The notes under the pieces: model-generated
Told to the model about the DNA's origin: nothing
What the model saw: only the letters and a program-made list of their open reading frames with translations
The model's database searches: none
From: Phenylobacterium sp.
GTDB taxonomy: Bacteria; Pseudomonadota; Alphaproteobacteria; Caulobacterales; Caulobacteraceae
Length of the DNA stretch: 64,000 nucleotides
Direction: 5' to 3'
NCBI RefSeq assembly: GCF_016793225.1
Contig: NZ_JAEUMN010000050.1
Coordinates: forward strand, 62,001 to 126,000
Shown: in pieces, positions 1-64,000 of the stretch
Layout of the letters: every line of letters starts with the position of its first letter
Numbering within the stretch: position 1 is the stretch's first letter
Translations under genes and position numbers: made by a program

Positions 1-1
1 C

Positions 2-439
2 CACCGCTACCGGCCGACCCTGCGGCGTCTCGACCACGCCGGCATCTTCCTGATGATCGCCGGCTCCTACACGCCCTTCACCATCAACCTGCCGGGGGCG
101 TGGGGCTGGGGGATGACCGCGGCCGTCTGGTCGATCGCGGCGCTGGGGGCGCTGGGCAAGCTGTTCCTGACCGGCATCGACCGGAAGTTCTGGGTGGTGG
201 TCTACCTCGCGCTCGGATGGCTCGTGGTGATCGCCATGAAGCCGATGATCGACAGCCTGGCCTGGTACGCGATGGCCCTGCTGGTCACGGGCGGGGTGCT
301 CTATTCCACCGGCGTGATCTTCTACGTGAACAAGCGGCTGAAGTTCGCGCGCGCCATCTGGCACGGGCACGTCGTGGCCGCCGCCGCCGCGCACTGGGCG
401 GCGGTGCTGCTGGGCGTCGTGCTGGCCGCCCAGCCCTGA
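2..439 (+). CDS. Hemolysin III / YqfA family membrane protein (5' end missing)
   Basis: The gene is open from the window edge, so only its last 145 codons are visible. The visible part begins HRYRPTLRRLDHAGIFLMIA and continues with AGSYTPF, a sequence pattern of the HlyIII/PAQR-like family. At least four hydrophobic segments follow, and a late histidine cluster (IWHGHVVAAAAAHW) matches the family's C-terminal conserved histidines. Members are inner-membrane proteins of poorly defined function, related to adiponectin/progestin receptors. The hemolysin name is historical and no toxin role should be assumed. The stop codon lies 4 bases from the stop of the convergent gene at 444-890. The true start is outside the window. 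Confidence 0.85.
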   Translation, partial: HRYRPTLRRLDHAGIFLMIAGSYTPFTINLPGAWGWGMTAAVWSIAALGALGKLFLTGIDRKFWVVVYLALGWLVVIAMKPMIDSLAWYAMALLVTGGVLYSTGVIFYVNKRLKFARAIWHGHVVAAAAAHWAAVLLGVVLAAQP

Positions 440-443
440 TCCC

Positions 444-890
444 TCACTCCGCCGCGTAGAGCACCGGCGTCGCGGCCGCGTCGAAGCTGGTGCGCAGGCT
501 CAGGCCGTTGAGCGCGAACGCCTGCGCGACCCAGCACGCCGCGGCGCCCAGCGAGGCGGGCGGCGGTCCACCCGCCAGGGCCGTCAGGCGCTCGTCGAGC
601 GTGCGGTAGTCGTCGGCCTGGGCCGCGCCGAAGACGTCGAGGATCGCCGCCTCGTCGGCGCTGAGCGCGGGCGCCCGCGGCGGCGACAGCCGCACGCGGC
701 GCCGGCCGGCCAGGGACAGCTGCTGCACGAAGGCCGTCAGCATCCGGTAGGTCTCCGCGCCGTGGAGACCGCAGGCGGCGTCGAAGTGGCCGGGCAGCCC
801 GGCGCAGCCTCCGAGGGCGAGCAGGCGCACCGCGCGGATCAGCAGCCGCTCGCCGTGGGTGAGCGGGTCGCGGACATCGGATGTGGGCAT
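444..890 (-). CDS. Conserved hypothetical protein, possible Fur target
   Basis: A 148-aa cytoplasmic protein without a signal peptide or clear membrane segment. It contains cysteines near residues 29, 39 and 119 and a helical alanine/leucine-rich composition. It weakly recalls small DUF6628-like proteins, but I do not recognise it securely and assign no function. The start at 890 is supported by GGAGG a suitable distance upstream. A 19-bp palindrome resembling an alphaproteobacterial Fur box lies 35 bp upstream, suggesting iron control. It converges with the HlyIII-type gene and is followed upstream, on the same strand, by the GNAT gene, whose stop is within the palindrome. Confidence 0.6.
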   Translation of the reverse strand: MPTSDVRDPLTHGERLLIRAVRLLALGGCAGLPGHFDAACGLHGAETYRMLTAFVQQLSLAGRRRVRLSPPRAPALSADEAAILDVFGAAQADDYRTLDERLTALAGGPPPASLGAAACWVAQAFALNGLSLRTSFDAAATPVLYAAE

Positions 891-924
891 GGACGTGGCC
901 TCCAGGGAGTCGGAGGTTATTGCA

Positions 925-943
925 GTTGCGAGTCATTCGCAAC
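925..943. promoter_or_regulatory. Fur-like operator palindrome
   Basis: The site reads GTTGCGA-GTCAT-TCGCAAC, perfect 7-bp arms around 5 bp. The TTGCGA/TCGCAA arms resemble Fur/Mur boxes of alphaproteobacteria. It sits 35 bp ahead of the start of the gene at 444-890 and its last base is part of the stop codon of the GNAT gene. Iron control is an inference from the motif. Confidence 0.5.
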
Positions 944-1401
944 TAGTAGCGCCGCTCCATGAACACGTCCGCGCGGGCGTAGGGCGTCTCGACGGGGGCG
1001 AGGTCCCTGAACCCCATGGCGCGGTAGAGCCCGAGCGCCGGACCGAGGCTGGAATTGGTCTCGAGGTAGAGCCGGGAGGCGCCCATCTCGGCTCCGGCGT
1101 CGATGCAGCGCTGCATCAGCCGGCGGCCCAGGCCCGAGCCGCGGAGGGTCTCGGCCACGGTCATCTTCGCCACCTCGTAGCCGCCGTCGTCCATCTTCAT
1201 GAGCGCCACGCAGCCGACGGGCTCCCCGCCCAGCAGGGCCATGAAGACGCGGCCGCCCGGGGCGATGATCTTCCCCTGAGGATCGCCCAGCACCTCCCGG
1301 TCCTTGGGCTCGATGGCGAAGTGCTTCGAGATCCACGCCTCGTTCAGCGTGCGGAACGCTTCGGCGTGGCCGGGCTCGAACTCGACGATCGCGATGGTCA
1401 T
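943..1401 (-). CDS. GNAT family N-acetyltransferase
   Basis: A 152-aa single-domain GNAT protein that should transfer an acetyl group from acetyl-CoA to an unknown amine. The acetyl-CoA pyrophosphate loop is visible as RGSGLGRRLM (motif A, around residues 87-96), preceded by the beta-4 strand VAKMTV. A motif-B-like segment, LGLYRAMGFRDL, lies near residue 125. Length is typical for the family. The start at 1401 is divergent from the aminotransferase gene at 1431, so the 29-bp gap must hold both promoters or they lie further out. The substrate cannot be read from the sequence. Confidence 0.85.
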   Translation of the reverse strand: MTIAIVEFEPGHAEAFRTLNEAWISKHFAIEPKDREVLGDPQGKIIAPGGRVFMALLGGEPVGCVALMKMDDGGYEVAKMTVAETLRGSGLGRRLMQRCIDAGAEMGASRLYLETNSSLGPALGLYRAMGFRDLAPVETPYARADVFMERRY

Positions 1402-1430
1402 GCGCGAAGTCTGCCGCCAAGATCGGACCG

Positions 1431-2615
1431 ATGGTCAACGCGATTTTCTCATCCCTGCCCACCACGATCTTCGAGGAGATGTCGGGGCTGGCCCGGACCT
1501 TGGGCGCGATCAATCTCGGCCAGGGATTCCCGGACGATCCCGGCCCCGCGCCGATCCGCGCGCGGGCGGCCGAGCTGGTGCTGGACGGCTACAACCAGTA
1601 CCCGCCCATGGCCGGGCTGCCGGAGCTTCGCCAGGCGGTGGCGGCGCACTATGCGCGGCGCCAGGGGCTCGACCTCGACTGGGCGAGCGAGGTCACGGTG
1701 ACGTCGGGCGCCACGGAGGCCCTGGCCGCCAGCTTCCTGGGCCTCGTCAACGAAGGCGACGAGGTGATCGTCTTCCAGCCGGCCTACGACTCGTACCTGC
1801 CCATGATCCGGCGCGCGGGCGGCGTGCCCCGGCTCGTCAGCCTCTCGCCGCCTCACTGGCGCCTCAGCCGCGAGATGCTCCAGTCGGTCTTCAGCGCGCG
1901 GACAAGGCTGGTGGTGCTGAACAACCCGATCAACCCGGCCGGCGTCGTCCTGCCCGAGGAGGACCTCGCGCTCCTGGCCGAGTTCTGCGTGGCCCACGAC
2001 GCGATCGCCGTGTGCGACGAGGTGTGGGAGCAGGTCGTGTTCGGCGCCGCGCGCCACCGGCCGCTGATCGCCTTTCCCGGGATGCGCGAGCGCACGGTGA
2101 AGATCGGCTCGGCGGGCAAGATGTTCGGCCTCACCGGCTGGAAGGTCGGTTTCCTCTGCGCCGCGCCGCGTCTGACGCATGCGCTGGCGCGCACCCACCA
2201 GTTCCTCACCTTCACCACGCCCCCGAACCTCCAGGCCGCCGTGGCCTGGGGCCTGGAGAACCCGGACGACTGGTTCGAGACGATGCCGCGCAAGCTGCAG
2301 GCGTCGCGGAACCGCCTCGCCGAGGGCCTGCGACGCGAGGGCTTTTCGGTCCTGTCGAGCGAAGGCACCTACTTCCTCAACGTCGACCTCCCCGGCTCGG
2401 GCGTCGGCCTGGGGGATCGCGACTTCTGCCTCATGGCCGTCAGGGAAGCCGGCGTCGCGGCGATCCCCGTGTCGGCCTTCTACGAGCACGACCCGGTGAC
2501 CTCGATCATGCGCCTGTGCTTCTCGAAGGCCGACGCCACGCTGGACGAGGGCGTCCGGCGGCTGGCCAGGGCGCGCGACCTGGCCGTCAGGCGGCCCGCC
2601 ACCTTGCCGGCGTGA
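1431..2615 (+). CDS. PLP-dependent class I/II aminotransferase (KAT/YbdL-like)
   Basis: A 394-aa fold-type I aminotransferase. The N-terminal INLGQGFPD motif and the substrate loop YNQYPPMAGLPELR are typical of the kynurenine/methionine aminotransferase branch (YbdL, KAT). PLP-binding features are visible: SGATEA for the phosphate, NNPINPAG and CDEVWE for the pyridine ring, and the Schiff-base lysine in GSAGKMFGLTGWKVG. It probably transaminates methionine, glutamine or aromatic amino acids with a 2-oxo acid; the exact substrate is uncertain. The last 29 bases overlap the 3' end of the convergent AraC-type regulator. The start chosen gives the usual family N-terminus. Confidence 0.88.
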   Translation: MVNAIFSSLPTTIFEEMSGLARTLGAINLGQGFPDDPGPAPIRARAAELVLDGYNQYPPMAGLPELRQAVAAHYARRQGLDLDWASEVTVTSGATEALAASFLGLVNEGDEVIVFQPAYDSYLPMIRRAGGVPRLVSLSPPHWRLSREMLQSVFSARTRLVVLNNPINPAGVVLPEEDLALLAEFCVAHDAIAVCDEVWEQVVFGAARHRPLIAFPGMRERTVKIGSAGKMFGLTGWKVGFLCAAPRLTHALARTHQFLTFTTPPNLQAAVAWGLENPDDWFETMPRKLQASRNRLAEGLRREGFSVLSSEGTYFLNVDLPGSGVGLGDRDFCLMAVREAGVAAIPVSAFYEHDPVTSIMRLCFSKADATLDEGVRRLARARDLAVRRPATLPA

Positions 2616-3354
2616 CGCCGAAGGTCCGCCGGAACGCGGCGATGAAGGCCGAGGGGCTCTGGTAGCCGGCGTCGAGCGCGGCGGCCGTGACCGACGCCCC
2701 TGCGCTGAGGGAGACCACCGCCTGCTGCATGCGCGCCCGGCCCCGCCAGGCCTCCAGGGGCAGCCCGGTCTCGGCCAGGAACAGGCGCTGCAGCGTGCGG
2801 AGCGAGGCGCCGGCGCCGCGGGCGAGCTCGGCCAGGGAGACCGCCGCGCCCGGCTGGTCCATCAGCCGGGCCGCGAAGGCCCGGGCCCTGGGATCCTGCG
2901 GCAGCGGCAGCTCGAGCGGCGCCGTCTCGCCGGCGGCCAGCAGGTCCAGCAGCAGCGCCTCCAGCCGGGCGTGGGCCGGGTCGTCCATTTCGAGCATGCC
3001 CAGGCGCACGATGTGGAGGATCAACTCCCGCAGGAGCGGCGCGACCTCGATCGCCCGGCAGACGTCGAGCCGCGAATCCGCGCCCGACGGCGCGAGGTAG
3101 AGGGTGCGCATGGCCACCTGCCCGCGCATCTGGATCTCGTGCGGCGTGCCGCCCGGCACCCAGATGGCGCGCGTCGGCGGCACCATCCAGGAGGCCGTGG
3201 GCGTGGAGACCACCATCACCCCGCTCGCCGCATAGACGAGCTGGGCCCACGGATGGGTGTGGCGATCGAGCCGGGCCTTGTCTCCGTAGGTGACGGCGAG
3301 GCCGCGTACGGGAAAGCCGTCCAGGTCCCGCACGTTTTGGCGCGCTGACGACAT
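2587..3354 (-). CDS. AraC family transcriptional regulator with cupin sensor domain
   Basis: A 255-aa regulator. Residues about 20-100 form an AraC-type cupin ligand domain (HTHPWAQLVYAASG, then IWVPGGTPHEI). Residues about 165-255 hold the two helix-turn-helix units of AraC DNA-binding domains, with VSLAELARGAGASLRTLQRL for the first helix pair and the classic YQSPSAFIAAFRRTFGVTPARW for the second. This architecture is common for regulators of a neighbouring efflux or catabolic gene. The divergent VOC-methyltransferase pair starting at 3425 is the natural candidate target. The effector is unknown. Confidence 0.9.
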   Translation of the reverse strand: MSSARQNVRDLDGFPVRGLAVTYGDKARLDRHTHPWAQLVYAASGVMVVSTPTASWMVPPTRAIWVPGGTPHEIQMRGQVAMRTLYLAPSGADSRLDVCRAIEVAPLLRELILHIVRLGMLEMDDPAHARLEALLLDLLAAGETAPLELPLPQDPRARAFAARLMDQPGAAVSLAELARGAGASLRTLQRLFLAETGLPLEAWRGRARMQQAVVSLSAGASVTAAALDAGYQSPSAFIAAFRRTFGVTPARWRAA

Positions 3355-3424
3355 AATTCGTCAGACTAGCGCGAGCGCGCCTTGGGGCAAACGCCTAGCC
3401 TGGCTCCAGAGGGAGGAGCCCGCC

Positions 3425-3796
3425 ATGCCTGGAGGCCTGCGCCATTTCGCCATCAACGCCGACGACGTCCCACGGGCGCGCCGGTTCTATGAAACGGTCT
3501 TCGGCTGGTCGTTCGCGCCGTGGGGGCCGCCCGACTTCTTCAGCGCAGAGACGCCCACGCCCGGCCTGCGCGGCGCGGTGCAGGGGCGGCGATCCGTCGG
3601 CGGCCAGGCCATGCCGGGGATCGAGGTGACCTTCGGCGTCGAGGACATCGCGGCGGCCGTGGCGGCCATCGAGGCCAACGGCGGCAAGGTCCTGATGGCG
3701 CCGTTCCACATCCAGGGCGTCGGCCGGCTGGTCTGGTTCCAGGACACGGAAGGCAATATCGCCGGCGCCATGCAGTACGAGAGGCCCGCGCCGTGA
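3425..3796 (+). CDS. VOC family protein (glyoxalase/dioxygenase-like)
   Basis: A 123-aa single VOC domain protein. It starts with the typical LRHFAINADDVPRARRFYETVF, a beta-alpha-beta opening where the early His can bind metal, and ends with VWFQDTEGNIAGAMQYE, where the Glu close to the end is the usual second-half ligand. The family covers glyoxalases, resistance proteins and extradiol dioxygenases, so the reaction is open. The ATG at 3425 is preceded by GGGAGGAG; an in-frame upstream extension back to 3290 lacks such a site. Its TGA overlaps the GTG start of the methyltransferase, indicating one transcript. Confidence 0.85.
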   Translation: MPGGLRHFAINADDVPRARRFYETVFGWSFAPWGPPDFFSAETPTPGLRGAVQGRRSVGGQAMPGIEVTFGVEDIAAAVAAIEANGGKVLMAPFHIQGVGRLVWFQDTEGNIAGAMQYERPAP

Positions 3797-4476
3797 GCGT
3801 CCTGACCGATCCGTCGCTGCAGGCGCGCATCGACGCCCTGCAGGCGAGAAGCGCCGCCCAGGAAGCCGAGACCGTCCGCTACTTCGGCGAGCGGGCCAAG
3901 CGCGGCGACCTGTCCTGGGACGCCCTCGACGCGGCCGCCAACCGCTTCATGGCCGACAAGATGGTGGCGCTGGAGCCCATCAAGTCCGAGTTCTGCCACA
4001 TGCTGTGCCTCGCCTTGCGCGCCCGGCGCGTGGTGGAGATCGGCACCTCCTTCGGCGTCTCGACCCTCTACCTGGCCGACGCGGTGCGGCAGGTCTGCGG
4101 GCCGGACGGGGGCGGAGTCGTGATCGGAACGGAGTACGAGCCGGCCAAGGCCGCCGCCGCGCGGGCCAACTTCGCGGCGGCCGGGCTCGCCGACCTGATC
4201 GACCTGCGCGAGGGCGACCTGCGCGAGACGCTGAGGGCGATCGAGGGGCCGGTGGACTTCGTCCTGATGGACATCTGGACCGAGATGGCGCGGCCGGCCA
4301 TCGAGCTCGTGGGGCCGCACCTGCGTCCCGGCGCCGTCGTGGTGGCGGACAACACCGGCGACGTCTTCCGCCACGCCTACCGTCACTTCTTCGCCTATGT
4401 GAACGACCCGGCGAATGGCCTGCGCACCATGACCCTGCCGTTCAGCGGCGGCCTGGAACTGGTGGTCAAGGTGTAG
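3793..4476 (+). CDS. Class I SAM-dependent O-methyltransferase
   Basis: A 227-aa protein of the catechol/caffeoyl-CoA O-methyltransferase type. The SAM-binding motif I is VVEIGTSFGVSTLYLADA, followed by an acidic residue at the end of the next strand (VIGTEYEPAKAAAAR), a DLREGDLRETL motif and a DFVLMDIW motif typical of the metal-binding O-methyltransferase fold. It should methylate a small hydroxylated acceptor, not identified here. GTG at 3793 overlaps the TGA of the VOC gene (GTGA), giving translational coupling, so the two probably act together. A GC-rich hairpin follows the stop. Confidence 0.85.
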   Translation: MSVLTDPSLQARIDALQARSAAQEAETVRYFGERAKRGDLSWDALDAAANRFMADKMVALEPIKSEFCHMLCLALRARRVVEIGTSFGVSTLYLADAVRQVCGPDGGGVVIGTEYEPAKAAAARANFAAAGLADLIDLREGDLRETLRAIEGPVDFVLMDIWTEMARPAIELVGPHLRPGAVVVADNTGDVFRHAYRHFFAYVNDPANGLRTMTLPFSGGLELVVKV

Positions 4477-4499
4477 GCGCGCCGCCGCGCGCCCCTTCC
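4474..4499. terminator. GC-rich hairpin between convergent genes
   Basis: Between the methyltransferase stop and the stop of the exported protein gene the DNA can form a GGCGCG/CGCGCC stem. There is no clear T-run, so it is at best a weak bidirectional terminator. Confidence 0.35.
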
Positions 4500-4966
4500 T
4501 AGGATCCCGCCGGCGCGTGGGCGGCGAGCCAGCTCTCGAGCGCCTCGCCGGCCGAGCTCGCGCAGCCCGCCGCGTGCACCTGGACGATGGCGTCGAGGGT
4601 GGCGAGGCTTTCCGGCGAAGGGCAGATCCCCGAACGCGTCCGCGTCGAGCCGACGGTCTGCCGGGCCGCCGGCGCCACCATCACCTTGAGGATGGCCAGG
4701 CGGTCGGCCTCGGCCTGGTTGGCCTTGCGCGCCGGCAGCACGATCCCGCCGGGGGCGCCCTTCAGCCGGAGGACGTCGCCCGAGGCGTGCATCAGGGTGA
4801 GCGTGCGTCCGGGCGCGAGCTCGACCCGCCCGCCGGCGTCCAGCGACTGGCCCCGCACCAGCGAGGGATCCGTCGAGGCGACCACGATGTAGTCGCCGGC
4901 CGCGGCGGCCGAGGCGACGGCAAGGACCGCGACGGCCGCGAGGGGGGAAACAAACCGTCTGATCAT
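4499..4966 (-). CDS. Hypothetical exported protein
   Basis: A 155-aa protein with an N-terminal Sec signal (MIRRFVSPLAAVAVLAVA then SAAAAGD, cleavage likely after AAA/AG). The mature part begins DYIVVASTDPSLVRGQSLDAG and contains a small beta-rich region with TLMHASGDVLRLKG, then two cysteines near the C-terminus that could form a disulfide (GICPSP and AGCASS). Similar short periplasmic proteins are common in Caulobacterales but have no known role. I chose the start at 4966 because it places the signal peptide at the N-terminus; an in-frame ATG at 5062 would add a 32-residue charged extension. Confidence 0.65.
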   Translation of the reverse strand: MIRRFVSPLAAVAVLAVASAAAAGDYIVVASTDPSLVRGQSLDAGGRVELAPGRTLTLMHASGDVLRLKGAPGGIVLPARKANQAEADRLAILKVMVAPAARQTVGSTRTRSGICPSPESLATLDAIVQVHAAGCASSAGEALESWLAAHAPAGS

Positions 4967-5107
4967 GGGCCGAAGATCGCTCGCGGAACGCGGGGCGGCA
5001 AGATGCCGATGGGAGGTCGCCGAACACGGCGGAAAAGCCGCTGGAACGAGAGGAATACCCATAACGGGTGCGACAGATTGTACTGCAACCAGAAAGTGAA
5101 CTTTTCT

Positions 5108-5122
5108 TTAACCGTCGATTAA
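5108..5122 (+). promoter_or_regulatory. CtrA-type binding box
   Basis: The 15-mer TTAACCGTCGATTAA fits the full CtrA consensus TTAA-N7-TTAA exactly. It lies 46 bp before the ATG of the 57-aa protein gene, inside an AT-rich patch unlike the surrounding DNA. In Caulobacterales such boxes mark cell-cycle-controlled promoters. Control by CtrA is an inference. Confidence 0.6.
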
Positions 5123-5167
5123 GGCCGCCCAGTTACTCCTGAGGGGTAGAATGTCGAGGCGGACGCT

Positions 5168-5341
5168 ATGGTCAGCGTGCAGCTGCGAAATTCCGGACAG
5201 GGGCTCTGGACGGCCCTGACCCTGCCCACTTCGGTGCAGGTGGCGCAGACGGTCGCCGCGACGGCGCGCAAGCTCAACATGGCCGACCAGGTCCGCATCG
5301 CGCCCTCGCCCACCGCCGGACGGCTCGACATCCGGGTCTAG
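5168..5341 (+). CDS. Small conserved-looking protein downstream of a CtrA box
   Basis: A 57-aa reading frame beginning MVSVQLRNSG and ending RLDIRV. It has no signal peptide or membrane segment. The sequence alternates a short strand, an amphipathic helix (VQVAQTVAATARKLNMAD) and a final strand. Codon use with G/C third positions is like that of real genes here. It is the only open frame behind a perfect CtrA box and an AT-rich promoter region. The stop overlaps the stop of the convergent mocA-like gene by a few bases. Function unknown; the case for a real gene rests on context and coding bias. Confidence 0.55.
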   Translation: MVSVQLRNSGQGLWTALTLPTSVQVAQTVAATARKLNMADQVRIAPSPTAGRLDIRV

Positions 5342-5925
5342 CGACCGAGGTCGCCCCGCTCGTCGACGTCGAACAGCACGCCATCGTCGGGCGCTTCCAC
5401 CAGCGCCAGCCGCGCGCCCAGCGCCTGGATCAGGGGCCGGGCGCCGACGTCCCCCGAGAGCGTCAGGGCCTGCGGGAACAGCGCCGCCGACAGCACGACC
5501 GGGTGACCGCGCGCGCCCCTGAAGGTCGGGGCGGCGGCCGGAGCGCCCGCCCGCACCGCTTGGGCGAGGGGTTCCAGGACGCCGATCGGCGCCCGGGGCA
5601 TGTCGCCCAGGAACACGAAGGCCCCGGCGACCCCGGGCGCCAGCGCGGCGATCCCCGCGCGCAGCGAGGCGCCCATGCCCTCGGCGTGGTCGGGCGCGTG
5701 GACCAGGCGGATGTCGGCGTCGAAGGCCCGCGCGCAGGCGGCGACCGCCTCGGCGCCGGCGCCGGTGACGACGATGATGGTCGCGGCGGGCGCCGCCTTC
5801 GCCGCGGCCAGGGCGCCGTGGAGGAGCGGCGCGCCGCGATAGGGCGCGGTCAGCTTGCCGCCGCCGAAACGCGAGGCCGAGCCCGCCGCCAGCACCACCG
5901 CCGCGAAGTCGGCGCCTGTCCCCAC
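5338..5925 (-). CDS. mocA: MocA/MobA-like molybdenum cofactor nucleotidyltransferase
   Basis: A 195-aa NTP-transferase-fold protein. The nucleotide-binding signature is LAAGSASRFGGGKL near the N-terminus (the LAAGxSxRxGxxK pattern). FLGDMP provides the metal-binding aspartate, and RGARGHPVVLS is the substrate loop typical of CTP:molybdopterin cytidylyltransferases. The enzyme should attach CMP to Moco for xanthine-oxidase-family enzymes. Its position directly divergent from moaA and near an xdhC-like gene supports MocA rather than the GMP-attaching MobA, but the distinction is not certain. Translation starts with GTG at 5925. The 29-bp gap to moaA must carry divergent control signals. Confidence 0.8.
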   Translation of the reverse strand: MGTGADFAAVVLAAGSASRFGGGKLTAPYRGAPLLHGALAAAKAAPAATIIVVTGAGAEAVAACARAFDADIRLVHAPDHAEGMGASLRAGIAALAPGVAGAFVFLGDMPRAPIGVLEPLAQAVRAGAPAAAPTFRGARGHPVVLSAALFPQALTLSGDVGARPLIQALGARLALVEAPDDGVLFDVDERGDLGR

Positions 5926-5954
5926 GATCGGTTTCCCCCTATCTTCCTGCGTGA

Positions 5955-6992
5955 ATGACGCCCTACGACGACATCGCGCCCAGGCCCAGCCCCGTGGCGG
6001 CCGCCCCGCTCGTGGACGGGTTCGGCCGCACGGTGAGCTACCTGCGGCTCTCGGTCACCGACCGCTGCGACCTGCGCTGCGTCTACTGCATGGCCGAGCA
6101 CATGACCTTCCTGCCGAAGGCCGAGGTGCTGACCCTGGAGGAGCTCGACCGGATCGCCTCGGCGTTCGTCGCCCTGGGGACGCGCAAGATCCGGCTGACC
6201 GGCGGGGAGCCGCTGGTGCGCAAGGGCATGATGGACCTGGTCCGCGGCCTCGGCCGCCACCTGGCCACGGGCGCGCTGAAGGAGCTGACGCTCACCACCA
6301 ACGGCACGCGGCTCGCCGAGTTCGCCCCCGACCTGGCGGCCGCCGGGGTGCGGCGGGTCAACGTCTCGATGGACACCCTGAAGCCCGATCTCTTCCGCCG
6401 GCTGACCCGCGGCGGGGACCTGGGCAAGGTCCAGGCGGGCGTGGCCGCGGCGCAGGCGGCCGGGCTGTCGGTCAAGATCAACGCCGTCGCCCTGAAGGAC
6501 TCCAACGCGGCGGAGATCCCCGAGCTGGTCCGCTGGGCCCATGAGCGCGGCTGCGACCTCACCCTGATCGAGACGATGCCGATGGGCGAGGTCGACGCGG
6601 ACCGCACCGACGAGTTCCTGTCGCTGAGGGACGTCCGCGCCGAACTCGAGAGCTTCTGGACGCTCGAGGACCTGCCCCTGTCGACAGGCGGGCCCGCCCG
6701 CTACGTCCGCGTCGCCGAGACCGGCGGCCGGCTGGGCTTCATCACGCCGCTCAGCCACAACTTCTGCGAATCCTGCAACCGCGTGCGCCTCACCTGCACC
6801 GGCACGCTGCACACCTGCCTGGGCCAGGAGGACGCCACGGACCTGCGCGCGGTGATCCGCGCGGGCGCGACCGACGCCGAGCTGGCCGAGGCGATCCGCG
6901 GCGGCGTCGACGCCAAGCCGAAGGGCCACGACTTCCAGATCGCGCGCAAGGCGCCGGCCGTCGCCCGCCACATGTCCACCACGGGCGGCTGA
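5955..6992 (+). CDS. moaA: GTP 3',8-cyclase MoaA
   Basis: A 345-aa radical SAM enzyme of the first step of molybdenum cofactor synthesis, converting GTP to 3',8-cyclo-GTP together with MoaC. The N-terminal 4Fe-4S cluster motif is CDLRCVYCM (CxxxCxxC), followed by the SAM motif [10 protein letters not shown]. The C-terminal second cluster is given by [15 protein letters not shown]. The protein ends in GG, as required for the conserved double-glycine tail of MoaA. Length is standard. It starts an operon with moaD (3 bp gap) and moaE (4-base overlap). The mocA-like gene is divergent. Confidence 0.97.
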
Positions 6993-6995
6993 GCC

Positions 6996-7235
6996 ATGGC
7001 CCGCGTGCTGCTGTTCGGACCCCTGCGCGACCTCGCCGGCTGGCGCGAACGCCAGATCGCCGCGGCGTCGGTCCACGAGCTGCGCGCCACGCTGGCTTCC
7101 GAGGACCCGGAACTGGGCGCGGCGCTGGGCGGCAAGGGCGTCCAGGTGGCCGTCGATCAGGCGGTCGTCCGCGGCGACGCGGCCCTGGGCCCGGCCAGCG
7201 AGGTCGCCTTCCTGCCTCCGATGAGCGGCGGATGA
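6996..7235 (+). CDS. moaD: Molybdopterin synthase small subunit MoaD
   Basis: A 79-aa ubiquitin-like sulfur carrier. It starts ARVLLFGPLRDLAGWRE, the typical MoaD opening, and ends FLPPMSGG. The C-terminal Gly-Gly is adenylated and thiocarboxylated by MoeB, and the sulfur is transferred to cyclic pyranopterin monophosphate in the MoaD-MoaE complex. The gene lies 3 bp after moaA, and its stop overlaps the moaE start (ATGA), so MoaD and MoaE are translated together in the 1:1 ratio their complex needs. Confidence 0.95.
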   Translation: MARVLLFGPLRDLAGWRERQIAAASVHELRATLASEDPELGAALGGKGVQVAVDQAVVRGDAALGPASEVAFLPPMSGG

Positions 7236-7675
7236 GCATCCGGCTCACCGAGGCGCCGTTCGACCCGGGCGCGCTCCTGACCGCGTTCACGTCCGGCCGC
7301 AGCGAGACCGGCGCGGTCGCCACCTTCACCGGCATCGCGCGCGCCGAGGCGGGCCGCACCGCGATCCTGGAACTGGAGGCCTATCCCGGCTTCACCGAGG
7401 CCGAGATCGGCCGGATCGCCGATCAGGCCCGAGCGCGCTTCGGCCTGCACGACCTGGCGATCCTGCACCGCGTCGGCCGGATCCAGCCGGGGGAGCCGAT
7501 CGTCTTCGTGGCCACCGCCGCCGGTCATCGGCGCGCGGCCTTCGAGGCGTGCGACTTCCTCATGGACTACCTGAAGTCCCGCGCGCCCTTCTGGAAGAAG
7601 GAGCACGGGCCCGACGGCGAGCGCTGGATCGAGCCCACCGCCCAGGACCACGCCGACCGCGAGCGCTGGGGCTAG
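7232..7675 (+). CDS. moaE: Molybdopterin synthase catalytic subunit MoaE
   Basis: A 147-aa protein that forms the heterotetrameric molybdopterin synthase with MoaD. Typical blocks are GAVATFTGIAR, LELEAYPGFTEAE, ILHRVGRIQPGEPIVFVA and the active-site segment DYLKSRAPFWKKE, which carries the conserved lysines that act on the precursor. The ATG overlaps the moaD stop. The stop codon is part of a CTAG at the left edge of a short intergenic element shared with another convergent gene pair in this window (28887-28927). Confidence 0.96.
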   Translation: MSIRLTEAPFDPGALLTAFTSGRSETGAVATFTGIARAEAGRTAILELEAYPGFTEAEIGRIADQARARFGLHDLAILHRVGRIQPGEPIVFVATAAGHRRAAFEACDFLMDYLKSRAPFWKKEHGPDGERWIEPTAQDHADRERWG

Positions 7676-7730
7676 GGTGCGTTCCAAAGAGTGGGTTCAG
7701 CCGGTTCCGTTTGAACGGATGAGGCTCTAG
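7672..7730. repeat. CTAG-bounded convergent intergenic element, copy 1
   Basis: The 59-bp spacer begins CTAGGGTGCGTTCC and ends GAACGGATGAGGCTCTAG. The edge CTAGs provide the stop codon of moaE on the plus strand and of the TauD-like gene on the minus strand. The core contains CCGTTTGAACGG-type inverted sequence. Copy 2 at 28887-28927 has the same edges and the same placement between two convergent stop codons. It may act as a bidirectional terminator. Confidence 0.6.
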
Positions 7731-8728
7731 CCGGCCGCCACGCCGCGGCGCAGGCGCTCGTCGCCCGCCGAGAAGTTGGGATCCACCAGCCACAGGCGAA
7801 GCAGGCGCCGCTTGCGCTCGGGCTCGGGCCAGTCCTCGTACTCGGTCCGCTTGTGCAGGACGGCGGCGTTCTTGAGGAACTGCATGTCGCCGGGACGGAA
7901 GTTCATGTCGAGGTAGGCGTCGGGGTCGTTCGCGGCCCGCTCGATGAACTCGATGGCCTCGACCTGGGCCCGCGACAGTCGCGGACAGGCGGCGTGCTGC
8001 TGGCTCTCGCGGATGTACCAGGGCACGAAGAAGGTGCGCAGGCGCCGGCCGTCCCAGCGGCAGAGCGGGATCTCGAACCACGCCTTCTCGCCGGGTTTGT
8101 GCTGGCCCTGCGTGTCGAAGGGGAACGGCTCGAACAGCACGGGGACGAGGTCGGGCCGCTCGGCGAGAATCCGGTTGAAGATCGCCGGCGAGCTGACGAT
8201 CCGGCTGACGCCGCCCGACTTCGCCGCCTGCAGGCAGAAGAGGCCGATCATGTCGGCGGCGTCGGTGTGGAAATCCTGCTCGGCGCGGGTCTTGTAGAGA
8301 CGCACGCCATACGCTTTCGGATCGGCGCCCGTGTCCTCGATCCGGCCCAGCAGATCGCCGTCGGTGTTCTGCGAGATCGCCCGGCCCATGTGCAGGCCCA
8401 GCGCCCAGTAGGCGCCGGCGCAGACGTCCTCCGGGTGGTCGCCGACCGGGAAGCCGCGAAGGAGGACGAACCCGCGCCCCGCGTCCAGCTCGCGAACCCA
8501 CTCTGCGATCCGCGGACCCAGCGTGGGCAGGGGGACGTCCTCCCGCCGCCACGCCCGCCACGGACGATCGGCCGCCCGCCGGACCGCCGCGATCAGCTCG
8601 TCGATGTCCGCGGGGGTGAACGCGTAGCGCCAGTCCGCGAGGCCCGCGAGGTCGCGGCCGGACCAGACGTCCGGAGAGGTCAGGCGCGCGGCGGGCATCG
8701 CCGGACGGCTCGGCATCGTCTCGGACAT
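7727..8728 (-). CDS. TauD/TfdA family Fe(II)/2-oxoglutarate-dependent dioxygenase
   Basis: A 333-aa oxygenase of the TauD/TfdA (clavaminate synthase-like) fold. The iron triad is visible as the HxD of FHTDAADMIGL (about residue 155) and a distal His in FLKNAAVLHKRTEY. Arginines near the C-terminus (RRLLRLWL) should bind 2-oxoglutarate. An N-terminal RGFVLLRGFPV block matches the family. It probably hydroxylates a small organic acid or amine; no neighbouring pathway gene identifies the substrate. GAGGGAG precedes the ATG. The stop lies inside the CTAG-bounded element. Confidence 0.85.
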   Translation of the reverse strand: MSETMPSRPAMPAARLTSPDVWSGRDLAGLADWRYAFTPADIDELIAAVRRAADRPWRAWRREDVPLPTLGPRIAEWVRELDAGRGFVLLRGFPVGDHPEDVCAGAYWALGLHMGRAISQNTDGDLLGRIEDTGADPKAYGVRLYKTRAEQDFHTDAADMIGLFCLQAAKSGGVSRIVSSPAIFNRILAERPDLVPVLFEPFPFDTQGQHKPGEKAWFEIPLCRWDGRRLRTFFVPWYIRESQQHAACPRLSRAQVEAIEFIERAANDPDAYLDMNFRPGDMQFLKNAAVLHKRTEYEDWPEPERKRRLLRLWLVDPNFSAGDERLRRGVAAG

Positions 8729-8778
8729 CGCAGGCTCCCTCAGACCTGCGGTTCAATATTTCTGGAAATTAGGAAATG

Positions 8779-10194
8779 TCAATCGGCTCCGCCGGTCTCC
8801 GCCGCCGCCAGCCGCGCGACGTCGCGCACATAGGCGTCGGCGTCGAACTTCTTGAAGGTGTTGGGCCCCATCGAGCGCACCGTGCCGAACACCGGCTGCG
8901 GCCCCCACGGGCGGTCGTGCAGGCCGTACAGCCAGCCGACGTTGGTGAACGAGTTCGGGTCGCGCCCGTCGAGGAACCAGCGGTTGTTCAGCGCCAGGGT
9001 GGTCTCGAACGCCTCCTCGGGCGAGGCCGACCAGTGCAGGATCTTCTTTCCCCAGTACATGCGCAGGTGGTTGTGCATGTACCCGGTGGCCGTCATCTCG
9101 CGCATGGCGGCGTTCCAGTAGGGATCGTGCGTCCCGGCCGCTTCGAACTGGGCGCGGGTGTAGACGTGGGGACGCGGATCGCCCGCGTGGTCCGCCAGGG
9201 TCTTGCGCGCCCATTCCGGCATGGCGGCGTAGCGGTCGTAGTCGGTCTCGTAGAAGCAGTGGTTCATCGACAGCTCGCGGCGGACGATCAGCTCCTCCAG
9301 GAAGCTGGTCCGGTTGTCGCCGCGGCTGTGCCGCCGCGCGGCGAGGGCGATCTCCACCGGCGAGATCTGGCCGAAGTGGAGGTAGGGGCTCATGAGCGAG
9401 GCGGCGCGGGCCTCGGGCTTGCCGCGTTCGGCGCCGTAGCGATGCAGGCCGTCGGCCACGAAGGCGTCGAGCCGGGCCCGCGCTGCGCCCTCGCCGGCCG
9501 GGAACCGGCGGACCTGGCCCACGGAATGGTCGATCTTCAGGCCGGCCAGGATGGCGGCCACGTCGTCCAGGTCGAGCGCGCCCTCCAGGTCGAACCGGTC
9601 CATGCGGCGCCGCAGCTCGCGCGGCTCGAGGGGCTCCAGGAACTCGTCCCAGACCCGATGCAGGCGCGGCCTCAGCGTGCGGGCGGCGTACTCGTGCTTG
9701 TCCGAGGCCCGCTCGATCGGGACCACGACGTCGCCCTCCACCTGCACGAGCCGGCGGTCCAGGCCGTCGGCGAGACGGGCGCGCCAGGTGCGCTGGATCT
9801 TCAGGTAGCCCCGGTCGCAGACCACCAGCGCGGCGTCGGCCGCGAGCGCGCGGGCCAATTCGTGCGGCGGCTGCTTGCGGATGACGAAGCCGACCCCGCG
9901 ATCGGCCAGACGGCGCCGCGCCTCGGCCAGACCCTCCAGCATGAAGCCGTAGTGGCGGGCGTTCGCCTCCGGGAACGCCGTCAGGCCGAAGCAGACCAGC
10001 ACCGGCAGGTCGAGCGCGTTCGCCTCGTCGATGGCGAACTCCAGCGCCGGATTGAAGTCCGCCCGCTGCGACTGCTGCATCCAGTAAAGCACGTAGCGCG
10101 CGGGGATCCTCGGCGGGGCGTCGACGAGAACCTTCAGACGGGCGGACGAGATCACCGGACGCTCCACGCGGAAAACGGACGCCGGAGAAAACAC
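8779..10194 (-). CDS. phr: Class II cyclobutane pyrimidine dimer photolyase
   Basis: A 471-aa DNA repair flavoprotein that uses blue light and FADH- to split UV-induced pyrimidine dimers. Class II features are the YVLYWMQQSQRADFN opening, a FLEELIVRRELSMN segment, YMHNHLRMYWGKKIL for FAD binding and DGRDPNSFTNVGWLYGLHDR near the C-terminus. Class II enzymes are common in animals and plants and scattered among bacteria. Translation may start with GTG at 10194, but the first 30 residues are poorly conserved and a later start is possible. It diverges from the small gene ahead of glmS. Light-related genes (HTH-BLUF) lie about 40 kb away. Confidence 0.93.
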   Translation of the reverse strand: MFSPASVFRVERPVISSARLKVLVDAPPRIPARYVLYWMQQSQRADFNPALEFAIDEANALDLPVLVCFGLTAFPEANARHYGFMLEGLAEARRRLADRGVGFVIRKQPPHELARALAADAALVVCDRGYLKIQRTWRARLADGLDRRLVQVEGDVVVPIERASDKHEYAARTLRPRLHRVWDEFLEPLEPRELRRRMDRFDLEGALDLDDVAAILAGLKIDHSVGQVRRFPAGEGAARARLDAFVADGLHRYGAERGKPEARAASLMSPYLHFGQISPVEIALAARRHSRGDNRTSFLEELIVRRELSMNHCFYETDYDRYAAMPEWARKTLADHAGDPRPHVYTRAQFEAAGTHDPYWNAAMREMTATGYMHNHLRMYWGKKILHWSASPEEAFETTLALNNRWFLDGRDPNSFTNVGWLYGLHDRPWGPQPVFGTVRSMGPNTFKKFDADAYVRDVARLAAAETGGAD

Positions 10195-10239
10195 GCTTCA
10201 GGCCGATTGGCGACGCTTCCCGGCGCGCGATTTTGAGCT

Positions 10240-10255
10240 TGCCCGATTTCGGGCA
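10240..10255. promoter_or_regulatory. Perfect inverted repeat in a divergent promoter region
   Basis: TGCCCGATTTCGGGCA has 7-bp perfect arms with a 2-bp centre. It lies between the photolyase start and the small gene before glmS. It could be an operator or a hairpin in a leader. No known regulator motif was recognised. Confidence 0.35.
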
Positions 10256-10274
10256 CGCGCGTTGTCTGCGGCGG

Positions 10275-10571
10275 ATGGCCGAGGCAGATCCACCACCGAT
10301 GTCGGATGCGGGCGACCTGGACGACCTCGTGGCCTACGTGGCGCGATCCAGCGGGCTCGATCCTTCGCAGGCAAGGCGGATCGTCGATGACGTGCTCTCG
10401 TACCTGGGCGAAAGCCCGCAGGCTTTCATCCGCAGGCGCCATGCCGCACTGCTCAGGCTGGGGCGCCGGAACGAGGAGATCTACGCGCGGATCGCCGACG
10501 AGCTCGCCCAGCGGCGGTTTCCGGCCCCGCCCTACTCGATCCGCCAGATCCGCCGGATCATCTACGGCTGA
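10275..10571 (+). CDS. Small conserved hypothetical protein upstream of glmS
   Basis: A 98-aa (or 90-aa from the ATG at 10299) basic, helical protein, with no signal peptide. Recognisable segments are DLVAYVARSSGLDPSQARRIVDDVLSYL cut short here as an N-terminal helical pair, and a C-terminal PYSIRQIRRIIYG. The helical layout hints at nucleic-acid or protein binding but no family is identified. It ends 12 bp before glmS and is probably cotranscribed with it. The second ATG has the slightly better upstream purine tract (GAGGC), so the true start is unresolved. Confidence 0.65.
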   Translation: MAEADPPPMSDAGDLDDLVAYVARSSGLDPSQARRIVDDVLSYLGESPQAFIRRRHAALLRLGRRNEEIYARIADELAQRRFPAPPYSIRQIRRIIYG

Positions 10572-10583
10572 GGGGGCGCGCTG

Positions 10584-12404
10584 ATGTGCGGCATCGTCGG
10601 ATACGTCGGCGAGCGCGCCGCGCTGCCGCTGCTGATGGAGGGCCTGCGGCGGGTCGAGTACCGCGGCTACGACTCGGCGGGCGTGGCGGTCGCGCACGAG
10701 GGACGCCTCGCGGTCCACAAGCGCAAGGGCAAGGTGCGGGAGCTGGACGCCGCCCTGCCCGCGGCGGGCCTGCCCGGAACCACGGGGATCGCCCACACCC
10801 GCTGGGCCACGCATGGCGAGCCCAGCGACGCCAACGCCCACCCGCACACCGACGCCCAGGGCCGCATCGCGGTCGTCCACAACGGCATCATCGAGAACGC
10901 CGCCGAGCTGCGGGCCCGCCTGGCCGCCGACGGCGTCGCGTTCCGCTCCGAGACGGATACCGAGGTGCTGGCGCACCTGATCGCCGCCCGGCCCGAGAAC
11001 AGCCTTCTCGACGCGGTGCGCGCGGCCCTGCGGCAGGTGAAGGGCGCCTACGGCCTCGCCGTGATCGACGCCGCGCGTCCCGAGGCCATCGTCGCCGCCC
11101 GCAACGGCGGCCCGGTCGTGATCGGCGTGGGCGACGAGGAGATGTTCGTCGCCTCGGACGCCTCCGCCCTGATGGGGCATGCCAAGACCGTGGCGCACCT
11201 GGACGACGGCGAGATCGCCGAGGTCCGGGCCGACGGCTTCTCGGTGCTGACGCTGGAGGGGACCGAAACCGCCAAGGCCACCCAGGCGCTGGAGGGCGAG
11301 GCCGCGGGCTTCGACAAGGGCGACTACGCCCACTTCATGCGCAAGGAGATCGCCGAGCAGCCCGACGCGGTGCGCCGCACGCTGATGGGCCGGCTCGACG
11401 CGCGTTTCTCCACGGCGCACCTGGGGGGCATCGAGCTCGCGGCGCGCGAGATGCTCGACATCCGCCGGGTCAAGATCCTCGGCTGCGGCTCGGCCGGCTA
11501 CGCGGGCGTGCTGGGCGCGCACCTGATCGAGACGCTGGCCCGCATCCCTGCGCACGCCGAGCCCGCCTCGGAGTTCCGCTATCGCAACCCGGTGATCGAG
11601 CAGGACACGCTCTATGTCGCCGTCAGCCAGTCGGGCGAGACCTTCGACACCCTGGCGGCGATCCAGGAGGTGAAGCGGAAGGGCGGGCGGGTGCTCGGCG
11701 TCGTCAACACGGTGGGCTCGACCATCGCGCGCGAGTGCGGCCGGGGCGTCTACCTGCACGCGGGGCCCGAGGTGGCGGTGGTCTCCACCAAGACCTGGAC
11801 CTGCACGGCGGTCGCCTTCGCCCTTCTGGCGCTGCAGCTCGGGCGGGTGCGGGATCTGTCGGCGGCCCAGGGCGCGCGGCTGCTGGCCGGGCTGTCGGCC
11901 CTGCCCGACCAGATCGCCGGGATCGTCGCGCGCGAGGCCGAGCTGGCGCCGCTCACCGCGCGCCTGGTCCGCAGCGAGCACGCCTACTTCATCGGCCGCG
12001 CGGCCGGCTATGCGGTGGCCATGGAGGGCGCGCTGAAGCTGAAGGAGGTGAGCTACCTCCACGCCGAGGCCTACGCCGCCTCCGAGCTCAAGCACGGCCC
12101 CCTGGCCCTGATCGCGCCCGAGACGCCGACGGTGGTCGTCCTGCCCGACGACGAGCTGCTGGCGAAGAACCTCTCCACCATCGCCGAGGTGCGCACGCGC
12201 CAGGGGCCGGTGCTGGCGATCACCCATCCGGGCGTCAAGGTCGACGGCGTCGAGGCGGCCTTCGCCGTCCCCCGCTCCGAGCCCGAGCTCGCGCCGATCC
12301 TGATGAACGTGCCGCTTCAGCTCCTGGCCTACCAGGTCGCCCAGGGCCTCGGACGCGACATCGACCAGCCCCGCAACCTCGCCAAGTCCGTCACCGTCGA
12401 GTGA
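10584..12404 (+). CDS. glmS: Glutamine-fructose-6-phosphate aminotransferase GlmS
   Basis: A 606-aa cytoplasmic enzyme that makes glucosamine-6-phosphate from fructose-6-phosphate and glutamine, the entry into peptidoglycan and lipopolysaccharide sugars. The N-terminal glutaminase domain starts MCGIVGYVG, exposing the catalytic Cys after Met removal, followed by EYRGYDSAGVAV and HTRWATHGEPS. Two SIS isomerase domains follow (KILGCGSAGYAG; SQSGETFDTL; then IGRAAGYAVAMEGALKLKE). The C-terminus LAKSVTVE is the canonical ending. GGGGG-type purines precede the ATG. Length is normal. Confidence 0.98.
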   Translation: MCGIVGYVGERAALPLLMEGLRRVEYRGYDSAGVAVAHEGRLAVHKRKGKVRELDAALPAAGLPGTTGIAHTRWATHGEPSDANAHPHTDAQGRIAVVHNGIIENAAELRARLAADGVAFRSETDTEVLAHLIAARPENSLLDAVRAALRQVKGAYGLAVIDAARPEAIVAARNGGPVVIGVGDEEMFVASDASALMGHAKTVAHLDDGEIAEVRADGFSVLTLEGTETAKATQALEGEAAGFDKGDYAHFMRKEIAEQPDAVRRTLMGRLDARFSTAHLGGIELAAREMLDIRRVKILGCGSAGYAGVLGAHLIETLARIPAHAEPASEFRYRNPVIEQDTLYVAVSQSGETFDTLAAIQEVKRKGGRVLGVVNTVGSTIARECGRGVYLHAGPEVAVVSTKTWTCTAVAFALLALQLGRVRDLSAAQGARLLAGLSALPDQIAGIVAREAELAPLTARLVRSEHAYFIGRAAGYAVAMEGALKLKEVSYLHAEAYAASELKHGPLALIAPETPTVVVLPDDELLAKNLSTIAEVRTRQGPVLAITHPGVKVDGVEAAFAVPRSEPELAPILMNVPLQLLAYQVAQGLGRDIDQPRNLAKSVTVE

Positions 12405-12431
12405 GGCGCGATCAGGCTTCGCCCAGCACTG

Positions 12432-12525
12432 CTCCTCCCCTGCGCAGCAGGGTGGAGGGGTCGCGGGCGCCGCGGGTCGCCCCCCTCCACCGCCTTCGGC
12501 GGTCCCCCTCCCCCTGCGGGGGAGG
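12432..12525. repeat. Dispersed GC-rich palindromic intergenic repeat
   Basis: The stretch contains TCCTCCCCTGCGCAGCAGGG, a CCGCCTTCGGCGG hairpin and CCTCCCCCTGCGGGGGAGG. It looks like the TCCTCCCC...GGGGAGGA repeats scattered between genes in Caulobacterales genomes. It may act as a terminator for glmS. Only one copy is visible in this window. Confidence 0.5.
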
Positions 12526-12550
12526 ACTGCGTGGGCGGCTGCCGCCCTTC

Positions 12551-12602
12551 TGAACCGCCGAGACGCGGAGGGCGCGGAGATCTCTGCGTCCTCCGCGGTT
12601 CA
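12551..12602. repeat. Imperfect palindromic repeat
   Basis: The element opens TGAACCGCCGAGACGCGGAG and closes CCTCCGCGGTTCA, so its ends are inverted copies with the GCGGAGG core. It resembles a widespread intergenic repeat of the type ACCGCGGAGGACGCGG. Directly beside two other repeat types between glmS and moaB. Confidence 0.5.
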
Positions 12603-12627
12603 ATCGAGCGCCGCCGCGCCGGCCGCC

Positions 12628-12657
12628 ACTGGCGCTTCGCTTCCGGGGGGATGACGG
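12628..12657. repeat. Partial REP-like unit
   Basis: ACTGGCGCTTCGCTTCCGG followed by GGGGGATGACGG resembles one arm of the common CCGTCATCCC...GAAGCGAAGCGCC repeat. The partner arm is absent here. Confidence 0.35.
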
Positions 12658-12684
12658 TTTAGAAGGGCGGCGAAGGAGTCCGAC

Positions 12685-13236
12685 ATGAACGCCCCTGTGC
12701 TGAGCCCCGGCGGAAAGATCGACACCGCCAAGCCGCTGAAGCCCGTCCGCGTCGCCGTGCTGACGATCTCGGACACCCGCGACGAGGAGAGCGACACCTC
12801 CGGCAACCTGCTGGCGAGCCGCGTGAAGGACGCCGGGCACGAGCTGGTCGCCAAGGGGATCGTCAAGGACGACGTCGAGCAGATCCGCGCGCAGATCCTG
12901 AAGTGGGTCGGCGAGGGGGTGGAGGCCATCGTCTCCACCGGCGGCACCGGCATCACGGGCCGCGACGTCACGCCCGAGGCCGTGCGCCCGCTGTTCGACA
13001 AGGAGATCGACGGCTTTTCGGTGGTGTTCCACCTGGTCAGCTACCAGTCGGTGGGGCTCTCCACCCTGCAGAGCCGCGCGCTGGCCGGCATCGTGAAGGG
13101 CTGCTTCGTCTTCTGCCTTCCGGGCTCGAACGGCGCGGTGAAGGACGGCTGGGACAAGGTGATCTCGGCCCAGCTCGACAGCCGCCACGGCCCCTGCAAC
13201 ATGGTCGAGCTGATGCCGCGGCTGATGGAAGCCTAG
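12685..13236 (+). CDS. moaB: Molybdenum cofactor biosynthesis protein MoaB/MogA family
   Basis: A 183-aa molybdopterin adenylyltransferase-type protein. Its MoCF_biosynth fold shows [19 protein letters not shown], the molybdopterin-binding [18 protein letters not shown] loop, and [16 protein letters not shown]. It should activate molybdopterin with AMP before Mo insertion, or play a MoaB-like role. The N-terminal 20 residues are an extension typical of the proteobacterial MoaB branch. GAAGGAG lies upstream of the ATG. Its TAG overlaps the GTG of moaC by one base, and it heads a moaB-moaC-moeA operon. Confidence 0.92.
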
Positions 13237-13706
13237 TGGCCGGAAAGCTCACCCACATCGACGAGACCGGCCGCGCCCGCATGGTCGACGTCTCGGACAA
13301 GGCCGTGACCGCCCGCGAGGCGGTGGCGGAGGGTTTCCTGCGGATGTCGCGCGAGACGCTGGCGCTGGCGATGTCCGGCGAAGGCCGCAAGGGCGACGTC
13401 CGCGCCGTGGCCGAGATCGCGGGCGTGATGGCCGCCAAGAAGACGTCCGACCTCATCCCCATGTGCCACCCCTTGCCCATCGCCAAGGCCGAGGTGCGGG
13501 TCGAGCCGGGCGACGGGGGCCTCTCGGTCACCGCGCGGGTCAAGACCACGGGCCAGACCGGCGTAGAGATGGAGGCGCTGACCGCCTGCTCGGTGGCGCT
13601 GCTGACGCTCTACGACATGCTGAAGGCGGCCGAGAAGGGCATGGTCATCGAGGCGGTCCGGCTGGTCTCCAAGACCGGCGGCAAGAGCGGCGACTGGTCG
13701 GCATGA
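13236..13706 (+). CDS. moaC: Cyclic pyranopterin monophosphate synthase MoaC
   Basis: A 156-aa enzyme that turns the MoaA product into cyclic pyranopterin monophosphate. Conserved blocks are [18 protein letters not shown] at the start, [14 protein letters not shown] with the active-site His, and [21 protein letters not shown] with the catalytic region. The GTG start at 13236 sits on the last base of the moaB TAG and gives the exact family length; a longer in-frame extension would overlap moaB. The TGA overlaps the moeA ATG. The split of moa genes into two operons (moaADE and moaBC-moeA) within 6 kb is common in this group. Confidence 0.96.
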
Positions 13707-14893
13707 AGCTGCTCCCCGTCGACGACGCCCGCGCCCGGATGCTGGCCGAGGTCGCCGCGCTGCCGGCCGAGACGGTTCCCCTGCCCGCCGCTGTCGGCCG
13801 GGTGCTGGCCGAGGACGTCCGCGCGGTGCGCGACCAGCCGCCTTTCGCCGCCTCCGCCATGGACGGCTGGGCCGTGCGGGCTGCGGACACGCCGGGCGAC
13901 CTGCGGATCGTCGGCGAGAGCGCGGCCGGGCGCGGCTTCGAGGGCGAGGTCGGTCCCGGCGAGGCGGTCCGCATCTTCACCGGCGCCGCCGTGCCTGCCG
14001 GGTGCGACGCCATCGTGATCCAGGAGGACGCCCGGCGCGACGGCGACGTCGTCACCGTCCCCGCCACCCCGGCGGGACGCCACCTGCGCCCGGCGGGCGG
14101 CGACTTCGCGGCGGGCGACGTGCTGCTGCCGCGCGGCGTCGCCATCGACGCCTGGCGCCTGTCGCTGGCCGCCGCCGCCGGACGGGCCGATGTGTCGGTG
14201 AGTCGCCGGCCCCAGGTGGCGCTGTTCTCGACCGGCGAGGAGATCGTCGAGGCGCCGGCCACGCCCGGGCCCTTCCAGATCTACGACTCCGGCTCCCGGG
14301 CCCTGGAGGCGCTGATCGCGGGCTGGGGCGGCGAGGTCCGGCGCGCCAAGCCGGTTCGCGACGACCTCGAGACCACGATCCAGGCGCTGCGGGACGCCAA
14401 GGGCGACCTGGTGGTGACGGTGGGCGGGGCCTCGGTGGGCGACCACGACCTGGTGCGGGCCGCCGCGGGGGCGCTGGGCCTCGATCTGCGGGTCGCCAGC
14501 GTCAACGTCCGCCCGGGCAAGCCCACCTTCTTCGGCGTCCTGGGCGACGGGCGCAGGCTGCTGGGCCTGCCCGGGAATCCCGCGTCCGCGCTGGTCTGCG
14601 CCGAGCTGTTTCTCCGTCCGCTGCTGCGCGCCTACGCCGGGGCCGACCCGACGCCGCCGACCCTTTCGGCCCGGCTCGCCCGGCCGCTTCCCGCCAACGG
14701 CTCCCGCGAGCACTGGATGCGTGCGCGCCTCGCCCACGCGGACGGCGGCGTCACCATCGAGGCGTTCCCGGATCAGGACTCTTCGCTGATCGGGGTCTTC
14801 AACGCGTCCAACGCGCTGCTGCGGCGGCCGGCGGATGCGCCGGCGCTGTCCGCGGGCGACGTCGTCGAGGCGCTGCCGCTGGCGCGGGCGTAG
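13703..14893 (+). CDS. moeA: Molybdopterin molybdotransferase MoeA
   Basis: A 396-aa enzyme inserting molybdate into adenylated molybdopterin. Family blocks include [18 protein letters not shown] (domain III entry), [26 protein letters not shown], the [14 protein letters not shown] motif of the MoCF-like domain and [22 protein letters not shown] overlaps the moaC stop by four bases. The last 121 bases also encode, on the other strand, the C-terminal tail of the xdhC-like gene, an unusually long convergent overlap. Confidence 0.96.
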
Positions 14894-15840
14894 CGGACGG
14901 CGGTGATCTCGCCGATCACCGAGACCGCCACCTCGAACGGCGCCTTGCCGCCGATGTCCAGGCCGATCGGGGCGTGCAGCCGCGCCAGCGCCGCCGCCGG
15001 CATCCCCATGTCCTCCAGCTCGGCGACGCGCCCGGCCAGTCGCCGGCGCGCGCCCAGCAGGCCGACGTAGCCCGCCCGGGAGGGCAGCGCCGCCTTCAGC
15101 GCCTCGCGGTCGGTCTCCAGGTCGTGGGTCGCCACGGCCACGTACGTCCACGGGTCGAGGCCGATGGCCGCCAGCGCCGGGCCGGGATCGTCCCGGCGGT
15201 AGGCCAGGTGCGGGATCGGCGGCGGGGTGGACGGTCCCTTGGGCCGCACCAGCGTCGTCTCGAACCCTGATTTCACCCCCAGCTCGGCGATGGCCAGGGC
15301 GGTCGGATCGCCGCCCACGATCACCAGCCGCGGCCTGGGCTCGTGACGCCGCACCACCTGGACGCCCGGCCACGGCGCGGGGTCCGGTCCGCAGCTGCGC
15401 CGGGCGCCGTCGCTCAGGTAGGTCACCGGCCGACGCTCTGCCTCGGCCGCGAGCAGCTCCGCCAGCGCGGGATCGTGCGGTCCCACCCGCTCCACGAAGA
15501 TCTCGATGCGGGCGCCGCAGAGCAGGCGGATGTCGGGCCAGGGGCTGCCTTCGCCGTACACCAGTCGCCGGGCCTGCCCGTCCGCGAGCACGGCCCAGGC
15601 GTGGCCGGCCACGTCGCCTTCGACGCAGCCGCCCGAGAAGTAGCCGGCCAGCACCCCCTCGGCGAAGACCATCTGGGTGCCTTCGGGCCGCGGGCCGCCG
15701 CCCTCCACGGCCACCAGCGTCGCCAGGACCAGGGGGTTTCCCGCCTCGGCCGCGCGGCGCAGGGCCGGGCGGACGTCCTCGTCGAGGCCGAAGGTGGGCC
15801 ACTCGGGAAGGGGCGAGTCGGGACCGGGAACGTCAATCAC
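14773..15840 (-). CDS. XdhC/CoxI family molybdoenzyme maturation protein
   Basis: A 355-aa protein expected to help mature xanthine-dehydrogenase-like molybdoenzymes by binding or sulfurating Moco. The N-terminal XdhC domain shows LATLVAVEGGGPRPEGTQMV and YFSGGCVEGDVAGHA with the conserved Cys, and LLCGARIEIFVE. A C-terminal Rossmann domain begins RPRLVIVGGDPTALAIAEL and continues to GLDIGGKAPFEVAVSVIGEI. That is where the family normally ends. The last ~40 residues (Ser/Ala-rich) are encoded antisense to the end of moeA. The aldo/keto reductase homologue is divergent. Confidence 0.88.
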   Translation of the reverse strand: MIDVPGPDSPLPEWPTFGLDEDVRPALRRAAEAGNPLVLATLVAVEGGGPRPEGTQMVFAEGVLAGYFSGGCVEGDVAGHAWAVLADGQARRLVYGEGSPWPDIRLLCGARIEIFVERVGPHDPALAELLAAEAERRPVTYLSDGARRSCGPDPAPWPGVQVVRRHEPRPRLVIVGGDPTALAIAELGVKSGFETTLVRPKGPSTPPPIPHLAYRRDDPGPALAAIGLDPWTYVAVATHDLETDREALKAALPSRAGYVGLLGARRRLAGRVAELEDMGMPAAALARLHAPIGLDIGGKAPFEVAVSVIGEITAVRYARASGSASTTSPADSAGASAGRRSSALDALKTPISEES

Positions 15841-15930
15841 CCTCGGATACGCCTTCTTAGCTTTCCTGCGACAAAATGGTCTCGGAAACGGATTCCACCA
15901 AGCATTTCAGCCGCCGAGCCTGCCCGCCGC

Positions 15931-16797
15931 ATGACCGCCTCCCTCAGCAAGCTCGGCCTCGGAACCGGCCAGTTCGGCCTCGATCAGCCGGCCATGAGCC
16001 GCGGCCGGCCGCGCGACGCCGAGGCTCGCGACATCCTCTCCATCGCCGGGCGCTCGGGCATGGGCGTGCTGGACGTCGTGCGCGGCTCGACGACGGCCGA
16101 CACCCTGCTTCGCGGCGCGCTGCCGCAGCCGAACCCGTTCAAGGTCACGCTCACCAGCATCCGCCCCGACCGCGGCCCCGAAGTGGCCGAGGCCGAGCTT
16201 CGCGCCCAGATGCTGCGCCTCGGCGTCGAGCGTGTCGACACCATCCTCGCGCCGTCGGCCACCGACCTGCTCGCCCCGCAAGGCGCGTCGCTCTGGGACC
16301 GGCTGAGGGCGCTGAAGGACGCCGGCGTCTGCCGGCGGATCGGCGTGCCGGTCTACGCCTCGGACGACCCGGTCGGCGTGGCGCGGCGCTTCAAGCCCGA
16401 CGTCGTCCAGGCGCCGGCCTCGCTCCTCGACCAGCGGCTGCTGCTGGACGGCTCGCTCGCCACCCTGGCCGAGATGGGGATCGAGGTGCACCTGCGCTCC
16501 ATCTTCCTGAACGGCGTGCTGTTCCTGCCGCCCGACCGGGCGCCCAGCCACCTGAAGGCCGCCGCCGGCCGCATCAGCCGCGCGCGGCGCCTGATCGCCG
16601 AGGGCAAGTCCGACCCGCTGCAGGCCGCGCTGGGCTTCGCGCTGACCCGCCCTGAAGCCACCGCCGTGCTCGTGGGGGTCACCTCGGCCGCCGAGATGAG
16701 CGCCGTCGTCGCGGCCGCCATGAGCCCGCCGCCCGACCTGGACTGGGACGAGATGGCGATCGACGACCCCGACGCGCTGAACTGGGCGGCCGCCTGA
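15931..16797 (+). CDS. Aldo/keto reductase family protein, catalytic residues missing
   Basis: A 288-aa AKR-fold protein. The opening LSKLGLGTGQFGLDQPAM and the C-terminal DPLQAALGFALTRPEATAVL fit the branch of AKRs found in sugar and flagellin-glycosylation clusters. The usual active-site motif DTAxxYG is here LDVVRGSTTAD, shortened and with Arg in place of Tyr. The lysine of the next strand (normally ...TK) is Ser in FKVTLTSIR, and the histidine after it (LLLHN) is Pro in TILAPSATDLL. The Asp remains. It is therefore probably a non-reducing homologue. The ATG at 15931 gives the standard N-terminus. Confidence 0.75.
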   Translation: MTASLSKLGLGTGQFGLDQPAMSRGRPRDAEARDILSIAGRSGMGVLDVVRGSTTADTLLRGALPQPNPFKVTLTSIRPDRGPEVAEAELRAQMLRLGVERVDTILAPSATDLLAPQGASLWDRLRALKDAGVCRRIGVPVYASDDPVGVARRFKPDVVQAPASLLDQRLLLDGSLATLAEMGIEVHLRSIFLNGVLFLPPDRAPSHLKAAAGRISRARRLIAEGKSDPLQAALGFALTRPEATAVLVGVTSAAEMSAVVAAAMSPPPDLDWDEMAIDDPDALNWAAA

Positions 16798-16855
16798 TCC
16801 GCCGCGGGATGCGGCAGGGTTCGGACTCACTTCGACATCAGCGATTTCAACAACT

Positions 16856-16985
16856 TCCGGCCGTCCCGGCGAATGCCGGGACCCAGATTTCACGTGCGAG
16901 ATCGTGGTTGGAGGGGCTCCGAGCCTACGGAACCCGCATCTGAGCCCTTCCATCTGGATCCCGGCCTTCGCCGGGATGACCGGAT
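16856..16985. repeat. Inverted pair of REP-like units
   Basis: The left unit (16856-16888) reads TCCGGCCGTCCCGGCGAATG then CCGGGACCCAGAT. The right unit (16952-16985) is its inverted, near-identical copy (ATCTGGATCCCGGCCTTCGC then CGGGATGACCGGA). Each unit has its own CCCGGCGAA/TTCGCCGGG hairpin. About 63 bp separate them. The pair lies after the AKR gene and before the convergent M24 peptidase stop, as expected for a BIME-like or terminator element. Confidence 0.7.
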
Positions 16986-16999
16986 CTTGAGGACGGACC

Positions 17000-18184
17000 C
17001 TAGACCGGCCGGTCGATCGCGGGCTGCGGCGGCGTGAACCACGCCGCGCCCGCCTCCGTCACATGGAAATGGTCTTCCAGCCGGACGCCGAACGCGCCCG
17101 GGATGACGATCATCGGCTCGTTCGAGAAGCACATGCCGGGCTGCAGCGGCGTGCGATCGCCGCGCACCAGGTAAGGCGCCTCGTGGATCGACAGGCCGAT
17201 GCCGTGGCCGGTGCGGTGCGGCAGGCCGGGCAGGTCGTAGTCCGCACTGAAGCCTTCGGCGGCCAGGACCCTTCGCGCCACGGCGTCGATCTCCTCGCAC
17301 AGAACGCCGGGCTTCACCGCCGCGAAGGCCGCAGCCTGGGCCTTCTTCTCGACCGCCCAGACGCGGAGCATCTCCTGCGTCGGCTGGCCGAAGACGTAGG
17401 TGCGGGTGATGTCGGAGTTGTAGCCCTGCACCCGGCAGCCCGTGTCGATCAGCACGAGGTCGCCGTCGCTCAGCGCCTGCTCGCCCGGCAGGCCATGCGG
17501 ATAGGCCGAGGCTTCGCCGAACTGCACCGCGCAGAACGACGAGCCGTCGTCGGCCCCGAGCGCGCGGTGCGCGGCGTCGATGAACCGGCGCACCTCGCCG
17601 GTGGTGATCCCCGGGCGCAGGATCCGCGCGGCGCGGCGGTGGACCTCCAGGGTCATGGCCTTGGCCTGCGCCATGAGCGCGAGCTCGGCCGGCGACTTGA
17701 TCATGCGGCAGCCGTCCACCACCGGGGCGGCGTTGGCCATGGCCACATCGGGCGCCGCGATCCGCAGCGCGTCGAACATCGCGAACGCCAGCGCCGGATC
17801 CACCGCCAGCGAGCGGGCGCCTATCCCGGCCAGCACCTGCGCGGACAGGTCGTAGGGGCTCTCGTGCTCCTCCCACAGCCTGAGCGGCGCCTCCACGCCG
17901 AGGGAGGCCAGGAGCGATCCCTCCTCGAAGCGCGGGCAGATCATCACCGGCGTCCCGGTCTTCGGCAGGATCATCGTCACCAGCCGCTCGGTCGCGTTCC
18001 AGCCGACGCCGGCGAAGTAGCGCAGCGACGCGCCGGCCCCGATGATCAGGGCGTCGGTGGTCATCAGCGACTGGGCCTTCGCCAGCCGCGCCAGCCGCTC
18101 GGCGCGCGTGATCGGCGGCGCCGGGTTGGACCAGGGGCCCAGGTCCGCGAGCTCCGCCTCGGCCGTCGATCCGCCGATCGCCAT
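17000..18184 (-). CDS. M24 family metallopeptidase (Xaa-Pro aminopeptidase/creatinase-like)
   Basis: A 394-aa cytoplasmic pita-bread-fold protein. The N-terminal creatinase-like domain includes DALIIGAGASLRYFAGVGW. The C-terminal M24 domain has the five metal ligands in order: Asp in VLIDTGCRV, Asp in YNSDITRTYV, His in TGHGIGLSIHEAP, Glu in FSNEPMI and Glu in FGVRLEDHFHV. It is likely an aminopeptidase P-type enzyme or a related amidinohydrolase. GGAGGAG precedes the ATG. It diverges from the class IV aminotransferase gene with a 41-bp gap. Confidence 0.88.
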   Translation of the reverse strand: MAIGGSTAEAELADLGPWSNPAPPITRAERLARLAKAQSLMTTDALIIGAGASLRYFAGVGWNATERLVTMILPKTGTPVMICPRFEEGSLLASLGVEAPLRLWEEHESPYDLSAQVLAGIGARSLAVDPALAFAMFDALRIAAPDVAMANAAPVVDGCRMIKSPAELALMAQAKAMTLEVHRRAARILRPGITTGEVRRFIDAAHRALGADDGSSFCAVQFGEASAYPHGLPGEQALSDGDLVLIDTGCRVQGYNSDITRTYVFGQPTQEMLRVWAVEKKAQAAAFAAVKPGVLCEEIDAVARRVLAAEGFSADYDLPGLPHRTGHGIGLSIHEAPYLVRGDRTPLQPGMCFSNEPMIVIPGAFGVRLEDHFHVTEAGAAWFTPPQPAIDRPV

Positions 18185-18225
18185 GTCTGCTCCTCCGCTC
18201 CGTCATCCCGTGTATAGGCTGGGGC

Positions 18226-19152
18226 ATGGCTGGGAGTCAGGACTTCGCGGCGGACCCGCGGAACGCGGACCTGCGCATCTACGTGAACGGCGACCTCGTG
18301 CCGCGGGCCGAGGCCCGGGTGTCGGTGTTCGACGCGGGCTTCGTCCTGGGCGACGGCGTCTGGGAAGGCCTGCGGCTGCACAAGGGCCGCCTGCTGTTCC
18401 TCGAGGCGCACCTGGAGCGGCTGTTCGCGGGCCTGGAGGCAATCCAGCTCCCGCTCGGCCTCACCCCCGACGAGCTGACCGCCGAGATCGAACGCACCCT
18501 GGCGGCCAACGGCATGGTGGACGGCGCGCACCTGCGCCTGATGGTCACCCGCGGCGAGAAGGCGGCGGTGAACCAGGACCCCCGCAACTGGCTCGGCAGG
18601 CCCACCATCGTCATCACGGCAGAGTACAAGAGCCCTTCGCCCGAGGTCGCCGCCCGCGGCCTCGCGCTCGCCACCTCCGAGATCGTCTGCACGCCGCGCG
18701 AGATGTTCGACATGCGGCTCAACTCGCACAGCCGCCTCGCGCTGATCCGCGCGCTGATCGACGCCATCGGCAAGGGCGGCGACGAGGCGCTGATGCTGGA
18801 TCCGAACGGCTTCGTCTCGTCCTGCAACGCCACCAACTTCTTCTGGGTGAAGGACGGGCGGGTGATGACCTCCACCGGCGACTACTGCTTCAACGGCGTG
18901 ACCCGGGCGAACGTCATCGCGCTCTGCCGCCGCCACGGCGTGCCGATCACCCTCGGCGACTTCGAGCTGGCCGACGTGGCCGAGGCGGACGAGGCCTTCG
19001 TCACCGGCACCTTCGGCGGCCTGACGCCGGTCCGGTCGCTGGACGGCCGCGACTTCCCGCACCCCCTGCCCGGCCCCGTCACCGCCCGGCTCCGCGCGCA
19101 CTACGAGGCGCTCAAGGACGAGGACGCCCGCGACGGGCGCCGCAGCGCATGA
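18226..19152 (+). CDS. Class IV aminotransferase-like protein
   Basis: A 308-aa fold-type IV PLP protein (branched-chain/D-amino acid aminotransferase, ADC lyase superfamily). Matching blocks are DAGFVLGDGVWEGLRLHKG, HLRLMVTRG, GGDEALMLDPNGFVSSCNAT and FNGVTRANVIALCRRHGVP with TGTFGGLTPV. The segment that should carry the Schiff-base lysine reads MFDMRLNSHSRLALIRA (about residues 160-176) and contains no lysine; the nearest are K135 and K182. Activity is therefore uncertain. The stop overlaps the ATG of a sulfotransferase-like gene, so the two form a coupled pair. Confidence 0.8.
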   Translation: MAGSQDFAADPRNADLRIYVNGDLVPRAEARVSVFDAGFVLGDGVWEGLRLHKGRLLFLEAHLERLFAGLEAIQLPLGLTPDELTAEIERTLAANGMVDGAHLRLMVTRGEKAAVNQDPRNWLGRPTIVITAEYKSPSPEVAARGLALATSEIVCTPREMFDMRLNSHSRLALIRALIDAIGKGGDEALMLDPNGFVSSCNATNFFWVKDGRVMTSTGDYCFNGVTRANVIALCRRHGVPITLGDFELADVAEADEAFVTGTFGGLTPVRSLDGRDFPHPLPGPVTARLRAHYEALKDEDARDGRRSA

Positions 19153-19913
19153 CGATCCGGATCGCCATGTGGTCGGGTCCGCGCAACATCTCCACGGCGA
19201 TGATGCGCAGCTTCGAGAACCGGCCCGACTGCCAGGTCGTGGACGAGCCGTTCTACGCGGCCTACCTGGCCCGCACCGGGCTCGATCATCCCATGCGGGA
19301 CGAGGTCCTGGCGGCCCAGCCGCACGACTGGCGCGACGTGGTGACCGGCCTCGACGCCCTCGGCGGCCCGCTCGTCTACGAGAAGCACATGACCCACCAC
19401 ATGCTGCCCGGCTTCGGCCTGGACTGGGTGGCGGGCCGGCGCAGCGCCTTCCTGATCCGCGACCCGGCCGAGGTGCTGGCCTCCTACGTCGCCAGGCGCG
19501 CCGAGGCGACCCTGGACGACATCGGCGTCGTGCAGCAGCGCGCGCTGTTCGACCGCGTGGCCGACACGCTGGGGCAGGCGCCGCCCGTGGTGCGGGGCGC
19601 CGATATCCTGGCGCATCCGCCGGCGATGCTCTGCGCCCTGTGCGATGCGCTGGATATCCCCTTCCGCGAACAGATGCTGAGCTGGCCGGCCGGACGCCGC
19701 GCCTCGGACGGCGTCTGGGCGCCCGCCTGGTACGACGCGGTCGAGCGTTCGACCGCCTTCGAGGCCCCGGAGCGCCGCGAGTATCCGGCCCTGCCCGACC
19801 ACCTCGCGCGGATCGCGGACGCCGCCCGACCCCACTATGAGGCCCTCGCGGCGCACCGGCTGAAACCGCCGGCGCCGATCCCGGAGCCTCTCCCGTTCAG
19901 ACGGACCGTCTGA
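19149..19913 (+). CDS. Sulfotransferase-like protein
   Basis: A 254-aa protein with a P-loop sulfotransferase-like fold. The N-terminal RIAMWSGPRNISTAMMRSFE carries the 5'-phosphosulfate loop pattern, and FLIRDPAEVLASYVARR is the 3'-phosphate-binding RDP...S motif. A VVDEPFYAAYL block lies between. It should bind PAPS, although substrates of this subfamily are unknown. Its ATG overlaps the TGA of the class IV aminotransferase gene. Such coupling suggests both act on one amino-acid- or amine-derived metabolite, which is an inference. A hairpin follows, before the convergent btuB-type gene. Confidence 0.8.
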   Translation: MTIRIAMWSGPRNISTAMMRSFENRPDCQVVDEPFYAAYLARTGLDHPMRDEVLAAQPHDWRDVVTGLDALGGPLVYEKHMTHHMLPGFGLDWVAGRRSAFLIRDPAEVLASYVARRAEATLDDIGVVQQRALFDRVADTLGQAPPVVRGADILAHPPAMLCALCDALDIPFREQMLSWPAGRRASDGVWAPAWYDAVERSTAFEAPERREYPALPDHLARIADAARPHYEALAAHRLKPPAPIPEPLPFRRTV

Positions 19914-19925
19914 TCGGGACGATGA

Positions 19926-19943
19926 GGCTCCGAGTCCGGAGCC
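19926..19943. terminator. Hairpin between convergent genes
   Basis: GGCTCCG-AGTC-CGGAGCC forms a perfect 7-bp stem with a 4-base loop, between the sulfotransferase stop and the stop of the btuB-type gene. The preceding GATGAGGCTCCGAG resembles the right edge of the CTAG-bounded element (GATGAGGCTCTAG). No T-run is present. Confidence 0.5.
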
Positions 19944-19960
19944 CTGGCGCGCTTGGCCGC

Positions 19961-21748
19961 CTACCGCCGCAGCCTCAACCCCACATACGCCGCCAGGCCC
20001 GGCTCACGGTAGCCGAGGGTTTCGGCGTAGCGCCTGTCGGCGAGGTTCTCGACGCGCGCGGTCAGGGTCAGGCCCTCGTTCACCGCGTAGGCGGCCGAGA
20101 CGTCGGCCGTGACGAAGCCGCCTCGGACGGCGCGGCTGAAGCCGTCCCGGGCGGTGTCGGACTGGCTCGACTCCGCCCGCACCGAGACCGATCCCGACCA
20201 GGGGCCGCGGTCCCAGAGCAGCGACGCGGACCCCGCGTGGTCGGGAACGCGGAGCAGGCTGCGGTCCGTCGAGCGGTCGATGGCGTCCGTCCAGGCGTAG
20301 GCCAGCTTCACGCGCACGCCCTCGGCGAGCCGCGCGTCCACCTCGGCCTCGAGCCCGCTGGAGCTGGTCTTGGCGATGTTGATGTAGCGGCTGGCGACGT
20401 AGGCGATCTGGTCGCGCACCAGCAGCCGGTACGCGGTCACGGCCGCGGAGACCGTGGCGTTCGACCAGCCCAGCCGAAGATCATAGCCCTCGGCCCGCTC
20501 GGGCCGCAGGGCGACCGGCGGCGCGAAGCAGAAGTCGCAGACGACTTGGCTGACCGTCGGCGTCTTGAAGCCCGTGCCGGCGGACGCCACCACGCGGAAG
20601 CCCCCGCCCGCGTCGAGCGCCGCCGAGAGCCGGCCGGTGGTCCGGGACCGGAACGCCTCGGGGTCGTCGTGCCGCACGCTGCCGGTCAGGGTCAGCCGGT
20701 CCAGCCGCGCCTGCCCCACCGCGAAGACCGCGGTGTTGGAGAGGTTGCGCGAAAGGCCGGTGGAAAGGTCGGCCTCGCTGGCCTGGTGCTCGGCGCCGAC
20801 CACGAAGCGGTCGCCCTGCGTCGCAGTCCAGCGGAGCACCTGCCGGTCCGCGTCCACGACGGACGGGAAGGACGAGAGGTTGCGGCGCCTCAGGTCGTAG
20901 GCGCTGAGGCTGATCTCGTGCGTGAGGCCCAGCGCGTCCACGCTCGCCCGCGCGAAACCCTGCCAGGCGCGGGTCTTCGCCCGGTCGGGCGTATCGCCCA
21001 GTTCGAACCGCGGCGGCGGATAGCCGTCGATCTCGACGGTGGAGCGGGTGTACCGCAGCCGCCCGTCCACGCGCACCTGAGGCGAAGCGGTGAAGCGGCC
21101 GCCGAGGTTGGCCGTCCAGGTCCTGAAGCCGTCGTCCTCGGCGCCGGTGTCGGCCTTCGAGATCCCGTCGGTGCGGAAGCCCGCAACCGTGGCGCTGAGG
21201 GCGTAGCGGTCGGTGCGCGTCCCCGCGCCGGCGAAGCCCCGCGCCGTCGTGAACGAGCCGCCTTCGGCTGCGAACTCCAGCCCGTCCAGCTCGCGCGTGG
21301 TGAAGCTGACCACCCCGCCGATGGCCTCCGAGCCCCACAGCGAGCCCTGCGGCCCGGACAGCACCTCGACCCGCTCCAGGTCGGCGGTCTGCAGCGAGGA
21401 GGGGTCGTAGTCGCCGTTCGGGGCCGCGCCGTCGCCGACCGGCACGCCGTCGATCAGCACCAGGGTCTTGTCGGGCGCGGCGCCGCGGATGCGGATGGCC
21501 GCCACGCCGCCGAACGCGCCGGTCCGCGCGATGGACACGCCGGGCACGGTCGAGAGGAGATCGGCCGCGAAGGCAGTGTTCCGCGCTTCGATCTCGGCGC
21601 GGTCGATCACCCGGGCGCCGGTGATCTCCTCGGGGTCCACCGGCAGGCGCGCGGCGGTGACGACGACCTCGTCGACCGAGGTGTCCGCGCAGGCCGGCGC
21701 GGCGGCGGCCGCGGCGAGGGCCGCGGTGGCAAGAAGGTAGGATCGCAT
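19961..21748 (-). CDS. btuB: TonB-dependent vitamin B12 receptor (BtuB-type)
   Basis: A 595-aa outer-membrane receptor. The signal peptide is MRSYLLATAALAAAAAAPAC with cleavage near ACA-DT. The TonB box region DEVVVTAARLPV follows, then the plug domain (IRIRGAAPDKTLVLIDGVPV; LERVEVLSGPQGSLWGSEAIGG). The 22-strand barrel ends with GLAAYVGLRLRR and a terminal aromatic/basic pattern. It should import cobalamin across the outer membrane using ExbBD-TonB energy. The assignment rests on the plug sequence and, strongly, on the cobalamin riboswitch in its 5' leader. No inner-membrane BtuCDF genes are in the window. Confidence 0.9.
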   Translation of the reverse strand: MRSYLLATAALAAAAAAPACADTSVDEVVVTAARLPVDPEEITGARVIDRAEIEARNTAFAADLLSTVPGVSIARTGAFGGVAAIRIRGAAPDKTLVLIDGVPVGDGAAPNGDYDPSSLQTADLERVEVLSGPQGSLWGSEAIGGVVSFTTRELDGLEFAAEGGSFTTARGFAGAGTRTDRYALSATVAGFRTDGISKADTGAEDDGFRTWTANLGGRFTASPQVRVDGRLRYTRSTVEIDGYPPPRFELGDTPDRAKTRAWQGFARASVDALGLTHEISLSAYDLRRRNLSSFPSVVDADRQVLRWTATQGDRFVVGAEHQASEADLSTGLSRNLSNTAVFAVGQARLDRLTLTGSVRHDDPEAFRSRTTGRLSAALDAGGGFRVVASAGTGFKTPTVSQVVCDFCFAPPVALRPERAEGYDLRLGWSNATVSAAVTAYRLLVRDQIAYVASRYINIAKTSSSGLEAEVDARLAEGVRVKLAYAWTDAIDRSTDRSLLRVPDHAGSASLLWDRGPWSGSVSVRAESSQSDTARDGFSRAVRGGFVTADVSAAYAVNEGLTLTARVENLADRRYAETLGYREPGLAAYVGLRLRR

Positions 21749-21841
21749 TGACGTCAGACTCCAGCTTGGGAGTCGCCTGCGTCAGAGCCTCGGCTCTGCC
21801 GGTCGTTGGCCTGGTCCCGGGCCGCGGACGAGCGACGGAAG

Positions 21842-22063
21842 AAGACGGCAGGTCTCCTGGCTTGCGGGTCACTAGGCCTCGCCCTCGCCTTCCCAGGAGT
21901 CCCGTCGGGCTTCCCAGTGGCGTCCTGCCGGGCCGAGGCTGGCAGGATCGGACGCGGCCCTCGCCGCTCACAGTTGCGGGCACAGCCGGGGAGTCTCACC
22001 CCGGTTCCCTCTTGGCCCCCGTCAGGGGGACCGCCTTCACGCCCCGCGTATTGCTACCGTTCC
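21842..22063 (-). promoter_or_regulatory. Cobalamin (AdoCbl) riboswitch
   Basis: On the minus strand the leader of the btuB-type gene holds the conserved B12 box AGCCAGGAGACCTGCC (21847-21862) and, upstream of it, the core GGTGAGACTCCCCGG then CGCAACTGTGAGC. A closing P1 stem can form between ACGGT near 22058 and GCCGT near 21846. All are hallmarks of the class I cobalamin riboswitch. Binding of adenosylcobalamin should reduce expression of the receptor. The downstream 93 bases to the ATG would hold the expression platform. Confidence 0.93.
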
Positions 22064-22087
22064 GGGGGCGAGGCAAGGTCCGCGGCC

Positions 22088-23467
22088 ATGCGTGCTTCCC
22101 TTGCGTTCACCCTGGCCCTCTGCGTCTGCGCCGCCGCGACGGCCCCGGCGGCTCAGCCGCTCGGCGGAGATCATTCGATCTTGAAGGAAATCGTCGCCGA
22201 GGTGTCGCCGCAGCGGCAGCGCGCGGATATCGAGCGGCTGGTGTCGTTCGGGACCCGGCACACGGGCTCGGAAACCCGGTCCGATCGCCGGGGCATTGGC
22301 GCGGCGCGGCGCTGGATCGCGGCCGAGTTCGCTTCGATCTCGAAGGATTGCGGCGGACGCCTCCGCGTCGAGACCCTGTCGCGCACCATGACCGCCGAGC
22401 GCCTGGCGGGGCCCACCGAGGTGGTGAACGTGCTGGGCGTCCTGCCGGGAACGAGCGACCCCGACCGGGTGATCGTGATCTCTGGCCACTACGACAGCCG
22501 CGCCACCGATGCGAAAGACTTCACCTCGGATGCGCCCGGCGCCAACGACGACGGCTCAGGCACGTCGGCCGTCATCGAGGCGGCGCGGGTCCTCTGCCGG
22601 CATCGTTTTCCGGCCACGCTGGTCTTCGCGGCGCTGGCCGGCGAGGAGCAGGGCCTGCTGGGCGGACGCATCCTCGCCGAGCACGCGGTCGAACGCGGCT
22701 GGTTCGTGGAGGCCAACCTCAACAACGACATCATCGGCAACACCGAGGGCCTGTCCGGGGTCCGCGACAACACCCACGTGCGCGTCTTCTCGGAAGGCAC
22801 GCGCTCCACCGAGACGGCCGCGCAGGCCGACCGCCGCCGCTACAACGGTGGCGAGGTGGACAGCCCCTCGCGGAACCTGGCGCGCTTCATGGACGTCGTC
22901 GCCGACCGCTATCTCACCAACCTCGACGTGGTGATGGTCTACCGCACCGACCGCTACGGCCGGGGCGGCGACCAGGTGGAGATGCTGCGCGCGGGCTTCC
23001 CGGCCGTCCGCGTGACCGAGGCGGTGGAGAACTACACCCGCCAGCACCAGAACCTGCGCACCGAGAACGGGATCCGGTACGGCGACACGATCGACGGCGT
23101 GGACTTCGCCTACCTGGCCCAGGTGACGCGCCTGAATGTGGCGTCCATGGCGGCCCTCGCCCTGGCGCCCCGTCCGCCCTCGGGCGTGGAGATCTCGGGC
23201 GCGGTCAGCGCCGACACGACGGTCAGGTGGACGCCGGCGCCCGACGCGGCGGCCTACCGGGTCTGGTGGCGCGCCACCACCGACCCGCAGTGGCGCTTCT
23301 CCCGCGTGGTCCCGCCCACGGGCCAGACGGTGCTGAAGGCCGTCAACATCGACGACTGGTTCTTCGGCGTCAGCGCCATCGGCCCCGACGGCCACGAGAG
23401 CCCGGTGGTGTTTCCGGGCGCCGCCGGCGCGTTCGACCGCGCCGGGGCCCCTCCCGTCCCGAAGTGA
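22088..23467 (+). CDS. Exported M28 family zinc peptidase
   Basis: A 459-aa secreted peptidase. The signal peptide is MRASLAFTLALCVCAAATAP with cleavage after APA or AAQ. The M28 di-zinc site is readable: His and Asp in VISGHYDSRA, the bridging Asp in GANDDGSGTS, the catalytic Glu-Glu in ALAGEEQGLLGG, Asp in NLNNDIIGN and a late His in ENYTRQHQNL. A C-terminal fibronectin-III-like domain (VRWTPAPDAAAYRVWW) follows. It probably degrades peptides in the periplasm. The ATG at 22088 is chosen because upstream in-frame codons lie inside the riboswitch DNA and do not look like protein. Confidence 0.87.
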   Translation: MRASLAFTLALCVCAAATAPAAQPLGGDHSILKEIVAEVSPQRQRADIERLVSFGTRHTGSETRSDRRGIGAARRWIAAEFASISKDCGGRLRVETLSRTMTAERLAGPTEVVNVLGVLPGTSDPDRVIVISGHYDSRATDAKDFTSDAPGANDDGSGTSAVIEAARVLCRHRFPATLVFAALAGEEQGLLGGRILAEHAVERGWFVEANLNNDIIGNTEGLSGVRDNTHVRVFSEGTRSTETAAQADRRRYNGGEVDSPSRNLARFMDVVADRYLTNLDVVMVYRTDRYGRGGDQVEMLRAGFPAVRVTEAVENYTRQHQNLRTENGIRYGDTIDGVDFAYLAQVTRLNVASMAALALAPRPPSGVEISGAVSADTTVRWTPAPDAAAYRVWWRATTDPQWRFSRVVPPTGQTVLKAVNIDDWFFGVSAIGPDGHESPVVFPGAAGAFDRAGAPPVPK

Positions 23468-23477
23468 CGGCGGCGAC

Positions 23478-24341
23478 CTACGCCAGGCTGGCCTTGTAGA
23501 GCTTCAGAAGCTCGGCCCACGCCTTCTCGGCCTGCGCCTCGTTGTAGACCTGGCTGCCCTTGACGCACCAGCCGTGGGCCGCCGGGTAGACCTCCACCGT
23601 GGCCGACTTCTTCGCCTCGGCGAAGGCCGCCTTCAGGATGTCCTTCGAGTCGGGCTGCTGCTTGTCGTCGTTCTCGGCCACGGCCACGAGGTAGCTGGCG
23701 TTGGTCTTGGGAATCAGCAGGTGCGGGCTGTCGGGAGACTTGGTGGTGAGGCCGCCACCGTGGAAGCTGCCCACGGCCGCGATGCGCCCGGGCACGGCCG
23801 CCGCGGTCCGGAACGAGAGCGGGCCCCCCATGCAGTAGCCCTGCACGCCGGCCTTCCTGCGCTTGTTGGTCTGCGGCTGCGCGTCGAGGAAGGCCAGGTA
23901 GGCCTTGGCGTCCCCGTCGACCCCGGCGTTGGTCATGGCCTGCCGATAGCCCATCACCCGGGCCCGGTCGGTGGGATTGGCGAAGTTGAACCCTTCGCCG
24001 GCCACCACGCCCTTCACGGACCGGTAGAAGGGGTTCGGAACCAGGACGACATAGCCCTCGGCCGCGAGCCGTCGGCCCATCTCGCGGAACGTCGGGCGCA
24101 GGCCGGCGATGTCGGTCCAGATCAGGACCGCCGGCCATGTCCCCTTGCCCGACGGATGGAACAGGACGGCGTCGGCGGTCCCGTCGGCGGTCTTCACCTC
24201 GACGTCCTTTTCCACCACCTTCGCCTGCGCGCGCGCGGCGCTGGCCGCCGCCGCGGCGCCCGCGGCCGTCATCAGGCCGAACGTCCGGCGCGACACGGTG
24301 GGATCGTGGATCAGGCCGACGTGGATATCGTCGTCACACAT
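23478..24341 (-). CDS. Dienelactone hydrolase family protein with Tat signal
   Basis: A 287-aa alpha/beta hydrolase. The N-terminus MCDDDIHVGLIHDPTVSRRT carries a twin-arginine signal (SRRTFGL then an alanine-rich hydrophobic stretch), so the protein should be folded before export. The catalytic triad of dienelactone hydrolases is a cysteine nucleophile in GYCMGGPL, an Asp in VAVAENDDKQQPDS and a His in PAAHGWCV. GGGAGG precedes the ATG at 24341, preferred to an in-frame ATG at 24374. It converges with the M28 gene. The natural substrate is unknown. Confidence 0.85.
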   Translation of the reverse strand: MCDDDIHVGLIHDPTVSRRTFGLMTAAGAAAAASAARAQAKVVEKDVEVKTADGTADAVLFHPSGKGTWPAVLIWTDIAGLRPTFREMGRRLAAEGYVVLVPNPFYRSVKGVVAGEGFNFANPTDRARVMGYRQAMTNAGVDGDAKAYLAFLDAQPQTNKRRKAGVQGYCMGGPLSFRTAAAVPGRIAAVGSFHGGGLTTKSPDSPHLLIPKTNASYLVAVAENDDKQQPDSKDILKAAFAEAKKSATVEVYPAAHGWCVKGSQVYNEAQAEKAWAELLKLYKASLA

Positions 24342-24463
24342 GGAGACCTCCCTGGCTTCGTCCTTGGCCGCCAAGCGTCACGGCGATTGTTGCGGCGGGA
24401 TTTCGCCGCGAGGGAACCACAGCTCCACGGCGAATGCACGGGACTCGCGCTACAGCCCGGCCC

Positions 24464-25231
24464 ATGAGCTCCCCCGAACGGATCGCCCGCGCCGATCGCA
24501 TCGCGCCCTACGTGGAGGTGCAGCTGCGCCTCGCGAACCGGATGGCCGAACTCACCGGCGCGCCGCTCGGCGAGACCGCCCTGACCCATACGAACCTGCA
24601 TCGCCGCCTGGGCCTGGGCCTCTGGCGCGAAGGCCCGCCCGCCGCGGGTTGGGCGCCCTACGCCGAGGCGCTCGAGGCGGCGCCTGACCTTGCCGCGCAG
24701 CTGGCGCTGACCCGCGAGGCCTTCATCGCCGCGTCCGACGAGGTCCTGCCGCATCCCGGGCAGAGCGGCTTCGGCAGCTTCGCCCACGATCCCGCGACCG
24801 ACGACGGCGTGGTCCGCATCCACTTCCACAACCTGGACACGGACGACGACGGCGGGCCCCTCGTCGCCGCGAAGGTCCCGCGGCGGCGGGCCGAACTGCG
24901 CGCGCTGGTCGCGAACGTGCGGCGGGTCCATCCGCAGGCCACGCAGATCCGCGGCGGATCCTGGCTCTACAACCTCGAGGCCTACCGGCGCCTTTTCCCG
25001 CCGGACTACGTCGCCTCGCGCGCGCCGCATGCCCCGCCCATCGGGCTGCGCGGCACGGCGACCTGGGGTCAGGTGATCGACAGCCGGGAACGCATCCGAC
25101 CGGACGTCCGCGACGCCGTGGTGGCGAGCCTGCCCGCGATGGACCCCGAGGCGCCCTGGGAGGTCTTCCCCTACCGCATGCTCGCCGTCTCCGCGCCTAT
25201 CGAGAGCTTCGTGCGGTTCTACGGCCTGTAG
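24464..25231 (+). CDS. Conserved hypothetical protein
   Basis: A 255-aa cytoplasmic protein without signal peptide or membrane segments. Visible features are RIAPYVEVQLRLANRMAELT, THTNLHRRLGLGLWREG, a helical middle, GVVRIHFHNLDTDDDGG and a C-terminal PWEVFPYRMLAVSAPIESFV. The histidine-rich motifs could bind metal, but no family is recognised. The start at 24464 removes a spurious upstream extension that overlaps the divergent hydrolase gene. It faces the cyclase gene with a 13-bp gap between stops. Confidence 0.6.
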   Translation: MSSPERIARADRIAPYVEVQLRLANRMAELTGAPLGETALTHTNLHRRLGLGLWREGPPAAGWAPYAEALEAAPDLAAQLALTREAFIAASDEVLPHPGQSGFGSFAHDPATDDGVVRIHFHNLDTDDDGGPLVAAKVPRRRAELRALVANVRRVHPQATQIRGGSWLYNLEAYRRLFPPDYVASRAPHAPPIGLRGTATWGQVIDSRERIRPDVRDAVVASLPAMDPEAPWEVFPYRMLAVSAPIESFVRFYGL

Positions 25232-25244
25232 CGCCGGCGGCGTC

Positions 25245-26183
25245 TCAGCGGATGGCGATCGGGTTGATCACCACCTGCACGGTGCCGACGAAACGCGGCT
25301 GGCCCAGGACGAACAGGAACTCGCCCACCCCGTCCGCCGCCAGCGGCGCGGTGTTGATGTTCTCCAGCACGTGGACGCCCTTCTTGGCCAGGAGCGTCTG
25401 GTGGACGACCCACTGCCGGTCCGGATCGGCGAAGGGGATGTGCTCCAGCGCCACCGTGTCCGCGCCGATCGCGACGACGCCCTGGTCGGCCAGCCAGACC
25501 GCCGCCTCCTCGCCGATGCCAGGCTCGGTCGCCAGGAAGCGGGCCTTGTCGGTCTCCATCACCTTCATCCAGCCGGTGTGGAAGAGCACCACGTCGCCCT
25601 TGCCGATGGTGAGCTTCTGCGCCTTCAGCGCCGCCTGCACGTCGGCGCGGGTGATCACCTGGCCTCCGTCCAGCATCGGCTTTCCGAAGTGGCGCGTCAT
25701 GTCGATGAGCACGCCGCGGGTCACGATCGGGGGGACGTCGGCCAGGTCCAGCCGGCTGAAGCCCTTCGGCGTGCGCAGGTCCTCGCCCTTCAGGCCGTTG
25801 TAGTACCGGTTGTCGATGCCCAGGTGGCCGAAGCCGTCCATCTGGGTGCCGATCCCCATGCTGGTTGTCACCTTCTCGTCGTGGGCGGTCACCTTGTTGG
25901 GCCCGATCGGGGGCTGGCCGGGCGGCGGGGTCTGGATGATCTCGGCGCTGTACTTCCGGTCGCCGTAGGCCGGGCTGTCCGGGCCTGTGGGCACGCCCAG
26001 GGCGTACACCTTGCCGGTGCGGACGAGCGCCGCCGCCCGCTTCACGCCCTCGGCCGACAGGTTGTTCACCGCGCCCCGCAGGTCGTCCTTGCCGTACGGC
26101 GAGGGGTGCCAGGCGTCCTGCGCCTGCGCCGCGCCCGCCGCCGCCAGCCAGACGGCCGCCGCCGCCCACCATTTCGCACCCAT
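25245..26183 (-). CDS. Exported cyclase family protein (PF04199 type)
   Basis: A 312-aa protein of the kynurenine formamidase-like cyclase fold. A Sec signal (MGAKWWAAAAVWLAAAGAAQ, cleavage at AQA-QD) directs it to the periplasm. The family metal motif HxGTHxDxxxH appears as MGIGTQMDGFGHLG, the Gln-containing variant found in one branch, followed by LIDMTRHFGK and VLFHTGWMKV. It probably hydrolyses an amide or lactone. GGGAG lies before the ATG at 26183; an upstream in-frame start at 26219 would bury the signal peptide. Confidence 0.8.
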   Translation of the reverse strand: MGAKWWAAAAVWLAAAGAAQAQDAWHPSPYGKDDLRGAVNNLSAEGVKRAAALVRTGKVYALGVPTGPDSPAYGDRKYSAEIIQTPPPGQPPIGPNKVTAHDEKVTTSMGIGTQMDGFGHLGIDNRYYNGLKGEDLRTPKGFSRLDLADVPPIVTRGVLIDMTRHFGKPMLDGGQVITRADVQAALKAQKLTIGKGDVVLFHTGWMKVMETDKARFLATEPGIGEEAAVWLADQGVVAIGADTVALEHIPFADPDRQWVVHQTLLAKKGVHVLENINTAPLAADGVGEFLFVLGQPRFVGTVQVVINPIAIR

Positions 26184-26235
26184 GACGTCACTCCCTTGTG
26201 TTTCCGGGGAGCGTGTCACGGCGGGACGAAGTCCG

Positions 26236-26712
26236 CTACGGGCCCGGCGACGCCGGCGCGTTCTCGGCCGCCGAGGCGGCGCGCCGGCGACCGCGCGCCG
26301 CGTGCCGCGGATCGATCCGGCGAAGTTCCGCGAAGGTCATGTGCGGATGGGTGCGCGCCAGTTCCCGCAGCCGCGTGACCGCGATGGGCGCATAGGCCAG
26401 GGCGACGCCGGCCGCGTCGCCCGCCAGGTCGTGCAGCGACATCTGCCGCCCGACCATCTGCTGGGCGACCTCGCTCGCCACGCCGGCCCCGAGCATCAGA
26501 AGGGCCACCTCGTTCGCCCGGCTTCGCGGCAGGCCGCCGATGGCCGCCACGGTCAGCCCATAGAACAGCAGCGCGTGCGCCACGGTGTCCGGGAACGGCA
26601 GGTTCAGGTCGGAGTACTTGAACGGACCGGCCAGCGCGGCCACGCCGGCCGCCGCGGCCAGCAGGCTCGCGGCGCGAAAGGCGCGCATGAGAAGGTGGGG
26701 CGTGAGGCGCAT
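26236..26712 (-). CDS. VanZ-like membrane protein
   Basis: A 158-aa protein with four predicted transmembrane helices. The VanZ-type pattern is seen as LPFPDTVAHALLFYGLT, EVAQQMVGRQMSLHDLAGDAAG and surrounding hydrophobic segments. VanZ-like proteins are small inner-membrane proteins of mostly unknown role, named after a teicoplanin resistance accessory gene. The C-terminal 50 residues are basic and cytoplasmic (MTFAELRRIDPRHAARGRRR). The start at 26712 places the first helix early; an ATG at 26751 is also in frame. Neither has a strong ribosome-binding site. Confidence 0.6.
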   Translation of the reverse strand: MRLTPHLLMRAFRAASLLAAAAGVAALAGPFKYSDLNLPFPDTVAHALLFYGLTVAAIGGLPRSRANEVALLMLGAGVASEVAQQMVGRQMSLHDLAGDAAGVALAYAPIAVTRLRELARTHPHMTFAELRRIDPRHAARGRRRAASAAENAPASPGP

Positions 26713-26783
26713 GCGTTCTGCTCGGCCGGGATCGGCCGCGACCATGCGCACGCCAGGGTGAAGGCGGGTTGAAGAGGCGTGGT

Positions 26784-27440
26784 TTAGGAAGTCCTGCCGG
26801 CCGCGTCCCGGCCCAGCGCCCTCGTGGCCCCGATCGCGATCAGGGCCTGCCCGGCGAAGTAGAGGCCCCAGACGGCGAGGCCCAGGGGGAACGTGTCGAG
26901 GGCGGGCCGGCCCGTGCGCAGGAAGATCAGCAGGTCGGACACGGCGAACATGATGGCGCCCGCCCCCACCAGCGTCCGGGGAAACCGGCTGAGCCAGGCG
27001 GCGGCGGCCATGGCGGACAATCCGGCCGCATAGAGGGCGATGAGGCCCGCGCCCTCCCGCTGTGGCGGCAGCAGATAGGCGATCACCGGCACCCCCACGA
27101 ACAGGGCCAGCGCGACGGCCCAGTCCCCGGCCGCCGCAGGGCGGCGGTTGCGCAGGTAGAGGACGATGGCCGTGACGTGGCCGGCCAGGAAGGCGAGCGC
27201 GCCAGTGACCAGCCCGTGGGTCTCGAGCAGCACGTCGCCCAGGGCGCCGAACGCCAGCACCGCCGCCAGCAGCCAGCCGTCGAGGCCTCGCGCCATCGTC
27301 GCCGCATAGACCGCCAGCAGCGCGACGCCCGCCCCCTTCCAGGTGACGGAAGCGGCCGCGGGCAACGGCAGGAACCAGGACGCGACGTAGGTCGTCCCGG
27401 CCAGGATCGCCGCCGCGAGCAGGATCCGCCGCGGGTTCAT
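26784..27440 (-). CDS. YhhN family lysoplasmalogenase
   Basis: A 218-aa integral membrane protein with about eight helices. The YhhN/TMEM86 fold signature is seen in AFGALGDVLLE (acidic residue in the membrane), FLAGHVTAIVLYL, GAGAIMFAVSDLLIFL and WGLYFAGQALIAIG. Family members cleave the vinyl-ether bond of lysoplasmalogens. The ATG at 27440 overlaps the TGA of the upstream nitroreductase gene (ATGA), indicating one transcript. Confidence 0.85.
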   Translation of the reverse strand: MNPRRILLAAAILAGTTYVASWFLPLPAAASVTWKGAGVALLAVYAATMARGLDGWLLAAVLAFGALGDVLLETHGLVTGALAFLAGHVTAIVLYLRNRRPAAAGDWAVALALFVGVPVIAYLLPPQREGAGLIALYAAGLSAMAAAAWLSRFPRTLVGAGAIMFAVSDLLIFLRTGRPALDTFPLGLAVWGLYFAGQALIAIGATRALGRDAAGRTS

Positions 27441-28099
27441 TCGAAGCCCTTCAGCTCGCACCACACGTCCACCGGGTCCCGGCTGGCGCGCAGCGTGTTG
27501 ATCGGGGCCGCATCGTCCCGGTAGCCCAGCGCCATGCCCGAGAAGAGCATGTGATCCTCGGGCAGTCCGACGGCCTTGGCCACCGTCTGGGGGTAGCGGG
27601 CCCAGTACTCCTGGGCGCAGGTGTCCAGCCCGCGCTCGAGCGCCAGAAGCATGACGTTCTGCATGTACATGCCCAGGTCCGCCCACTGGGGCGGGCCCAG
27701 CTTGCGGTCCAGGCAGAAGAACAGGCCCACGGGCGCGCCGAACAGCTCGCCGTTCTTCGCGAGCTGCCGCAGGCGGGCCGGCTTGTCCTCGCGCGGGATC
27801 CCGATGGCCGCGTACAGGTCCTCGCCGTTCTGGAACCGCCGGGTCCGGAAGGGGTCCCAGAGGTTGGGCGGATAGACGTCGTACTCCGGGGTCTCGCCGA
27901 AGGGGTTCGCGGCGACCGCGGCCTTGAGCCCGGCCAGGGCGTCGCCGGCCAGCGCGTAGACCCGCCAGGGCTGCAGGTTGCCGCCCGAGGGCGCGCGGGC
28001 GGCCCGCTCCAGGATCTCGGCCACCACCGCGCCCGGCACGGGATCGGGCTTGAAGGCCCGGATGGAAATCCGCCGCTCGATCGCTTCTGAAACCTGCAT
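27437..28099 (-). CDS. Nitroreductase family oxidoreductase
   Basis: A 220-aa FMN-dependent NAD(P)H oxidoreductase. The FMN-binding N-terminus VSEAIERRISIRAFKPDPVP and RAARAPSGGNLQPWRVYAL are diagnostic. Further blocks are WADLGMYMQNVMLLALERG and a C-terminal LFSGMALGYRDDAAPINTLR. The native substrate is unknown; the family reduces nitroaromatics, flavins or quinones. The start at 28099 has GAGGGCGG upstream; a longer in-frame start at 28183 would overlap the divergent mtgA gene. Coupled by ATGA to the lysoplasmalogenase gene. Confidence 0.88.
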   Translation of the reverse strand: MQVSEAIERRISIRAFKPDPVPGAVVAEILERAARAPSGGNLQPWRVYALAGDALAGLKAAVAANPFGETPEYDVYPPNLWDPFRTRRFQNGEDLYAAIGIPREDKPARLRQLAKNGELFGAPVGLFFCLDRKLGPPQWADLGMYMQNVMLLALERGLDTCAQEYWARYPQTVAKAVGLPEDHMLFSGMALGYRDDAAPINTLRASRDPVDVWCELKGFE

Positions 28100-28188
28100 G
28101 CCGCCCTCGTTCCTGGCCGTTAGCGGGCCGTTGACCGACTCTGTCAGAATGGCGCCTACCATCAGCACCCTAGGTGAAGGCAAGCGGC

Positions 28189-28890
28189 GTGGCGAAGAGC
28201 GGCAAGGGCGGCTTCGGGGCTTTCGTGAAGGCGGTGGTCGTCGCCGGCCTCATGATCTTCGTGATCGGACCCATCGCGGTGGTGGCCATCTACCGCTTCG
28301 TGCCCCCGCCGATCACCTTCCTGATGGTGCAGCGCGTGTTCGAAGGCCACGGCCTGGAACGCAAGTGGGTCCCGCTGGAGAGGATCTCGCCGAGCCTGGT
28401 GCGCGCCGTCATCGCGGCCGAGGATGCGCGGTTCTGCGAGCACAAGGGCTTCGACCTCGAGGCCATCGAGAAGGCCATGGCCGCCAACGCCGCCGGCAAG
28501 AAGCTGCGCGGCGGGTCCACCATCTCGCAGCAGACGGCCAAGAACATCTTCCTCTGGCCGGGCCGCGACTGGGTCCGCAAGGGGCTCGAAGCCTGGTTCA
28601 CGGTCCTGATCGAGATCGGCTGGGGCAAGGAGCGGATCATGGAGGTCTATCTGAACTCCATCGAGTGGGGTCCGGGCGTCTACGGCGCCGAGATGGCGGC
28701 CCGGAAGAACTTCAACGTCCCCGCCTCGAAGCTGACCGTCCAGCAGTCGGCGCGGCTCGCCGCCATCGTGCCGAAGCCCCTGTCCTGGAAGGCCGCCAAG
28801 CCCGGGCCCTACATGAAGCGCCGGGCCGGCAGCATCAACCGCAACGCCCGCGCCGTTCGCCGCGAGGGCCTGACGAGCTGCGTCCTCTAG
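28189..28890 (+). CDS. mtgA: Monofunctional biosynthetic peptidoglycan transglycosylase MtgA
   Basis: A 233-aa bitopic inner-membrane protein that polymerises glycan strands from lipid II. One N-terminal helix ([20 protein letters not shown]) anchors a GT51 domain. The catalytic glutamate lies in [20 protein letters not shown]. The family motifs [17 protein letters not shown] and [20 protein letters not shown] with the second Glu, then AARKNFN, follow. The GTG at 28189 has AGGTGAAGG at the proper spacing; the GTG at 28174 has no such site. The stop codon lies in the left CTAG of intergenic element copy 2. Confidence 0.95.
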
Positions 28891-28927
28891 GGCGCGTTCC
28901 GAAAGCCGAGAACGGGCGAGGCTCTAG
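28887..28927. repeat. CTAG-bounded convergent intergenic element, copy 2
   Basis: A 41-bp spacer that begins CTAGGGCGCGTTCCGAAAG and ends GAACGGGCGAGGCTCTAG. As in copy 1 (7672-7730) the edge CTAGs supply the stop codons of both flanking convergent genes, here mtgA and the LysE-type gene. Confidence 0.6.
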
Positions 28928-29535
28928 GCCGGCGTCACCGCGACCCAGGCGGCCACCGCCAGCAGGCCGACCGCGAACAGCCGCTCCACGCGCCGCCGCG
29001 CGCCGGGCCATGCCGTGAGCGCGCGGCCTGCGCCCGCGCCGGCCATGACGATCGAGGCGTGCACGGCGGCGCTGAACCCCAGGTGGATGAGGCCGAGCTG
29101 AAGCGCCTGGGCCCTCGGGTCGCCGAGCTCCGGACGGATGAACCCCGGCAGCAGCACGAGATAGAGGATCGCCGCCTTGGGATTCAGCACGTTGTTGACG
29201 AGGCCGCGGACGAACAGCCGCTTCTCGGACGTCGCGACCGCAAGGGGCGCGCCCGCGGTGCGCCAGGCCTCGACCGCGAGCCACGCCAGATAGGCCACGC
29301 CGGCCCACCGCAGCGTCTCCAGGATCCACGGCCAGCGCAGGGCTTCCGCGAGGCCCGCCAGCGTCACCGCCAGGTAGACGGCGAGCCCGAGCGTGACGCC
29401 GGCCACGGTCACCAGTCCGGCGGCCCGGCCCGAGCGGCTGGCCACCAGGAAGAGGTAGGCCATGTTCGGGCCGGGGGTCAGCTCGATGAGCGCCACCGCG
29501 AGGAGGAACGGCGCCAGTTGCGCGATCGACAGCAC
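28924..29535 (-). CDS. LysE/RhtB family amino acid exporter
   Basis: A 203-aa inner-membrane transporter with about six helices. The N-terminal LIELTPGPNMAYLFLVASRS is the family signature. GLVNNVLNPKAAILYLVLLPGF is the second conserved block with the NPK motif. These proteins export lysine, arginine, homoserine, threonine or related solutes by proton exchange; the substrate cannot be set from sequence. A divergent or downstream partner is not evident. Confidence 0.88.
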   Translation of the reverse strand: MLSIAQLAPFLLAVALIELTPGPNMAYLFLVASRSGRAAGLVTVAGVTLGLAVYLAVTLAGLAEALRWPWILETLRWAGVAYLAWLAVEAWRTAGAPLAVATSEKRLFVRGLVNNVLNPKAAILYLVLLPGFIRPELGDPRAQALQLGLIHLGFSAAVHASIVMAGAGAGRALTAWPGARRRVERLFAVGLLAVAAWVAVTPA

Positions 29536-29551
29536 CGGCGCGCGTTGCGGA

Positions 29552-29860
29552 TCAGGCGGCCTTCTTCCGGCCGATCTTCAGCAGACTGACCAGAGCCGCC
29601 GCAGCCGTCAGCGCCGCGGCCGCCGTGGCGACCGGATGGGCCTTCGCCTCGGCCACGGCCTTGTCCGCCAGGTACTTCGCCTCCGGCGGCGCCTTGTCGG
29701 CGACCTTCTGCGCGGCGTCGCGCAGGGCCTGCGAGGCCTGGGCCAGCGCCTGCTCGGCGTCGTCGCTCAGGTTCTCGGCTGCGCGGCGCAGCATCTTCGA
29801 AACGTCATCGAGCGTGTCTTCGAGATCGCGCTGGACCTGCTTGGTCAAGGATCTGGGCAT
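29552..29860 (-). CDS. DUF883/ElaB-like membrane-anchored protein
   Basis: A 102-aa protein. Residues 1-70 form a long charged amphipathic helix (LTKQVQRDLEDTLDDVSKML, then EQALAQASQALRDAAQKVAD). Residues about 77-95 are a single transmembrane segment (TAAAALTAAAALVSLLKI), and the tail is GRKKAA. This layout matches DUF883/YqjD/ElaB proteins, which are tail-anchored inner-membrane proteins, some of them ribosome-binding and stress-induced. The role here is not known. AGGAG-like purines (CCTAGGAGTCACCC on the minus strand) precede the ATG. Confidence 0.7.
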   Translation of the reverse strand: MPRSLTKQVQRDLEDTLDDVSKMLRRAAENLSDDAEQALAQASQALRDAAQKVADKAPPEAKYLADKAVAEAKAHPVATAAAALTAAAALVSLLKIGRKKAA

Positions 29861-29889
29861 GGGTGACTCCTAGGGGGGGTGAGTACGCC

Positions 29890-31527
29890 TCATCCTGCAG
29901 GCGCGGCGGGCGGCTTGCCTTGACCGACATCAACCCCTTCCGCCGGGCCCAGCGCCTGCGACAGGGCCTCGAGCAGGGCTTCGCGCGCGGCGTCGTCCGG
30001 CAGCGTCTCCAGGCGGGCGTTGAGGTCGAGCAGCAGGCGCGAACGGGCGTTGTGCCAGTCCGGGCGCGCGGCGGCGCCGGGCAGGATGCGCGCCTCGGCG
30101 CCTGCGAGCGGCGACGCCGGGGCCGCCGGGGCCAGGGCGAAGCGCTCGTCGAGCGCCGGGATCACCAGCCGTTCGGGGGCGAAACCCTCCGCCACCAGCT
30201 TCGTCCGAAGCCCTTCCAGCGCGTCCGGCTCGCCGTGCGCCAGGAACACCGAGCCGCCGATCGGCCGGCGCGCCTTGGCCCAGGCGGCGAGAGCCCCCTG
30301 GTCGGCATGACCCGAGTAGATGTCGAGAGAACGGACACGGGCGCGGACGGCGATGTCCTCGCCCTGGATCCGGACCGAGTTCGCGCCCTCGGCCAGGATG
30401 CGGCCCAGGGTGCCGGCGGCCTGGTACCCGGGCAGGAGGACGGTCGCGTCGCGCCGCCACAGCAGGCGCTTCAGGTGCTTGCGCACGCGCCCCGCCTCGC
30501 ACATGCCGCTCGCAGCCAGGATGACGTGCCAGCCGCTCATCCGCTCGAGCCGATCGCTCTCCCCGGGCTCGCGGAGGAACATCAGCCGGCCGCTCTGGCG
30601 CAGGTCCTCGAAGGGATTGCGGTCCATCGACGCGCTCCAGCCGCGCCGCCGGAACACCTCCGTCGCCTCGATCGCCAAGGGAGAATCCAGGAAGATGTCC
30701 ACGTCCGGGACCTCGCCCTCGCGGATCAGGATCTGCAGGTCCGCCAGCAGCTCCTGCGACCGCTCGACGGCGAAGGCCGGGATCAGCAGCGGTCCCCCGG
30801 CCTCCCGCGCGGCGCGCAGTTCCCGGGCGAGCAGCCGCCGGCGCGACGCGGGATCCATCGACGCCCTCGGTCGGCCGCCGTAGGTGGACTCGATCACCAG
30901 GTGGTCGACGCCGGCGGGGCCCTCCGGGTCGGGAAGGAAGTCCCGCCCGCCAGGGCCGAGATCGCCCGAGAAGAGGATCGTCACCGGGCCCTCGCCGCCG
31001 TCGACGCGGACCTCGATGGAGGCCGAGCCCAGCATGTGGCCCGCCTCCCAGTAGCGCGCCGTCACCCCAGGGGCGACCGCCACCTCGCGGCCGAGCTTCA
31101 CCGGGTGGAAAAGCTCCAGGGTCCGCCGCGCGTCCTGCACGGTGTAGATGGGCTCGACGGGGTCGCGGCCCCGGCGCTGGTTGCGGCGGTTGAGCTGCCG
31201 CACCTCGCTTTCCTGGATGTCGCCGGCGTCGGGCAGCATGACCTCGCACAGGTCGCGGGCCCCCGCGGTCGCGTGGATGGCGCCCTTGAAGCCGGCGCGC
31301 ATCAGCTTGGGCAGGAGGCCGGAGTGGTCGATGTGGGCGTGCGTCAGCAGCACCGCGTCGATCTCGCCCGCCCGAAACGGAAAGGGCTCGTAGTTGAGCG
31401 CCTTCAGGGTCTTGGGGCCCTGGAACATGCCGCAGTCCACGAGCACGCTGGCCCGGGGCGTGGTGAGGCGGGCGCAGAAGCCGGTGACGCAGCCCGCCGC
31501 CCCGTGGAAGGTGAGATTGACGGGCAC
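29890..31527 (-). CDS. MBL-fold beta-CASP RNA/DNA metallohydrolase-like protein
   Basis: A 545-aa cytoplasmic protein. The metallo-beta-lactamase motif HAHIDHSG binds two zinc ions, with a further His in YWEAGHMLGS and Asp in FSGDLGPGG. The beta-CASP domain lies between, with motif A (VIESTYGG region), motif B (LAASGMCEAGRVRKHL) and motif C (IYSGHADQGALAAW). The family includes CPSF-73/Ysh1-like RNases. Bacterial relatives outside RNase J have poorly known targets. A C-terminal 90-residue Ala/Pro-rich extension is unusual. It lies 5 bp after the host-attachment-type gene on the same strand. Confidence 0.88.
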   Translation of the reverse strand: MPVNLTFHGAAGCVTGFCARLTTPRASVLVDCGMFQGPKTLKALNYEPFPFRAGEIDAVLLTHAHIDHSGLLPKLMRAGFKGAIHATAGARDLCEVMLPDAGDIQESEVRQLNRRNQRRGRDPVEPIYTVQDARRTLELFHPVKLGREVAVAPGVTARYWEAGHMLGSASIEVRVDGGEGPVTILFSGDLGPGGRDFLPDPEGPAGVDHLVIESTYGGRPRASMDPASRRRLLARELRAAREAGGPLLIPAFAVERSQELLADLQILIREGEVPDVDIFLDSPLAIEATEVFRRRGWSASMDRNPFEDLRQSGRLMFLREPGESDRLERMSGWHVILAASGMCEAGRVRKHLKRLLWRRDATVLLPGYQAAGTLGRILAEGANSVRIQGEDIAVRARVRSLDIYSGHADQGALAAWAKARRPIGGSVFLAHGEPDALEGLRTKLVAEGFAPERLVIPALDERFALAPAAPASPLAGAEARILPGAAARPDWHNARSRLLLDLNARLETLPDDAAREALLEALSQALGPAEGVDVGQGKPPAAPAG

Positions 31528-31532
31528 TGAGC

Positions 31533-32000
31533 TCAGGCGCTCTCGGCGCGCCAGGCGTGCGCGCGGGCCTCGCGCAGGATCTGCCGCATGGCGTCGGCGT
31601 CCTCATGGACCCGGGCGTGCGGGTCGGTCACCTCGACCCGGGCGGCCACGCCGGCCGGCAGCGCCTTCCGCAGCGCTCCGAGCGCGTGGGGCGGCCCCAT
31701 CAGCGCCAGATGGTCGAAGTCGCCCCGGCCGCCGGCGACCATCAGGCGGGTCGCCACGCGCCGCAGGAACCGGGCCTCGGCCGCATGCGCGAGGTTGCGG
31801 TCTCCAGCCGCGCTGCGGCCGGCGCCGGCCCGCGAGTGCACGGTCGCGCGCTGGAGGCCGCCGGCGCCGCGCTCCTCCTCGGTGGCCGACATGCGCAGCT
31901 CCCGGATCTCGCGCAGCGGACCCGATCTCGCCGGCTCGACGAAGAACCGCGCCTGCCGCGCATCGAACGCCACGACCCAGGTCGTTCTGGCCGGATCCAT
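31533..32000 (-). CDS. Host attachment protein family (PF10116-like)
   Basis: A 155-aa protein beginning TTWVVAFDARQARFFVEPAR and containing DFDHLALMGPPHALGALRKAL, the pattern of the 'host attachment protein' / baeRF-like family, which is related to archaeal release factor domains and was named from Agrobacterium AtsR-type proteins. The molecular role is unknown. An excellent GAGGAGG site precedes the ATG at 32000, preferred to an in-frame start at 32039. A FixK-type box 55 bp upstream and divergent fixK suggest oxygen-dependent expression. Confidence 0.8.
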   Translation of the reverse strand: MDPARTTWVVAFDARQARFFVEPARSGPLREIRELRMSATEEERGAGGLQRATVHSRAGAGRSAAGDRNLAHAAEARFLRRVATRLMVAGGRGDFDHLALMGPPHALGALRKALPAGVAARVEVTDPHARVHEDADAMRQILREARAHAWRAESA

Positions 32001-32054
32001 GCTCGCCTCCTCGCTTGGCTGACACACCGTGGCGAGCATCCTTCCTCCGGCGCC

Positions 32055-32068
32055 GTGACCCAGATCAA
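32055..32068 (-). promoter_or_regulatory. FNR/FixK-type anaerobox between host-attachment gene and fixK
   Basis: On the minus strand the site reads TTGATCTGGGTCAC, matching TTGAT-N4-ATCAA at 8 of 10 conserved positions. It is 55 bp from the start of the host-attachment gene and 103 bp from the start of fixK, so it could serve either, including fixK autoregulation. Confidence 0.65.
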
Positions 32069-32170
32069 AGCACAGGGGCGACAGCCTCCGTACTGCTACT
32101 TAGGGGACGCTCCTCAATATGAGGCCACGCTCGCAGCCGATAGCAATTCGCCATCGGATTGGAGCCTCCC

Positions 32171-32824
32171 ATGACCCTGGCCTACGACATGAACGACCCC
32201 CGTGGCGCCCGGCCTGCCAGCGCGCTGACGGACGCCTTCGAGCGCCTGGGCAAGCGGGTCAGCTTCGATCGCGAGACCGAGATCTACGCCCAGGACGAGG
32301 AAGCCGACATGCTGTACCGGGTGGTCAGCGGCGTCGTCCGCACGACCCGGGTCACCCTCGACGGCCGCCGCCAGGTCGGCGACTTCTACTACGCCGGCGA
32401 CCTGTTCGGCCTGGAGGTCGGCCCCGACCACCGTTTCGCCGCCGAAGCCCTGACCGACTGCGAGATCACCGTCGTCCGCCGCGCCGCGATGCGCGCCTTC
32501 GCCGGCGACGCCGAGCTGGACCGCGCGATCCTGGAGGCGACCCGCCTCGAGATGGAGCGCCTGCAGGACCACGTGGTCATGCTGGGCCGCAAGAGCGCCC
32601 GCGAGCGGGTCGCCAGCTTCCTGATGTCGATCGCCCAGCGCCAGGACGAGGGCCAGGTCGAGCTCCCCATGGGTCGCCAGGACATGGCCGATTATCTCGG
32701 CCTCACCATCGAGACGGTGTCGCGCATGCTGACGCAGCTCCAGGGCGAGGCCATCGTGGAATTCCCCTCGACGCGCCGCTTCCAGGTCCGGAAGTGGACC
32801 GCGCTCGAGGCGCTCGCCGCCTGA
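32171..32824 (+). CDS. fixK: FixK-type Crp/FNR transcription regulator
   Basis: A 217-aa Crp/FNR-family activator. The cyclic-nucleotide-binding-like fold spans about residues 25-120 (LYRVVSGVVRTTRVTLDGRR). A long dimer helix follows, then a winged HTH with MGRQDMADYLGLTIETVSRM, whose E..SR residues read the TTGA half-site. Only one cysteine is present (LTDCE), so the oxygen-labile iron-sulfur cluster of FNR is absent and the protein should be FixK-like, controlled by FixLJ at the level of transcription. GGAG lies before the ATG at 32171. It is the likely reader of the anaeroboxes around it. Confidence 0.88.
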   Translation: MTLAYDMNDPRGARPASALTDAFERLGKRVSFDRETEIYAQDEEADMLYRVVSGVVRTTRVTLDGRRQVGDFYYAGDLFGLEVGPDHRFAAEALTDCEITVVRRAAMRAFAGDAELDRAILEATRLEMERLQDHVVMLGRKSARERVASFLMSIAQRQDEGQVELPMGRQDMADYLGLTIETVSRMLTQLQGEAIVEFPSTRRFQVRKWTALEALAA

Positions 32825-32882
32825 GCCAGGCGCCTGAGCGGCCGCAGGCGTTCACCGGCCGCGCCGTCGTTGGAGCCCCCCC

Positions 32883-33749
32883 ATGCAGACGACCAAGGAA
32901 CGGACCACCCCCGCCGTCGCCCAGTCGGACGTCTACCCGACGATCCTGGTGCACGCCGAGCCCGGACTCGCGTCCTCGCACCGCGTCGAGGCGGCCGCCC
33001 GCCTCGCCCGTGACCTGGACGCCCGCCTGATCGGCCTGGGCGCCGAGACCTTCGACCCCAGCCTGACCGCCGGCCCCTTCATGGGCTACGAGGCCGGGCA
33101 ATGGGTCGGTCTCGTCCAGGAGGAGATCGAGAAGAGCATCGCCAACGCCGAGAAGGCCTTCTCGCGCGACTCCGCCGGCGCGAAGGTCGAATGGCGTTCG
33201 ATGCAGGACTATCCCCACCGCGCGCTCCTGATGCTGGCGCGCGCCGCCGACCTCATCGTCATGAGCCCGGCGTCGAAGGCCGGCCGGCAGCGCAACGCCG
33301 ACCCCGCCGACGTGGTGATGAGCGCCGGACGCCCGGTGCTGATCGTCCCGGAAGGGCGCCAGCACCTGCGCGCCAAGTCGGTGGTCGTGGCCTGGAAGGA
33401 CACCCGCGAGTGCCGGCGCGCCATCGCCGACGCCCTGCCCTTCCTGAAGCGCGCCGAGGACGTGATCGTGTACGCGGTCGTGAAGCCCGAAGAGGTGGAC
33501 GCCGCCGCGTTCGAGGTGGACGACGTCATCGTCAACCTCAAGGCCCACCGGGTGAACGCGCGCCCCCTGGTCAACGCGGTCCCGCAGGACGGCGTCACCA
33601 ACGCCATCGAGCGTGTGGCCCAGCACAGCGGCGCGGACCTGGTGGTCTGCGGCGCCTACGGACACGCCCGCGCCCGCGAATGGGCCTTCGGCGGCGTGAC
33701 CGAGGACCTGATCCACGCGCCGAAGTACTTCGTCCTGATGAGCCACTAG
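32883..33749 (+). CDS. Tandem universal stress protein
   Basis: A 288-aa cytoplasmic protein made of two UspA domains. The first runs from about 18 to 150 (YPTILVHAEP ... GRPVLIVPEG), the second from about 155 to 288 (KSVVVAWKDTRECRRAIADA ... ADLVVCGAYGHARAREWAFG). The G-x2-G-x9-G-(S/T) ATP motif is only partly kept in the second half. Usp genes are typical members of FNR/FixK regulons and help survival without oxygen. It follows fixK by 58 bp and precedes the lipoprotein cytochrome gene. Confidence 0.88.
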   Translation: MQTTKERTTPAVAQSDVYPTILVHAEPGLASSHRVEAAARLARDLDARLIGLGAETFDPSLTAGPFMGYEAGQWVGLVQEEIEKSIANAEKAFSRDSAGAKVEWRSMQDYPHRALLMLARAADLIVMSPASKAGRQRNADPADVVMSAGRPVLIVPEGRQHLRAKSVVVAWKDTRECRRAIADALPFLKRAEDVIVYAVVKPEEVDAAAFEVDDVIVNLKAHRVNARPLVNAVPQDGVTNAIERVAQHSGADLVVCGAYGHARAREWAFGGVTEDLIHAPKYFVLMSH

Positions 33750-33758
33750 GCCGGGCCG

Positions 33759-34109
33759 ATGTTGCGTTCCATCCTCATCGTCGCCGGCCTGGCCCTCGCG
33801 GGCTGCGCCGGCGGCGCGCCGCCGCTGGCCTCGACGCCGGCGCTCCCGAAGCTGGACGCCGAGCAGCAGCGCGGTCACGAGATCGCGGTGCGCCGGTGCG
33901 GCGGATGCCACACCGTGGGGCTGGACGACGGCGGCGCCCAGGAAGGGCCGGCGTTCTACCGGCTGGCCCGGCGCTACAACGCCATCTCGCTCGAGCGGCG
34001 GTTCGCCGAGGTGTCGGCCCACGGCTTCGACCGAATGCCGCCCGTCTCCTTCACCCGGGACGAGGCCGCCGCGCTCATCGCCTACTTCGAGACGCTCCAG
34101 GGCAATTGA
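33759..34109 (+). CDS. Small c-type cytochrome lipoprotein
   Basis: A 116-aa protein. A lipobox is visible in MLRSILIVAGLALAGCAGG, so Cys16 should be lipidated and the protein anchored to a membrane face in the periplasm. The heme motif is CGGCHTVG (residues about 47-54) and a methionine in FDRMPPVSF is the likely second iron ligand. It fits small class I cytochromes c that carry electrons to terminal oxidases. Placed between two universal stress genes and downstream of fixK, it may feed electrons to the cbb3 oxidase. That is an inference. Confidence 0.85.
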   Translation: MLRSILIVAGLALAGCAGGAPPLASTPALPKLDAEQQRGHEIAVRRCGGCHTVGLDDGGAQEGPAFYRLARRYNAISLERRFAEVSAHGFDRMPPVSFTRDEAAALIAYFETLQGN

Positions 34110-34127
34110 GCCCCACCGGAGGCGCGC

Positions 34128-34976
34128 ATGTCCTACGCCGATCTGTTCTTCGCCGCCCTGACGTATCCTGACGCGACGCCCGACCGGGCCATCCGCGGCG
34201 GGGTCGCGCTGGCCCGCCGCTTCGGCGGCGCGCTCACGTTCCTCAGCGTGAAGATCGACCTGCCCCAGCTCCACCACCCGCTGGCCAACGCCCTGCTCGA
34301 CCTGGACCGGGTCTCCGCGCTCGAGGAGGCGCGCAGCGCCGCGACGGCCCAGCTCGCCGCCACCTGCGCCCGCATCGCCGCCGAGATGGCGGACACCCCG
34401 CTGCACGTCGAGACGGCCTGCGCCAAGCTGTATGAGGAGGCGGACGTGATCGCCGCGGCGGCGCGGACGCGGGACCTGACGATGGTCCCGATCGGGCCGG
34501 CGGTGCTCGCCGACCAGCAGCTGGCGGAGGCCCTGCTGTTCGGGTCGGGACGGCCGGTCGTCGTGTTCCCCGACGCCGCCGAGATCGCGCCGGCCGACCG
34601 CTTCGGACGGATCGCGATCGCCTGGGACGGCGGCGCAGCCGCCGCGCGGGCCCTCGCCGACGCCCTGCCGGCCCTCAGGCGCGCCGGCGAGGTGCGCATC
34701 TTCACGGCGCTCGGGGAGAAGCCGCAGGCCGTGCATGGCGCGGCCGCCGCCCTGGCGAGCCACCTCGAGCGCCACGGGATCACGACCGTCATCGACGAGC
34801 GGCTCGCCCACGACGAGTCCATCGGCCAGCGCCTTGCGCGCTATGTGGACGAGACGGCGCCCGAACTGCTGGTGATGGGCGGGTACGGCCATGCGCGTCT
34901 GCGCGAGTTCGTCCTGGGCGGGGCGACCCGCGCGGTGCTTGAGGCGCCGCCCTGCCCCGTGATGCTGTCGCATTGA
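34128..34976 (+). CDS. Tandem universal stress protein
   Basis: A 282-aa protein of two UspA domains. Domain 1 starts MSYADLFFAALTYPDATPDR. Domain 2 begins near residue 160 (FGRIAIAWDGGAAAARALAD) and ends with ELLVMGGYGHARLREFVLGG, which keeps the G-x2-G-x9-G ATP-binding pattern, followed by CPVMLSH. Unlike the first Usp in this cluster the second half looks ATP-competent. Its TGA overlaps the TTG start of the permease gene. Confidence 0.87.
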   Translation: MSYADLFFAALTYPDATPDRAIRGGVALARRFGGALTFLSVKIDLPQLHHPLANALLDLDRVSALEEARSAATAQLAATCARIAAEMADTPLHVETACAKLYEEADVIAAAARTRDLTMVPIGPAVLADQQLAEALLFGSGRPVVVFPDAAEIAPADRFGRIAIAWDGGAAAARALADALPALRRAGEVRIFTALGEKPQAVHGAAAALASHLERHGITTVIDERLAHDESIGQRLARYVDETAPELLVMGGYGHARLREFVLGGATRAVLEAPPCPVMLSH

Positions 34977-36031
34977 CGACGCGTCCGCCCCTGCGCGCGG
35001 CCGCCACGCGCGTGATCGCCACGCCGTTGCAGGTGGCGGCCCTGGTGGTGGCGGGGCTGCTCGTCTGGCGTCTAGCCGACGTGCTGCTGCTGGCCTTCGG
35101 CGCCGTGCTGGTCGCGGTCCTGCTGCACGCCCTGGCGGACCCCCTGATCCGGCGCCGCGTTCCCCGCCCGCTGGCCCTGGGCGCGGCGGTCGCCGGACTG
35201 ACGGCCGCGGTCGCCGCCATGGCGTGGCTGTTCGGCCAGCAGCTGTCGATCCAGGTCGCCACCTTGGGCGAACTGCTGCCGCGGGCCTGGGAGGCGCTCC
35301 AGGCGAGGCTCTCGACCTCGGTGGTCGGAAGCTGGATCCTCGACGACCTCCGGCGGTTCCCGCACGCCGACGGGCTCATCGTGGACACCGCCTCCGAGTT
35401 CCTCCGCGGATCGGCGACCGCGGCCGCGGCAACGGTCATCGTCATGTTCTGCGGGCTCTACATCGCGTTCCATCCCGGCACCTATCTGGGCGGTCTGCTC
35501 CGCCTGCTGCCGCTGCCGCGCCGGGGCCGCGCGGCCGAGGTGCTGGCGGCCTGCGGCGGCGCCCTGAACCGCTGGCTCCTGGGCCAGCTCGCGTCGATGG
35601 CGGTCGTGGCGGCCACGGTCACGGCCGGCCTTTGGTGGGCCGGCGTGCCGTCCCCCCTGGCGCTCGGCGTCCTGGCGGGCGCCGCCCAGTTCGTGCCGGT
35701 GATCGGCCCCTGGGCCGCGACGGCGCCCGGACTCGTCCTCGCCGCCGCCCAGGGACCCGACACCCTGGCGCTGGCCGCGGTCGTCTATCTCGGCGCGTCG
35801 CAGTTCGAGGCCAATGTGCTGACCCCGCTGCTGCTGCGCCAGATGGTCGAGCTCCCGATGGGCGTCACGCTGTTCGCGGTGCTGGCCATGGGCGTGCTGT
35901 TCGGACCGCTGGGCGTGCTGCTGGCGACGCCGCTCGCGGTCGTGGCCTATGTCCTGGTGCGCCATCTCTACGTGGAGGACCTGCTGCAGGACCGGGCGAC
36001 GCCCGGCGGGACGGCGGAGCCTTCGCCGTGA
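34973..36031 (+). CDS. AI-2E family transporter (PerM/YdiK-like)
   Basis: A 352-aa inner-membrane protein with about eight helices. The N-terminal pair (VAALVVAGLLVWRLADVLLL) and the C-terminal LGVLLATPLAVVAYVLVRHL are characteristic, as is LAGAAQFVPVIGPW in the conserved core. Family members have been linked to autoinducer-2 export and Na+/H+ antiport, but most have no proven substrate. Translation seems to begin with TTG overlapping the Usp stop. It ends the fixK-usp-cytochrome-usp transcription unit. Confidence 0.82.
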   Translation: MTTRPPLRAAATRVIATPLQVAALVVAGLLVWRLADVLLLAFGAVLVAVLLHALADPLIRRRVPRPLALGAAVAGLTAAVAAMAWLFGQQLSIQVATLGELLPRAWEALQARLSTSVVGSWILDDLRRFPHADGLIVDTASEFLRGSATAAAATVIVMFCGLYIAFHPGTYLGGLLRLLPLPRRGRAAEVLAACGGALNRWLLGQLASMAVVAATVTAGLWWAGVPSPLALGVLAGAAQFVPVIGPWAATAPGLVLAAAQGPDTLALAAVVYLGASQFEANVLTPLLLRQMVELPMGVTLFAVLAMGVLFGPLGVLLATPLAVVAYVLVRHLYVEDLLQDRATPGGTAEPSP

Positions 36032-36103
36032 GGCCGGCCGCCGCGCGCGAAAGCCCCTGATGGCCGCTTGCCACGTTCCGACTTGTTGCCTAGGCGAAGC
36101 CGC

Positions 36104-37603
36104 ATGAACGCGGCGAGTGAACCGCGCGCCGATGTGACCGGGCGCTGGAACCGGGCGGCCGGTTACGTGGCCGCGGCGGTCGCCGTTGCGGCGGCCGTCG
36201 GCGTGCGCCTGCTGCTGGATCCGATCCTGCAGGACGACCTCTCGTTCCTGCTTTTCGTGCCGCCGCTGCTGGTCGGCGCGGCCATCGGCGGGATGGGTCC
36301 GGCGCTGCTCGCCGGCGGGCTCTCGCTGGCCCTCGGAGTCGGCATCGCGGGATTCCCGAACGCGGACGAGCCGGACGGCCTCGTGCGCATGCTGATCTTC
36401 GCCGCCCTCACCCTGGCGGTCGGCGGGTTCGGCTCGCGGATGATCCACAGCCGCCGCGCGGTCCAGCGCTACGTCGACGACCTGCAGGCCCGCGAGGCGC
36501 ACCTGCAGTCGATCCTCGACACCGTGCCCGACGCCATGATCGTCATCGACGACCACGGGCAGATCGTGTCGTTCTCGAGCGCGGCCGAGCGTCAGTTCGG
36601 CTGGACCTCGGCCGAGGTGATCGGGAAGAACGTCAGCATGCTCATGCCCGACCCCTACCGGTCGGCGCACGACAGCTACGTCGACCGCTACAAGCAGACT
36701 GGCGAGCGGCGGATCATCGGCATCGGGCGGGTGGTCGTGGGCGAGCGGAAGGACGGCTCCACCTTCCCGCTGGAGCTCGCGGTCGGGGAGATGCGCTCGG
36801 GCGACCGGCGCTACTTCACCGGCTTCCTGCGCGACCTCACCGAGCGGCAGGCGGCCGAGCGGCGCCTCCAGGACCTGCAGGGCGAACTGGTGCACGTCTC
36901 GCGGCTGACGGCCCTCGGCGAGATGGCCTCGGCGCTGGCGCACGAGCTCAACCAGCCCCTGACCGCGGCCACCAATTTCATGAAGGGCTGCCTGGTGCTC
37001 ATCAAGCGCAAGCCGCTGGACGAGGCCCGGCTCGAGCAGATGATCTCCCAGGGCGCCGACCAGGCGCTGCGCGCGGGGCAGATCATCCGCCGCCTGCGCG
37101 ACTTCGTGGCCAAGGGCGAGGCCGAGCGGCGCATCGAGAGCCTGCCGAAGCTGCTCGAAGAAGCCGGCGCGCTGGCGATGGTGGGCGCCCGGGAGCGCAG
37201 CATCCGACTGCGCTACGACATCGAGCGCAGCGTCAACCTGGTCCTCGCCGACAAGGTCCAGATCCAGCAGGTGGCGCTCAACCTCATCCGAAACGCCATC
37301 GAGGCGATGGAGGAATCGCCGCAGAAGGACCTCGTCGTCGGCGCGAGGCCGGCGCCCGAGGACATGGTCGAAGTGTGGGTCAGCGATACCGGCCACGGGA
37401 TCAGCGCCGAGGCGGCCGAGCAGCTCTTCCAGCCCTTCATGACCACGAAGAGCCACGGCATGGGCATCGGTCTTTCCATTTCGCGTACGATCATCGAAGC
37501 TCACGGCGGTCGGATCTGGGTCGAGCCCAACCCGGCGGGCGGGGCCATCTTCCGGTTCACGCTTCGCGGCGTCAGTCCCGAGGAGCTTCTCGACCATGAG
37601 TGA
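36104..37603 (+). CDS. fixL: Oxygen sensor histidine kinase FixL
   Basis: A 499-aa membrane-bound kinase. Residues about 18-112 hold four hydrophobic segments. The heme PAS domain (about 130-250) has the axial histidine in [13 protein letters not shown] (H189), with R195, I204 and R209 placed exactly like R206, I215 and R220 of Bradyrhizobium FixL; the equivalent of its H214 is Arg203. The kinase H-box is [12 protein letters not shown] (H280), followed by [18 protein letters not shown] and [12 protein letters not shown]. Without oxygen it should phosphorylate FixJ. Its stop overlaps fixJ by 8 bases. Confidence 0.93.
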
Positions 37604-38204
37604 CGCGGTCGTACACCTGATCGACGACGACGAGGCGATCCGGGTCTCCCTTGGGTTCCTGCTGGAGATGAACGACCTCCCGTCGCAGACCTATGCGTCG
37701 GCCGGCGAGTTCCTGGAGGTGGCCGGGACCCTCGAGCGCGGCTGCATCGTCACCGACGTCCGCATGCCCGAGATGAACGGCCTGGAGCTGGTCAAGCGGC
37801 TGAAGGAAATGAACGTCGCCCTTCCGGTCATCATGATCACCGGCCATGGCGACGTGCCGATGGCGGTCGAGGCCATGCGGGCGGGCGTGGTCGACTTCAT
37901 CGAGAAGCCGTTCGAGGACGAGACGCTGCTCAGGTCGATCCAGTCGGCGCTGAACCTGGGCGCGGAGACCGGCGCGCAGGCCCAGGAGCGGAAGCACTTC
38001 GAGGAGATGCTCGCCACGCTGTCCGGCCGCGAGAAGGACGTCCTGCGGGGCGTCATCGCGGGGAAGATGAACAAGGTCATCGCCTACGAGCTGGGCATCA
38101 GCCCGCGCACGGTCGAGGTCTATCGGGCGAACGTCATGAGCAAGACCAAGGCGAGCGGGCTCTCCGAGCTCGTGCGGATCGCCCTGCTTGCGGGCTTTTC
38201 GTGA
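37596..38204 (+). CDS. fixJ: Response regulator FixJ
   Basis: A 202-aa two-domain regulator. The receiver has acidic residues in LIDDDEAIR, the phosphorylated Asp54 in [12 protein letters not shown], Thr in [10 protein letters not shown] and Lys in IEKPF. The C-terminal LuxR-type HTH shows [20 protein letters not shown] and [14 protein letters not shown]. Phosphorylated FixJ activates fixK-type promoters. The ATG lies inside the end of fixL. Confidence 0.95.
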
Positions 38205-38207
38205 CGT

Positions 38208-38221
38208 TTGCTTAAGATCAA
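38208..38221 (+). promoter_or_regulatory. FNR/FixK-type half-degenerate box
   Basis: TTGCTTAAGATCAA keeps the right half (ATCAA) and TTG of the left half of the anaerobox. It lies between fixJ and the receiver gene, 36 bp before that start. It suggests a FixK-dependent promoter for the receiver protein. Confidence 0.45.
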
Positions 38222-38256
38222 GGCCCCCGCTGCGGCGTCCGCTTAGGCTCGGTTCC

Positions 38257-38646
38257 ATGGATCAGAGCCTCAGCCGTCCGCTGATCGTCGTCGTCGATGA
38301 CGACCTCGCCGTCCGGCGCTCGCTGGAGTTCGCCCTCGACCTCGAGGGTTTCGCCGTCGAGACCTACGAATCCGGCGAGGCTCTGCTGCTGCGCAACGCC
38401 GGCCAGACGCCGGCCTGCCTGGTGCTCGACGAGCGGCTGCCCGGGGTGTCCGGGCTCGGGGCCCTGCGCCAGCTTCGCGCGCGCCACGCCGAGACGCCGG
38501 CGATCCTGATCACCAGCCACCCGGGGCCGCGCCTGCGCGAAGCCGCGGCCAGCGAAGGCGTGCCGATCCTCGAGAAGCCCCTGCTGAGCGAGACGCTGGT
38601 GGCGGCCATCCAGGCGGTGGCCGAGGTTCCCCACGACCTCCGCTGA
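38257..38646 (+). CDS. Single-domain response regulator
   Basis: A 129-aa receiver without output domain. Phosphorylation residues are complete: DDD in VVVDDDLAVRR, Asp58 in LVLDERLPGVSG, Thr86 in ILITSHPG and Lys107 in ILEKPLL. Such proteins act as phosphate sinks or regulate a kinase by binding. Downstream of fixLJ and behind a FixK-type box, it could be a feedback element on FixL, in the way FixT or FxkR-type proteins modulate the pathway in other species; this is an inference. It converges with hemN. Confidence 0.85.
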   Translation: MDQSLSRPLIVVVDDDLAVRRSLEFALDLEGFAVETYESGEALLLRNAGQTPACLVLDERLPGVSGLGALRQLRARHAETPAILITSHPGPRLREAAASEGVPILEKPLLSETLVAAIQAVAEVPHDLR

Positions 38647-38667
38647 GCCGCCGGGCCGCCGGCCTTC

Positions 38668-40050
38668 CTACAGCGTCCTGGAATGGCGCTCCGCCTGCGG
38701 GACCAGATAGGCGTCGAACGCGGCGCACACCGACCTCACGACCAGCCGGCCGTTGCCCACGATCCGCACCTCTGCGCCATGGATCTCGGCCAGCCCGTCC
38801 TGCACGAACGGCTCCAGGGCGGCCATCGCACCGCGCAGTGCCTCGATGGACCGTCCGTGACGGACGCAGACGTCGGCGAGATCCACGGCCAGGTCGCACA
38901 TGAGGCGCTCGATGATCTCGGCGCGGAAGCGATCCTCGGCCGTCAGCGCCACGCCCCGGGCGACCGGAAGGCGACCCGACTGGACCGCCGCCCGCCAGCC
39001 CAGCTCCTGGGCTACGTTCTGGACGTAGCCCTGCGGCAGCCGGCCGATCGCCGAGGCTCCGAGGCCCAGCAGGGTCGTCGCGGCGTCGGTGGTGTAGCCC
39101 TGGAAATTGCGATGCAGCCGGCCCTCCCGCTGCGCGACGGCGAGTTCGTCCGTCGGCAGGGCGAAGTGGTCGAGCCCGATCCGGACGTACCCCTCGGACA
39201 CGAAGCGGTCCGCGGCCGCCTCGGACTGCTCCACGCGCGCCGCCGCCGACGGCAGCGCCGCTTCGTCGATCAGCTGCTGGTGGGCCTTCATCCACGGCAC
39301 GTGGGCGTAGCCGAAGAGCGCGACGCGCTCGGGCCGAAGCCGCACCACCGCATCCACCGTGGCCAGCGTGTTGGCGGTGGTCTGGTGCGGCAGGCCGTAC
39401 ATCAGGTCCAGGTTCACCGAGTGGACGCCGACCTCGCGCAGCCATCCGACGGCCGCCTCGATCTCCTCGAAGGTCTCCCGGCGGTTCACCGCGGCCTGCA
39501 CCTCGGGGTCCAGGTTCTGCACGCCCAGGCTGGCGCGCCGCAGACCCTGGCGGCCGGCGGCCTGCACCCAGACGCGGGTGAGCACGGCCGGATCGAGTTC
39601 GGCGGCGATCTCGAGGCCGGGCTCCGCATCGAAGGCGCCGCGCAGGCCGGACATCACCGCTTCGAGCTCGTCCGCGGTCAGCATGTTGGGCGTCCCGCCG
39701 CCGAGGTGCACGGCGTTCATCGTCAGCCGGCCGGGCGCGGCGGCGGCGAGCAGCTCCGTTTCCTTGAGCAGCAGCTCGACGTATTCGCCGATCGGCTTGC
39801 GCCGGGTCACGGCCCGGGTGTTGCAGCCGCAGTACCAGCACAGCCGGCTGCAGAACGGCACATGGACATAGACCGACACCGGCTCGTCCGCCGGCAGCGC
39901 CGCCAGCCACTGACGGTAAGCCGCCTCGTCCACGGACGGCGTGAACTGCAGGGCGGTCGGATAGCTGGTGTACCGCGGCGCCCGGCCATCATAGCGGGCG
40001 ACGAGCCCCGCAAGGTCGCGGGCGCGGTCGGGAAACGCGATCAGGGTCAT
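38668..40050 (-). CDS. hemN: Oxygen-independent coproporphyrinogen III oxidase HemN
   Basis: A 460-aa radical SAM enzyme for heme synthesis without oxygen. The cluster motif is FCSRLCWYCGCNT (CxxxCxxC plus the extra HemN cysteine). Further HemN blocks are HLGGGTPNMLTADE, DLMYGLPHQT, RIGLDHFALPTDELA, and HRNFQGYTT. The start at 40050 gives MTLIAFPDRARD and removes a spurious upstream stretch covering ccoS. An anaerobox 34 bp upstream overlaps the ccoS stop. It supplies heme for cbb3 oxidase at low oxygen. Confidence 0.95.
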   Translation of the reverse strand: MTLIAFPDRARDLAGLVARYDGRAPRYTSYPTALQFTPSVDEAAYRQWLAALPADEPVSVYVHVPFCSRLCWYCGCNTRAVTRRKPIGEYVELLLKETELLAAAAPGRLTMNAVHLGGGTPNMLTADELEAVMSGLRGAFDAEPGLEIAAELDPAVLTRVWVQAAGRQGLRRASLGVQNLDPEVQAAVNRRETFEEIEAAVGWLREVGVHSVNLDLMYGLPHQTTANTLATVDAVVRLRPERVALFGYAHVPWMKAHQQLIDEAALPSAAARVEQSEAAADRFVSEGYVRIGLDHFALPTDELAVAQREGRLHRNFQGYTTDAATTLLGLGASAIGRLPQGYVQNVAQELGWRAAVQSGRLPVARGVALTAEDRFRAEIIERLMCDLAVDLADVCVRHGRSIEALRGAMAALEPFVQDGLAEIHGAEVRIVGNGRLVVRSVCAAFDAYLVPQAERHSRTL

Positions 40051-40083
40051 GCGCGCACCATCGCCGATGGGCGGCGCGGCGCC

Positions 40084-40097
40084 CTGATCCAGATCAA
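40084..40097 (-). promoter_or_regulatory. FNR/FixK anaerobox of hemN
   Basis: On the minus strand TTGATCTGGATCAG matches the TTGAT-N4-ATCAA consensus at 9 of 10 positions. It is 34 bp upstream of the hemN ATG and overlaps the ccoS stop codon (40094-40096). Confidence 0.8.
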
Positions 40098-40252
40098 GCC
40101 GCCGGGCGGTCCTCGGGATCGGGGACCAGGATCCGCGCCGCGTCGCCCGCCGGATCCTCGTACTGGCCGTCGCGCAGCGTCCACCAGAACGCCGCCAGGG
40201 CCATGAGCCCCAGGCCAAGCGAGAACGGCGCGAGGAAGATCACGATGTTCAT
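40094..40252 (-). CDS. ccoS: cbb3 oxidase maturation protein CcoS (FixS)
   Basis: A 52-aa membrane protein starting MNIVIFLAPFSLGLGLMALA with one transmembrane helix, followed by AFWWTLRDGQYEDPAGDAAR, the diagnostic CcoS tail (WxxxxGQYEDPxGDAxRIL). It is needed for cofactor insertion into the cbb3 oxidase. The ATG overlaps the TGA of ccoI (ATGA). It is the last gene of the ccoG-H-I-S unit and its stop overlaps the hemN control site. Confidence 0.95.
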   Translation of the reverse strand: MNIVIFLAPFSLGLGLMALAAFWWTLRDGQYEDPAGDAARILVPDPEDRPAA

Positions 40253-42414
40253 CGGCGGGCTCCCGTGCGCAGCGCGTTCAGGGTCACGACCAGCGACGAG
40301 CCCGACATGGCGATCGCCGCGACGAAGGGGTTCACCAGGCCCAACATCGCCGCCGGCGCGGCGATCAGGTTGTAAAGGGCCGCGAGGCCGAAGTTCTCGA
40401 GCGCCCGGGCGCGGGCGCTGCGCGCCACGTCTATGGCGTCGACGATGGGCCCCAGGTCGTCCCCGGAGAAGACCAGGTCGGCGGCGTTCTGGCTGGCCTC
40501 GAGCGCCGAGCCGGGGGCCATGGCGGCGTGCGCCTTGGCGAGCGCGCCCGCGTCGTTGAGGCCGTCGCCGACCATGAGCACCTTGCGCCCCTGCGCGGCC
40601 AGGGCGTCGACCACTGCCGCCTTGTCCTGCGGCGTGCAGGCCGCGGACCAGTCGGCGACCCCGGCGGCCGCGGCGGCGCGGCTCACGGGGGCCTCGACGT
40701 CGCCGGAGAGGATCTGCACCGAAAGGCCCCGCGCGTGCAGCGCGGCGACCACGTCGGCGGCGTCGGACCGCAGGGTGTCGGCGAACGCGAACCGGAACCG
40801 CGTGTCGCCGTCGTAGCCGAACCACAGCTCGGTCTCGGAGCCGTGGCTCTCGACGCCGAGGAAGGCGGCCTTGCCCAGCCGGCACCGGCGTCCGTCCACC
40901 ACGCCCTCGACGCCCTGGCCCGAGATCTCCCGGACGTCCTCGGCGAGGGGGCCGTCGCCCGCTTCCTCGGCCAGGGCGCGGGCCAGCGGGTGGCGCGAGG
41001 CGCGCGCCAGCGGGGCCGCCATCACGAGCGCCGCATGCGCCGTCGGCTTCAGCCGCGGCCGGCCGAGCGTCAGCACCCCGGTCTTGTCGAACACCACGTG
41101 ATCCACCTCGGCGAGGCGCTCCAGCGCGGCGCCGGACTTCACGAGCACGCCTCGGCGGAACAGCCGCGCCGATGCGGTGATCTGCACCGCGGGCGCCGCC
41201 AGGCCCAGCGCACACGGGCAGGTCACGATCAGAACCGCCACCGCGCGGATCAGCGCTTCCCGCGCGTCGAGCCCAAGACCCCAGCCGCCGACGAAGGTCA
41301 TCAGGGCGACCGTGTGGACGACCGGCACGTAGATGGCCGCCGCGCGGTCGGCGAGGCGCACGTAGCGCGACTTCGACTGGGCGCCGAGTTCGACGAGGCG
41401 CGCGATCGCCGCCAGGGCCGAATCCTCGGACCGCGCCACCGCCCGCACGCGCAGGGTCCCCGAGAGATTCAGCGCGCCGGCCCGGCAGAGCTGGCCGGCG
41501 GCCACGGCGACGGGCGCGGTCTCGCCGGTGAGCAGGCTGTTGTCGAGTTCCGAAGACCCCGTGGCGATCTCGGCGTCCACGGGCAGGCGCTCGCCCGGCC
41601 GGACGAGCAGGATGTCGCCGATGCGCACCTGGCCGACCGGCACGGCCGTCAGGGCGTCGGCCGCCCCGACCAGCGTCGCCGTCGGGGCCTGCAGCGCCAG
41701 CAGGTCGGCGGCCGCGCTGGACGCCCGGGCGCGCAGCCGGTGCTCGAGCCAGCGGCCGATGAGCAGCAGGAACAGCAGCGAGACGGCGGCGTCGAAGTAG
41801 ACGTCGCGGCCGCGCAGCACGGTCTCGGAGAAGCTGATGGCCAGCGTCAGGAGCACGCCGATGGAGATCGGCACGTCCATGTTCGCCCGCCGCGCCCTGA
41901 GCGACCGCCAGGCCGAGCGGAAGAACGGCATGCCGGCGTAGAGGGCGCAGGGCGCGCCGACGATCCCGGAGAACCACATCATGAGCGTCCGCGACGCCGG
42001 GCCGAGTTCCTGCCCGAACAGCCCCGCCCAGATCGGCACCGAGAACATCATGGTGTTCATCACGCCGAACCCGGCCACGGCCATGGCGAGGATCAGGGCG
42101 CGACCCTCGCGGTCATACGCGGCGCGCGCCTGTTCCGGGTCGAACGGGGTCGAGGGGTAGCCCAGGCGCTCCAGCGCTTCGACGACCGCCGCCGGGTCGC
42201 CGGCTCCCGGCCGGAACGCGACGGTCAGCCGCTTCTGGCTGAGGTTGACCCGGGCCCCCGTGACCCCGGGAAGCGCCTGGACGGCGCGCTCGACCTTGCC
42301 CATGCAGCCGGCGCAGCGGACGTCGGGCACCAGCAGGTCGAGGCTCGAGCCCCCGCCGGCTCCGGGTTTGAGGAAGGCGCCGAAGTCGCGGGGGACGTCC
42401 GAGATCAGCGCCAC
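40249..42414 (-). CDS. ccoI: Copper-transporting P1B-type ATPase CcoI (FixI)
   Basis: A 721-aa inner-membrane copper pump that supplies the CuB centre of cbb3 oxidase. An N-terminal heavy-metal domain has CAGCMGKVERAV. The transmembrane CPC motif is in VLIVTCPCALGLAAP. The phosphorylation site is VVFDKTGVLTLG (Asp), the class IB HP motif is ASRHPLARAL, and the hinge is VGDGLNDAGALAKAHAAMA. Translation starts with GTG at 42414, overlapping ccoH by 10 bases. Length fits the FixI branch. Confidence 0.95.
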   Translation of the reverse strand: MALISDVPRDFGAFLKPGAGGGSSLDLLVPDVRCAGCMGKVERAVQALPGVTGARVNLSQKRLTVAFRPGAGDPAAVVEALERLGYPSTPFDPEQARAAYDREGRALILAMAVAGFGVMNTMMFSVPIWAGLFGQELGPASRTLMMWFSGIVGAPCALYAGMPFFRSAWRSLRARRANMDVPISIGVLLTLAISFSETVLRGRDVYFDAAVSLLFLLLIGRWLEHRLRARASSAAADLLALQAPTATLVGAADALTAVPVGQVRIGDILLVRPGERLPVDAEIATGSSELDNSLLTGETAPVAVAAGQLCRAGALNLSGTLRVRAVARSEDSALAAIARLVELGAQSKSRYVRLADRAAAIYVPVVHTVALMTFVGGWGLGLDAREALIRAVAVLIVTCPCALGLAAPAVQITASARLFRRGVLVKSGAALERLAEVDHVVFDKTGVLTLGRPRLKPTAHAALVMAAPLARASRHPLARALAEEAGDGPLAEDVREISGQGVEGVVDGRRCRLGKAAFLGVESHGSETELWFGYDGDTRFRFAFADTLRSDAADVVAALHARGLSVQILSGDVEAPVSRAAAAAGVADWSAACTPQDKAAVVDALAAQGRKVLMVGDGLNDAGALAKAHAAMAPGSALEASQNAADLVFSGDDLGPIVDAIDVARSARARALENFGLAALYNLIAAPAAMLGLVNPFVAAIAMSGSSLVVTLNALRTGARR

Positions 42415-42893
42415 GTCAGCCTCCGCTCGGCGGTGAACGGCCGCCCGTCGGGCGTGCGCGCGTCGACGGTGAGGTCCCAGGCGCCCGTCAGGATGCCGCC
42501 CTTGGCCACGTAGCGGCCGGGGGCCGCCTCGGCGAAGGCCAGGGCGATGCGGCCCGCCTCGGTCGCGGGACGCTCCAGCCGGCCGGTGATGGAGAGGCCC
42601 CGCACGGGCTCGCCCTGGGCGTCGCGGAACTCGACGGCCACCGCGCCGGGCAGCGCCTCGGCGGCGGCCTGCCAGCCGAGCTTCTCTTGCGCCTCGAGCT
42701 GGGCGATGCGCCGGTTGTAGATCAGCCCGTCCTCGTAGGGCGTCACCGAGACCTGCCCCGGGAAGGTGCGGATCGCCATCACCATGAAGGCGGCGTCGAC
42801 GCTCGCGACGGCGACGAAGAAGGCCGTAACGCCGGCCGCGACGTGCCAGCCGCGGATCGTGAAGCTCGGACGGGACGTTGCGGCGCGGCTCAT
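42405..42893 (-). CDS. ccoH: cbb3 oxidase assembly protein CcoH (FixH)
   Basis: A 162-aa protein with one N-terminal transmembrane helix (WHVAAGVTAFFVAVASVDAA) and a periplasmic Ig-like domain. The family start FTIRGWHVAAG and the VSVTPYEDGLIYNRRIAQL segment fit FixH. It interacts with CcoN/CcoI during oxidase assembly. The ATG overlaps the ccoG stop and the 3' end overlaps the ccoI start. Confidence 0.9.
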   Translation of the reverse strand: MSRAATSRPSFTIRGWHVAAGVTAFFVAVASVDAAFMVMAIRTFPGQVSVTPYEDGLIYNRRIAQLEAQEKLGWQAAAEALPGAVAVEFRDAQGEPVRGLSITGRLERPATEAGRIALAFAEAAPGRYVAKGGILTGAWDLTVDARTPDGRPFTAERRLTWR

Positions 42894-44392
42894 GGCGCTT
42901 CGGCTCCGGTGAGGAAGGTGGTGGCGGCCTTCACGTCGCCCTTGGGTCCGCCGATGGTGAAGGCGGCCGGCAGGCTCTTGGCGGTCAGGGACTCGGCCGG
43001 CGCGCTCACGAAGACCCGCACGGCGCGCACCTCGTTGGGCGGCACCACGGTGCGCACGACGCCCTCGGGCTCGCCGGGGCTCGAGAGCCGGGCGCCCGGC
43101 ACGCCCGCGAAGGACACGGCGACGGGCCGCGGCTCGAACGTGCGGTTGGCGATCTTCAGGGTGTAGCCGTTGCGCACCGAGCCGTCGTGCAGCCGCACGA
43201 AGGTCGGGTTGCGGTCGCGCAGGGCGTGCAGGGTCATGGGCGCCCGGTTCACCAGGCCCCAGAGAACGATGCCGGACACCAACGTGAGAGCGACCGTGTA
43301 GTAGATCGTCCGCGGGCGGACGAACCGGTACGTGGGCGCCGTCTTGCAGCTCCGCGCGGCGACGGCGGAATCCGAGTCGTAGGCGATCAGCGCGCGCGGG
43401 CGGCCGACCTTGTCCATGATCTCGTCGCAGGCGTCGATGCAGAGGCCGCAGTTGATGCATTCCAGCTGCGGGCCGTTGCGGATGTCGATCCCCATCGGGC
43501 ACGCGACGACGCAGGCGTTGCAGTCGATGCAGTCGCCCCGGCCGGTCCAGTCGGCGCCCTTCTTGTGCGCCCCGCGCGGCTCGCCGCGATCGTAGCGGTA
43601 GGTCACCTGCAGCGAATGCTCGTCGAGCATCGCGCCCTGGATGCGCGGCCACGGGCACATGTAGGTGCAGACCTGCTCGCGCATGTGGCCGGCGAAGATG
43701 TAGGTCGTCGCGGTCAGCAGGCCGCACGAGATGTAGGACTGGATCGGCGCGCGTCCGGTCCAGAACTCGACCAGCAGCGTCGGGGCGTCGCGGAAGTAGA
43801 AGATCCAGGCGCCGCCCGTGCCGAAGGCCACGCCCAGCCACACGAGATGCTTGCCGCCCTTGCGCCACAACTTGTCGAAGGACCACGGCGCCGCGGCCAG
43901 GCGCATCCGCGCGTTCCGGTCGCCCTCGAACAGCCGCTCGACGTAGATGTACAGGTCGGTCCAGACGGTCTGCGGGCAGGCGTAGCCGCACCAAAGGCGC
44001 CCGAACAGCGCCGTCACCAGGAACAGCGAGAGGGCCGCGATCACCAGCAGGCCGGTGATGAAGTACACCTCCTGCGGCCAGAGCTGGATCCCGAAGAAGT
44101 AGAAGCGGCGGCCGAAGAAGTCGACGAGCACCGCCTGGTCCGGCAGCGCGCCGGGACGCTCCCAGCGGATCCAGGGCGTGACGTAGTAGACCGTCAGCGT
44201 CAGGATCATCAGCGCCCACTTCAGCCGCCGCCACTGACCGTGCACCAGCTTCGGGTAGATCGGCTGGCGGGGCTTGTAGAGGCTGCCCTTGGCGTCGCCC
44301 TTGGCCCGTGCGCGCTCGGCTGCGGACACGGGTCCGCCCGCAGGCTGGCCGCCGGCGCCGCCGGCGGCCCGCTTGTCGATGACGACCGTCAC
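42890..44392 (-). CDS. ccoG: Cytochrome c oxidase accessory protein CcoG (FixG/RdxA)
   Basis: A 500-aa membrane iron-sulfur protein with about five helices. Two 4Fe-4S motifs are CIDCNACVVACPMGIDI and CINCGLCIDACDEIM, and membrane cysteines lie in LWCGYACPQTVW and CTYMCPWPRIQG. The C-terminal Ig-like domain follows. CcoG is thought to reduce Cu(II) to Cu(I) for the oxidase. The GTG at 44392 overlaps the TGA of ccoP, so accessory and structural genes form one run. Confidence 0.95.
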   Translation of the reverse strand: MTVVIDKRAAGGAGGQPAGGPVSAAERARAKGDAKGSLYKPRQPIYPKLVHGQWRRLKWALMILTLTVYYVTPWIRWERPGALPDQAVLVDFFGRRFYFFGIQLWPQEVYFITGLLVIAALSLFLVTALFGRLWCGYACPQTVWTDLYIYVERLFEGDRNARMRLAAAPWSFDKLWRKGGKHLVWLGVAFGTGGAWIFYFRDAPTLLVEFWTGRAPIQSYISCGLLTATTYIFAGHMREQVCTYMCPWPRIQGAMLDEHSLQVTYRYDRGEPRGAHKKGADWTGRGDCIDCNACVVACPMGIDIRNGPQLECINCGLCIDACDEIMDKVGRPRALIAYDSDSAVAARSCKTAPTYRFVRPRTIYYTVALTLVSGIVLWGLVNRAPMTLHALRDRNPTFVRLHDGSVRNGYTLKIANRTFEPRPVAVSFAGVPGARLSSPGEPEGVVRTVVPPNEVRAVRVFVSAPAESLTAKSLPAAFTIGGPKGDVKAATTFLTGAEAP

Positions 44393-45315
44393 CGGCCCGC
44401 CGCGCTGGTCCCTGCGCCCTCCTGCTGGGCCGGACGGATCGGCTCGGCCGCGCCGCCGGCGTTCGCGTGCACATAGACGGCCAGCGCCTTGATGGTCTCG
44501 GGCGAGAAGCGCGCCTCCCAGGTGGGCATCACGCCGTTGCGGCCGTTCCAGATCTGGTCGCGGATCGCGGCGCGGGTCGAGCCGAACAGCCACTCGCCGT
44601 CCGTCAGGTCGGGCACGCCGCGCGCGACGTCCCCGGTGCCGGCCGGACCGTGGCACGCGGCGCACTGGTCGGCGAAGGTCTGGCGGGCCCGGCCGACCGC
44701 GGCGGCGTCCGCCTTGCGGCGGGACAGCGCGACCACGTACTCGGTCAGGTCGTCGACCTGGCGGCCGTCCAGCATCTGGTCGCGGCCGAAGGCCGGCATG
44801 ACCGTGCCGCCGCGGGCCGCGGGGTGCCCCGAACGGACGCCGACCGCGATCGTGTGCCGGATGTCGTCCAGCGAGCCGCCCCAGAGCCAGACGTCGTCCC
44901 GCAGGTTCGGGTAGCCCTTGGCCCCCGCCCCGCCCGCGCCATGGCAGGTCGCGCAGTTGTCGCCGAAGACCGACTGGCCCACCTGCATGGCGTAGGATTG
45001 CAGGTCGGGATCAGCCTCGATCTGCTGCAGGCTCGCGTTGCGAAGCTTCGCCTCGCCGGCGTGGCGTTGCTTGGCGAGCGCGCCCAGCTCGGCGGCCACC
45101 GCCGAACGGTCGGACAGGCCCAGCGTGCCGCGGGTGTAGCTAGTGATCCCGGGCCAGGCTGGCATCAGGATCCAGTAGACCACCGACCAGGCGATGCAGC
45201 CGTAGAAGACCCAGAGCCACCAGCGCGGCAGCGGCGTGTCCAGTTCCTTGATGCCGTCCCACTCGTGGCCCGTGGTTTCGGTGCCAGAGTGCTCGTCGCG
45301 TTCGCGCTCAGACAT
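44389..45315 (-). CDS. ccoP: cbb3 oxidase diheme cytochrome subunit CcoP (FixP)
   Basis: A 308-aa membrane-anchored diheme cytochrome c. The N-terminal segment has HEWDGIKELDTPLPRWWLWV, the FixP signature and single helix. Heme motifs are CATCHGAGGAGAKGYPNL and CAACHGPAGTG, with Met ligands in VMPAFG and VMPTWEA. It passes electrons to CcoO. The start overlaps ccoQ and the stop overlaps ccoG. Confidence 0.97.
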   Translation of the reverse strand: MSERERDEHSGTETTGHEWDGIKELDTPLPRWWLWVFYGCIAWSVVYWILMPAWPGITSYTRGTLGLSDRSAVAAELGALAKQRHAGEAKLRNASLQQIEADPDLQSYAMQVGQSVFGDNCATCHGAGGAGAKGYPNLRDDVWLWGGSLDDIRHTIAVGVRSGHPAARGGTVMPAFGRDQMLDGRQVDDLTEYVVALSRRKADAAAVGRARQTFADQCAACHGPAGTGDVARGVPDLTDGEWLFGSTRAAIRDQIWNGRNGVMPTWEARFSPETIKALAVYVHANAGGAAEPIRPAQQEGAGTSAAGR

Positions 45316-45475
45316 GGTCGTCGTCCTCGAGAGGAAGCTGTGCGAGGCGGCGGAACGCCTCCTTGTTGCGGGGCCAGAGCGCGTAGGCGAGGCCGCCCAT
45401 GAAGATCAGGCCGAAGTAGATGGTGCCGCCCTGCTGGGCGAAGGCGGCCACCGTCTCGTAGGTGAGGCCGCTCAT
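45308..45475 (-). CDS. ccoQ: cbb3 oxidase subunit CcoQ (FixQ)
   Basis: A 55-aa protein, [20 protein letters not shown] at the start, one transmembrane helix ([15 protein letters not shown]), then [18 protein letters not shown]. This is the normal CcoQ layout; the subunit stabilises the oxidase. Its start overlaps the ccoO stop and its stop overlaps the ccoP start by 8 bases, keeping the order ccoN-ccoO-ccoQ-ccoP. Confidence 0.93.
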
Positions 45476-46209
45476 CTCAGGTTCTCCGGATCGGTAGCCT
45501 TGTAGGTCTTGAAGTCGACCATGGTGCCCAGGACCTGGAGGTAGGCCACGAGCGCGTCCATCTCGGTCAGCATCTCGGGGTTCCCGTCGAAGTCGCGCTG
45601 GGTGACCTTCGCGCCGTAGCGGGTCTTGAGGCCCGAGCGCTCGCCGGCGAAGGCGTCGACCTGCGTCTCCAGATCCTCGCGGGCGTTCTTCAGCTGCGCG
45701 TCGGTGTAGGGCACCCCGACCCCCCGCAGGCTCGCGAGGTGCTTCTCGATCGCCCGGTAGTCCAGCTCGCGCTTCGCCAGGAAGGCGTAGGGCGGCATGT
45801 TGGACTCCGGCACCACCGAGCGCGGGTTCGTCAGGTGGTCGACGTGCCAGCTGTCGGAGTACTTGCCGCCGACGCGGGCGAGGTCAGGCCCGGTGCGCTT
45901 GGAGCCCCACTGGAAGGGGTGGTCGTACATGCTCTCGGCGGCGAGGCTGTAGTGGCCGTAGCGCTCGACCTCGTCGCGCAGCGGCCGGATCATCTGCGAG
46001 TGGCAGACGTAGCAGCCTTCGCGGACGTAGATGTTGCGCCCGGCCTGCTCGAGCGGCGTGTACGGGCGGACGCCCTTCACGTTCTCGATGGTGCTCTCCA
46101 GGTAGAAGAGCGGGCTGATCTCGACGAGACCGCCGATCGAGACCGTGATGATGATCCCGATGATCAGCCACAGGGAGTGGCGTTCGAACCTGGCGTGATG
46201 TTTCCACAT
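45472..46209 (-). CDS. ccoO: cbb3 oxidase monoheme subunit CcoO (FixO)
   Basis: A 245-aa monoheme cytochrome c with one N-terminal helix ([19 protein letters not shown]). The heme motif is [20 protein letters not shown] and a methionine in [10 protein letters not shown] is the sixth ligand. [20 protein letters not shown] is a further family block. It accepts electrons from CcoP and delivers them to CcoN. It follows ccoN by 12 bp. Confidence 0.97.
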
Positions 46210-46221
46210 GTGCGGGGGCCC

Positions 46222-47880
46222 TTACTCGGCCGCTGCGAGCAGCGGGTTGGGCGCCGGCGCCGACAGGTCCGCGGTCGCGGAGCTGGGCATGCGGATCGTG
46301 CGCCACAGGTTGTAGGACATGATCACCGCGCCTGCGAGGTACATGACCCCGCCGAGGGTGCGGATGACGTTCTCGATGTGCTTGGCCGCGACGGTCTCGA
46401 CGAAGGCGTTCGCGAGGTAGCCCTGCGGCGTGTATTCCCGCCACATCAGGCCTTCCATGATCCCGGAGACCCACATCGCGGCGATGTAGAGGAGGATGCC
46501 GGTGGTCGCGATCCAGAAGTGCCACTCGACGAGCGTGTTCGAGTACAGCCGGTCCTTCTTCCACAGCCACGGCACCAGGCAGTAGATCGCGCCGAAGCTG
46601 ATGAAGCCGACCCAGCCGAGCGCGCCGGAGTGCACGTGGCCGATGGTCCAGTCGGTGTAGTGGCTGAGCGCGTTGACGGCCCGGATGGACATCAGCGGGC
46701 CCTCGAAGGTCGACATGCCGTAGAAGGCGATGGCGACGACCATCATGCGGACCACGGGGTCGGTGCGCAGCTTGTCCCACGCGCCGGACAGGGTCATCAG
46801 GCCGTTGATCATGCCGCCCCAGGACGGCATCCACAGCATGACCGAGAAGGTCATCCCGAGCGTCTGCGCCCACTGCGGCAGCGCCGTGTAGTGCAGGTGG
46901 TGCGGGCCGGCCCAGATGTAGATGAAGATCAGCGACCAGAAGTGCACGATGGACAGGCGGTACGAGTAGACCGGCCGCTCCACGCGCTTCGGCACGAAGT
47001 AGTACATCATGGCCAGGAAGCCGGCGGTGAGGAAGAAGCCCACCGCGTTGTGGCCGTACCACCACTGGGTCAGGGCGTCCTGGACGCCTGCGAAGGCCGA
47101 GTAGCTCTTGGTCTCGAGCAGGCCCACGGGCAGGGCCGCATTGTTCACCAGGTGCAGGATCGCGATGGTGACGATGAAGGCCAGGTAGAACCAGTTGGCC
47201 ACATAGATATGCGGCTCCTTGCGCTTCCAGATCGTGCCCAGGAAGACCAGCAGGTAGGCCACCCAGACGATCGTCAGCCACAGGTCCACGTACCACTCGG
47301 GCTCGGCGTACTCGCGGCCCTGGGTGATGCCGGCCACGTAGCCGGTCGCCGCCAGCACGATGAAGAGCTGGTAGCCCCAGAACACGAACCACGGCCAGGC
47401 GCCGCCGAACAGCCGCGCCTTGCTTGTGCGCTGCACCACGTAGAAGGACGTGGCGATCAGCGCGTTGCCGCCGAAGGCGAAGATCACCGCCGAGGTATGC
47501 AGCGGGCGCAGACGCCCAAAGTTCAGCTCGGGGAACTGCGGGAAGTAGAAGATGTTGGGCCACGAGAGCTGGGCCGCGACGAGCCCGCCGGCGGCCAGGC
47601 CGGCGATCGCCCAGAACATGGTGGCGATGACGCCCGCCCGGACCACGCCGTCGTGGTAACGCGTCGGCTCGTCCTTGAAGCGGCCGTTGGCCAGCCCCAC
47701 CGCCATGACCATGAAGGCGGTGACGAACGCACCGATCATGACCCAGCCGTGGAAGCGGAACGCCGGGTCGGGCGAAAACGCGGTGGCGAGGATCGCCAGA
47801 AGGGCGGCGACGCCCGTGAAGGTGAACAGGACGAGCGCGTTGAGGGGCGCATCGTCGCGTGAGACAGCAGCCTGGGTCAT
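46222..47880 (-). CDS. ccoN: cbb3 oxidase catalytic subunit CcoN (FixN)
   Basis: A 552-aa heme-copper oxidase subunit I of the C family with about 12 helices. The histidine ligands for hemes b and b3 and CuB are in [49 protein letters not shown] and [19 protein letters not shown]. The C-family cross-linked Tyr is in the WWYGHN helix region context. It reduces O2 to water at very low oxygen and pumps protons. An anaerobox lies 61 bp upstream. Confidence 0.97.
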
Positions 47881-47940
47881 GGAATCCGCGGGGTGCGTAT
47901 GAGAGACGCCCTCCCATGCCGCGCTGCAAAACGAGGGGCC

Positions 47941-47954
47941 TTGACTTCGATCAA
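47941..47954. promoter_or_regulatory. FNR/FixK anaerobox between ccoN and a small membrane protein gene
   Basis: TTGACTTCGATCAA is a near-perfect TTGAT-N4-ATCAA site (one mismatch). It lies 61 bp ahead of ccoN and 51 bp ahead of the divergent gene at 48005, so one palindrome could control both. Confidence 0.85.
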
Positions 47955-48004
47955 CGCCCCGCCGGCGGGGGGCTGCGACAAGGGGTCGTTCTCAGGAGCC
48001 GTCC

Positions 48005-48256
48005 ATGCCCACGCCCGTCGTGTCCGAAGATCTGATCCTGCGCCTCGGCGTGGGACTGACTGGGGCGACACTGCTGGGAGGCTCCGCCCTGGCGGCCGAT
48101 CTGGCGCAACTGCACATGGCGGCTCTCGGGACGATCTGCGGCGCCAGCACCAACCCCCATTGCGGCTGGTGCCTCGGGGCGGTGGGCCTTGCGCTCGCAG
48201 GGCTCACCGCACTGGGGTTCGCGACCGCGCCCGAGCGCGTGAGAACCCCCGAATAA
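48005..48256 (+). CDS. Small cysteine-containing membrane protein of the cco region
   Basis: An 83-aa protein with two hydrophobic segments (LGVGLTGATLLGGSALAADL and GAVGLALAGLTALGF). Between them lies TICGASTNPHCGWCLGAV with three cysteines (C45, C53, C56) and a histidine, a possible metal- or redox-binding loop. I do not recognise the family. The divergent position across the ccoN anaerobox implies microaerobic expression. CAGGAG precedes the ATG. A role in copper, heme or redox handling for the oxidase is plausible but unproven. Confidence 0.7.
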   Translation: MPTPVVSEDLILRLGVGLTGATLLGGSALAADLAQLHMAALGTICGASTNPHCGWCLGAVGLALAGLTALGFATAPERVRTPE

Positions 48257-48271
48257 CTTCGAACTTCGGGT

Positions 48272-48298
48272 TTGCTCCAGATCAAGGCTCAGCTTGAT
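48272..48298 (+). promoter_or_regulatory. FNR/FixK-type box with adjoining inverted repeat before ompW
   Basis: TTGCTCCAGATCAA (48272-48285) keeps ATCAA and most of the left half of the anaerobox, 71 bp before ompW. It is partly shared with ATCAAG-GCTCAG-CTTGAT (48281-48298), a separate perfect inverted repeat. ompW is a known FNR-family target in other bacteria. Confidence 0.6.
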
Positions 48299-48356
48299 CG
48301 GCCCTGGCATCCCTCCCCTCACGACGGCCTTAGAGCCGCGGAAAGGGGATAGACCA

Positions 48357-49007
48357 ATGAAAGCCAAGCTGCTCGTCGCCGCTGCGCTCACGGGGGCCCT
48401 GGCGGCCGCTGGCGCGGCCCAGGCGCAGGACTTCCAGCCCAAGGAAAAGGGCACCATCATTCTCAACGTCCGGATCACCCAGGTGGACCCGGCGGGCACC
48501 GATCCGCTGACCACGCTCGCGGGTGCGGCGACCGGCCTGCGGACCGAAGCCGACTACGACGTGATGCCGACGCTGGGCCTGACCTACTTCCTCACCGACA
48601 ACGTGGCGGTCGAAGCCATCGCCGGCACCACGCACCACGCCGTGCGGGCCAAGGGCGGCGCGACGAACATCAAGGTGAAGGAGACCTGGGTCCTGCCGCC
48701 GGTGGTGGCCCTGCAGTACCACTTCGCGCCCAAGGGCCGGATCAGCCCGTACGTCGGAGCCGGCGTGAACTACATGATCTTCTACGGCGGCGACAACAAG
48801 AACGGGTTCGCCTTCAAGGTGAAGGACGGCTTCGGGACCGCGCTGCAGGCCGGCGTCGACGTCGCCGCCAACGACAAGTGGCAGCTGAACTTCGACGTGA
48901 AGAAGATCTTCTTCGACACCACCGCGACCGATCGGGCGAAGGGGCTGAAGAGCAAGATCAGCCTGGACCCGTGGGTCTTCTCGGCCGGCGCGGGCTACCG
49001 CTTCTGA
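48357..49007 (+). CDS. ompW: Outer membrane protein OmpW
   Basis: A 216-aa outer-membrane beta-barrel. The signal peptide MKAKLLVAAALTGALAAAGA is cleaved at AQA-QD. Typical blocks are KGTIILNVRITQVDP, VMPTLGLTYFLTDNVAVEAI, TWVLPPVVALQYHF, GRISPYVGAGVNYMIFYGGD and a C-terminal GAGYRF ending in Phe, as needed for barrel assembly. OmpW forms a narrow 8-stranded channel linked to low-oxygen growth. It is preceded by a FixK-type box and followed by a strong hairpin. Confidence 0.94.
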   Translation: MKAKLLVAAALTGALAAAGAAQAQDFQPKEKGTIILNVRITQVDPAGTDPLTTLAGAATGLRTEADYDVMPTLGLTYFLTDNVAVEAIAGTTHHAVRAKGGATNIKVKETWVLPPVVALQYHFAPKGRISPYVGAGVNYMIFYGGDNKNGFAFKVKDGFGTALQAGVDVAANDKWQLNFDVKKIFFDTTATDRAKGLKSKISLDPWVFSAGAGYRF

Positions 49008-49025
49008 CGGCTGCGAACCTCGCTT

Positions 49026-49050
49026 GCGGGGCGGCGTCCCGCCGCCCCGC
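49026..49050 (+). terminator. Strong hairpin after ompW
   Basis: GCGGGGCGGCG-TCC-CGCCGCCCCGC forms an 11-bp perfect stem with a 3-base loop, 19 bp after the ompW stop. There is no T-run, so it may stabilise the ompW transcript or act as a weak terminator. Confidence 0.55.
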
Positions 49051-49075
49051 CAACGTTCAGGACAGGAGATAGAGC

Positions 49076-49477
49076 ATGCACAGCGAAGTCTCGGCCCGGC
49101 CCGCCCTCGCGGCGGTCGCCGACGCCTATCAGGGCTCGTCGCACAGCGTCGCGCTCGACTGCGACCCGAACCTGGCGGCCGACGCGCCGCAGGTGGAGGC
49201 GATGGGCTGCCTCGTGGCGGAAGCCGTCGCCGCGGCGATCGCCAACCCGCTGGGGGCCGCCGCCCACGTCTGGATCAGCCTCGCCCGCGACGGCGCGCGG
49301 CTGCGCCTTAGGGTGCGCGACGATGGGCCCGGCGTCGCGGACATCGAGGCCGACCCGCGGCGGGTCCTGATCGAGGGCCTCGGCCGGCAGCTCGGCGGCC
49401 GCGTGAAGCAGGGCAGCGCCGCGTTCGGCGGCGGCGAGGTTCTGGTCACCTTCCCGGCGACGCTCGCGGCGGCTTGA
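49076..49477 (+). CDS. Stand-alone HATPase domain protein
   Basis: A 133-aa protein with a GHKL ATPase fold and no phosphoacceptor domain. The N-box is degenerate (VAEAVAAAIANPLG), the G1 box is LRVRDDGPGVADIE, and GLGRQLGGRVKQGSAAFGGG then EVLVTFPA fits the G2 and final strand of HWE/HisKA_2-type kinases. It might bind ATP and serve as an anti-sigma-like or accessory factor. AGGAG precedes the ATG. The partner is not apparent, though the HTH-BLUF genes lie 1.3 kb away. Confidence 0.7.
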   Translation: MHSEVSARPALAAVADAYQGSSHSVALDCDPNLAADAPQVEAMGCLVAEAVAAAIANPLGAAAHVWISLARDGARLRLRVRDDGPGVADIEADPRRVLIEGLGRQLGGRVKQGSAAFGGGEVLVTFPATLAAA

Positions 49478-49543
49478 TCCTCCGCAAGGCCGGATCCGGA
49501 ATTCGGCCCATCCTCGATCGCAGACCGCGCAGGGAGGATTGCG

Positions 49544-50311
49544 ATGGACCGGCTGAAGAAGAAGGTCGCCGTGGTCACCGGCGGCGCGCTCGGACTGGGG
49601 CGCGCCACGGCCATCCGCATGGCCGAGGAAGGCGCCGCCGTCGCCATCTGCGACGTGCTGCTGCCCGAGGCGAATACGCTGGCGGACGAACTGGCCGCCC
49701 GAGGCTTCGAGGCCTGCGCCTGGCGGCTGGACGTGTCGCGGGAAGGCGACGTCGAGCGCACCCTCAACGACATCGCGCGGCGCTTCGGCCGGATCGACGT
49801 CCTGGTGAACAACGCCGGCGTCGCCGGCGCCAACAAGCCCACGGACATGCTCACCGAGGCCGAGTGGGACTTCGTCCAGGCGATCAACGTCAAGGGCGTC
49901 TTCTTCTGCACCAAGCACGTGATCCCGCACCTGCGCCGCAGCGGCGGCGGCAGCATCATCAACCTGTCGTCGATCTACGGCCTGGTCAGCGCGCCCGACG
50001 TCCCGCCCTATCACGCGTCCAAGGGCGCGGTTCGGCTGATGACCAAGACCGACGCGCTCCTCTACGCGCAGGAGAAGATCCGGGTGAATTCGATCCACCC
50101 CGGCTTCATCTGGACGCCCATGGTGGAGGGCTACCTCAAGGACCAGGAGGATCCCGCCGCGGCCCGGCCCCTGGTGGACGCCCTGCACCCGCTGGGCCAC
50201 ATGGGCGAGCCCGACGACATCGCCTGGGGCTGCGTCTACCTCGCGTCGGACGAATCCAAGTTCGTCACCGGCGCCGAACTCGTCATCGACGGCGGCTACA
50301 CGGCGCGGTGA
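49544..50311 (+). CDS. Short-chain dehydrogenase/reductase
   Basis: A 255-aa classical SDR. The NAD(P)-binding motif is VTGGALGLGRATAIRM, with VLVNNAGVAG, the catalytic Ser region NLSSIYGLVSAPDVPPYHAS (Ser, Tyr) then Lys in HASKGAVRLMTK. It ends with ELVIDGGYTAR. An acidic residue after the second strand (AICDVLL) suggests NAD over NADP. Substrate unknown. AGGGAGG precedes the ATG. Its TGA overlaps the GTG of the next gene. Confidence 0.9.
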   Translation: MDRLKKKVAVVTGGALGLGRATAIRMAEEGAAVAICDVLLPEANTLADELAARGFEACAWRLDVSREGDVERTLNDIARRFGRIDVLVNNAGVAGANKPTDMLTEAEWDFVQAINVKGVFFCTKHVIPHLRRSGGGSIINLSSIYGLVSAPDVPPYHASKGAVRLMTKTDALLYAQEKIRVNSIHPGFIWTPMVEGYLKDQEDPAAARPLVDALHPLGHMGEPDDIAWGCVYLASDESKFVTGAELVIDGGYTAR

Positions 50312-50736
50312 GGGCCGTGCCCGCCTTCAGCCTCCCGACCCTGCTGCGCGCCGTGGCGCTCTGGCTCCTGCTCATGGCGGCCGAGAGCGCGCAGGGCGCG
50401 ATGCGCGAGTGGCTTTTCGGACCCGACATGGCGTTCGCGGCGCGGCAGGCGGCCGTCGTGGTCGGGACAGGGGTCATCGTCCTGATCTCGTGGGTGAGCC
50501 TGAAGTGGCTGCGCCTCCGCAGCGACGCCGCGGCCCTGGCCGTCGGCGCGCTCTGGGTGGCGCTCACCGTCGCCTTCGAAGTCGCGCTCGGGCGCGCGCT
50601 TGGACTGAGCCAGGAGCGGATGCTGGAGGACTACGACCTCCTGCGCGGCGGCCTCATGCCTCTGGGCCTGCTCGCGATGGGGGCGACCCCCTTCGTGGTG
50701 CGGCGGCTGCAGGCGCGCGGCGAGGGCCGGACATGA
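50308..50736 (+). CDS. Small integral membrane protein
   Basis: A 142-aa protein with about four transmembrane segments (LPTLLRAVALWLLLMAAE; AAVVVGTGVIVLISWVSL; AALAVGALWVALTVAFEV; LMPLGLLAMGATPFVV). LGLSQERMLEDYDLLRGG links the last two. I do not recognise the family. The GTG at 50308 overlaps the SDR stop, so the two are probably cotranslated. Its end faces the first HTH-BLUF gene with a hairpin between. Confidence 0.65.
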   Translation: MRAVPAFSLPTLLRAVALWLLLMAAESAQGAMREWLFGPDMAFAARQAAVVVGTGVIVLISWVSLKWLRLRSDAAALAVGALWVALTVAFEVALGRALGLSQERMLEDYDLLRGGLMPLGLLAMGATPFVVRRLQARGEGRT

Positions 50737-50756
50737 CGCCTGCGCTCTCGTAGCGT

Positions 50757-50787
50757 CGGGCGGCCCTGGTCCTGAGCAGGGCGCCCG
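50757..50787. terminator. Hairpin between convergent genes
   Basis: GGGCGGCCCTG and CAGGGCGCCC can pair around GTCCTGAG (one bulge). The structure lies between the membrane protein stop and the stop of the first HTH-BLUF gene. No T-run. Confidence 0.45.
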
Positions 50788-50801
50788 TCGCAGCGGGTCC
50801 G

Positions 50802-51530
50802 TCAGGCCGAGCTCACGCGGTGCGGATCGCGCCCGGGCCGGCTGGGCGCGCCCGTCCGCCGCGCACTGGCGCGCACGAGCAGCCCCAGCGCCTCAACCGG
50901 CGTCAGGCGAGCCGGCTGGAACCCGCCGCCGAGCGTCGAGTCCTCCAGGAGAGCCGCCATGGCCGGGTCGTCGCGGCTCAGGCAGACGTCCCACCCGTCG
51001 AAGAGGTTGGCCAGGATCGGCTCGGAGGAGACGACCGTGAAGGGGCCGTCGGGCGGCAGGCTCGCCACGCCGCCGTAGTAGCGCTGCACCGCCTCGCGGG
51101 GTCCTTCGAGGACGTGCAGCAGTTGTCCGTCCAGCGCCAGCGCGAAGCCGCTGAGACCTTCGGGCGGCCGGGGGCTCATCAGGCGCGCGATCCCCGCAGC
51201 CGTCACACTGCCCCGGTAGATCAAGCGTTGCCGGTTGGTGGGTGACGGGCCCGCCGCGCCGTCCCGCGCGGAAGGTTCGTCGGCGACCCTGCGCCACACC
51301 CCCTCGGCGCCCGATTCCGACTCGAAGCGGATGCCCAGCGCCTCGAACGCCTCGCTGATGGCGTTCAGCGTCCTGACATTGGCGTTCACCTGGCCGCGGA
51401 TGTTCTCCAGGCGCTTGATGGTCTCGACGCTCAGGCGCGTCAGCCTGGCGAGATCCGCCTGCTCCAGGCGCGCGAGCGCCCTCGCCGCCCGCAGCTGTTC
51501 GCCGCTGAACCCGATCGTACGGTACGGCAT
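50802..51530 (-). CDS. XRE-type HTH protein fused to a degenerate BLUF domain
   Basis: A 242-aa two-domain protein. Residues about 9-66 are a Cro/C1 (XRE) HTH (FSGEQLRAARALARLEQADL, then LSVETIKRLENIRG and LNAISEAFEALGIRF). Residues about 100-200 match a BLUF flavin photosensor: RQRLIYRGSV (Tyr105), GFALALDGQLLHVLEGPRE, and LFDGWDVCLS (Trp180). The essential Gln is His139 (LLHVLEG instead of FLQxLEG) and the flavin Asn segment is RPPEGLSG. It is probably light-blind or altered. I chose the ATG at 51530, next to the HTH; a longer upstream frame is low-complexity. It is a paralogue of 52077-52862. Confidence 0.8.
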   Translation of the reverse strand: MPYRTIGFSGEQLRAARALARLEQADLARLTRLSVETIKRLENIRGQVNANVRTLNAISEAFEALGIRFESESGAEGVWRRVADEPSARDGAAGPSPTNRQRLIYRGSVTAAGIARLMSPRPPEGLSGFALALDGQLLHVLEGPREAVQRYYGGVASLPPDGPFTVVSSEPILANLFDGWDVCLSRDDPAMAALLEDSTLGGGFQPARLTPVEALGLLVRASARRTGAPSRPGRDPHRVSSA

Positions 51531-52076
51531 GGCGGCTACCCGCATCCGGGCGACAGGTGGCGACGGCCGTGGGCCCGGGCGATCGCCGACACCGGGCCAG
51601 GACGCCGCCTGTGTTCGTCCGAAGGATCGAGGATCGAGGCCGCGGCTGGGAATGACATCTCGTGCTCTCTGGTCGTCGGGAGACACGCCGCTCACGTCAT
51701 GGACCGCCGCGTCCCTCCCGAATGGGGGGGTAAGCCAGCCCGTCTGACGCGGGCCTGGGGCACCGACCCGGCCGCTCGCGCGTCCGGCGCGCGCACGTTT
51801 CGAAGAGAGAGTCCGGCAGCTTGCGCCCAGCCCCCTCGGGTCCTCTCCCGCGCCTCTCTCGGGCGCAGTTCGCGAACCCTCTACGCACGTCGCTGCGCAA
51901 CGAAGTGCGGTGATTTGGCGGTCACAGAAGGGGGCAGTTTCGCGCGGACCGCGCGGAGTCCGCGAGGTCGCGGAGCGGACCTGTGCCACAGGGGGTATCG
52001 CTGACACTCAGACTGCTTTGCCTTACACTTGGAGCGTCATTCCACCCGGGTGCGCGACAGAATGTCGCGCTGCGTG
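51531..52076. other. 546-bp spacer between the two HTH-BLUF genes
   Basis: No convincing gene is seen on either strand. The DNA holds the perfect palindrome CGCGCGGACCGCGCG (51941-51955) and a less GC-rich patch near 52005-52040 (ACTCAGACTGCTTTGCCTTA) that could carry the minus-strand promoter of the first HTH-BLUF gene. The spacer is far longer than usual in this window. Confidence 0.4.
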
Positions 52077-52862
52077 TCAGAGGGGCTCGCGCTCCCGCGT
52101 CCTGCGCGTGGACGCCGCTGGACGAACGTCGGCGGCATCCCCCTGGCGATCGCGCACGATGGTCAGGAGACCCAGCGCGGTGGCCGGCGACAGCGAGTCC
52201 GGACGGAAGCCGTCCCGCAGCGCGGGCTCGCGCGCGAACACCTCGTCGTCCGCGGCGATCACCCCGTGGCACATCGGCCAGTCCGCGAAGTTGCGGCCGG
52301 CGATCGACCGCCGCTCGACCACGGTGATGTTGCTGTGACGCGGATCGCAGGAAATGGCGCCGAACACGCGCAGGACGACGTCATCGGGCCCCTCCAGCGC
52401 CTGCAGGAACCGCCCGTCGCAAGCGAGCAGAGCGCCCGTGACTCCGCGTTCCAGGTTGCGCGGGGCGGCGACGTCGACGATCCGCGCCAGCCCGGCCTCG
52501 GTCTGGTCCCGCGGGTCGACGCAGATGCTGTGGTAGATCAGCCGGCACAGCCCACCGGAAGCGCTTGTCCGCGCCGGAGTTCGTCCCCGCCCAGGCTTCA
52601 CCGGCGCGCCGCCCGGGGGCAGCCGGCAAACGCCCAGCCCGCTCTCGCATATGTCGAAGACGACGCCGAGGTCGGCGAACGCCCCCGTCAGCGCGATGAC
52701 CGTTCGGCTGTTGGCCTCGACCGGACCGTGGGTACGCTCAAGTCGCTTGATCGTCTCGAGACTCAGCCCGCTGAGGCGCGCGAGCTCGGTCTGCTCGATC
52801 CGCATGAGCGCCCGCCCGGCGCGGATCTGTTCGCCCGTCAGAGCGGATCTAGCCGACCACAT
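52077..52862 (-). CDS. XRE-type HTH protein fused to an intact BLUF blue-light domain
   Basis: A 261-aa probable light-responsive regulator. Residues about 8-70 are an XRE HTH (LTGEQIRAGRALMRIEQTEL, LSGLSLETIKRLERTHG). Residues about 104-205 form a BLUF domain with all signature residues: Tyr110 in CRLIYHSI, Asn136 in PRNLERGVTGALL, Gln154 in RFLQALEGPDD, then CDPRHSNITVVERR and Trp195/Met197 in FADWPMCH. In the BLUF family these bind FAD and rearrange hydrogen bonds on blue light. The tail (about 210-261) is basic. An AT-rich, palindrome-dense spacer with divergent cheB lies upstream. Confidence 0.88.
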   Translation of the reverse strand: MWSARSALTGEQIRAGRALMRIEQTELARLSGLSLETIKRLERTHGPVEANSRTVIALTGAFADLGVVFDICESGLGVCRLPPGGAPVKPGRGRTPARTSASGGLCRLIYHSICVDPRDQTEAGLARIVDVAAPRNLERGVTGALLACDGRFLQALEGPDDVVLRVFGAISCDPRHSNITVVERRSIAGRNFADWPMCHGVIAADDEVFAREPALRDGFRPDSLSPATALGLLTIVRDRQGDAADVRPAASTRRTREREPL

Positions 52863-53270
52863 GGCGCCCCCCGATCACCGCGCCGGCCGTCACGGTCGGA
52901 CGGGTGCGACCAGATGGCGCAACCGGCCGCGCGGACGCAACGCGTTGAATCGCGGAGCTCGGGATTCCGTGCAGCCTATTCAAGGACATACGCTTCACAG
53001 CCGTATCGCGGACCCCCTTTCGATGTTTATCGAATGGCGCGCGCGATCAACTTAGATAAGCACAAAAATACCCCTAAGGTGCACCTCGGTACCCGATATG
53101 GGTAATTACCAGATCCCATCTTCATGATATTGAGACCTAATCTCACGGATACTCAAAATGAGCTTTAGAATGCCTTTACCGTGCACCTGCGATCTACCCG
53201 AACACAGGATCGGGTCGCGCACGCCTTAGGTGTCTCCAAACCCGCCCTGACGTTCGAGAGAGGGGCAGGC
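52863..53270. promoter_or_regulatory. Palindrome-rich divergent control region (HTH-BLUF / cheB)
   Basis: The 408-bp gap is clearly AT-richer (about 52970-53175) than the rest of the window. It holds AGGTGCACCT (53077-53086), ACCC-GATAT-GGGT (53091-53103), TGAGA-CCTAA-TCTCA (53131-53145) and CTCA-AAA-TGAG (53152-53162). Such dyads suit a dimeric XRE regulator. No coding sequence is convincing; a GTG-started extension of cheB from 53181 lacks a ribosome site. Confidence 0.55.
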
Positions 53271-54389
53271 ATGGTGTCGAGTACCGCAGGGGCGATCGCG
53301 GCGCAGCGATCGGCTCGGGTGATGGTGGTCGACGACTCGGCGATCGTGCGTGGGCTCATCTCCCGCCATCTCGGCGCGGCGCCGGGAATCGAGGTCGTCG
53401 GCACCGCGGCCAACGGCGAGATCGCCCTGCGCGAACTGCATCGGCATCCGGTCGACGTGGTGATCCTCGACCTCGAGATGCCGGTGATGGACGGCATGAC
53501 GGCCCTTCCCCGGATCCTGGCCGAGCACCCCAAGACCCGCGTGATCATCGCCTCGACGCTCAGCCTGCGGAACGCCGAGATCAGCCTGCGCGCCCTGCAG
53601 CTCGGGGCGAGCGACTACGTGCCGAAGCCCGAAGGCGGCCTGGCCAGCGCCGAGTCGTTCCACGACGAACTGGTCATGAAGATCCGGGCGCTCACCGGGG
53701 TGTCCGAACGGCGCGCCGAGGCCCGGCCGCCCCCGGCCGCGAGGCCTGCCCCCGCGCCGGCGGCGGCGACCCCGGCGCCCGCCGTCGCCGCCGTCCGCGG
53801 CCCACGCCTGAAGCCCACGGTGCTGGCCATCGGCGCGTCGACAGGGGGCCCGTCGGCGCTGACGCGCTTCTTCGAGTCCATCCGCGGCGCGATCCACCAG
53901 CCGATCCTCTTGACCCAGCACATGCCCGCGACCTTCACCTCGCTTCTGGCCGAGCAACTGTCGCGCGCCGGCCAGCGACCGTGCAGCGAAGCCCGCGACG
54001 GCGAGCCGCTGCGCCAGGGTCACTGCTACGTCGCCCCGGGGGGCTGGCACATGGTGGTGGCCCGCGAAGGCGCCATGCCGGTCATCCGCCTGAACCAGGA
54101 GCCGCCGGAGAACTTCTGCCGGCCGGCCGTGGATCCGATGCTGCGCAGCGTCGCGGCCTATTACGGACCCTCGGCGCTCGCCATCATCTTCACCGGCATG
54201 GGATCCGACGGCGCCAAGGGCTGCCAGGCGATCGCCCAGGCCGGCGGACGTTTCATTGTGCAGGACGAAGCCTCAAGCGTCGTCTGGGGTATGCCCGGCG
54301 CCGCGGCGGCGACCGGCTTGGCTGAGGCGGTGCTGCCGCTCGAGCAGATCGGCCCGTGGGCTCGCCGCATCGCTGGAGCGCCGGAATGA
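53271..54389 (+). CDS. cheB: Chemotaxis methylesterase CheB
   Basis: A 372-aa response regulator esterase that demethylates chemoreceptors. The receiver has VMVVDDSAIVRG, Asp in VVILDLEMPVMDG, the Thr/Ser position in IIASTLS and Lys in YVPKPEGG. A Pro/Ala linker (about 175-205) leads to the esterase with the Ser in AIGASTGGPSAL, His in LLTQHMPATF and Asp in FTGMGSDGAKGC. The ATG at 53271 gives the receiver at its normal position. It overlaps cheR by four bases. No other che genes are adjacent. Confidence 0.93.
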   Translation: MVSSTAGAIAAQRSARVMVVDDSAIVRGLISRHLGAAPGIEVVGTAANGEIALRELHRHPVDVVILDLEMPVMDGMTALPRILAEHPKTRVIIASTLSLRNAEISLRALQLGASDYVPKPEGGLASAESFHDELVMKIRALTGVSERRAEARPPPAARPAPAPAAATPAPAVAAVRGPRLKPTVLAIGASTGGPSALTRFFESIRGAIHQPILLTQHMPATFTSLLAEQLSRAGQRPCSEARDGEPLRQGHCYVAPGGWHMVVAREGAMPVIRLNQEPPENFCRPAVDPMLRSVAAYYGPSALAIIFTGMGSDGAKGCQAIAQAGGRFIVQDEASSVVWGMPGAAAATGLAEAVLPLEQIGPWARRIAGAPE

Positions 54390-55222
54390 TCGACCCCGAC
54401 TACGAAAACTTCTGCCGGCTGGTCCGCGACCGCTCGGGCCTCGTCCTCACGCCCGCCAAGGCCTACCTGGTCAACAGCCGCCTCGAACCCGTCGCGCGCG
54501 GACTCGGGCTGGCCGGGGTGCCGCAGCTGCTGGCTCAGCTCCGCGCCGGCGCCGCCTCCTCGACGATCGACAGGTGCGTCGACGCCATGGCCACGCACGA
54601 GTCCTCGTTCTTCCGCGACGCCGCGCCGTTCGAGCAGCTCGCCAAGACGGTCCTTCCGCCGCTGATCGAGGCCCGGCAGCACACCAAGCTGCTCCGCGTC
54701 TGGTGCGCGGCGTGTTCCAGCGGCCAGGAGCCCTACTCGGTGGCCATGGTGCTGCAGGAGATGGGTCCGCGCTTCTCCGGCTGGCGGCTGGAGATCACCG
54801 CCACGGACATGTCGGAGAGCATCCTGCGCAAGGCGCGCGCCGGCATCTACAGCGACTTCGAGGTCCGCCGCGGCCTGTCCCCCGAGCGCCTCTCACGCTG
54901 GTTCACCCGCAAGGGCGAAGCCTGGGAGGTCTCGTCCACCCTGCGCGCCATGATCCAGTTCCGGCCGCACAACCTGCTCGCCGGGTCCAAGGGGCTGGGC
55001 GTGTTCGACGTGATCTTCTGCCGCAACGTGCTCATCTACTTCGACGTCGACCGCAAGCGGCAGGTGCTGGGCGAACTGGCCCGCGCGCTGGCGCCCGACG
55101 GCAACCTGTTCCTCGGCAGCGCCGAGACGGTGCTGGGCGTCACCTCAGACTTCGAGGGCGCGCCGGGCTCACGCGGTCTCTATCGCCTTCCGCGCCTGGT
55201 CGCCGCCGCCAAGTCGGCCTGA
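54386..55222 (+). CDS. cheR: Chemoreceptor methyltransferase CheR
   Basis: A 278-aa SAM-dependent methyltransferase that methylates glutamates of chemoreceptors. The N-terminal helical domain ends with MATHESSFFRDAAPFEQL. The SAM-binding part has VWCAACSSGQEPYSVAM, ITATDMSESILRKAR and VFDVIFCRNVLIYFD, the typical CheR signatures. ATG overlaps the cheB stop (ATGA). With CheB it sets receptor adaptation, but the receptor is elsewhere. Confidence 0.94.
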   Translation: MIDPDYENFCRLVRDRSGLVLTPAKAYLVNSRLEPVARGLGLAGVPQLLAQLRAGAASSTIDRCVDAMATHESSFFRDAAPFEQLAKTVLPPLIEARQHTKLLRVWCAACSSGQEPYSVAMVLQEMGPRFSGWRLEITATDMSESILRKARAGIYSDFEVRRGLSPERLSRWFTRKGEAWEVSSTLRAMIQFRPHNLLAGSKGLGVFDVIFCRNVLIYFDVDRKRQVLGELARALAPDGNLFLGSAETVLGVTSDFEGAPGSRGLYRLPRLVAAAKSA

Positions 55223-55259
55223 ACCCGGCCGGGGGCGCGCCGGCGCGTCCCCGCCGTTC

Positions 55260-57341
55260 CTACTGCCCATGCGCCGGCGCCGACTTCGGCGGCTCCGGCG
55301 GCGCGGTCTTCGCGGCCCAAAGCAGGTAGGCCCGAAGGTCCTCGGTGGCCGCCACGTCGAAGAAGCGGCTGAAGCCCGCCATGCCGCGGTCCTTGAGCGC
55401 GCCGTCGTGCACGATCGCCTTGAAGCCGTCCGGCTCCAGGATCGCCGGCGATCGCGCCAGATTCGGGAAGTAGGGGCCCGCGCCGTGGCAGTTGGCGCAG
55501 TAGTTGGCGAAGGTGGCCGCGCCGCGGTCGGCGTCGCCTTTCGAGGGCGTGGCGAGGGCCAGGTCCAGGGGCGGCGCGTCGACGGGCGCCGGATAGGGCG
55601 GCGGCTTCGCCGTGCCGCCGAGCTTGAACACCACCAGCCGTCCCTTCTGGCGCGGCACGTCGCGGCTGCCCGCGCCGCCCGCCCCGACCATCAGGGCCAG
55701 GTACTGCTCGCCGTCGATCGCGTAGGTCGAGGCCGGCGCGATGGCGCGGGCGCCGAGGTCGTAGCTCCAGGCGGGCCTGCCGGTCGCCGCGTCGTAGGCC
55801 GTCAGCCGGCCGAGCGCGCTGTGGAACACGAGCCCGCCCTCGGTGGCCAGGATCCCGCTGGTGGCCATCTGCGGGAAGACGACGCTCCAGCGCTTCTTCT
55901 GCGCCACCGGATCCCAGGCGATGAGCTCGCCGCGTACGGGCTCCCGCTCGGCCGGCCGGTCGAGCCGCGGCCGGGTCGTGGGACCGCGCGCCGGCCGCAG
56001 CATCCCGGTGTTCCAGGCGCCGGGCGTGAACGCGAAGCTGTCGGGGTCGGCGTAGAAGCCGCGGTTGTACTGGGCCGGGATGTAGACCAGCCCCGCCTTC
56101 GGACTGAAGGCCATGGGATGCCAGTTGTGGCCGCCCAGCGCGCCGACCATCTGGTTCGACGCCGATCCGCCCAGGTAGCGCGCCCCCGGCGTCTCGACCG
56201 GCCGCCCGGTCTTGAGGTCGATCCGCTCCGCCCAGTCCACGGGCACGAACTTCTCGGCCGAGAGCAGCTGTCCGGTGCGGGCGTCGAGGACGTAGAAGAA
56301 GCCGTTCTTCGGGGCCTGCATGACCACCCGGCGGGTCTGGCCGCCGATCGGTAGGTCGGCCAGCATGATGTGCTGGGTGGCGGTGTAGTCCCAGCTCTCG
56401 CCGGGCGTCGTCTGGTAGTGCCAGACGTACTCGCCGGTGTCGGGCCGCAGGGCCACGATCGAGGCCAGGAACAGGTTGTCGCCCTGGCCGCCCGAGCGGA
56501 GCTTGTGGTTCCAGGGCGTCCCGTTGCCGACGCCCACGAAGACGAGGTCGAGGCCGGGATCGTAGGTGATCGCGTCCCAGACGGTGCCCCCGCCGCCGGT
56601 CTGCTTCCACGCCCCGTCGCTCCAGGTGGCCGCGGCCTTCTCGGCGAACACCTTGTCCGAGGCCGCGCCGTCGGGCGCGCCCTTCGGGTTGGGCGTGGTG
56701 TAGAAGCGCCACGCGAGCTTGCCGCTGGCGGCGTCGTACGCCGACACGTAGCCACGCACGCCGTATTCGGCGCCGCCGTTGCCGATCAGCACCCTGCCCT
56801 TGATCACCCGCGGGGCGCCCGTGATCGTGTAGGGCCGGGAGCGGTCGGTGGTCTGCACGCTCCAGGCGACCTCGCCCGTCCTGGCGTCCAGCGCGACGAG
56901 CCGGCCGTCGATCGTGCCCACGTAGACCCGGCCCTTCCACAGCGCGACCCCGCGGTTGACCACGTCGCAGCAGGCGTTGAAGCCGGCCTCGCCCGGCACC
57001 TTGGGGTCGTAGGCCCAGAGCCGCTTCCCGGTCTTGGCGTCGAAGGCGTAGACCTTCGACCAGGCCGTGGTGGTGTAGAGGACGCCGTCGTGCACCAGCG
57101 GCGTCGCCTCCTGGCCGCGGTCGGTGTCGAACTCGGCCCACCAGGCCACGCCCAGCCGGCCGACCGTGTTGCCGTCGATCTGCTTCAGCGGACTGAAGCG
57201 CTGTTCGTCATAGGTCCGACCGTAGGTCAGCCATTCGGCGGGGTCGGGGTTCTCGATCCGGCGGCCGTCGACACCCTGGCCGCAGCCCGACAGAGCCAGG
57301 GCCGCGCCGATCGCGGCCGCCCAACGAACCCACTGCTTCAC
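55260..57341 (-). CDS. PQQ-dependent alcohol dehydrogenase with fused cytochrome c (lipoprotein)
   Basis: A 693-aa quinohemoprotein. The N-terminus KQWVRWAAAIGAALALSGCG has a lipobox, so it is probably lipid-anchored in the periplasm. The beta-propeller shows the vicinal disulfide cysteines in FNACCDVVNRG, the active-site Asp in GESWDYTATQH and repeats such as LWAYDPK. A C-terminal heme domain has YCANCHGAGPYFPNL. It should oxidise alcohols or aldehydes and pass electrons through its own heme. GGGGGAAG precedes the GTG at 57341. No pqq biosynthesis genes are in the window. Confidence 0.9.
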   Translation of the reverse strand: MKQWVRWAAAIGAALALSGCGQGVDGRRIENPDPAEWLTYGRTYDEQRFSPLKQIDGNTVGRLGVAWWAEFDTDRGQEATPLVHDGVLYTTTAWSKVYAFDAKTGKRLWAYDPKVPGEAGFNACCDVVNRGVALWKGRVYVGTIDGRLVALDARTGEVAWSVQTTDRSRPYTITGAPRVIKGRVLIGNGGAEYGVRGYVSAYDAASGKLAWRFYTTPNPKGAPDGAASDKVFAEKAAATWSDGAWKQTGGGGTVWDAITYDPGLDLVFVGVGNGTPWNHKLRSGGQGDNLFLASIVALRPDTGEYVWHYQTTPGESWDYTATQHIMLADLPIGGQTRRVVMQAPKNGFFYVLDARTGQLLSAEKFVPVDWAERIDLKTGRPVETPGARYLGGSASNQMVGALGGHNWHPMAFSPKAGLVYIPAQYNRGFYADPDSFAFTPGAWNTGMLRPARGPTTRPRLDRPAEREPVRGELIAWDPVAQKKRWSVVFPQMATSGILATEGGLVFHSALGRLTAYDAATGRPAWSYDLGARAIAPASTYAIDGEQYLALMVGAGGAGSRDVPRQKGRLVVFKLGGTAKPPPYPAPVDAPPLDLALATPSKGDADRGAATFANYCANCHGAGPYFPNLARSPAILEPDGFKAIVHDGALKDRGMAGFSRFFDVAATEDLRAYLLWAAKTAPPEPPKSAPAHGQ

Positions 57342-57393
57342 GACGCTTCCCCCGAAGACTTCGTGCGAATGTCGCAGGCCCGGCCGGAAAGCA

Positions 57394-57422
57394 GAAGGGC
57401 CGCCCGACGCGGACGGCCCTTC
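57394..57422 (-). terminator. Terminator-like hairpin downstream of the fatty-acid oxidation gene
   Basis: GAAGGGCCG and CGGCCCTTC (9-bp perfect stem) flank an 11-base loop, 27 bp after the stop of the minus-strand enoyl-CoA hydratase gene and before the PQQ dehydrogenase start. Confidence 0.6.
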
Positions 57423-57448
57423 GCTGTCGCGGGTCGGCGACGCCGAGA

Positions 57449-59530
<2,082 letters not shown>

Positions 59531-59693
59531 CTGGCGTCCTCGAAAATGATGGTCCGACCGCTCGCTCAAAATACCGGCAGCCGTGGAATTCAAACGCGTG
59601 TTATAGGCCTCGCCGGGCAAGGCCAAGTCAATGCCCGCAAGGGGATCGCGCCATACTGGCCGAGGCGCCGCAACGACAGGAAAGGGGAGGTTC

Positions 59694-60470
59694 ATGACGT
59701 CCAATCTGTTCTCGCTGGACGGCAAGGTGGCGCTGGTCACCGGCGGCTCGCGCGGCATCGGCAAGATGATCGCCAAGGGCTTCCTCGAGGCCGGCTGCCG
59801 AAAGGTCTACATCACCGCGCGCAAGGCCGCCGCCTGCGACGCCACCGCCGCCGAGCTGGGCCCGAACTGCGTCTCCATCCCGGTGGACATCTCCACCGTC
59901 GAGGGCTGCCACCTGCTGGTGAAGCGCTACCTCGAGCACGAGGACCGGCTGGACATCCTGCTCAACAACGCCGGCGCCGCCTGGGGCGCGCCGTTCGAAG
60001 AGTACCCCGAGAGCGGCTGGGACAAGGTGGTCGACCTGAACCTGAAATCCCCGTTCTTCCTCACCCAGGCGCTGCACGAGACGCTGAAGAAGAGCGGCAC
60101 GCACGAGCGCCCGTCGAAGGTGATCAACATCACCTCGATCGACGGCATCCGGCTGAACCCGCAGGAGACCTACGCCTACCACGCCTCGAAGGCCGGCCTG
60201 ATCTACCTCACGCGCCGCATGGCCGCCCGGCTGATCGAGGACAACATCGTGATGAGCTCGATCGCGCCCGGCGCCTTCGCCTCCGACATGAACCGCGTGG
60301 CGCGCGACCAGGGCGACGAGGTGGCCCGGCGCATCCCGTCGCGCCGGATCGGGACCGACGAGGACATGCAGGGCGTGGCGATCTACCTGGCCAGCCGGGC
60401 CGGGGACTACGTGGTGGGCGAGACCATCGCCGTCGACGGCGGCGTGGCGCTGGCCCAGCTGGGCGTCTGA
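59694..60470 (+). CDS. Short-chain dehydrogenase/reductase (3-oxoacyl reductase-like)
   Basis: A 258-aa SDR. NAD(P) binding is via LVTGGSRGIGKMIAKGF, then LLNNAGAAWG. The catalytic triad is in NITSIDGIRLNPQETYAYHA (Ser, Tyr) and SKAGLIYL (Lys). An Arg after the second strand (YITARKAAA) points to NADP. It ends ETIAVDGGVALAQLGV. GGGGAGG precedes the ATG at 59694. It diverges from the fatty-acid oxidation gene, which supports a role on acyl or hydroxyacyl groups. Confidence 0.9.
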   Translation: MTSNLFSLDGKVALVTGGSRGIGKMIAKGFLEAGCRKVYITARKAAACDATAAELGPNCVSIPVDISTVEGCHLLVKRYLEHEDRLDILLNNAGAAWGAPFEEYPESGWDKVVDLNLKSPFFLTQALHETLKKSGTHERPSKVINITSIDGIRLNPQETYAYHASKAGLIYLTRRMAARLIEDNIVMSSIAPGAFASDMNRVARDQGDEVARRIPSRRIGTDEDMQGVAIYLASRAGDYVVGETIAVDGGVALAQLGV

Positions 60471-60666
60471 CCGCATCCCTGACGGCGGATTCACCGTAGT
60501 TGCAGGCGGAGGGGGACCTTCCCGCGCGTACCGCGGGTGGTGGGCGATTGTGACGCTTTTTCCGCTTCGAGCCTGCTCTCGCCCTCTCCACCAATTCCGC
60601 GCCGGCGCATCGATCCGCCGCATTCTGCGCTATCTAGGGTGACGCTTCATCGCCGAGCCCTCCTCC

Positions 60667-63654
60667 TTGCCTGACGCCAAGCCCGCCAAGACCCGACCGC
60701 TGCGCCTCGTCCTGGCGGTGGCGGGCGTCGTGCTGGTGGTGGTGGCGGCGCTAGCGTGGCTGAACCGCAGGACCCTGGCGCGGGACGCCCTCACCGACTG
60801 GCTGCGGTCGAAGGGCGTGGCGGCCGACGCCGAGGTCGAGGCCATCGGCCCGACCACGTTCACCGCGCGCCTGGCGCTGGGCGATCCCCGCAGCCCCGAC
60901 TTCGCCGCGGAGCGGGTCGAGGTGCGCTACCGGCCCCGCCTCACGGGCGTCGAGGTCGTTTCGGTCGCCATGCGCAAGCCGGTGCTGCGCGCGCGGCTCA
61001 AGGATGGACGGCTCAGCGTCGGCAGCCTGGACCGGCTGGTGCAGGAGGTCCTGCGCCGCCCGCCCCGCCCGAACGCCGCCCAGCCGAGGATTTCGATCGA
61101 CGACGGCCTGGTGGTGCTGGCCACGGACTACGGCCAGCTGCGGCTCGCCGCCGACGCCCTGGTCGAGGACGGCCGGCTCCGCAGCCTCGCCGCCACGGCG
61201 GCTCCCGCGCGGCTGGCCGGCGGCGGCTTTGCGCTGGAGACCGGGGCCGGCGTGTTGCGGGCCTCCACGACGGCCAGCCGGACGGACGCCAGCCTCAGCC
61301 TGCCGATCGCGCGCGCGGCCTTCGCCGACCGGACGCTCACCGGCGGCCGCCTGACCGTGTCGATCCGTGGGCCCTATCCCGACCTCGTCAAGCGATCGGG
61401 CGAAGGCGCGGTGACCCTGCGGGCCAACCTCACGGCCGACCGTCTCGCCGGCGGGGGCCAGACGGTGCGGGCCCCCGTCCTGACCGCGGCCTTCGACGGC
61501 CGCAGCCGGGGCTGGATCGACACCCTGGCCCTGGAGGGCCGCGGCGTGGTCGAGCTCGCCGCCGCGGGGGCGGAGGCCGGGACGGCGCGCGCCGGGGCCG
61601 TACGGGCGCGGCTGGTCAGCGACGACCTGCGCTGGCTGCGGCGCGGCGGCGACCGGGTCACCGGTACAGGCCGCCTGGCCGCCCGCGCGGCCGACGTGCG
61701 CGCTGCGGAGCTGTCGCTTCCACGGCTCGCCCTCGACGGCGCGCTCTCGTTCGACGCGGCCTCGGCCGGCCTGCAGGCGTCGATGCGCGCGGGACTGGAG
61801 GGCCGCGGACGCTGGGACGGGCTGGGTCCGATCGCCGCCGGCGACACCGCCCAGGTGGCGGCGCTCAAGCGCGCCGCACGCGGCTTCACGCTCTCGACCT
61901 CGGGCCTGCGCGCCGAACTGGACGCCCGGTCTGGCGGGGGCGCGTCGGCCCCCCCGCTGCGTCTCGCGCTCGCCACCCCGCTGCGGATCCGGCCCGACGG
62001 CGGCGGCGAGGTCCAGGTCACGGCCCCGGACGGAGGCGTGATCCGCATCGCCAGCCGCGGCGGCGGACTGCCCCAGGCCGAGGCGACCGTCTCGAACCTC
62101 CGCAACGGCGGCGCCGACGTGGCGCTCCAGGCGCGCGAGATCGCCTTCGCCTCGCTGGTCGGCGGAACGCTGCAGGCGGCCGGCCGCGTCCAGACCGGCG
62201 CGGCGATCACCTTCACGGCCGCCCGGTGCGTGGCGTTCGGCGGCCGGCGGCTGGAACTCGGCGCCAACGACGTCGAATCCGTGTCGGGCCGCCTCTGCCC
62301 GGCGGGCGGGCCGATGCTGACGATGCGGGACGGTCGCTGGTCGCTGGCGGGCCGCGCGGAAGCGGTGAGCGCCGCCGTCCCCTTCCTGCAGGCCCGCGTG
62401 AGCCGCGGCGTCGCGCGGGTGCGCGTCGACGGGCGGGGCGGGGCGATGGGCGTGCGGGCGCAGGTCGTCTCGGCGGCCCTCGCCGACACCGCGCCCGAGA
62501 CGCGGTTCAACCCCGTCACCTTCAGCGGCCCGGTGTCGCTGGCCGACTTCATCTGGACGGCCGACCTCGACGTCCGGCGCCCGGACGGCGGCGCGATCGC
62601 GATCGCGCGCGTCACCCACGACAGCCGCCTCGCCCTGGGCGTGGCGGTGGTCGAGACGCCGCTCCTGCAGTTCGCCGAGGGCGGGCTCCAGCCGGTCGAC
62701 CTGTCCCCGCTCGCGGCCGCCGTCGGATCTCCCGCCACCGGTTCGGCCCGGTTCCAGGGTCGCTTCGACTGGGCGCCCGAGGGCGCGACGAGCACGGGGG
62801 CCCTGTCCGTGCCCCGCCTCGACTTCACCAGTCCGGCCGGGCCGGTGAAGGGCCTGATGGGCGAGCTGGCGTTCGAGAGCCTTGCCCCGCTCCGCGCCGC
62901 GCCGGGGCAGGAGCTCAGCATCGAGGCGATCGAGGCCATCGTGCCCGTCACCGCCCTGCGCGCGAAGTTCGCGCTGCGGGACGACCTCATCACCATCGCC
63001 GGCGGCGAGGCGCTGGTGGGCGGCGGCCGCGTGCGCGTCGAGACCCTGGAGATCCCGCTCACGCCCGGCGCGCCGACCCGCGGCGTGCTGTTCTTCGACG
63101 GCGTGCAGCTGCACGACCTCGTCGAGGCCTCGCCCTTCGGCGACAAGGTCGAGCTGGACGCCAAGGTCAGCGGCCGCGTGCCGTTCGAGCGCTCGGGCAA
63201 CCGCGTGCGCATCACCGGCGGCGAGCTGCGCGCGGTCCAGCCGGGCCGCATCTCCATCGACCGGACCGCGCTCACCGGCGTGCAGGCCGACACCGCGGTG
63301 GCCGCGCCGGCCGCCGCGCCGGTGGTCGACCCCAACGCCACCTTCACCGACTTCGCCTACCAGGCCATGGAGAACCTGGCGTTCGAGACCCTCGAAGCCA
63401 CGATCGCCAGCCGCGAGGACGGCCGCCTGGGCGTCCTCTTCCACATCGTGGGCCGCCACGATCCGCCCACGAAGCAGGCCATCCGGCTCACCCTGATGGA
63501 CCTGATCCAGAGGCGGTTCCTGGGCCGCAAGCTGCCGCTGCCCTCCGGCACCAAGGTGAACCTGACGCTGGACACGACGCTCAACCTCGACGACCTGCTG
63601 GACGACTGGGCGGAGTATCAGAAGGCGCGCCAGCCGCAGGGCGGCGACCGATGA
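60667..63654 (+). CDS. ydbH: YdbH family intermembrane phospholipid transport protein
   Basis: A 995-aa protein with an N-terminal signal-anchor (LRLVLAVAGVVLVVVAALAW) and a very long periplasmic part rich in beta-strands (AsmA/TamB-like). Conserved YdbH-type C-terminal segments are FDGVQLHDLVEASPFGDKVE, AYQAMENLAFETLEATI and RRFLGRKLPLPSGTKVNLTL. In E. coli YdbH works with YnbE as a bridge moving phospholipids to the outer membrane. The start appears to be TTG at 60667. Its TGA overlaps an ATG in frame with ynbE. Confidence 0.85.
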   Translation: MPDAKPAKTRPLRLVLAVAGVVLVVVAALAWLNRRTLARDALTDWLRSKGVAADAEVEAIGPTTFTARLALGDPRSPDFAAERVEVRYRPRLTGVEVVSVAMRKPVLRARLKDGRLSVGSLDRLVQEVLRRPPRPNAAQPRISIDDGLVVLATDYGQLRLAADALVEDGRLRSLAATAAPARLAGGGFALETGAGVLRASTTASRTDASLSLPIARAAFADRTLTGGRLTVSIRGPYPDLVKRSGEGAVTLRANLTADRLAGGGQTVRAPVLTAAFDGRSRGWIDTLALEGRGVVELAAAGAEAGTARAGAVRARLVSDDLRWLRRGGDRVTGTGRLAARAADVRAAELSLPRLALDGALSFDAASAGLQASMRAGLEGRGRWDGLGPIAAGDTAQVAALKRAARGFTLSTSGLRAELDARSGGGASAPPLRLALATPLRIRPDGGGEVQVTAPDGGVIRIASRGGGLPQAEATVSNLRNGGADVALQAREIAFASLVGGTLQAAGRVQTGAAITFTAARCVAFGGRRLELGANDVESVSGRLCPAGGPMLTMRDGRWSLAGRAEAVSAAVPFLQARVSRGVARVRVDGRGGAMGVRAQVVSAALADTAPETRFNPVTFSGPVSLADFIWTADLDVRRPDGGAIAIARVTHDSRLALGVAVVETPLLQFAEGGLQPVDLSPLAAAVGSPATGSARFQGRFDWAPEGATSTGALSVPRLDFTSPAGPVKGLMGELAFESLAPLRAAPGQELSIEAIEAIVPVTALRAKFALRDDLITIAGGEALVGGGRVRVETLEIPLTPGAPTRGVLFFDGVQLHDLVEASPFGDKVELDAKVSGRVPFERSGNRVRITGGELRAVQPGRISIDRTALTGVQADTAVAAPAAAPVVDPNATFTDFAYQAMENLAFETLEATIASREDGRLGVLFHIVGRHDPPTKQAIRLTLMDLIQRRFLGRKLPLPSGTKVNLTLDTTLNLDDLLDDWAEYQKARQPQGGDR

Positions 63655-63713
63655 CGGTTCAGCTTGGGTTCACCCACGACGCGTCAACAAGGAGACATGA
63701 TGAGGACCGTTCC

Positions 63714-63884
63714 ATGAGGCTCGTTCTGGCCGCGCTCGCCATCGCGAGCCTCGCCGCGTGCGCCCCGACCGTGAGGGTCGAGGTCGCGCCGATCACCATC
63801 TACGCCAAGCTGGACGCGAACGTCCGGCTGCAGCTGGACGAGGACGTCAAGGCCCTCATCCAGAAGAACCCCAACCTCTTCTGA
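63714..63884 (+). CDS. ynbE: YnbE-like outer membrane lipoprotein
   Basis: A 56-aa lipoprotein: MRLVLAALAIASLAACAPTV with lipobox LAAC, then VAPITIYAKLDANVRLQLDE and a C-terminal IQKNPNLF, all typical of YnbE. It should be the outer-membrane partner of YdbH. The ATG at 63714 puts the signal peptide at the start. An in-frame ATG at 63651, overlapping the ydbH stop, would add 21 polar residues. A strong AAGGAG at 63689-63694 points instead to an ATGATG at 63697 that opens a six-residue frame ending exactly on the ynbE start. Confidence 0.88.
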   Translation: MRLVLAALAIASLAACAPTVRVEVAPITIYAKLDANVRLQLDEDVKALIQKNPNLF

Positions 63885-63901
63885 GGGAGAGGATCAGAGA
63901 C

Positions 63902-64000
63902 ATGAGACACGACCTTTCCATCGCCGCCGCCATCCTGGCCGCCCTGGCCGTGGCGCCCGCCGCCGCCGTCGCGATCGACGCCAAGACGGCCGTCGACTCG
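63902..64000 (+). CDS. ydbL: YdbL-like protein (3' end outside window)
   Basis: Only the first 33 codons are visible: MRHDLSIAAAILAALAVAPA, AAVAIDAKTAVDS. They form a Sec signal peptide and the beginning of a mature protein, in the position of ydbL (DUF1318) in the ydbH-ynbE-ydbL operon. GAGAGGATCAGAGA precedes the ATG. The assignment is by operon context. Confidence 0.7.
   Translation, partial: MRHDLSIAAAILAALAVAPAAAVAIDAKTAVDS

Follow-up and report, generated by a model that had tools for sequence, protein, structure and literature searches.

In transcription factors of the EL222 type, a LOV photosensor and an HTH reside on one chain, with the HTH of EL222 at the C-terminus. DNA binding by EL222 follows blue light, as described in the accessible parts of two reviews (PMC4844311, PMC9614035). 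For BLUF sensors the described routes differ from this: in the AppA-PpsR and BluF(YcgF)-BluR(YcgE) systems the light signal reaches transcription via a separate DNA-binding protein, and the short PixD-type proteins (Tll0078, Slr1694; PDB 8i98, 1x0p, 2hfn) consist of a BLUF domain and a C-terminal cap, with no DNA-binding domain on the chain. According to the accessible part of a 2014 census, 64% of BLUF proteins are short and 34% carry EAL, and no fusion to an HTH is mentioned (PMC4844311); likewise, in the accessible part of a review from 2022 on light-regulated expression, EL222 appears as a LOV-HTH protein and no BLUF-HTH protein is named (PMC9614035). The terms HTH-BLUF and BLUF-HTH were not found in the literature searched, and papers pairing BLUF with XRE as whole words concerned other subjects, judging by their titles and the beginnings of their abstracts. 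The earlier note on this DNA knew of no characterised example, and our searches agree, with no described HTH-BLUF protein among the matches listed; since subscription papers and domain-architecture databases lay outside these searches, the architecture may be listed there.

The window, by which we mean the whole stretch of 64,000 nucleotides analysed, contains a gene whose product, P0001, places an XRE-type HTH, a linker, a BLUF domain and a C-terminal cap in that order on a single chain (Table 1). As in EL222 the photosensor and the DNA-binding domain share one polypeptide; in P0001, however, the HTH is N-terminal, the sensor is a BLUF domain, and light-dependent binding is a proposal. The Pfam comparison upheld the domain calls of the earlier note only in part: the P0001 BLUF exceeds the curated PF04940 cut-off (81.8 against 25 bits), while the BLUF of the neighbouring P0002 (19.3 bits) and the HTH_3 match of P0001 (15.1 bits against a curated 23) fall short. 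The BLUF domain of P0001 also matches solved BLUF proteins (2byc, 9.9e-11; Tll0078 1x0p, 1.3e-10; AppA 2bun, 2e-10), and the five residues named in the earlier note, Y110, N136, Q154, W195 and M197, were all confirmed by aligning the 19 fusions with 15 standalone BLUFs from the host's family.

Table 1. Features of the HTH-BLUF locus and its neighbourhood (positions in the window).
Feature	Positions	Strand	Basis and remarks
P0001, HTH-BLUF gene, 261 aa	52077..52862	-	Photochemical residues intact
P0001 XRE-type HTH, residues 8-65	52668..52841	-	Weak Pfam match; family HTH_31 matches; model helices; C.Kpn2I match
P0001 BLUF domain, residues 105-197	52272..52550	-	PF04940 match; solved BLUF structures
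P0001 C-terminal helical cap, residues 203-244, related to the PixD-type BLUF cap	52131..52256	-	Profile match to 8i98/1x0p
P0002, HTH and degenerate BLUF, 242 aa	50802..51530	-	Start corrected to ATG 51530
cheB, divergent from P0001	53271..54389	+	PF01339 2.5e-62 and receiver domain; open frame reaches up to GTG 53181
cheR, adjoins cheB	54386..55222	+	PF01739 9.2e-61 and CheR_N
Candidate operator, P0001-cheB	53066..53086	.	Top PWM match in the window, non-training site; p = 0.001, local shuffles
Second candidate operator, in the gap from the end of P0001 to P0002; ATG 51530 is about 490 bp downstream	52021..52041	.	p = 0.001, local shuffles

For the HTH half, HTH_31 is matched at E<=0.01 by 15 of the 19 members of the fusion family, the predicted model has the helical HTH fold, and six residues of the recognition region (S34, T37, K39, R40, L41 and E42) are invariant in all 18 full-length fusions. 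PDB matches listed for the P0001 model cover residues 3-81 only, with no BLUF chain among them, the BLUF part of the model being weak. C.Kpn2I (PDB 4yba) is a controller C protein of a restriction-modification system; unlike P0001 it has no sensor domain, and its context is restriction rather than chemotaxis. At the other end of the protein, the model contains helices at residues 203-210 and 226-244, predicted with low confidence, and a profile of the 19 fusions aligns with 8i98 at 5.3e-24 as far as profile position 240, which gives the fusions the BLUF-plus-cap layout of the PixD type. Since the XRE HTH precedes the BLUF, P0001 differs from the PixD type in carrying another domain. From these comparisons P0001 is well supported, as an architecture, as an HTH-BLUF one-component regulator, and to that extent the direct coupling of BLUF to HTH that had been proposed is upheld. 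The resemblance of BLUF and cap to PixD-type proteins, the closest by profile, could instead mean that P0001 senses light through protein partners, as PixD or AppA does, with an HTH that light does not switch. Characterised BLUF regulators do act through partners, in the accessible parts of two reviews (PMC4844311, PMC5812497), but the strict conservation of the HTH beside the BLUF and an operator-like site at P0001's own promoter region (see below) make this reading improbable.

The neighbouring gene tells a different story. The earlier note had taken P0001 and P0002, both on the minus strand at 50.8-52.9 kb, for an HTH-BLUF pair. They are paralogs, 39% identical, and P0001 does have both domains; the BLUF of P0002, however, lies below the Pfam cut-off and in the 34-sequence alignment has kept Tyr and Trp and lost Asn, Gln and Met. 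The HTH_31 score of P0002 is 26.8 bits, against a curated cut-off of 27. An upstream start at 52007 was rejected because its 159 extra codons look non-coding, with a GC content by codon position of.74/.72/.69 compared to.73/.55/.91 in the rest of P0002 and.73/.56/.87 in P0001. The host has a third paralog, G000c, on contig C121, which keeps only Gln of the five photochemical residues and pairs with P0002 in the BLUF tree (support 99/91); host contig C173 encodes, in addition, a canonical short BLUF of 154 aa. P0002 and G000c, which keep the HTH and have lost BLUF photochemical residues, are likely to be light-blind relatives. The common architecture of the two adjacent genes and the Tyr and Trp of P0002 would fit a module of two blue-light-responsive transcription factors, a reading rendered highly improbable by the residues lost from P0002, its low BLUF score and the accessible part of a review, in which a BLUF lacking the central glutamine is said not to reach the red-shifted signalling state (PMC4555020). 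With key residues lost from P0002, and from G000c as well, the two-gene light module is not supported; judged by their residues, P0001 is a credible light switch and P0002 is not. The DNA photolyase gene (window 8782-10194, minus strand; PF00875, 7.8e-23) that had been put forward in favour of a light role is about 41 kb away, and is weak evidence.

HTH-BLUF is a real and uncommon architecture, a variant of the one-component photoreceptor transcription factors. When 390 genomes from the host's family were searched with a profile, the two-domain matches listed amounted to 19 fusion genes in 14 genomes; within the host's genus 4 of 101 genomes carry the fusion. One of the 19, the second fusion of genome G024, is split by a frameshift, and this break (L091 6532-7318) is either real or an assembly error. 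Outside the family, no match covering both domains was listed in 299 genomes of the order, 385 of the class and 398 of the phylum, samples that include family members (cut-offs 1e-30, 1e-26 and 1e-20); the genome profile searches scored the best 6-9 candidates per genome. One candidate, G706, with a BLUF match inside a long open frame, was rejected because the BLUF frame there stops early and carries no HTH. Plasmid-borne fusions were rejected too: 27 plasmid records match one domain or a part, and none holds 80% of P0001 in one place. No fusion was found in viral contigs, and a genome-contig scan with P0001, which detects close relatives only, yielded two loci, one with BLUF only and one with XRE only. 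Concerning origin, the BLUF tree neither rejects (p-AU 0.37) nor demonstrates a single fusion event, and the HTH tree needs at least four label changes, of which its starred branches force only one.

Across a 408 bp intergenic region (52863-53270), P0001 faces cheB, and this setting recurs in the family. A tblastn search of 18 loci with che references placed 12 of the 19 fusion genes in loci with cheA, cheB, cheR or cheW, or 13 when counting G297, whose contig end carries a CheB-like N-terminus. The BLUF tree puts P0001 within a group of 11 fusions (support 86/93), nine of them che-linked, ten with G297. The commonest order, seen at six loci (G010a, G024b, G395, G216, G219 and G196), comprises cheA, cheW and an MCP, cheR-cheB on the opposite strand, the fusion and a PAS hybrid kinase; a globin accompanies the MCP at G010a, G024b and G395, and in G395 on the same chain (Bac_globin-PAS-MCP). 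Six fusions lie outside cheA/B/R/W loci: G010b, G024a, G057a, G057b (MCP and hybrid kinase only), G187 (hybrid kinase only) and G328 (LuxR-type response regulator). The G057b fusion is followed, after about 1.1 kb, by a protoglobin-MCP and a PAS hybrid kinase (L093 8862-12597). Among the loci of small solo XREs of the same HTH subfamily, which have no BLUF, 5 of 17 contain cheA/B/R/W and G050 has cheY; among the short-BLUF loci 0 of 7 contain cheA/B/R/W, one of these being only 3.3 kb long. Since che genes occur at both fusion and solo XRE loci, a che-locus regulator exists with and without BLUF. Elsewhere in the window, genes of a low-oxygen regulon occupy 32159-47880: a Crp/Fnr-type regulator, a HemN-like radical SAM protein, a FixG-like protein, a FixL/FixJ-like PAS histidine kinase with a LuxR-type response regulator, and FixO with a COX1-family (cbb3-like) oxidase subunit.

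Between P0001 and cheB lies a palindrome, TACACCT-N-ARGTGTA, which, with variants, is also present beside many relatives including solo XREs. A PWM trained on seven sites, that of P0001 excluded, ranked the P0001-cheB site first in the window with 21.5 bits (the best of 30 null windows reached 17.9), followed by sites at 5131 (18.3 bits) and 52021 (17.2 bits). An ORF that has no Pfam match at E<=0.001 (4499-5062, minus strand) begins about 70 bp downstream of the palindrome at 5131-5151. Local shuffles placed 14 of 31 intergenic regions at the minimum p = 0.001, six of them training sites scored left-out and eight outside the training set, with three more at p<0.05; as the palindrome was first spotted by eye, these tests are held-out rather than blind. 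The remaining 14 regions had no candidate site. The fusion upstream regions without one in this analysis include those of G010b, G024a, G057a, G057b, G252, G234, G328 and G000c, of which G252 and G234 are che-linked all the same, and none was seen where the kinase genes of G216, G219 and G196 begin, in the regions ahead of them; the six fusions away from cheA/B/R/W lack an upstream operator or are not che-linked. The distance from site to start codon is about 204 bp in P0001, compared to 21-28 bp in six relatives.

The solo XREs provide the most independent set of sites: in 32 whole-locus scans (100 shuffles each), 8 of the 17 solo loci have a candidate site adjoining the XRE, at p 0.01-0.02 (G137, G132, G322, G324, G119, G325, G328 and G416a), so that proteins such as those of G137, G132 and G322 have the HTH subfamily and candidate operator of the fusions, some of them at the same che locus. 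Host contig C121 has a candidate site between cheY and cheA (p = 0.001). The palindrome accompanies XRE genes with or without BLUF and thus probably belongs to the HTH. It could also belong to another regulator, the HTH-BLUF proteins acting elsewhere: similar palindromes occur in the host by chance or at copper-ATPase genes, and host-wide counts equal controls. Its recurrence beside XRE genes of the subfamily, fused or solo, in many genomes, and the lack of a candidate site in whole-locus scans of four short-BLUF loci, make such an assignment doubtful, and we consider it as improbable as signalling through partners. Any regulon looks local, given that across the genome the pattern is no more frequent than in controls (14 vs 17 and 62 vs 58); a genome-wide regulon was rejected on these counts and because two of the better matches lie at copper-ATPase genes. 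Those two palindromes, upstream of copper-ATPase-like genes (G000:C80:3583-3601 and G000:C23:27985-28003), are probably another regulator's and resemble CsoR sites. Two further observations concern LuxR-type regulators: a palindrome, ATTACCCGTAGCGGGTAAT (L122, G000:C151:27914-27932), stands just before a LuxR-type response regulator gene with a hybrid kinase gene nearby, and in G328 a like site precedes the LuxR-type regulator adjoining the fusion.

While the DNA-binding half is conserved, the sensor half has decayed repeatedly. The complete Tyr/Asn/Gln triad survives in 8 of 19 fusions and in all 15 standalone BLUFs (Fisher p = 0.0005, a test that ignores relatedness), which leaves 11 fusions and no standalone BLUF with a loss, and all five photochemical residues are present in 4 of 19 against 15 of 15; the standalone BLUFs, like the solo XREs, were drawn from top-scoring matches and may be biased as comparison sets. 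Given triad losses in 11 of the 19, the role that the family has conserved is not light sensing. Nine of the 19 (L088, L094-L100 and L102) end in the motif C-x-L-A-x-x-C-x-D-x-x-C, and eight of these nine have lost a residue of the Tyr/Asn/Gln triad, compared to three of the ten without the motif; the nine are related by tree, so the association may be one event. In these nine and in the second fusion of G024, a second Cys directly follows the Cys after the Trp-x-Met site of the BLUF; the first of the two is also found in 15 of 15 standalone BLUFs, and P0001 has neither the second Cys nor the tail. A C-terminal Cys-rich sequence is described for AppA in the accessible parts of PMC4844311 and PMC3509220.

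These patterns may indicate that light sensing is not the chief function of the fused BLUF, which would instead act, on a regulator of the chemosensory cluster, as a redox or oxygen sensor based on flavin, thiol or metal, or as a dimerisation module. The residue losses, the Cys tails, the globins found with chemoreceptors, the protoglobin-MCP near G057b and the lack of reaction-centre genes in 14 of 14 fusion-bearing genomes would all fit, the last of these also leading us to discard phototrophic hosts. Since P0001 keeps all five residues and has no Cys tail, and the Cys-tail association may count once, we regard this reading as rather unlikely. Somewhat better placed, if still tentative and short of even odds, is a view of the whole family in which blue light, through a single-chain HTH-BLUF protein, sets the expression of a chemosensory cluster that is often globin-linked, the light sensor having been repeatedly switched off or converted to a redox or metal sensor, in one lineage with a new three-Cys tail, and the DNA-binding half and its operator having stayed fixed.

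For the locus itself our main reading, with a probability of about one half, is that P0001 is a one-component regulator of itself and of cheB-cheR, tuned by blue light, and that P0002 and G000c are light-blind. Architecture, residues, gene order and operator statistics were computed; from them we infer flavin binding, dimerisation, binding of the palindrome by P0001, the sign of regulation and light dependence. The XRE HTH of P0001, probably as a dimer, would bind the palindrome in the region common to P0001 and cheB-cheR, controlling its own expression and probably also that of the divergent cheB-cheR. The BLUF would be an added input that binds flavin and alters the dimer state or DNA affinity of the HTH under blue light, and the chemoreceptor-adaptation enzymes would be expressed according to light. 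Such input appears possible in P0001, and probably not in P0002, G000c or other fusions without Tyr, Asn or Gln.

New in this work are the loss of sensor residues with the Cys tail, the che linkage, and the palindrome common to fused and solo XREs. If the main reading is true, P0001 would be a direct BLUF-to-DNA switch, a single protein whose operator and neighbouring target are both predicted; how the output of a BLUF is passed to an effector, an open question, could then be tested directly, and the protein could serve as a compact optogenetic part. The family would provide a natural gradation on one DNA-binding scaffold, with apparently photoactive BLUFs at one end and light-blind ones at the other. 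Chemotaxis adaptation enzymes would be expressed under the influence of light in bacteria that lack reaction-centre genes, and these results suggest a light-tuned switch for swimming behaviour.
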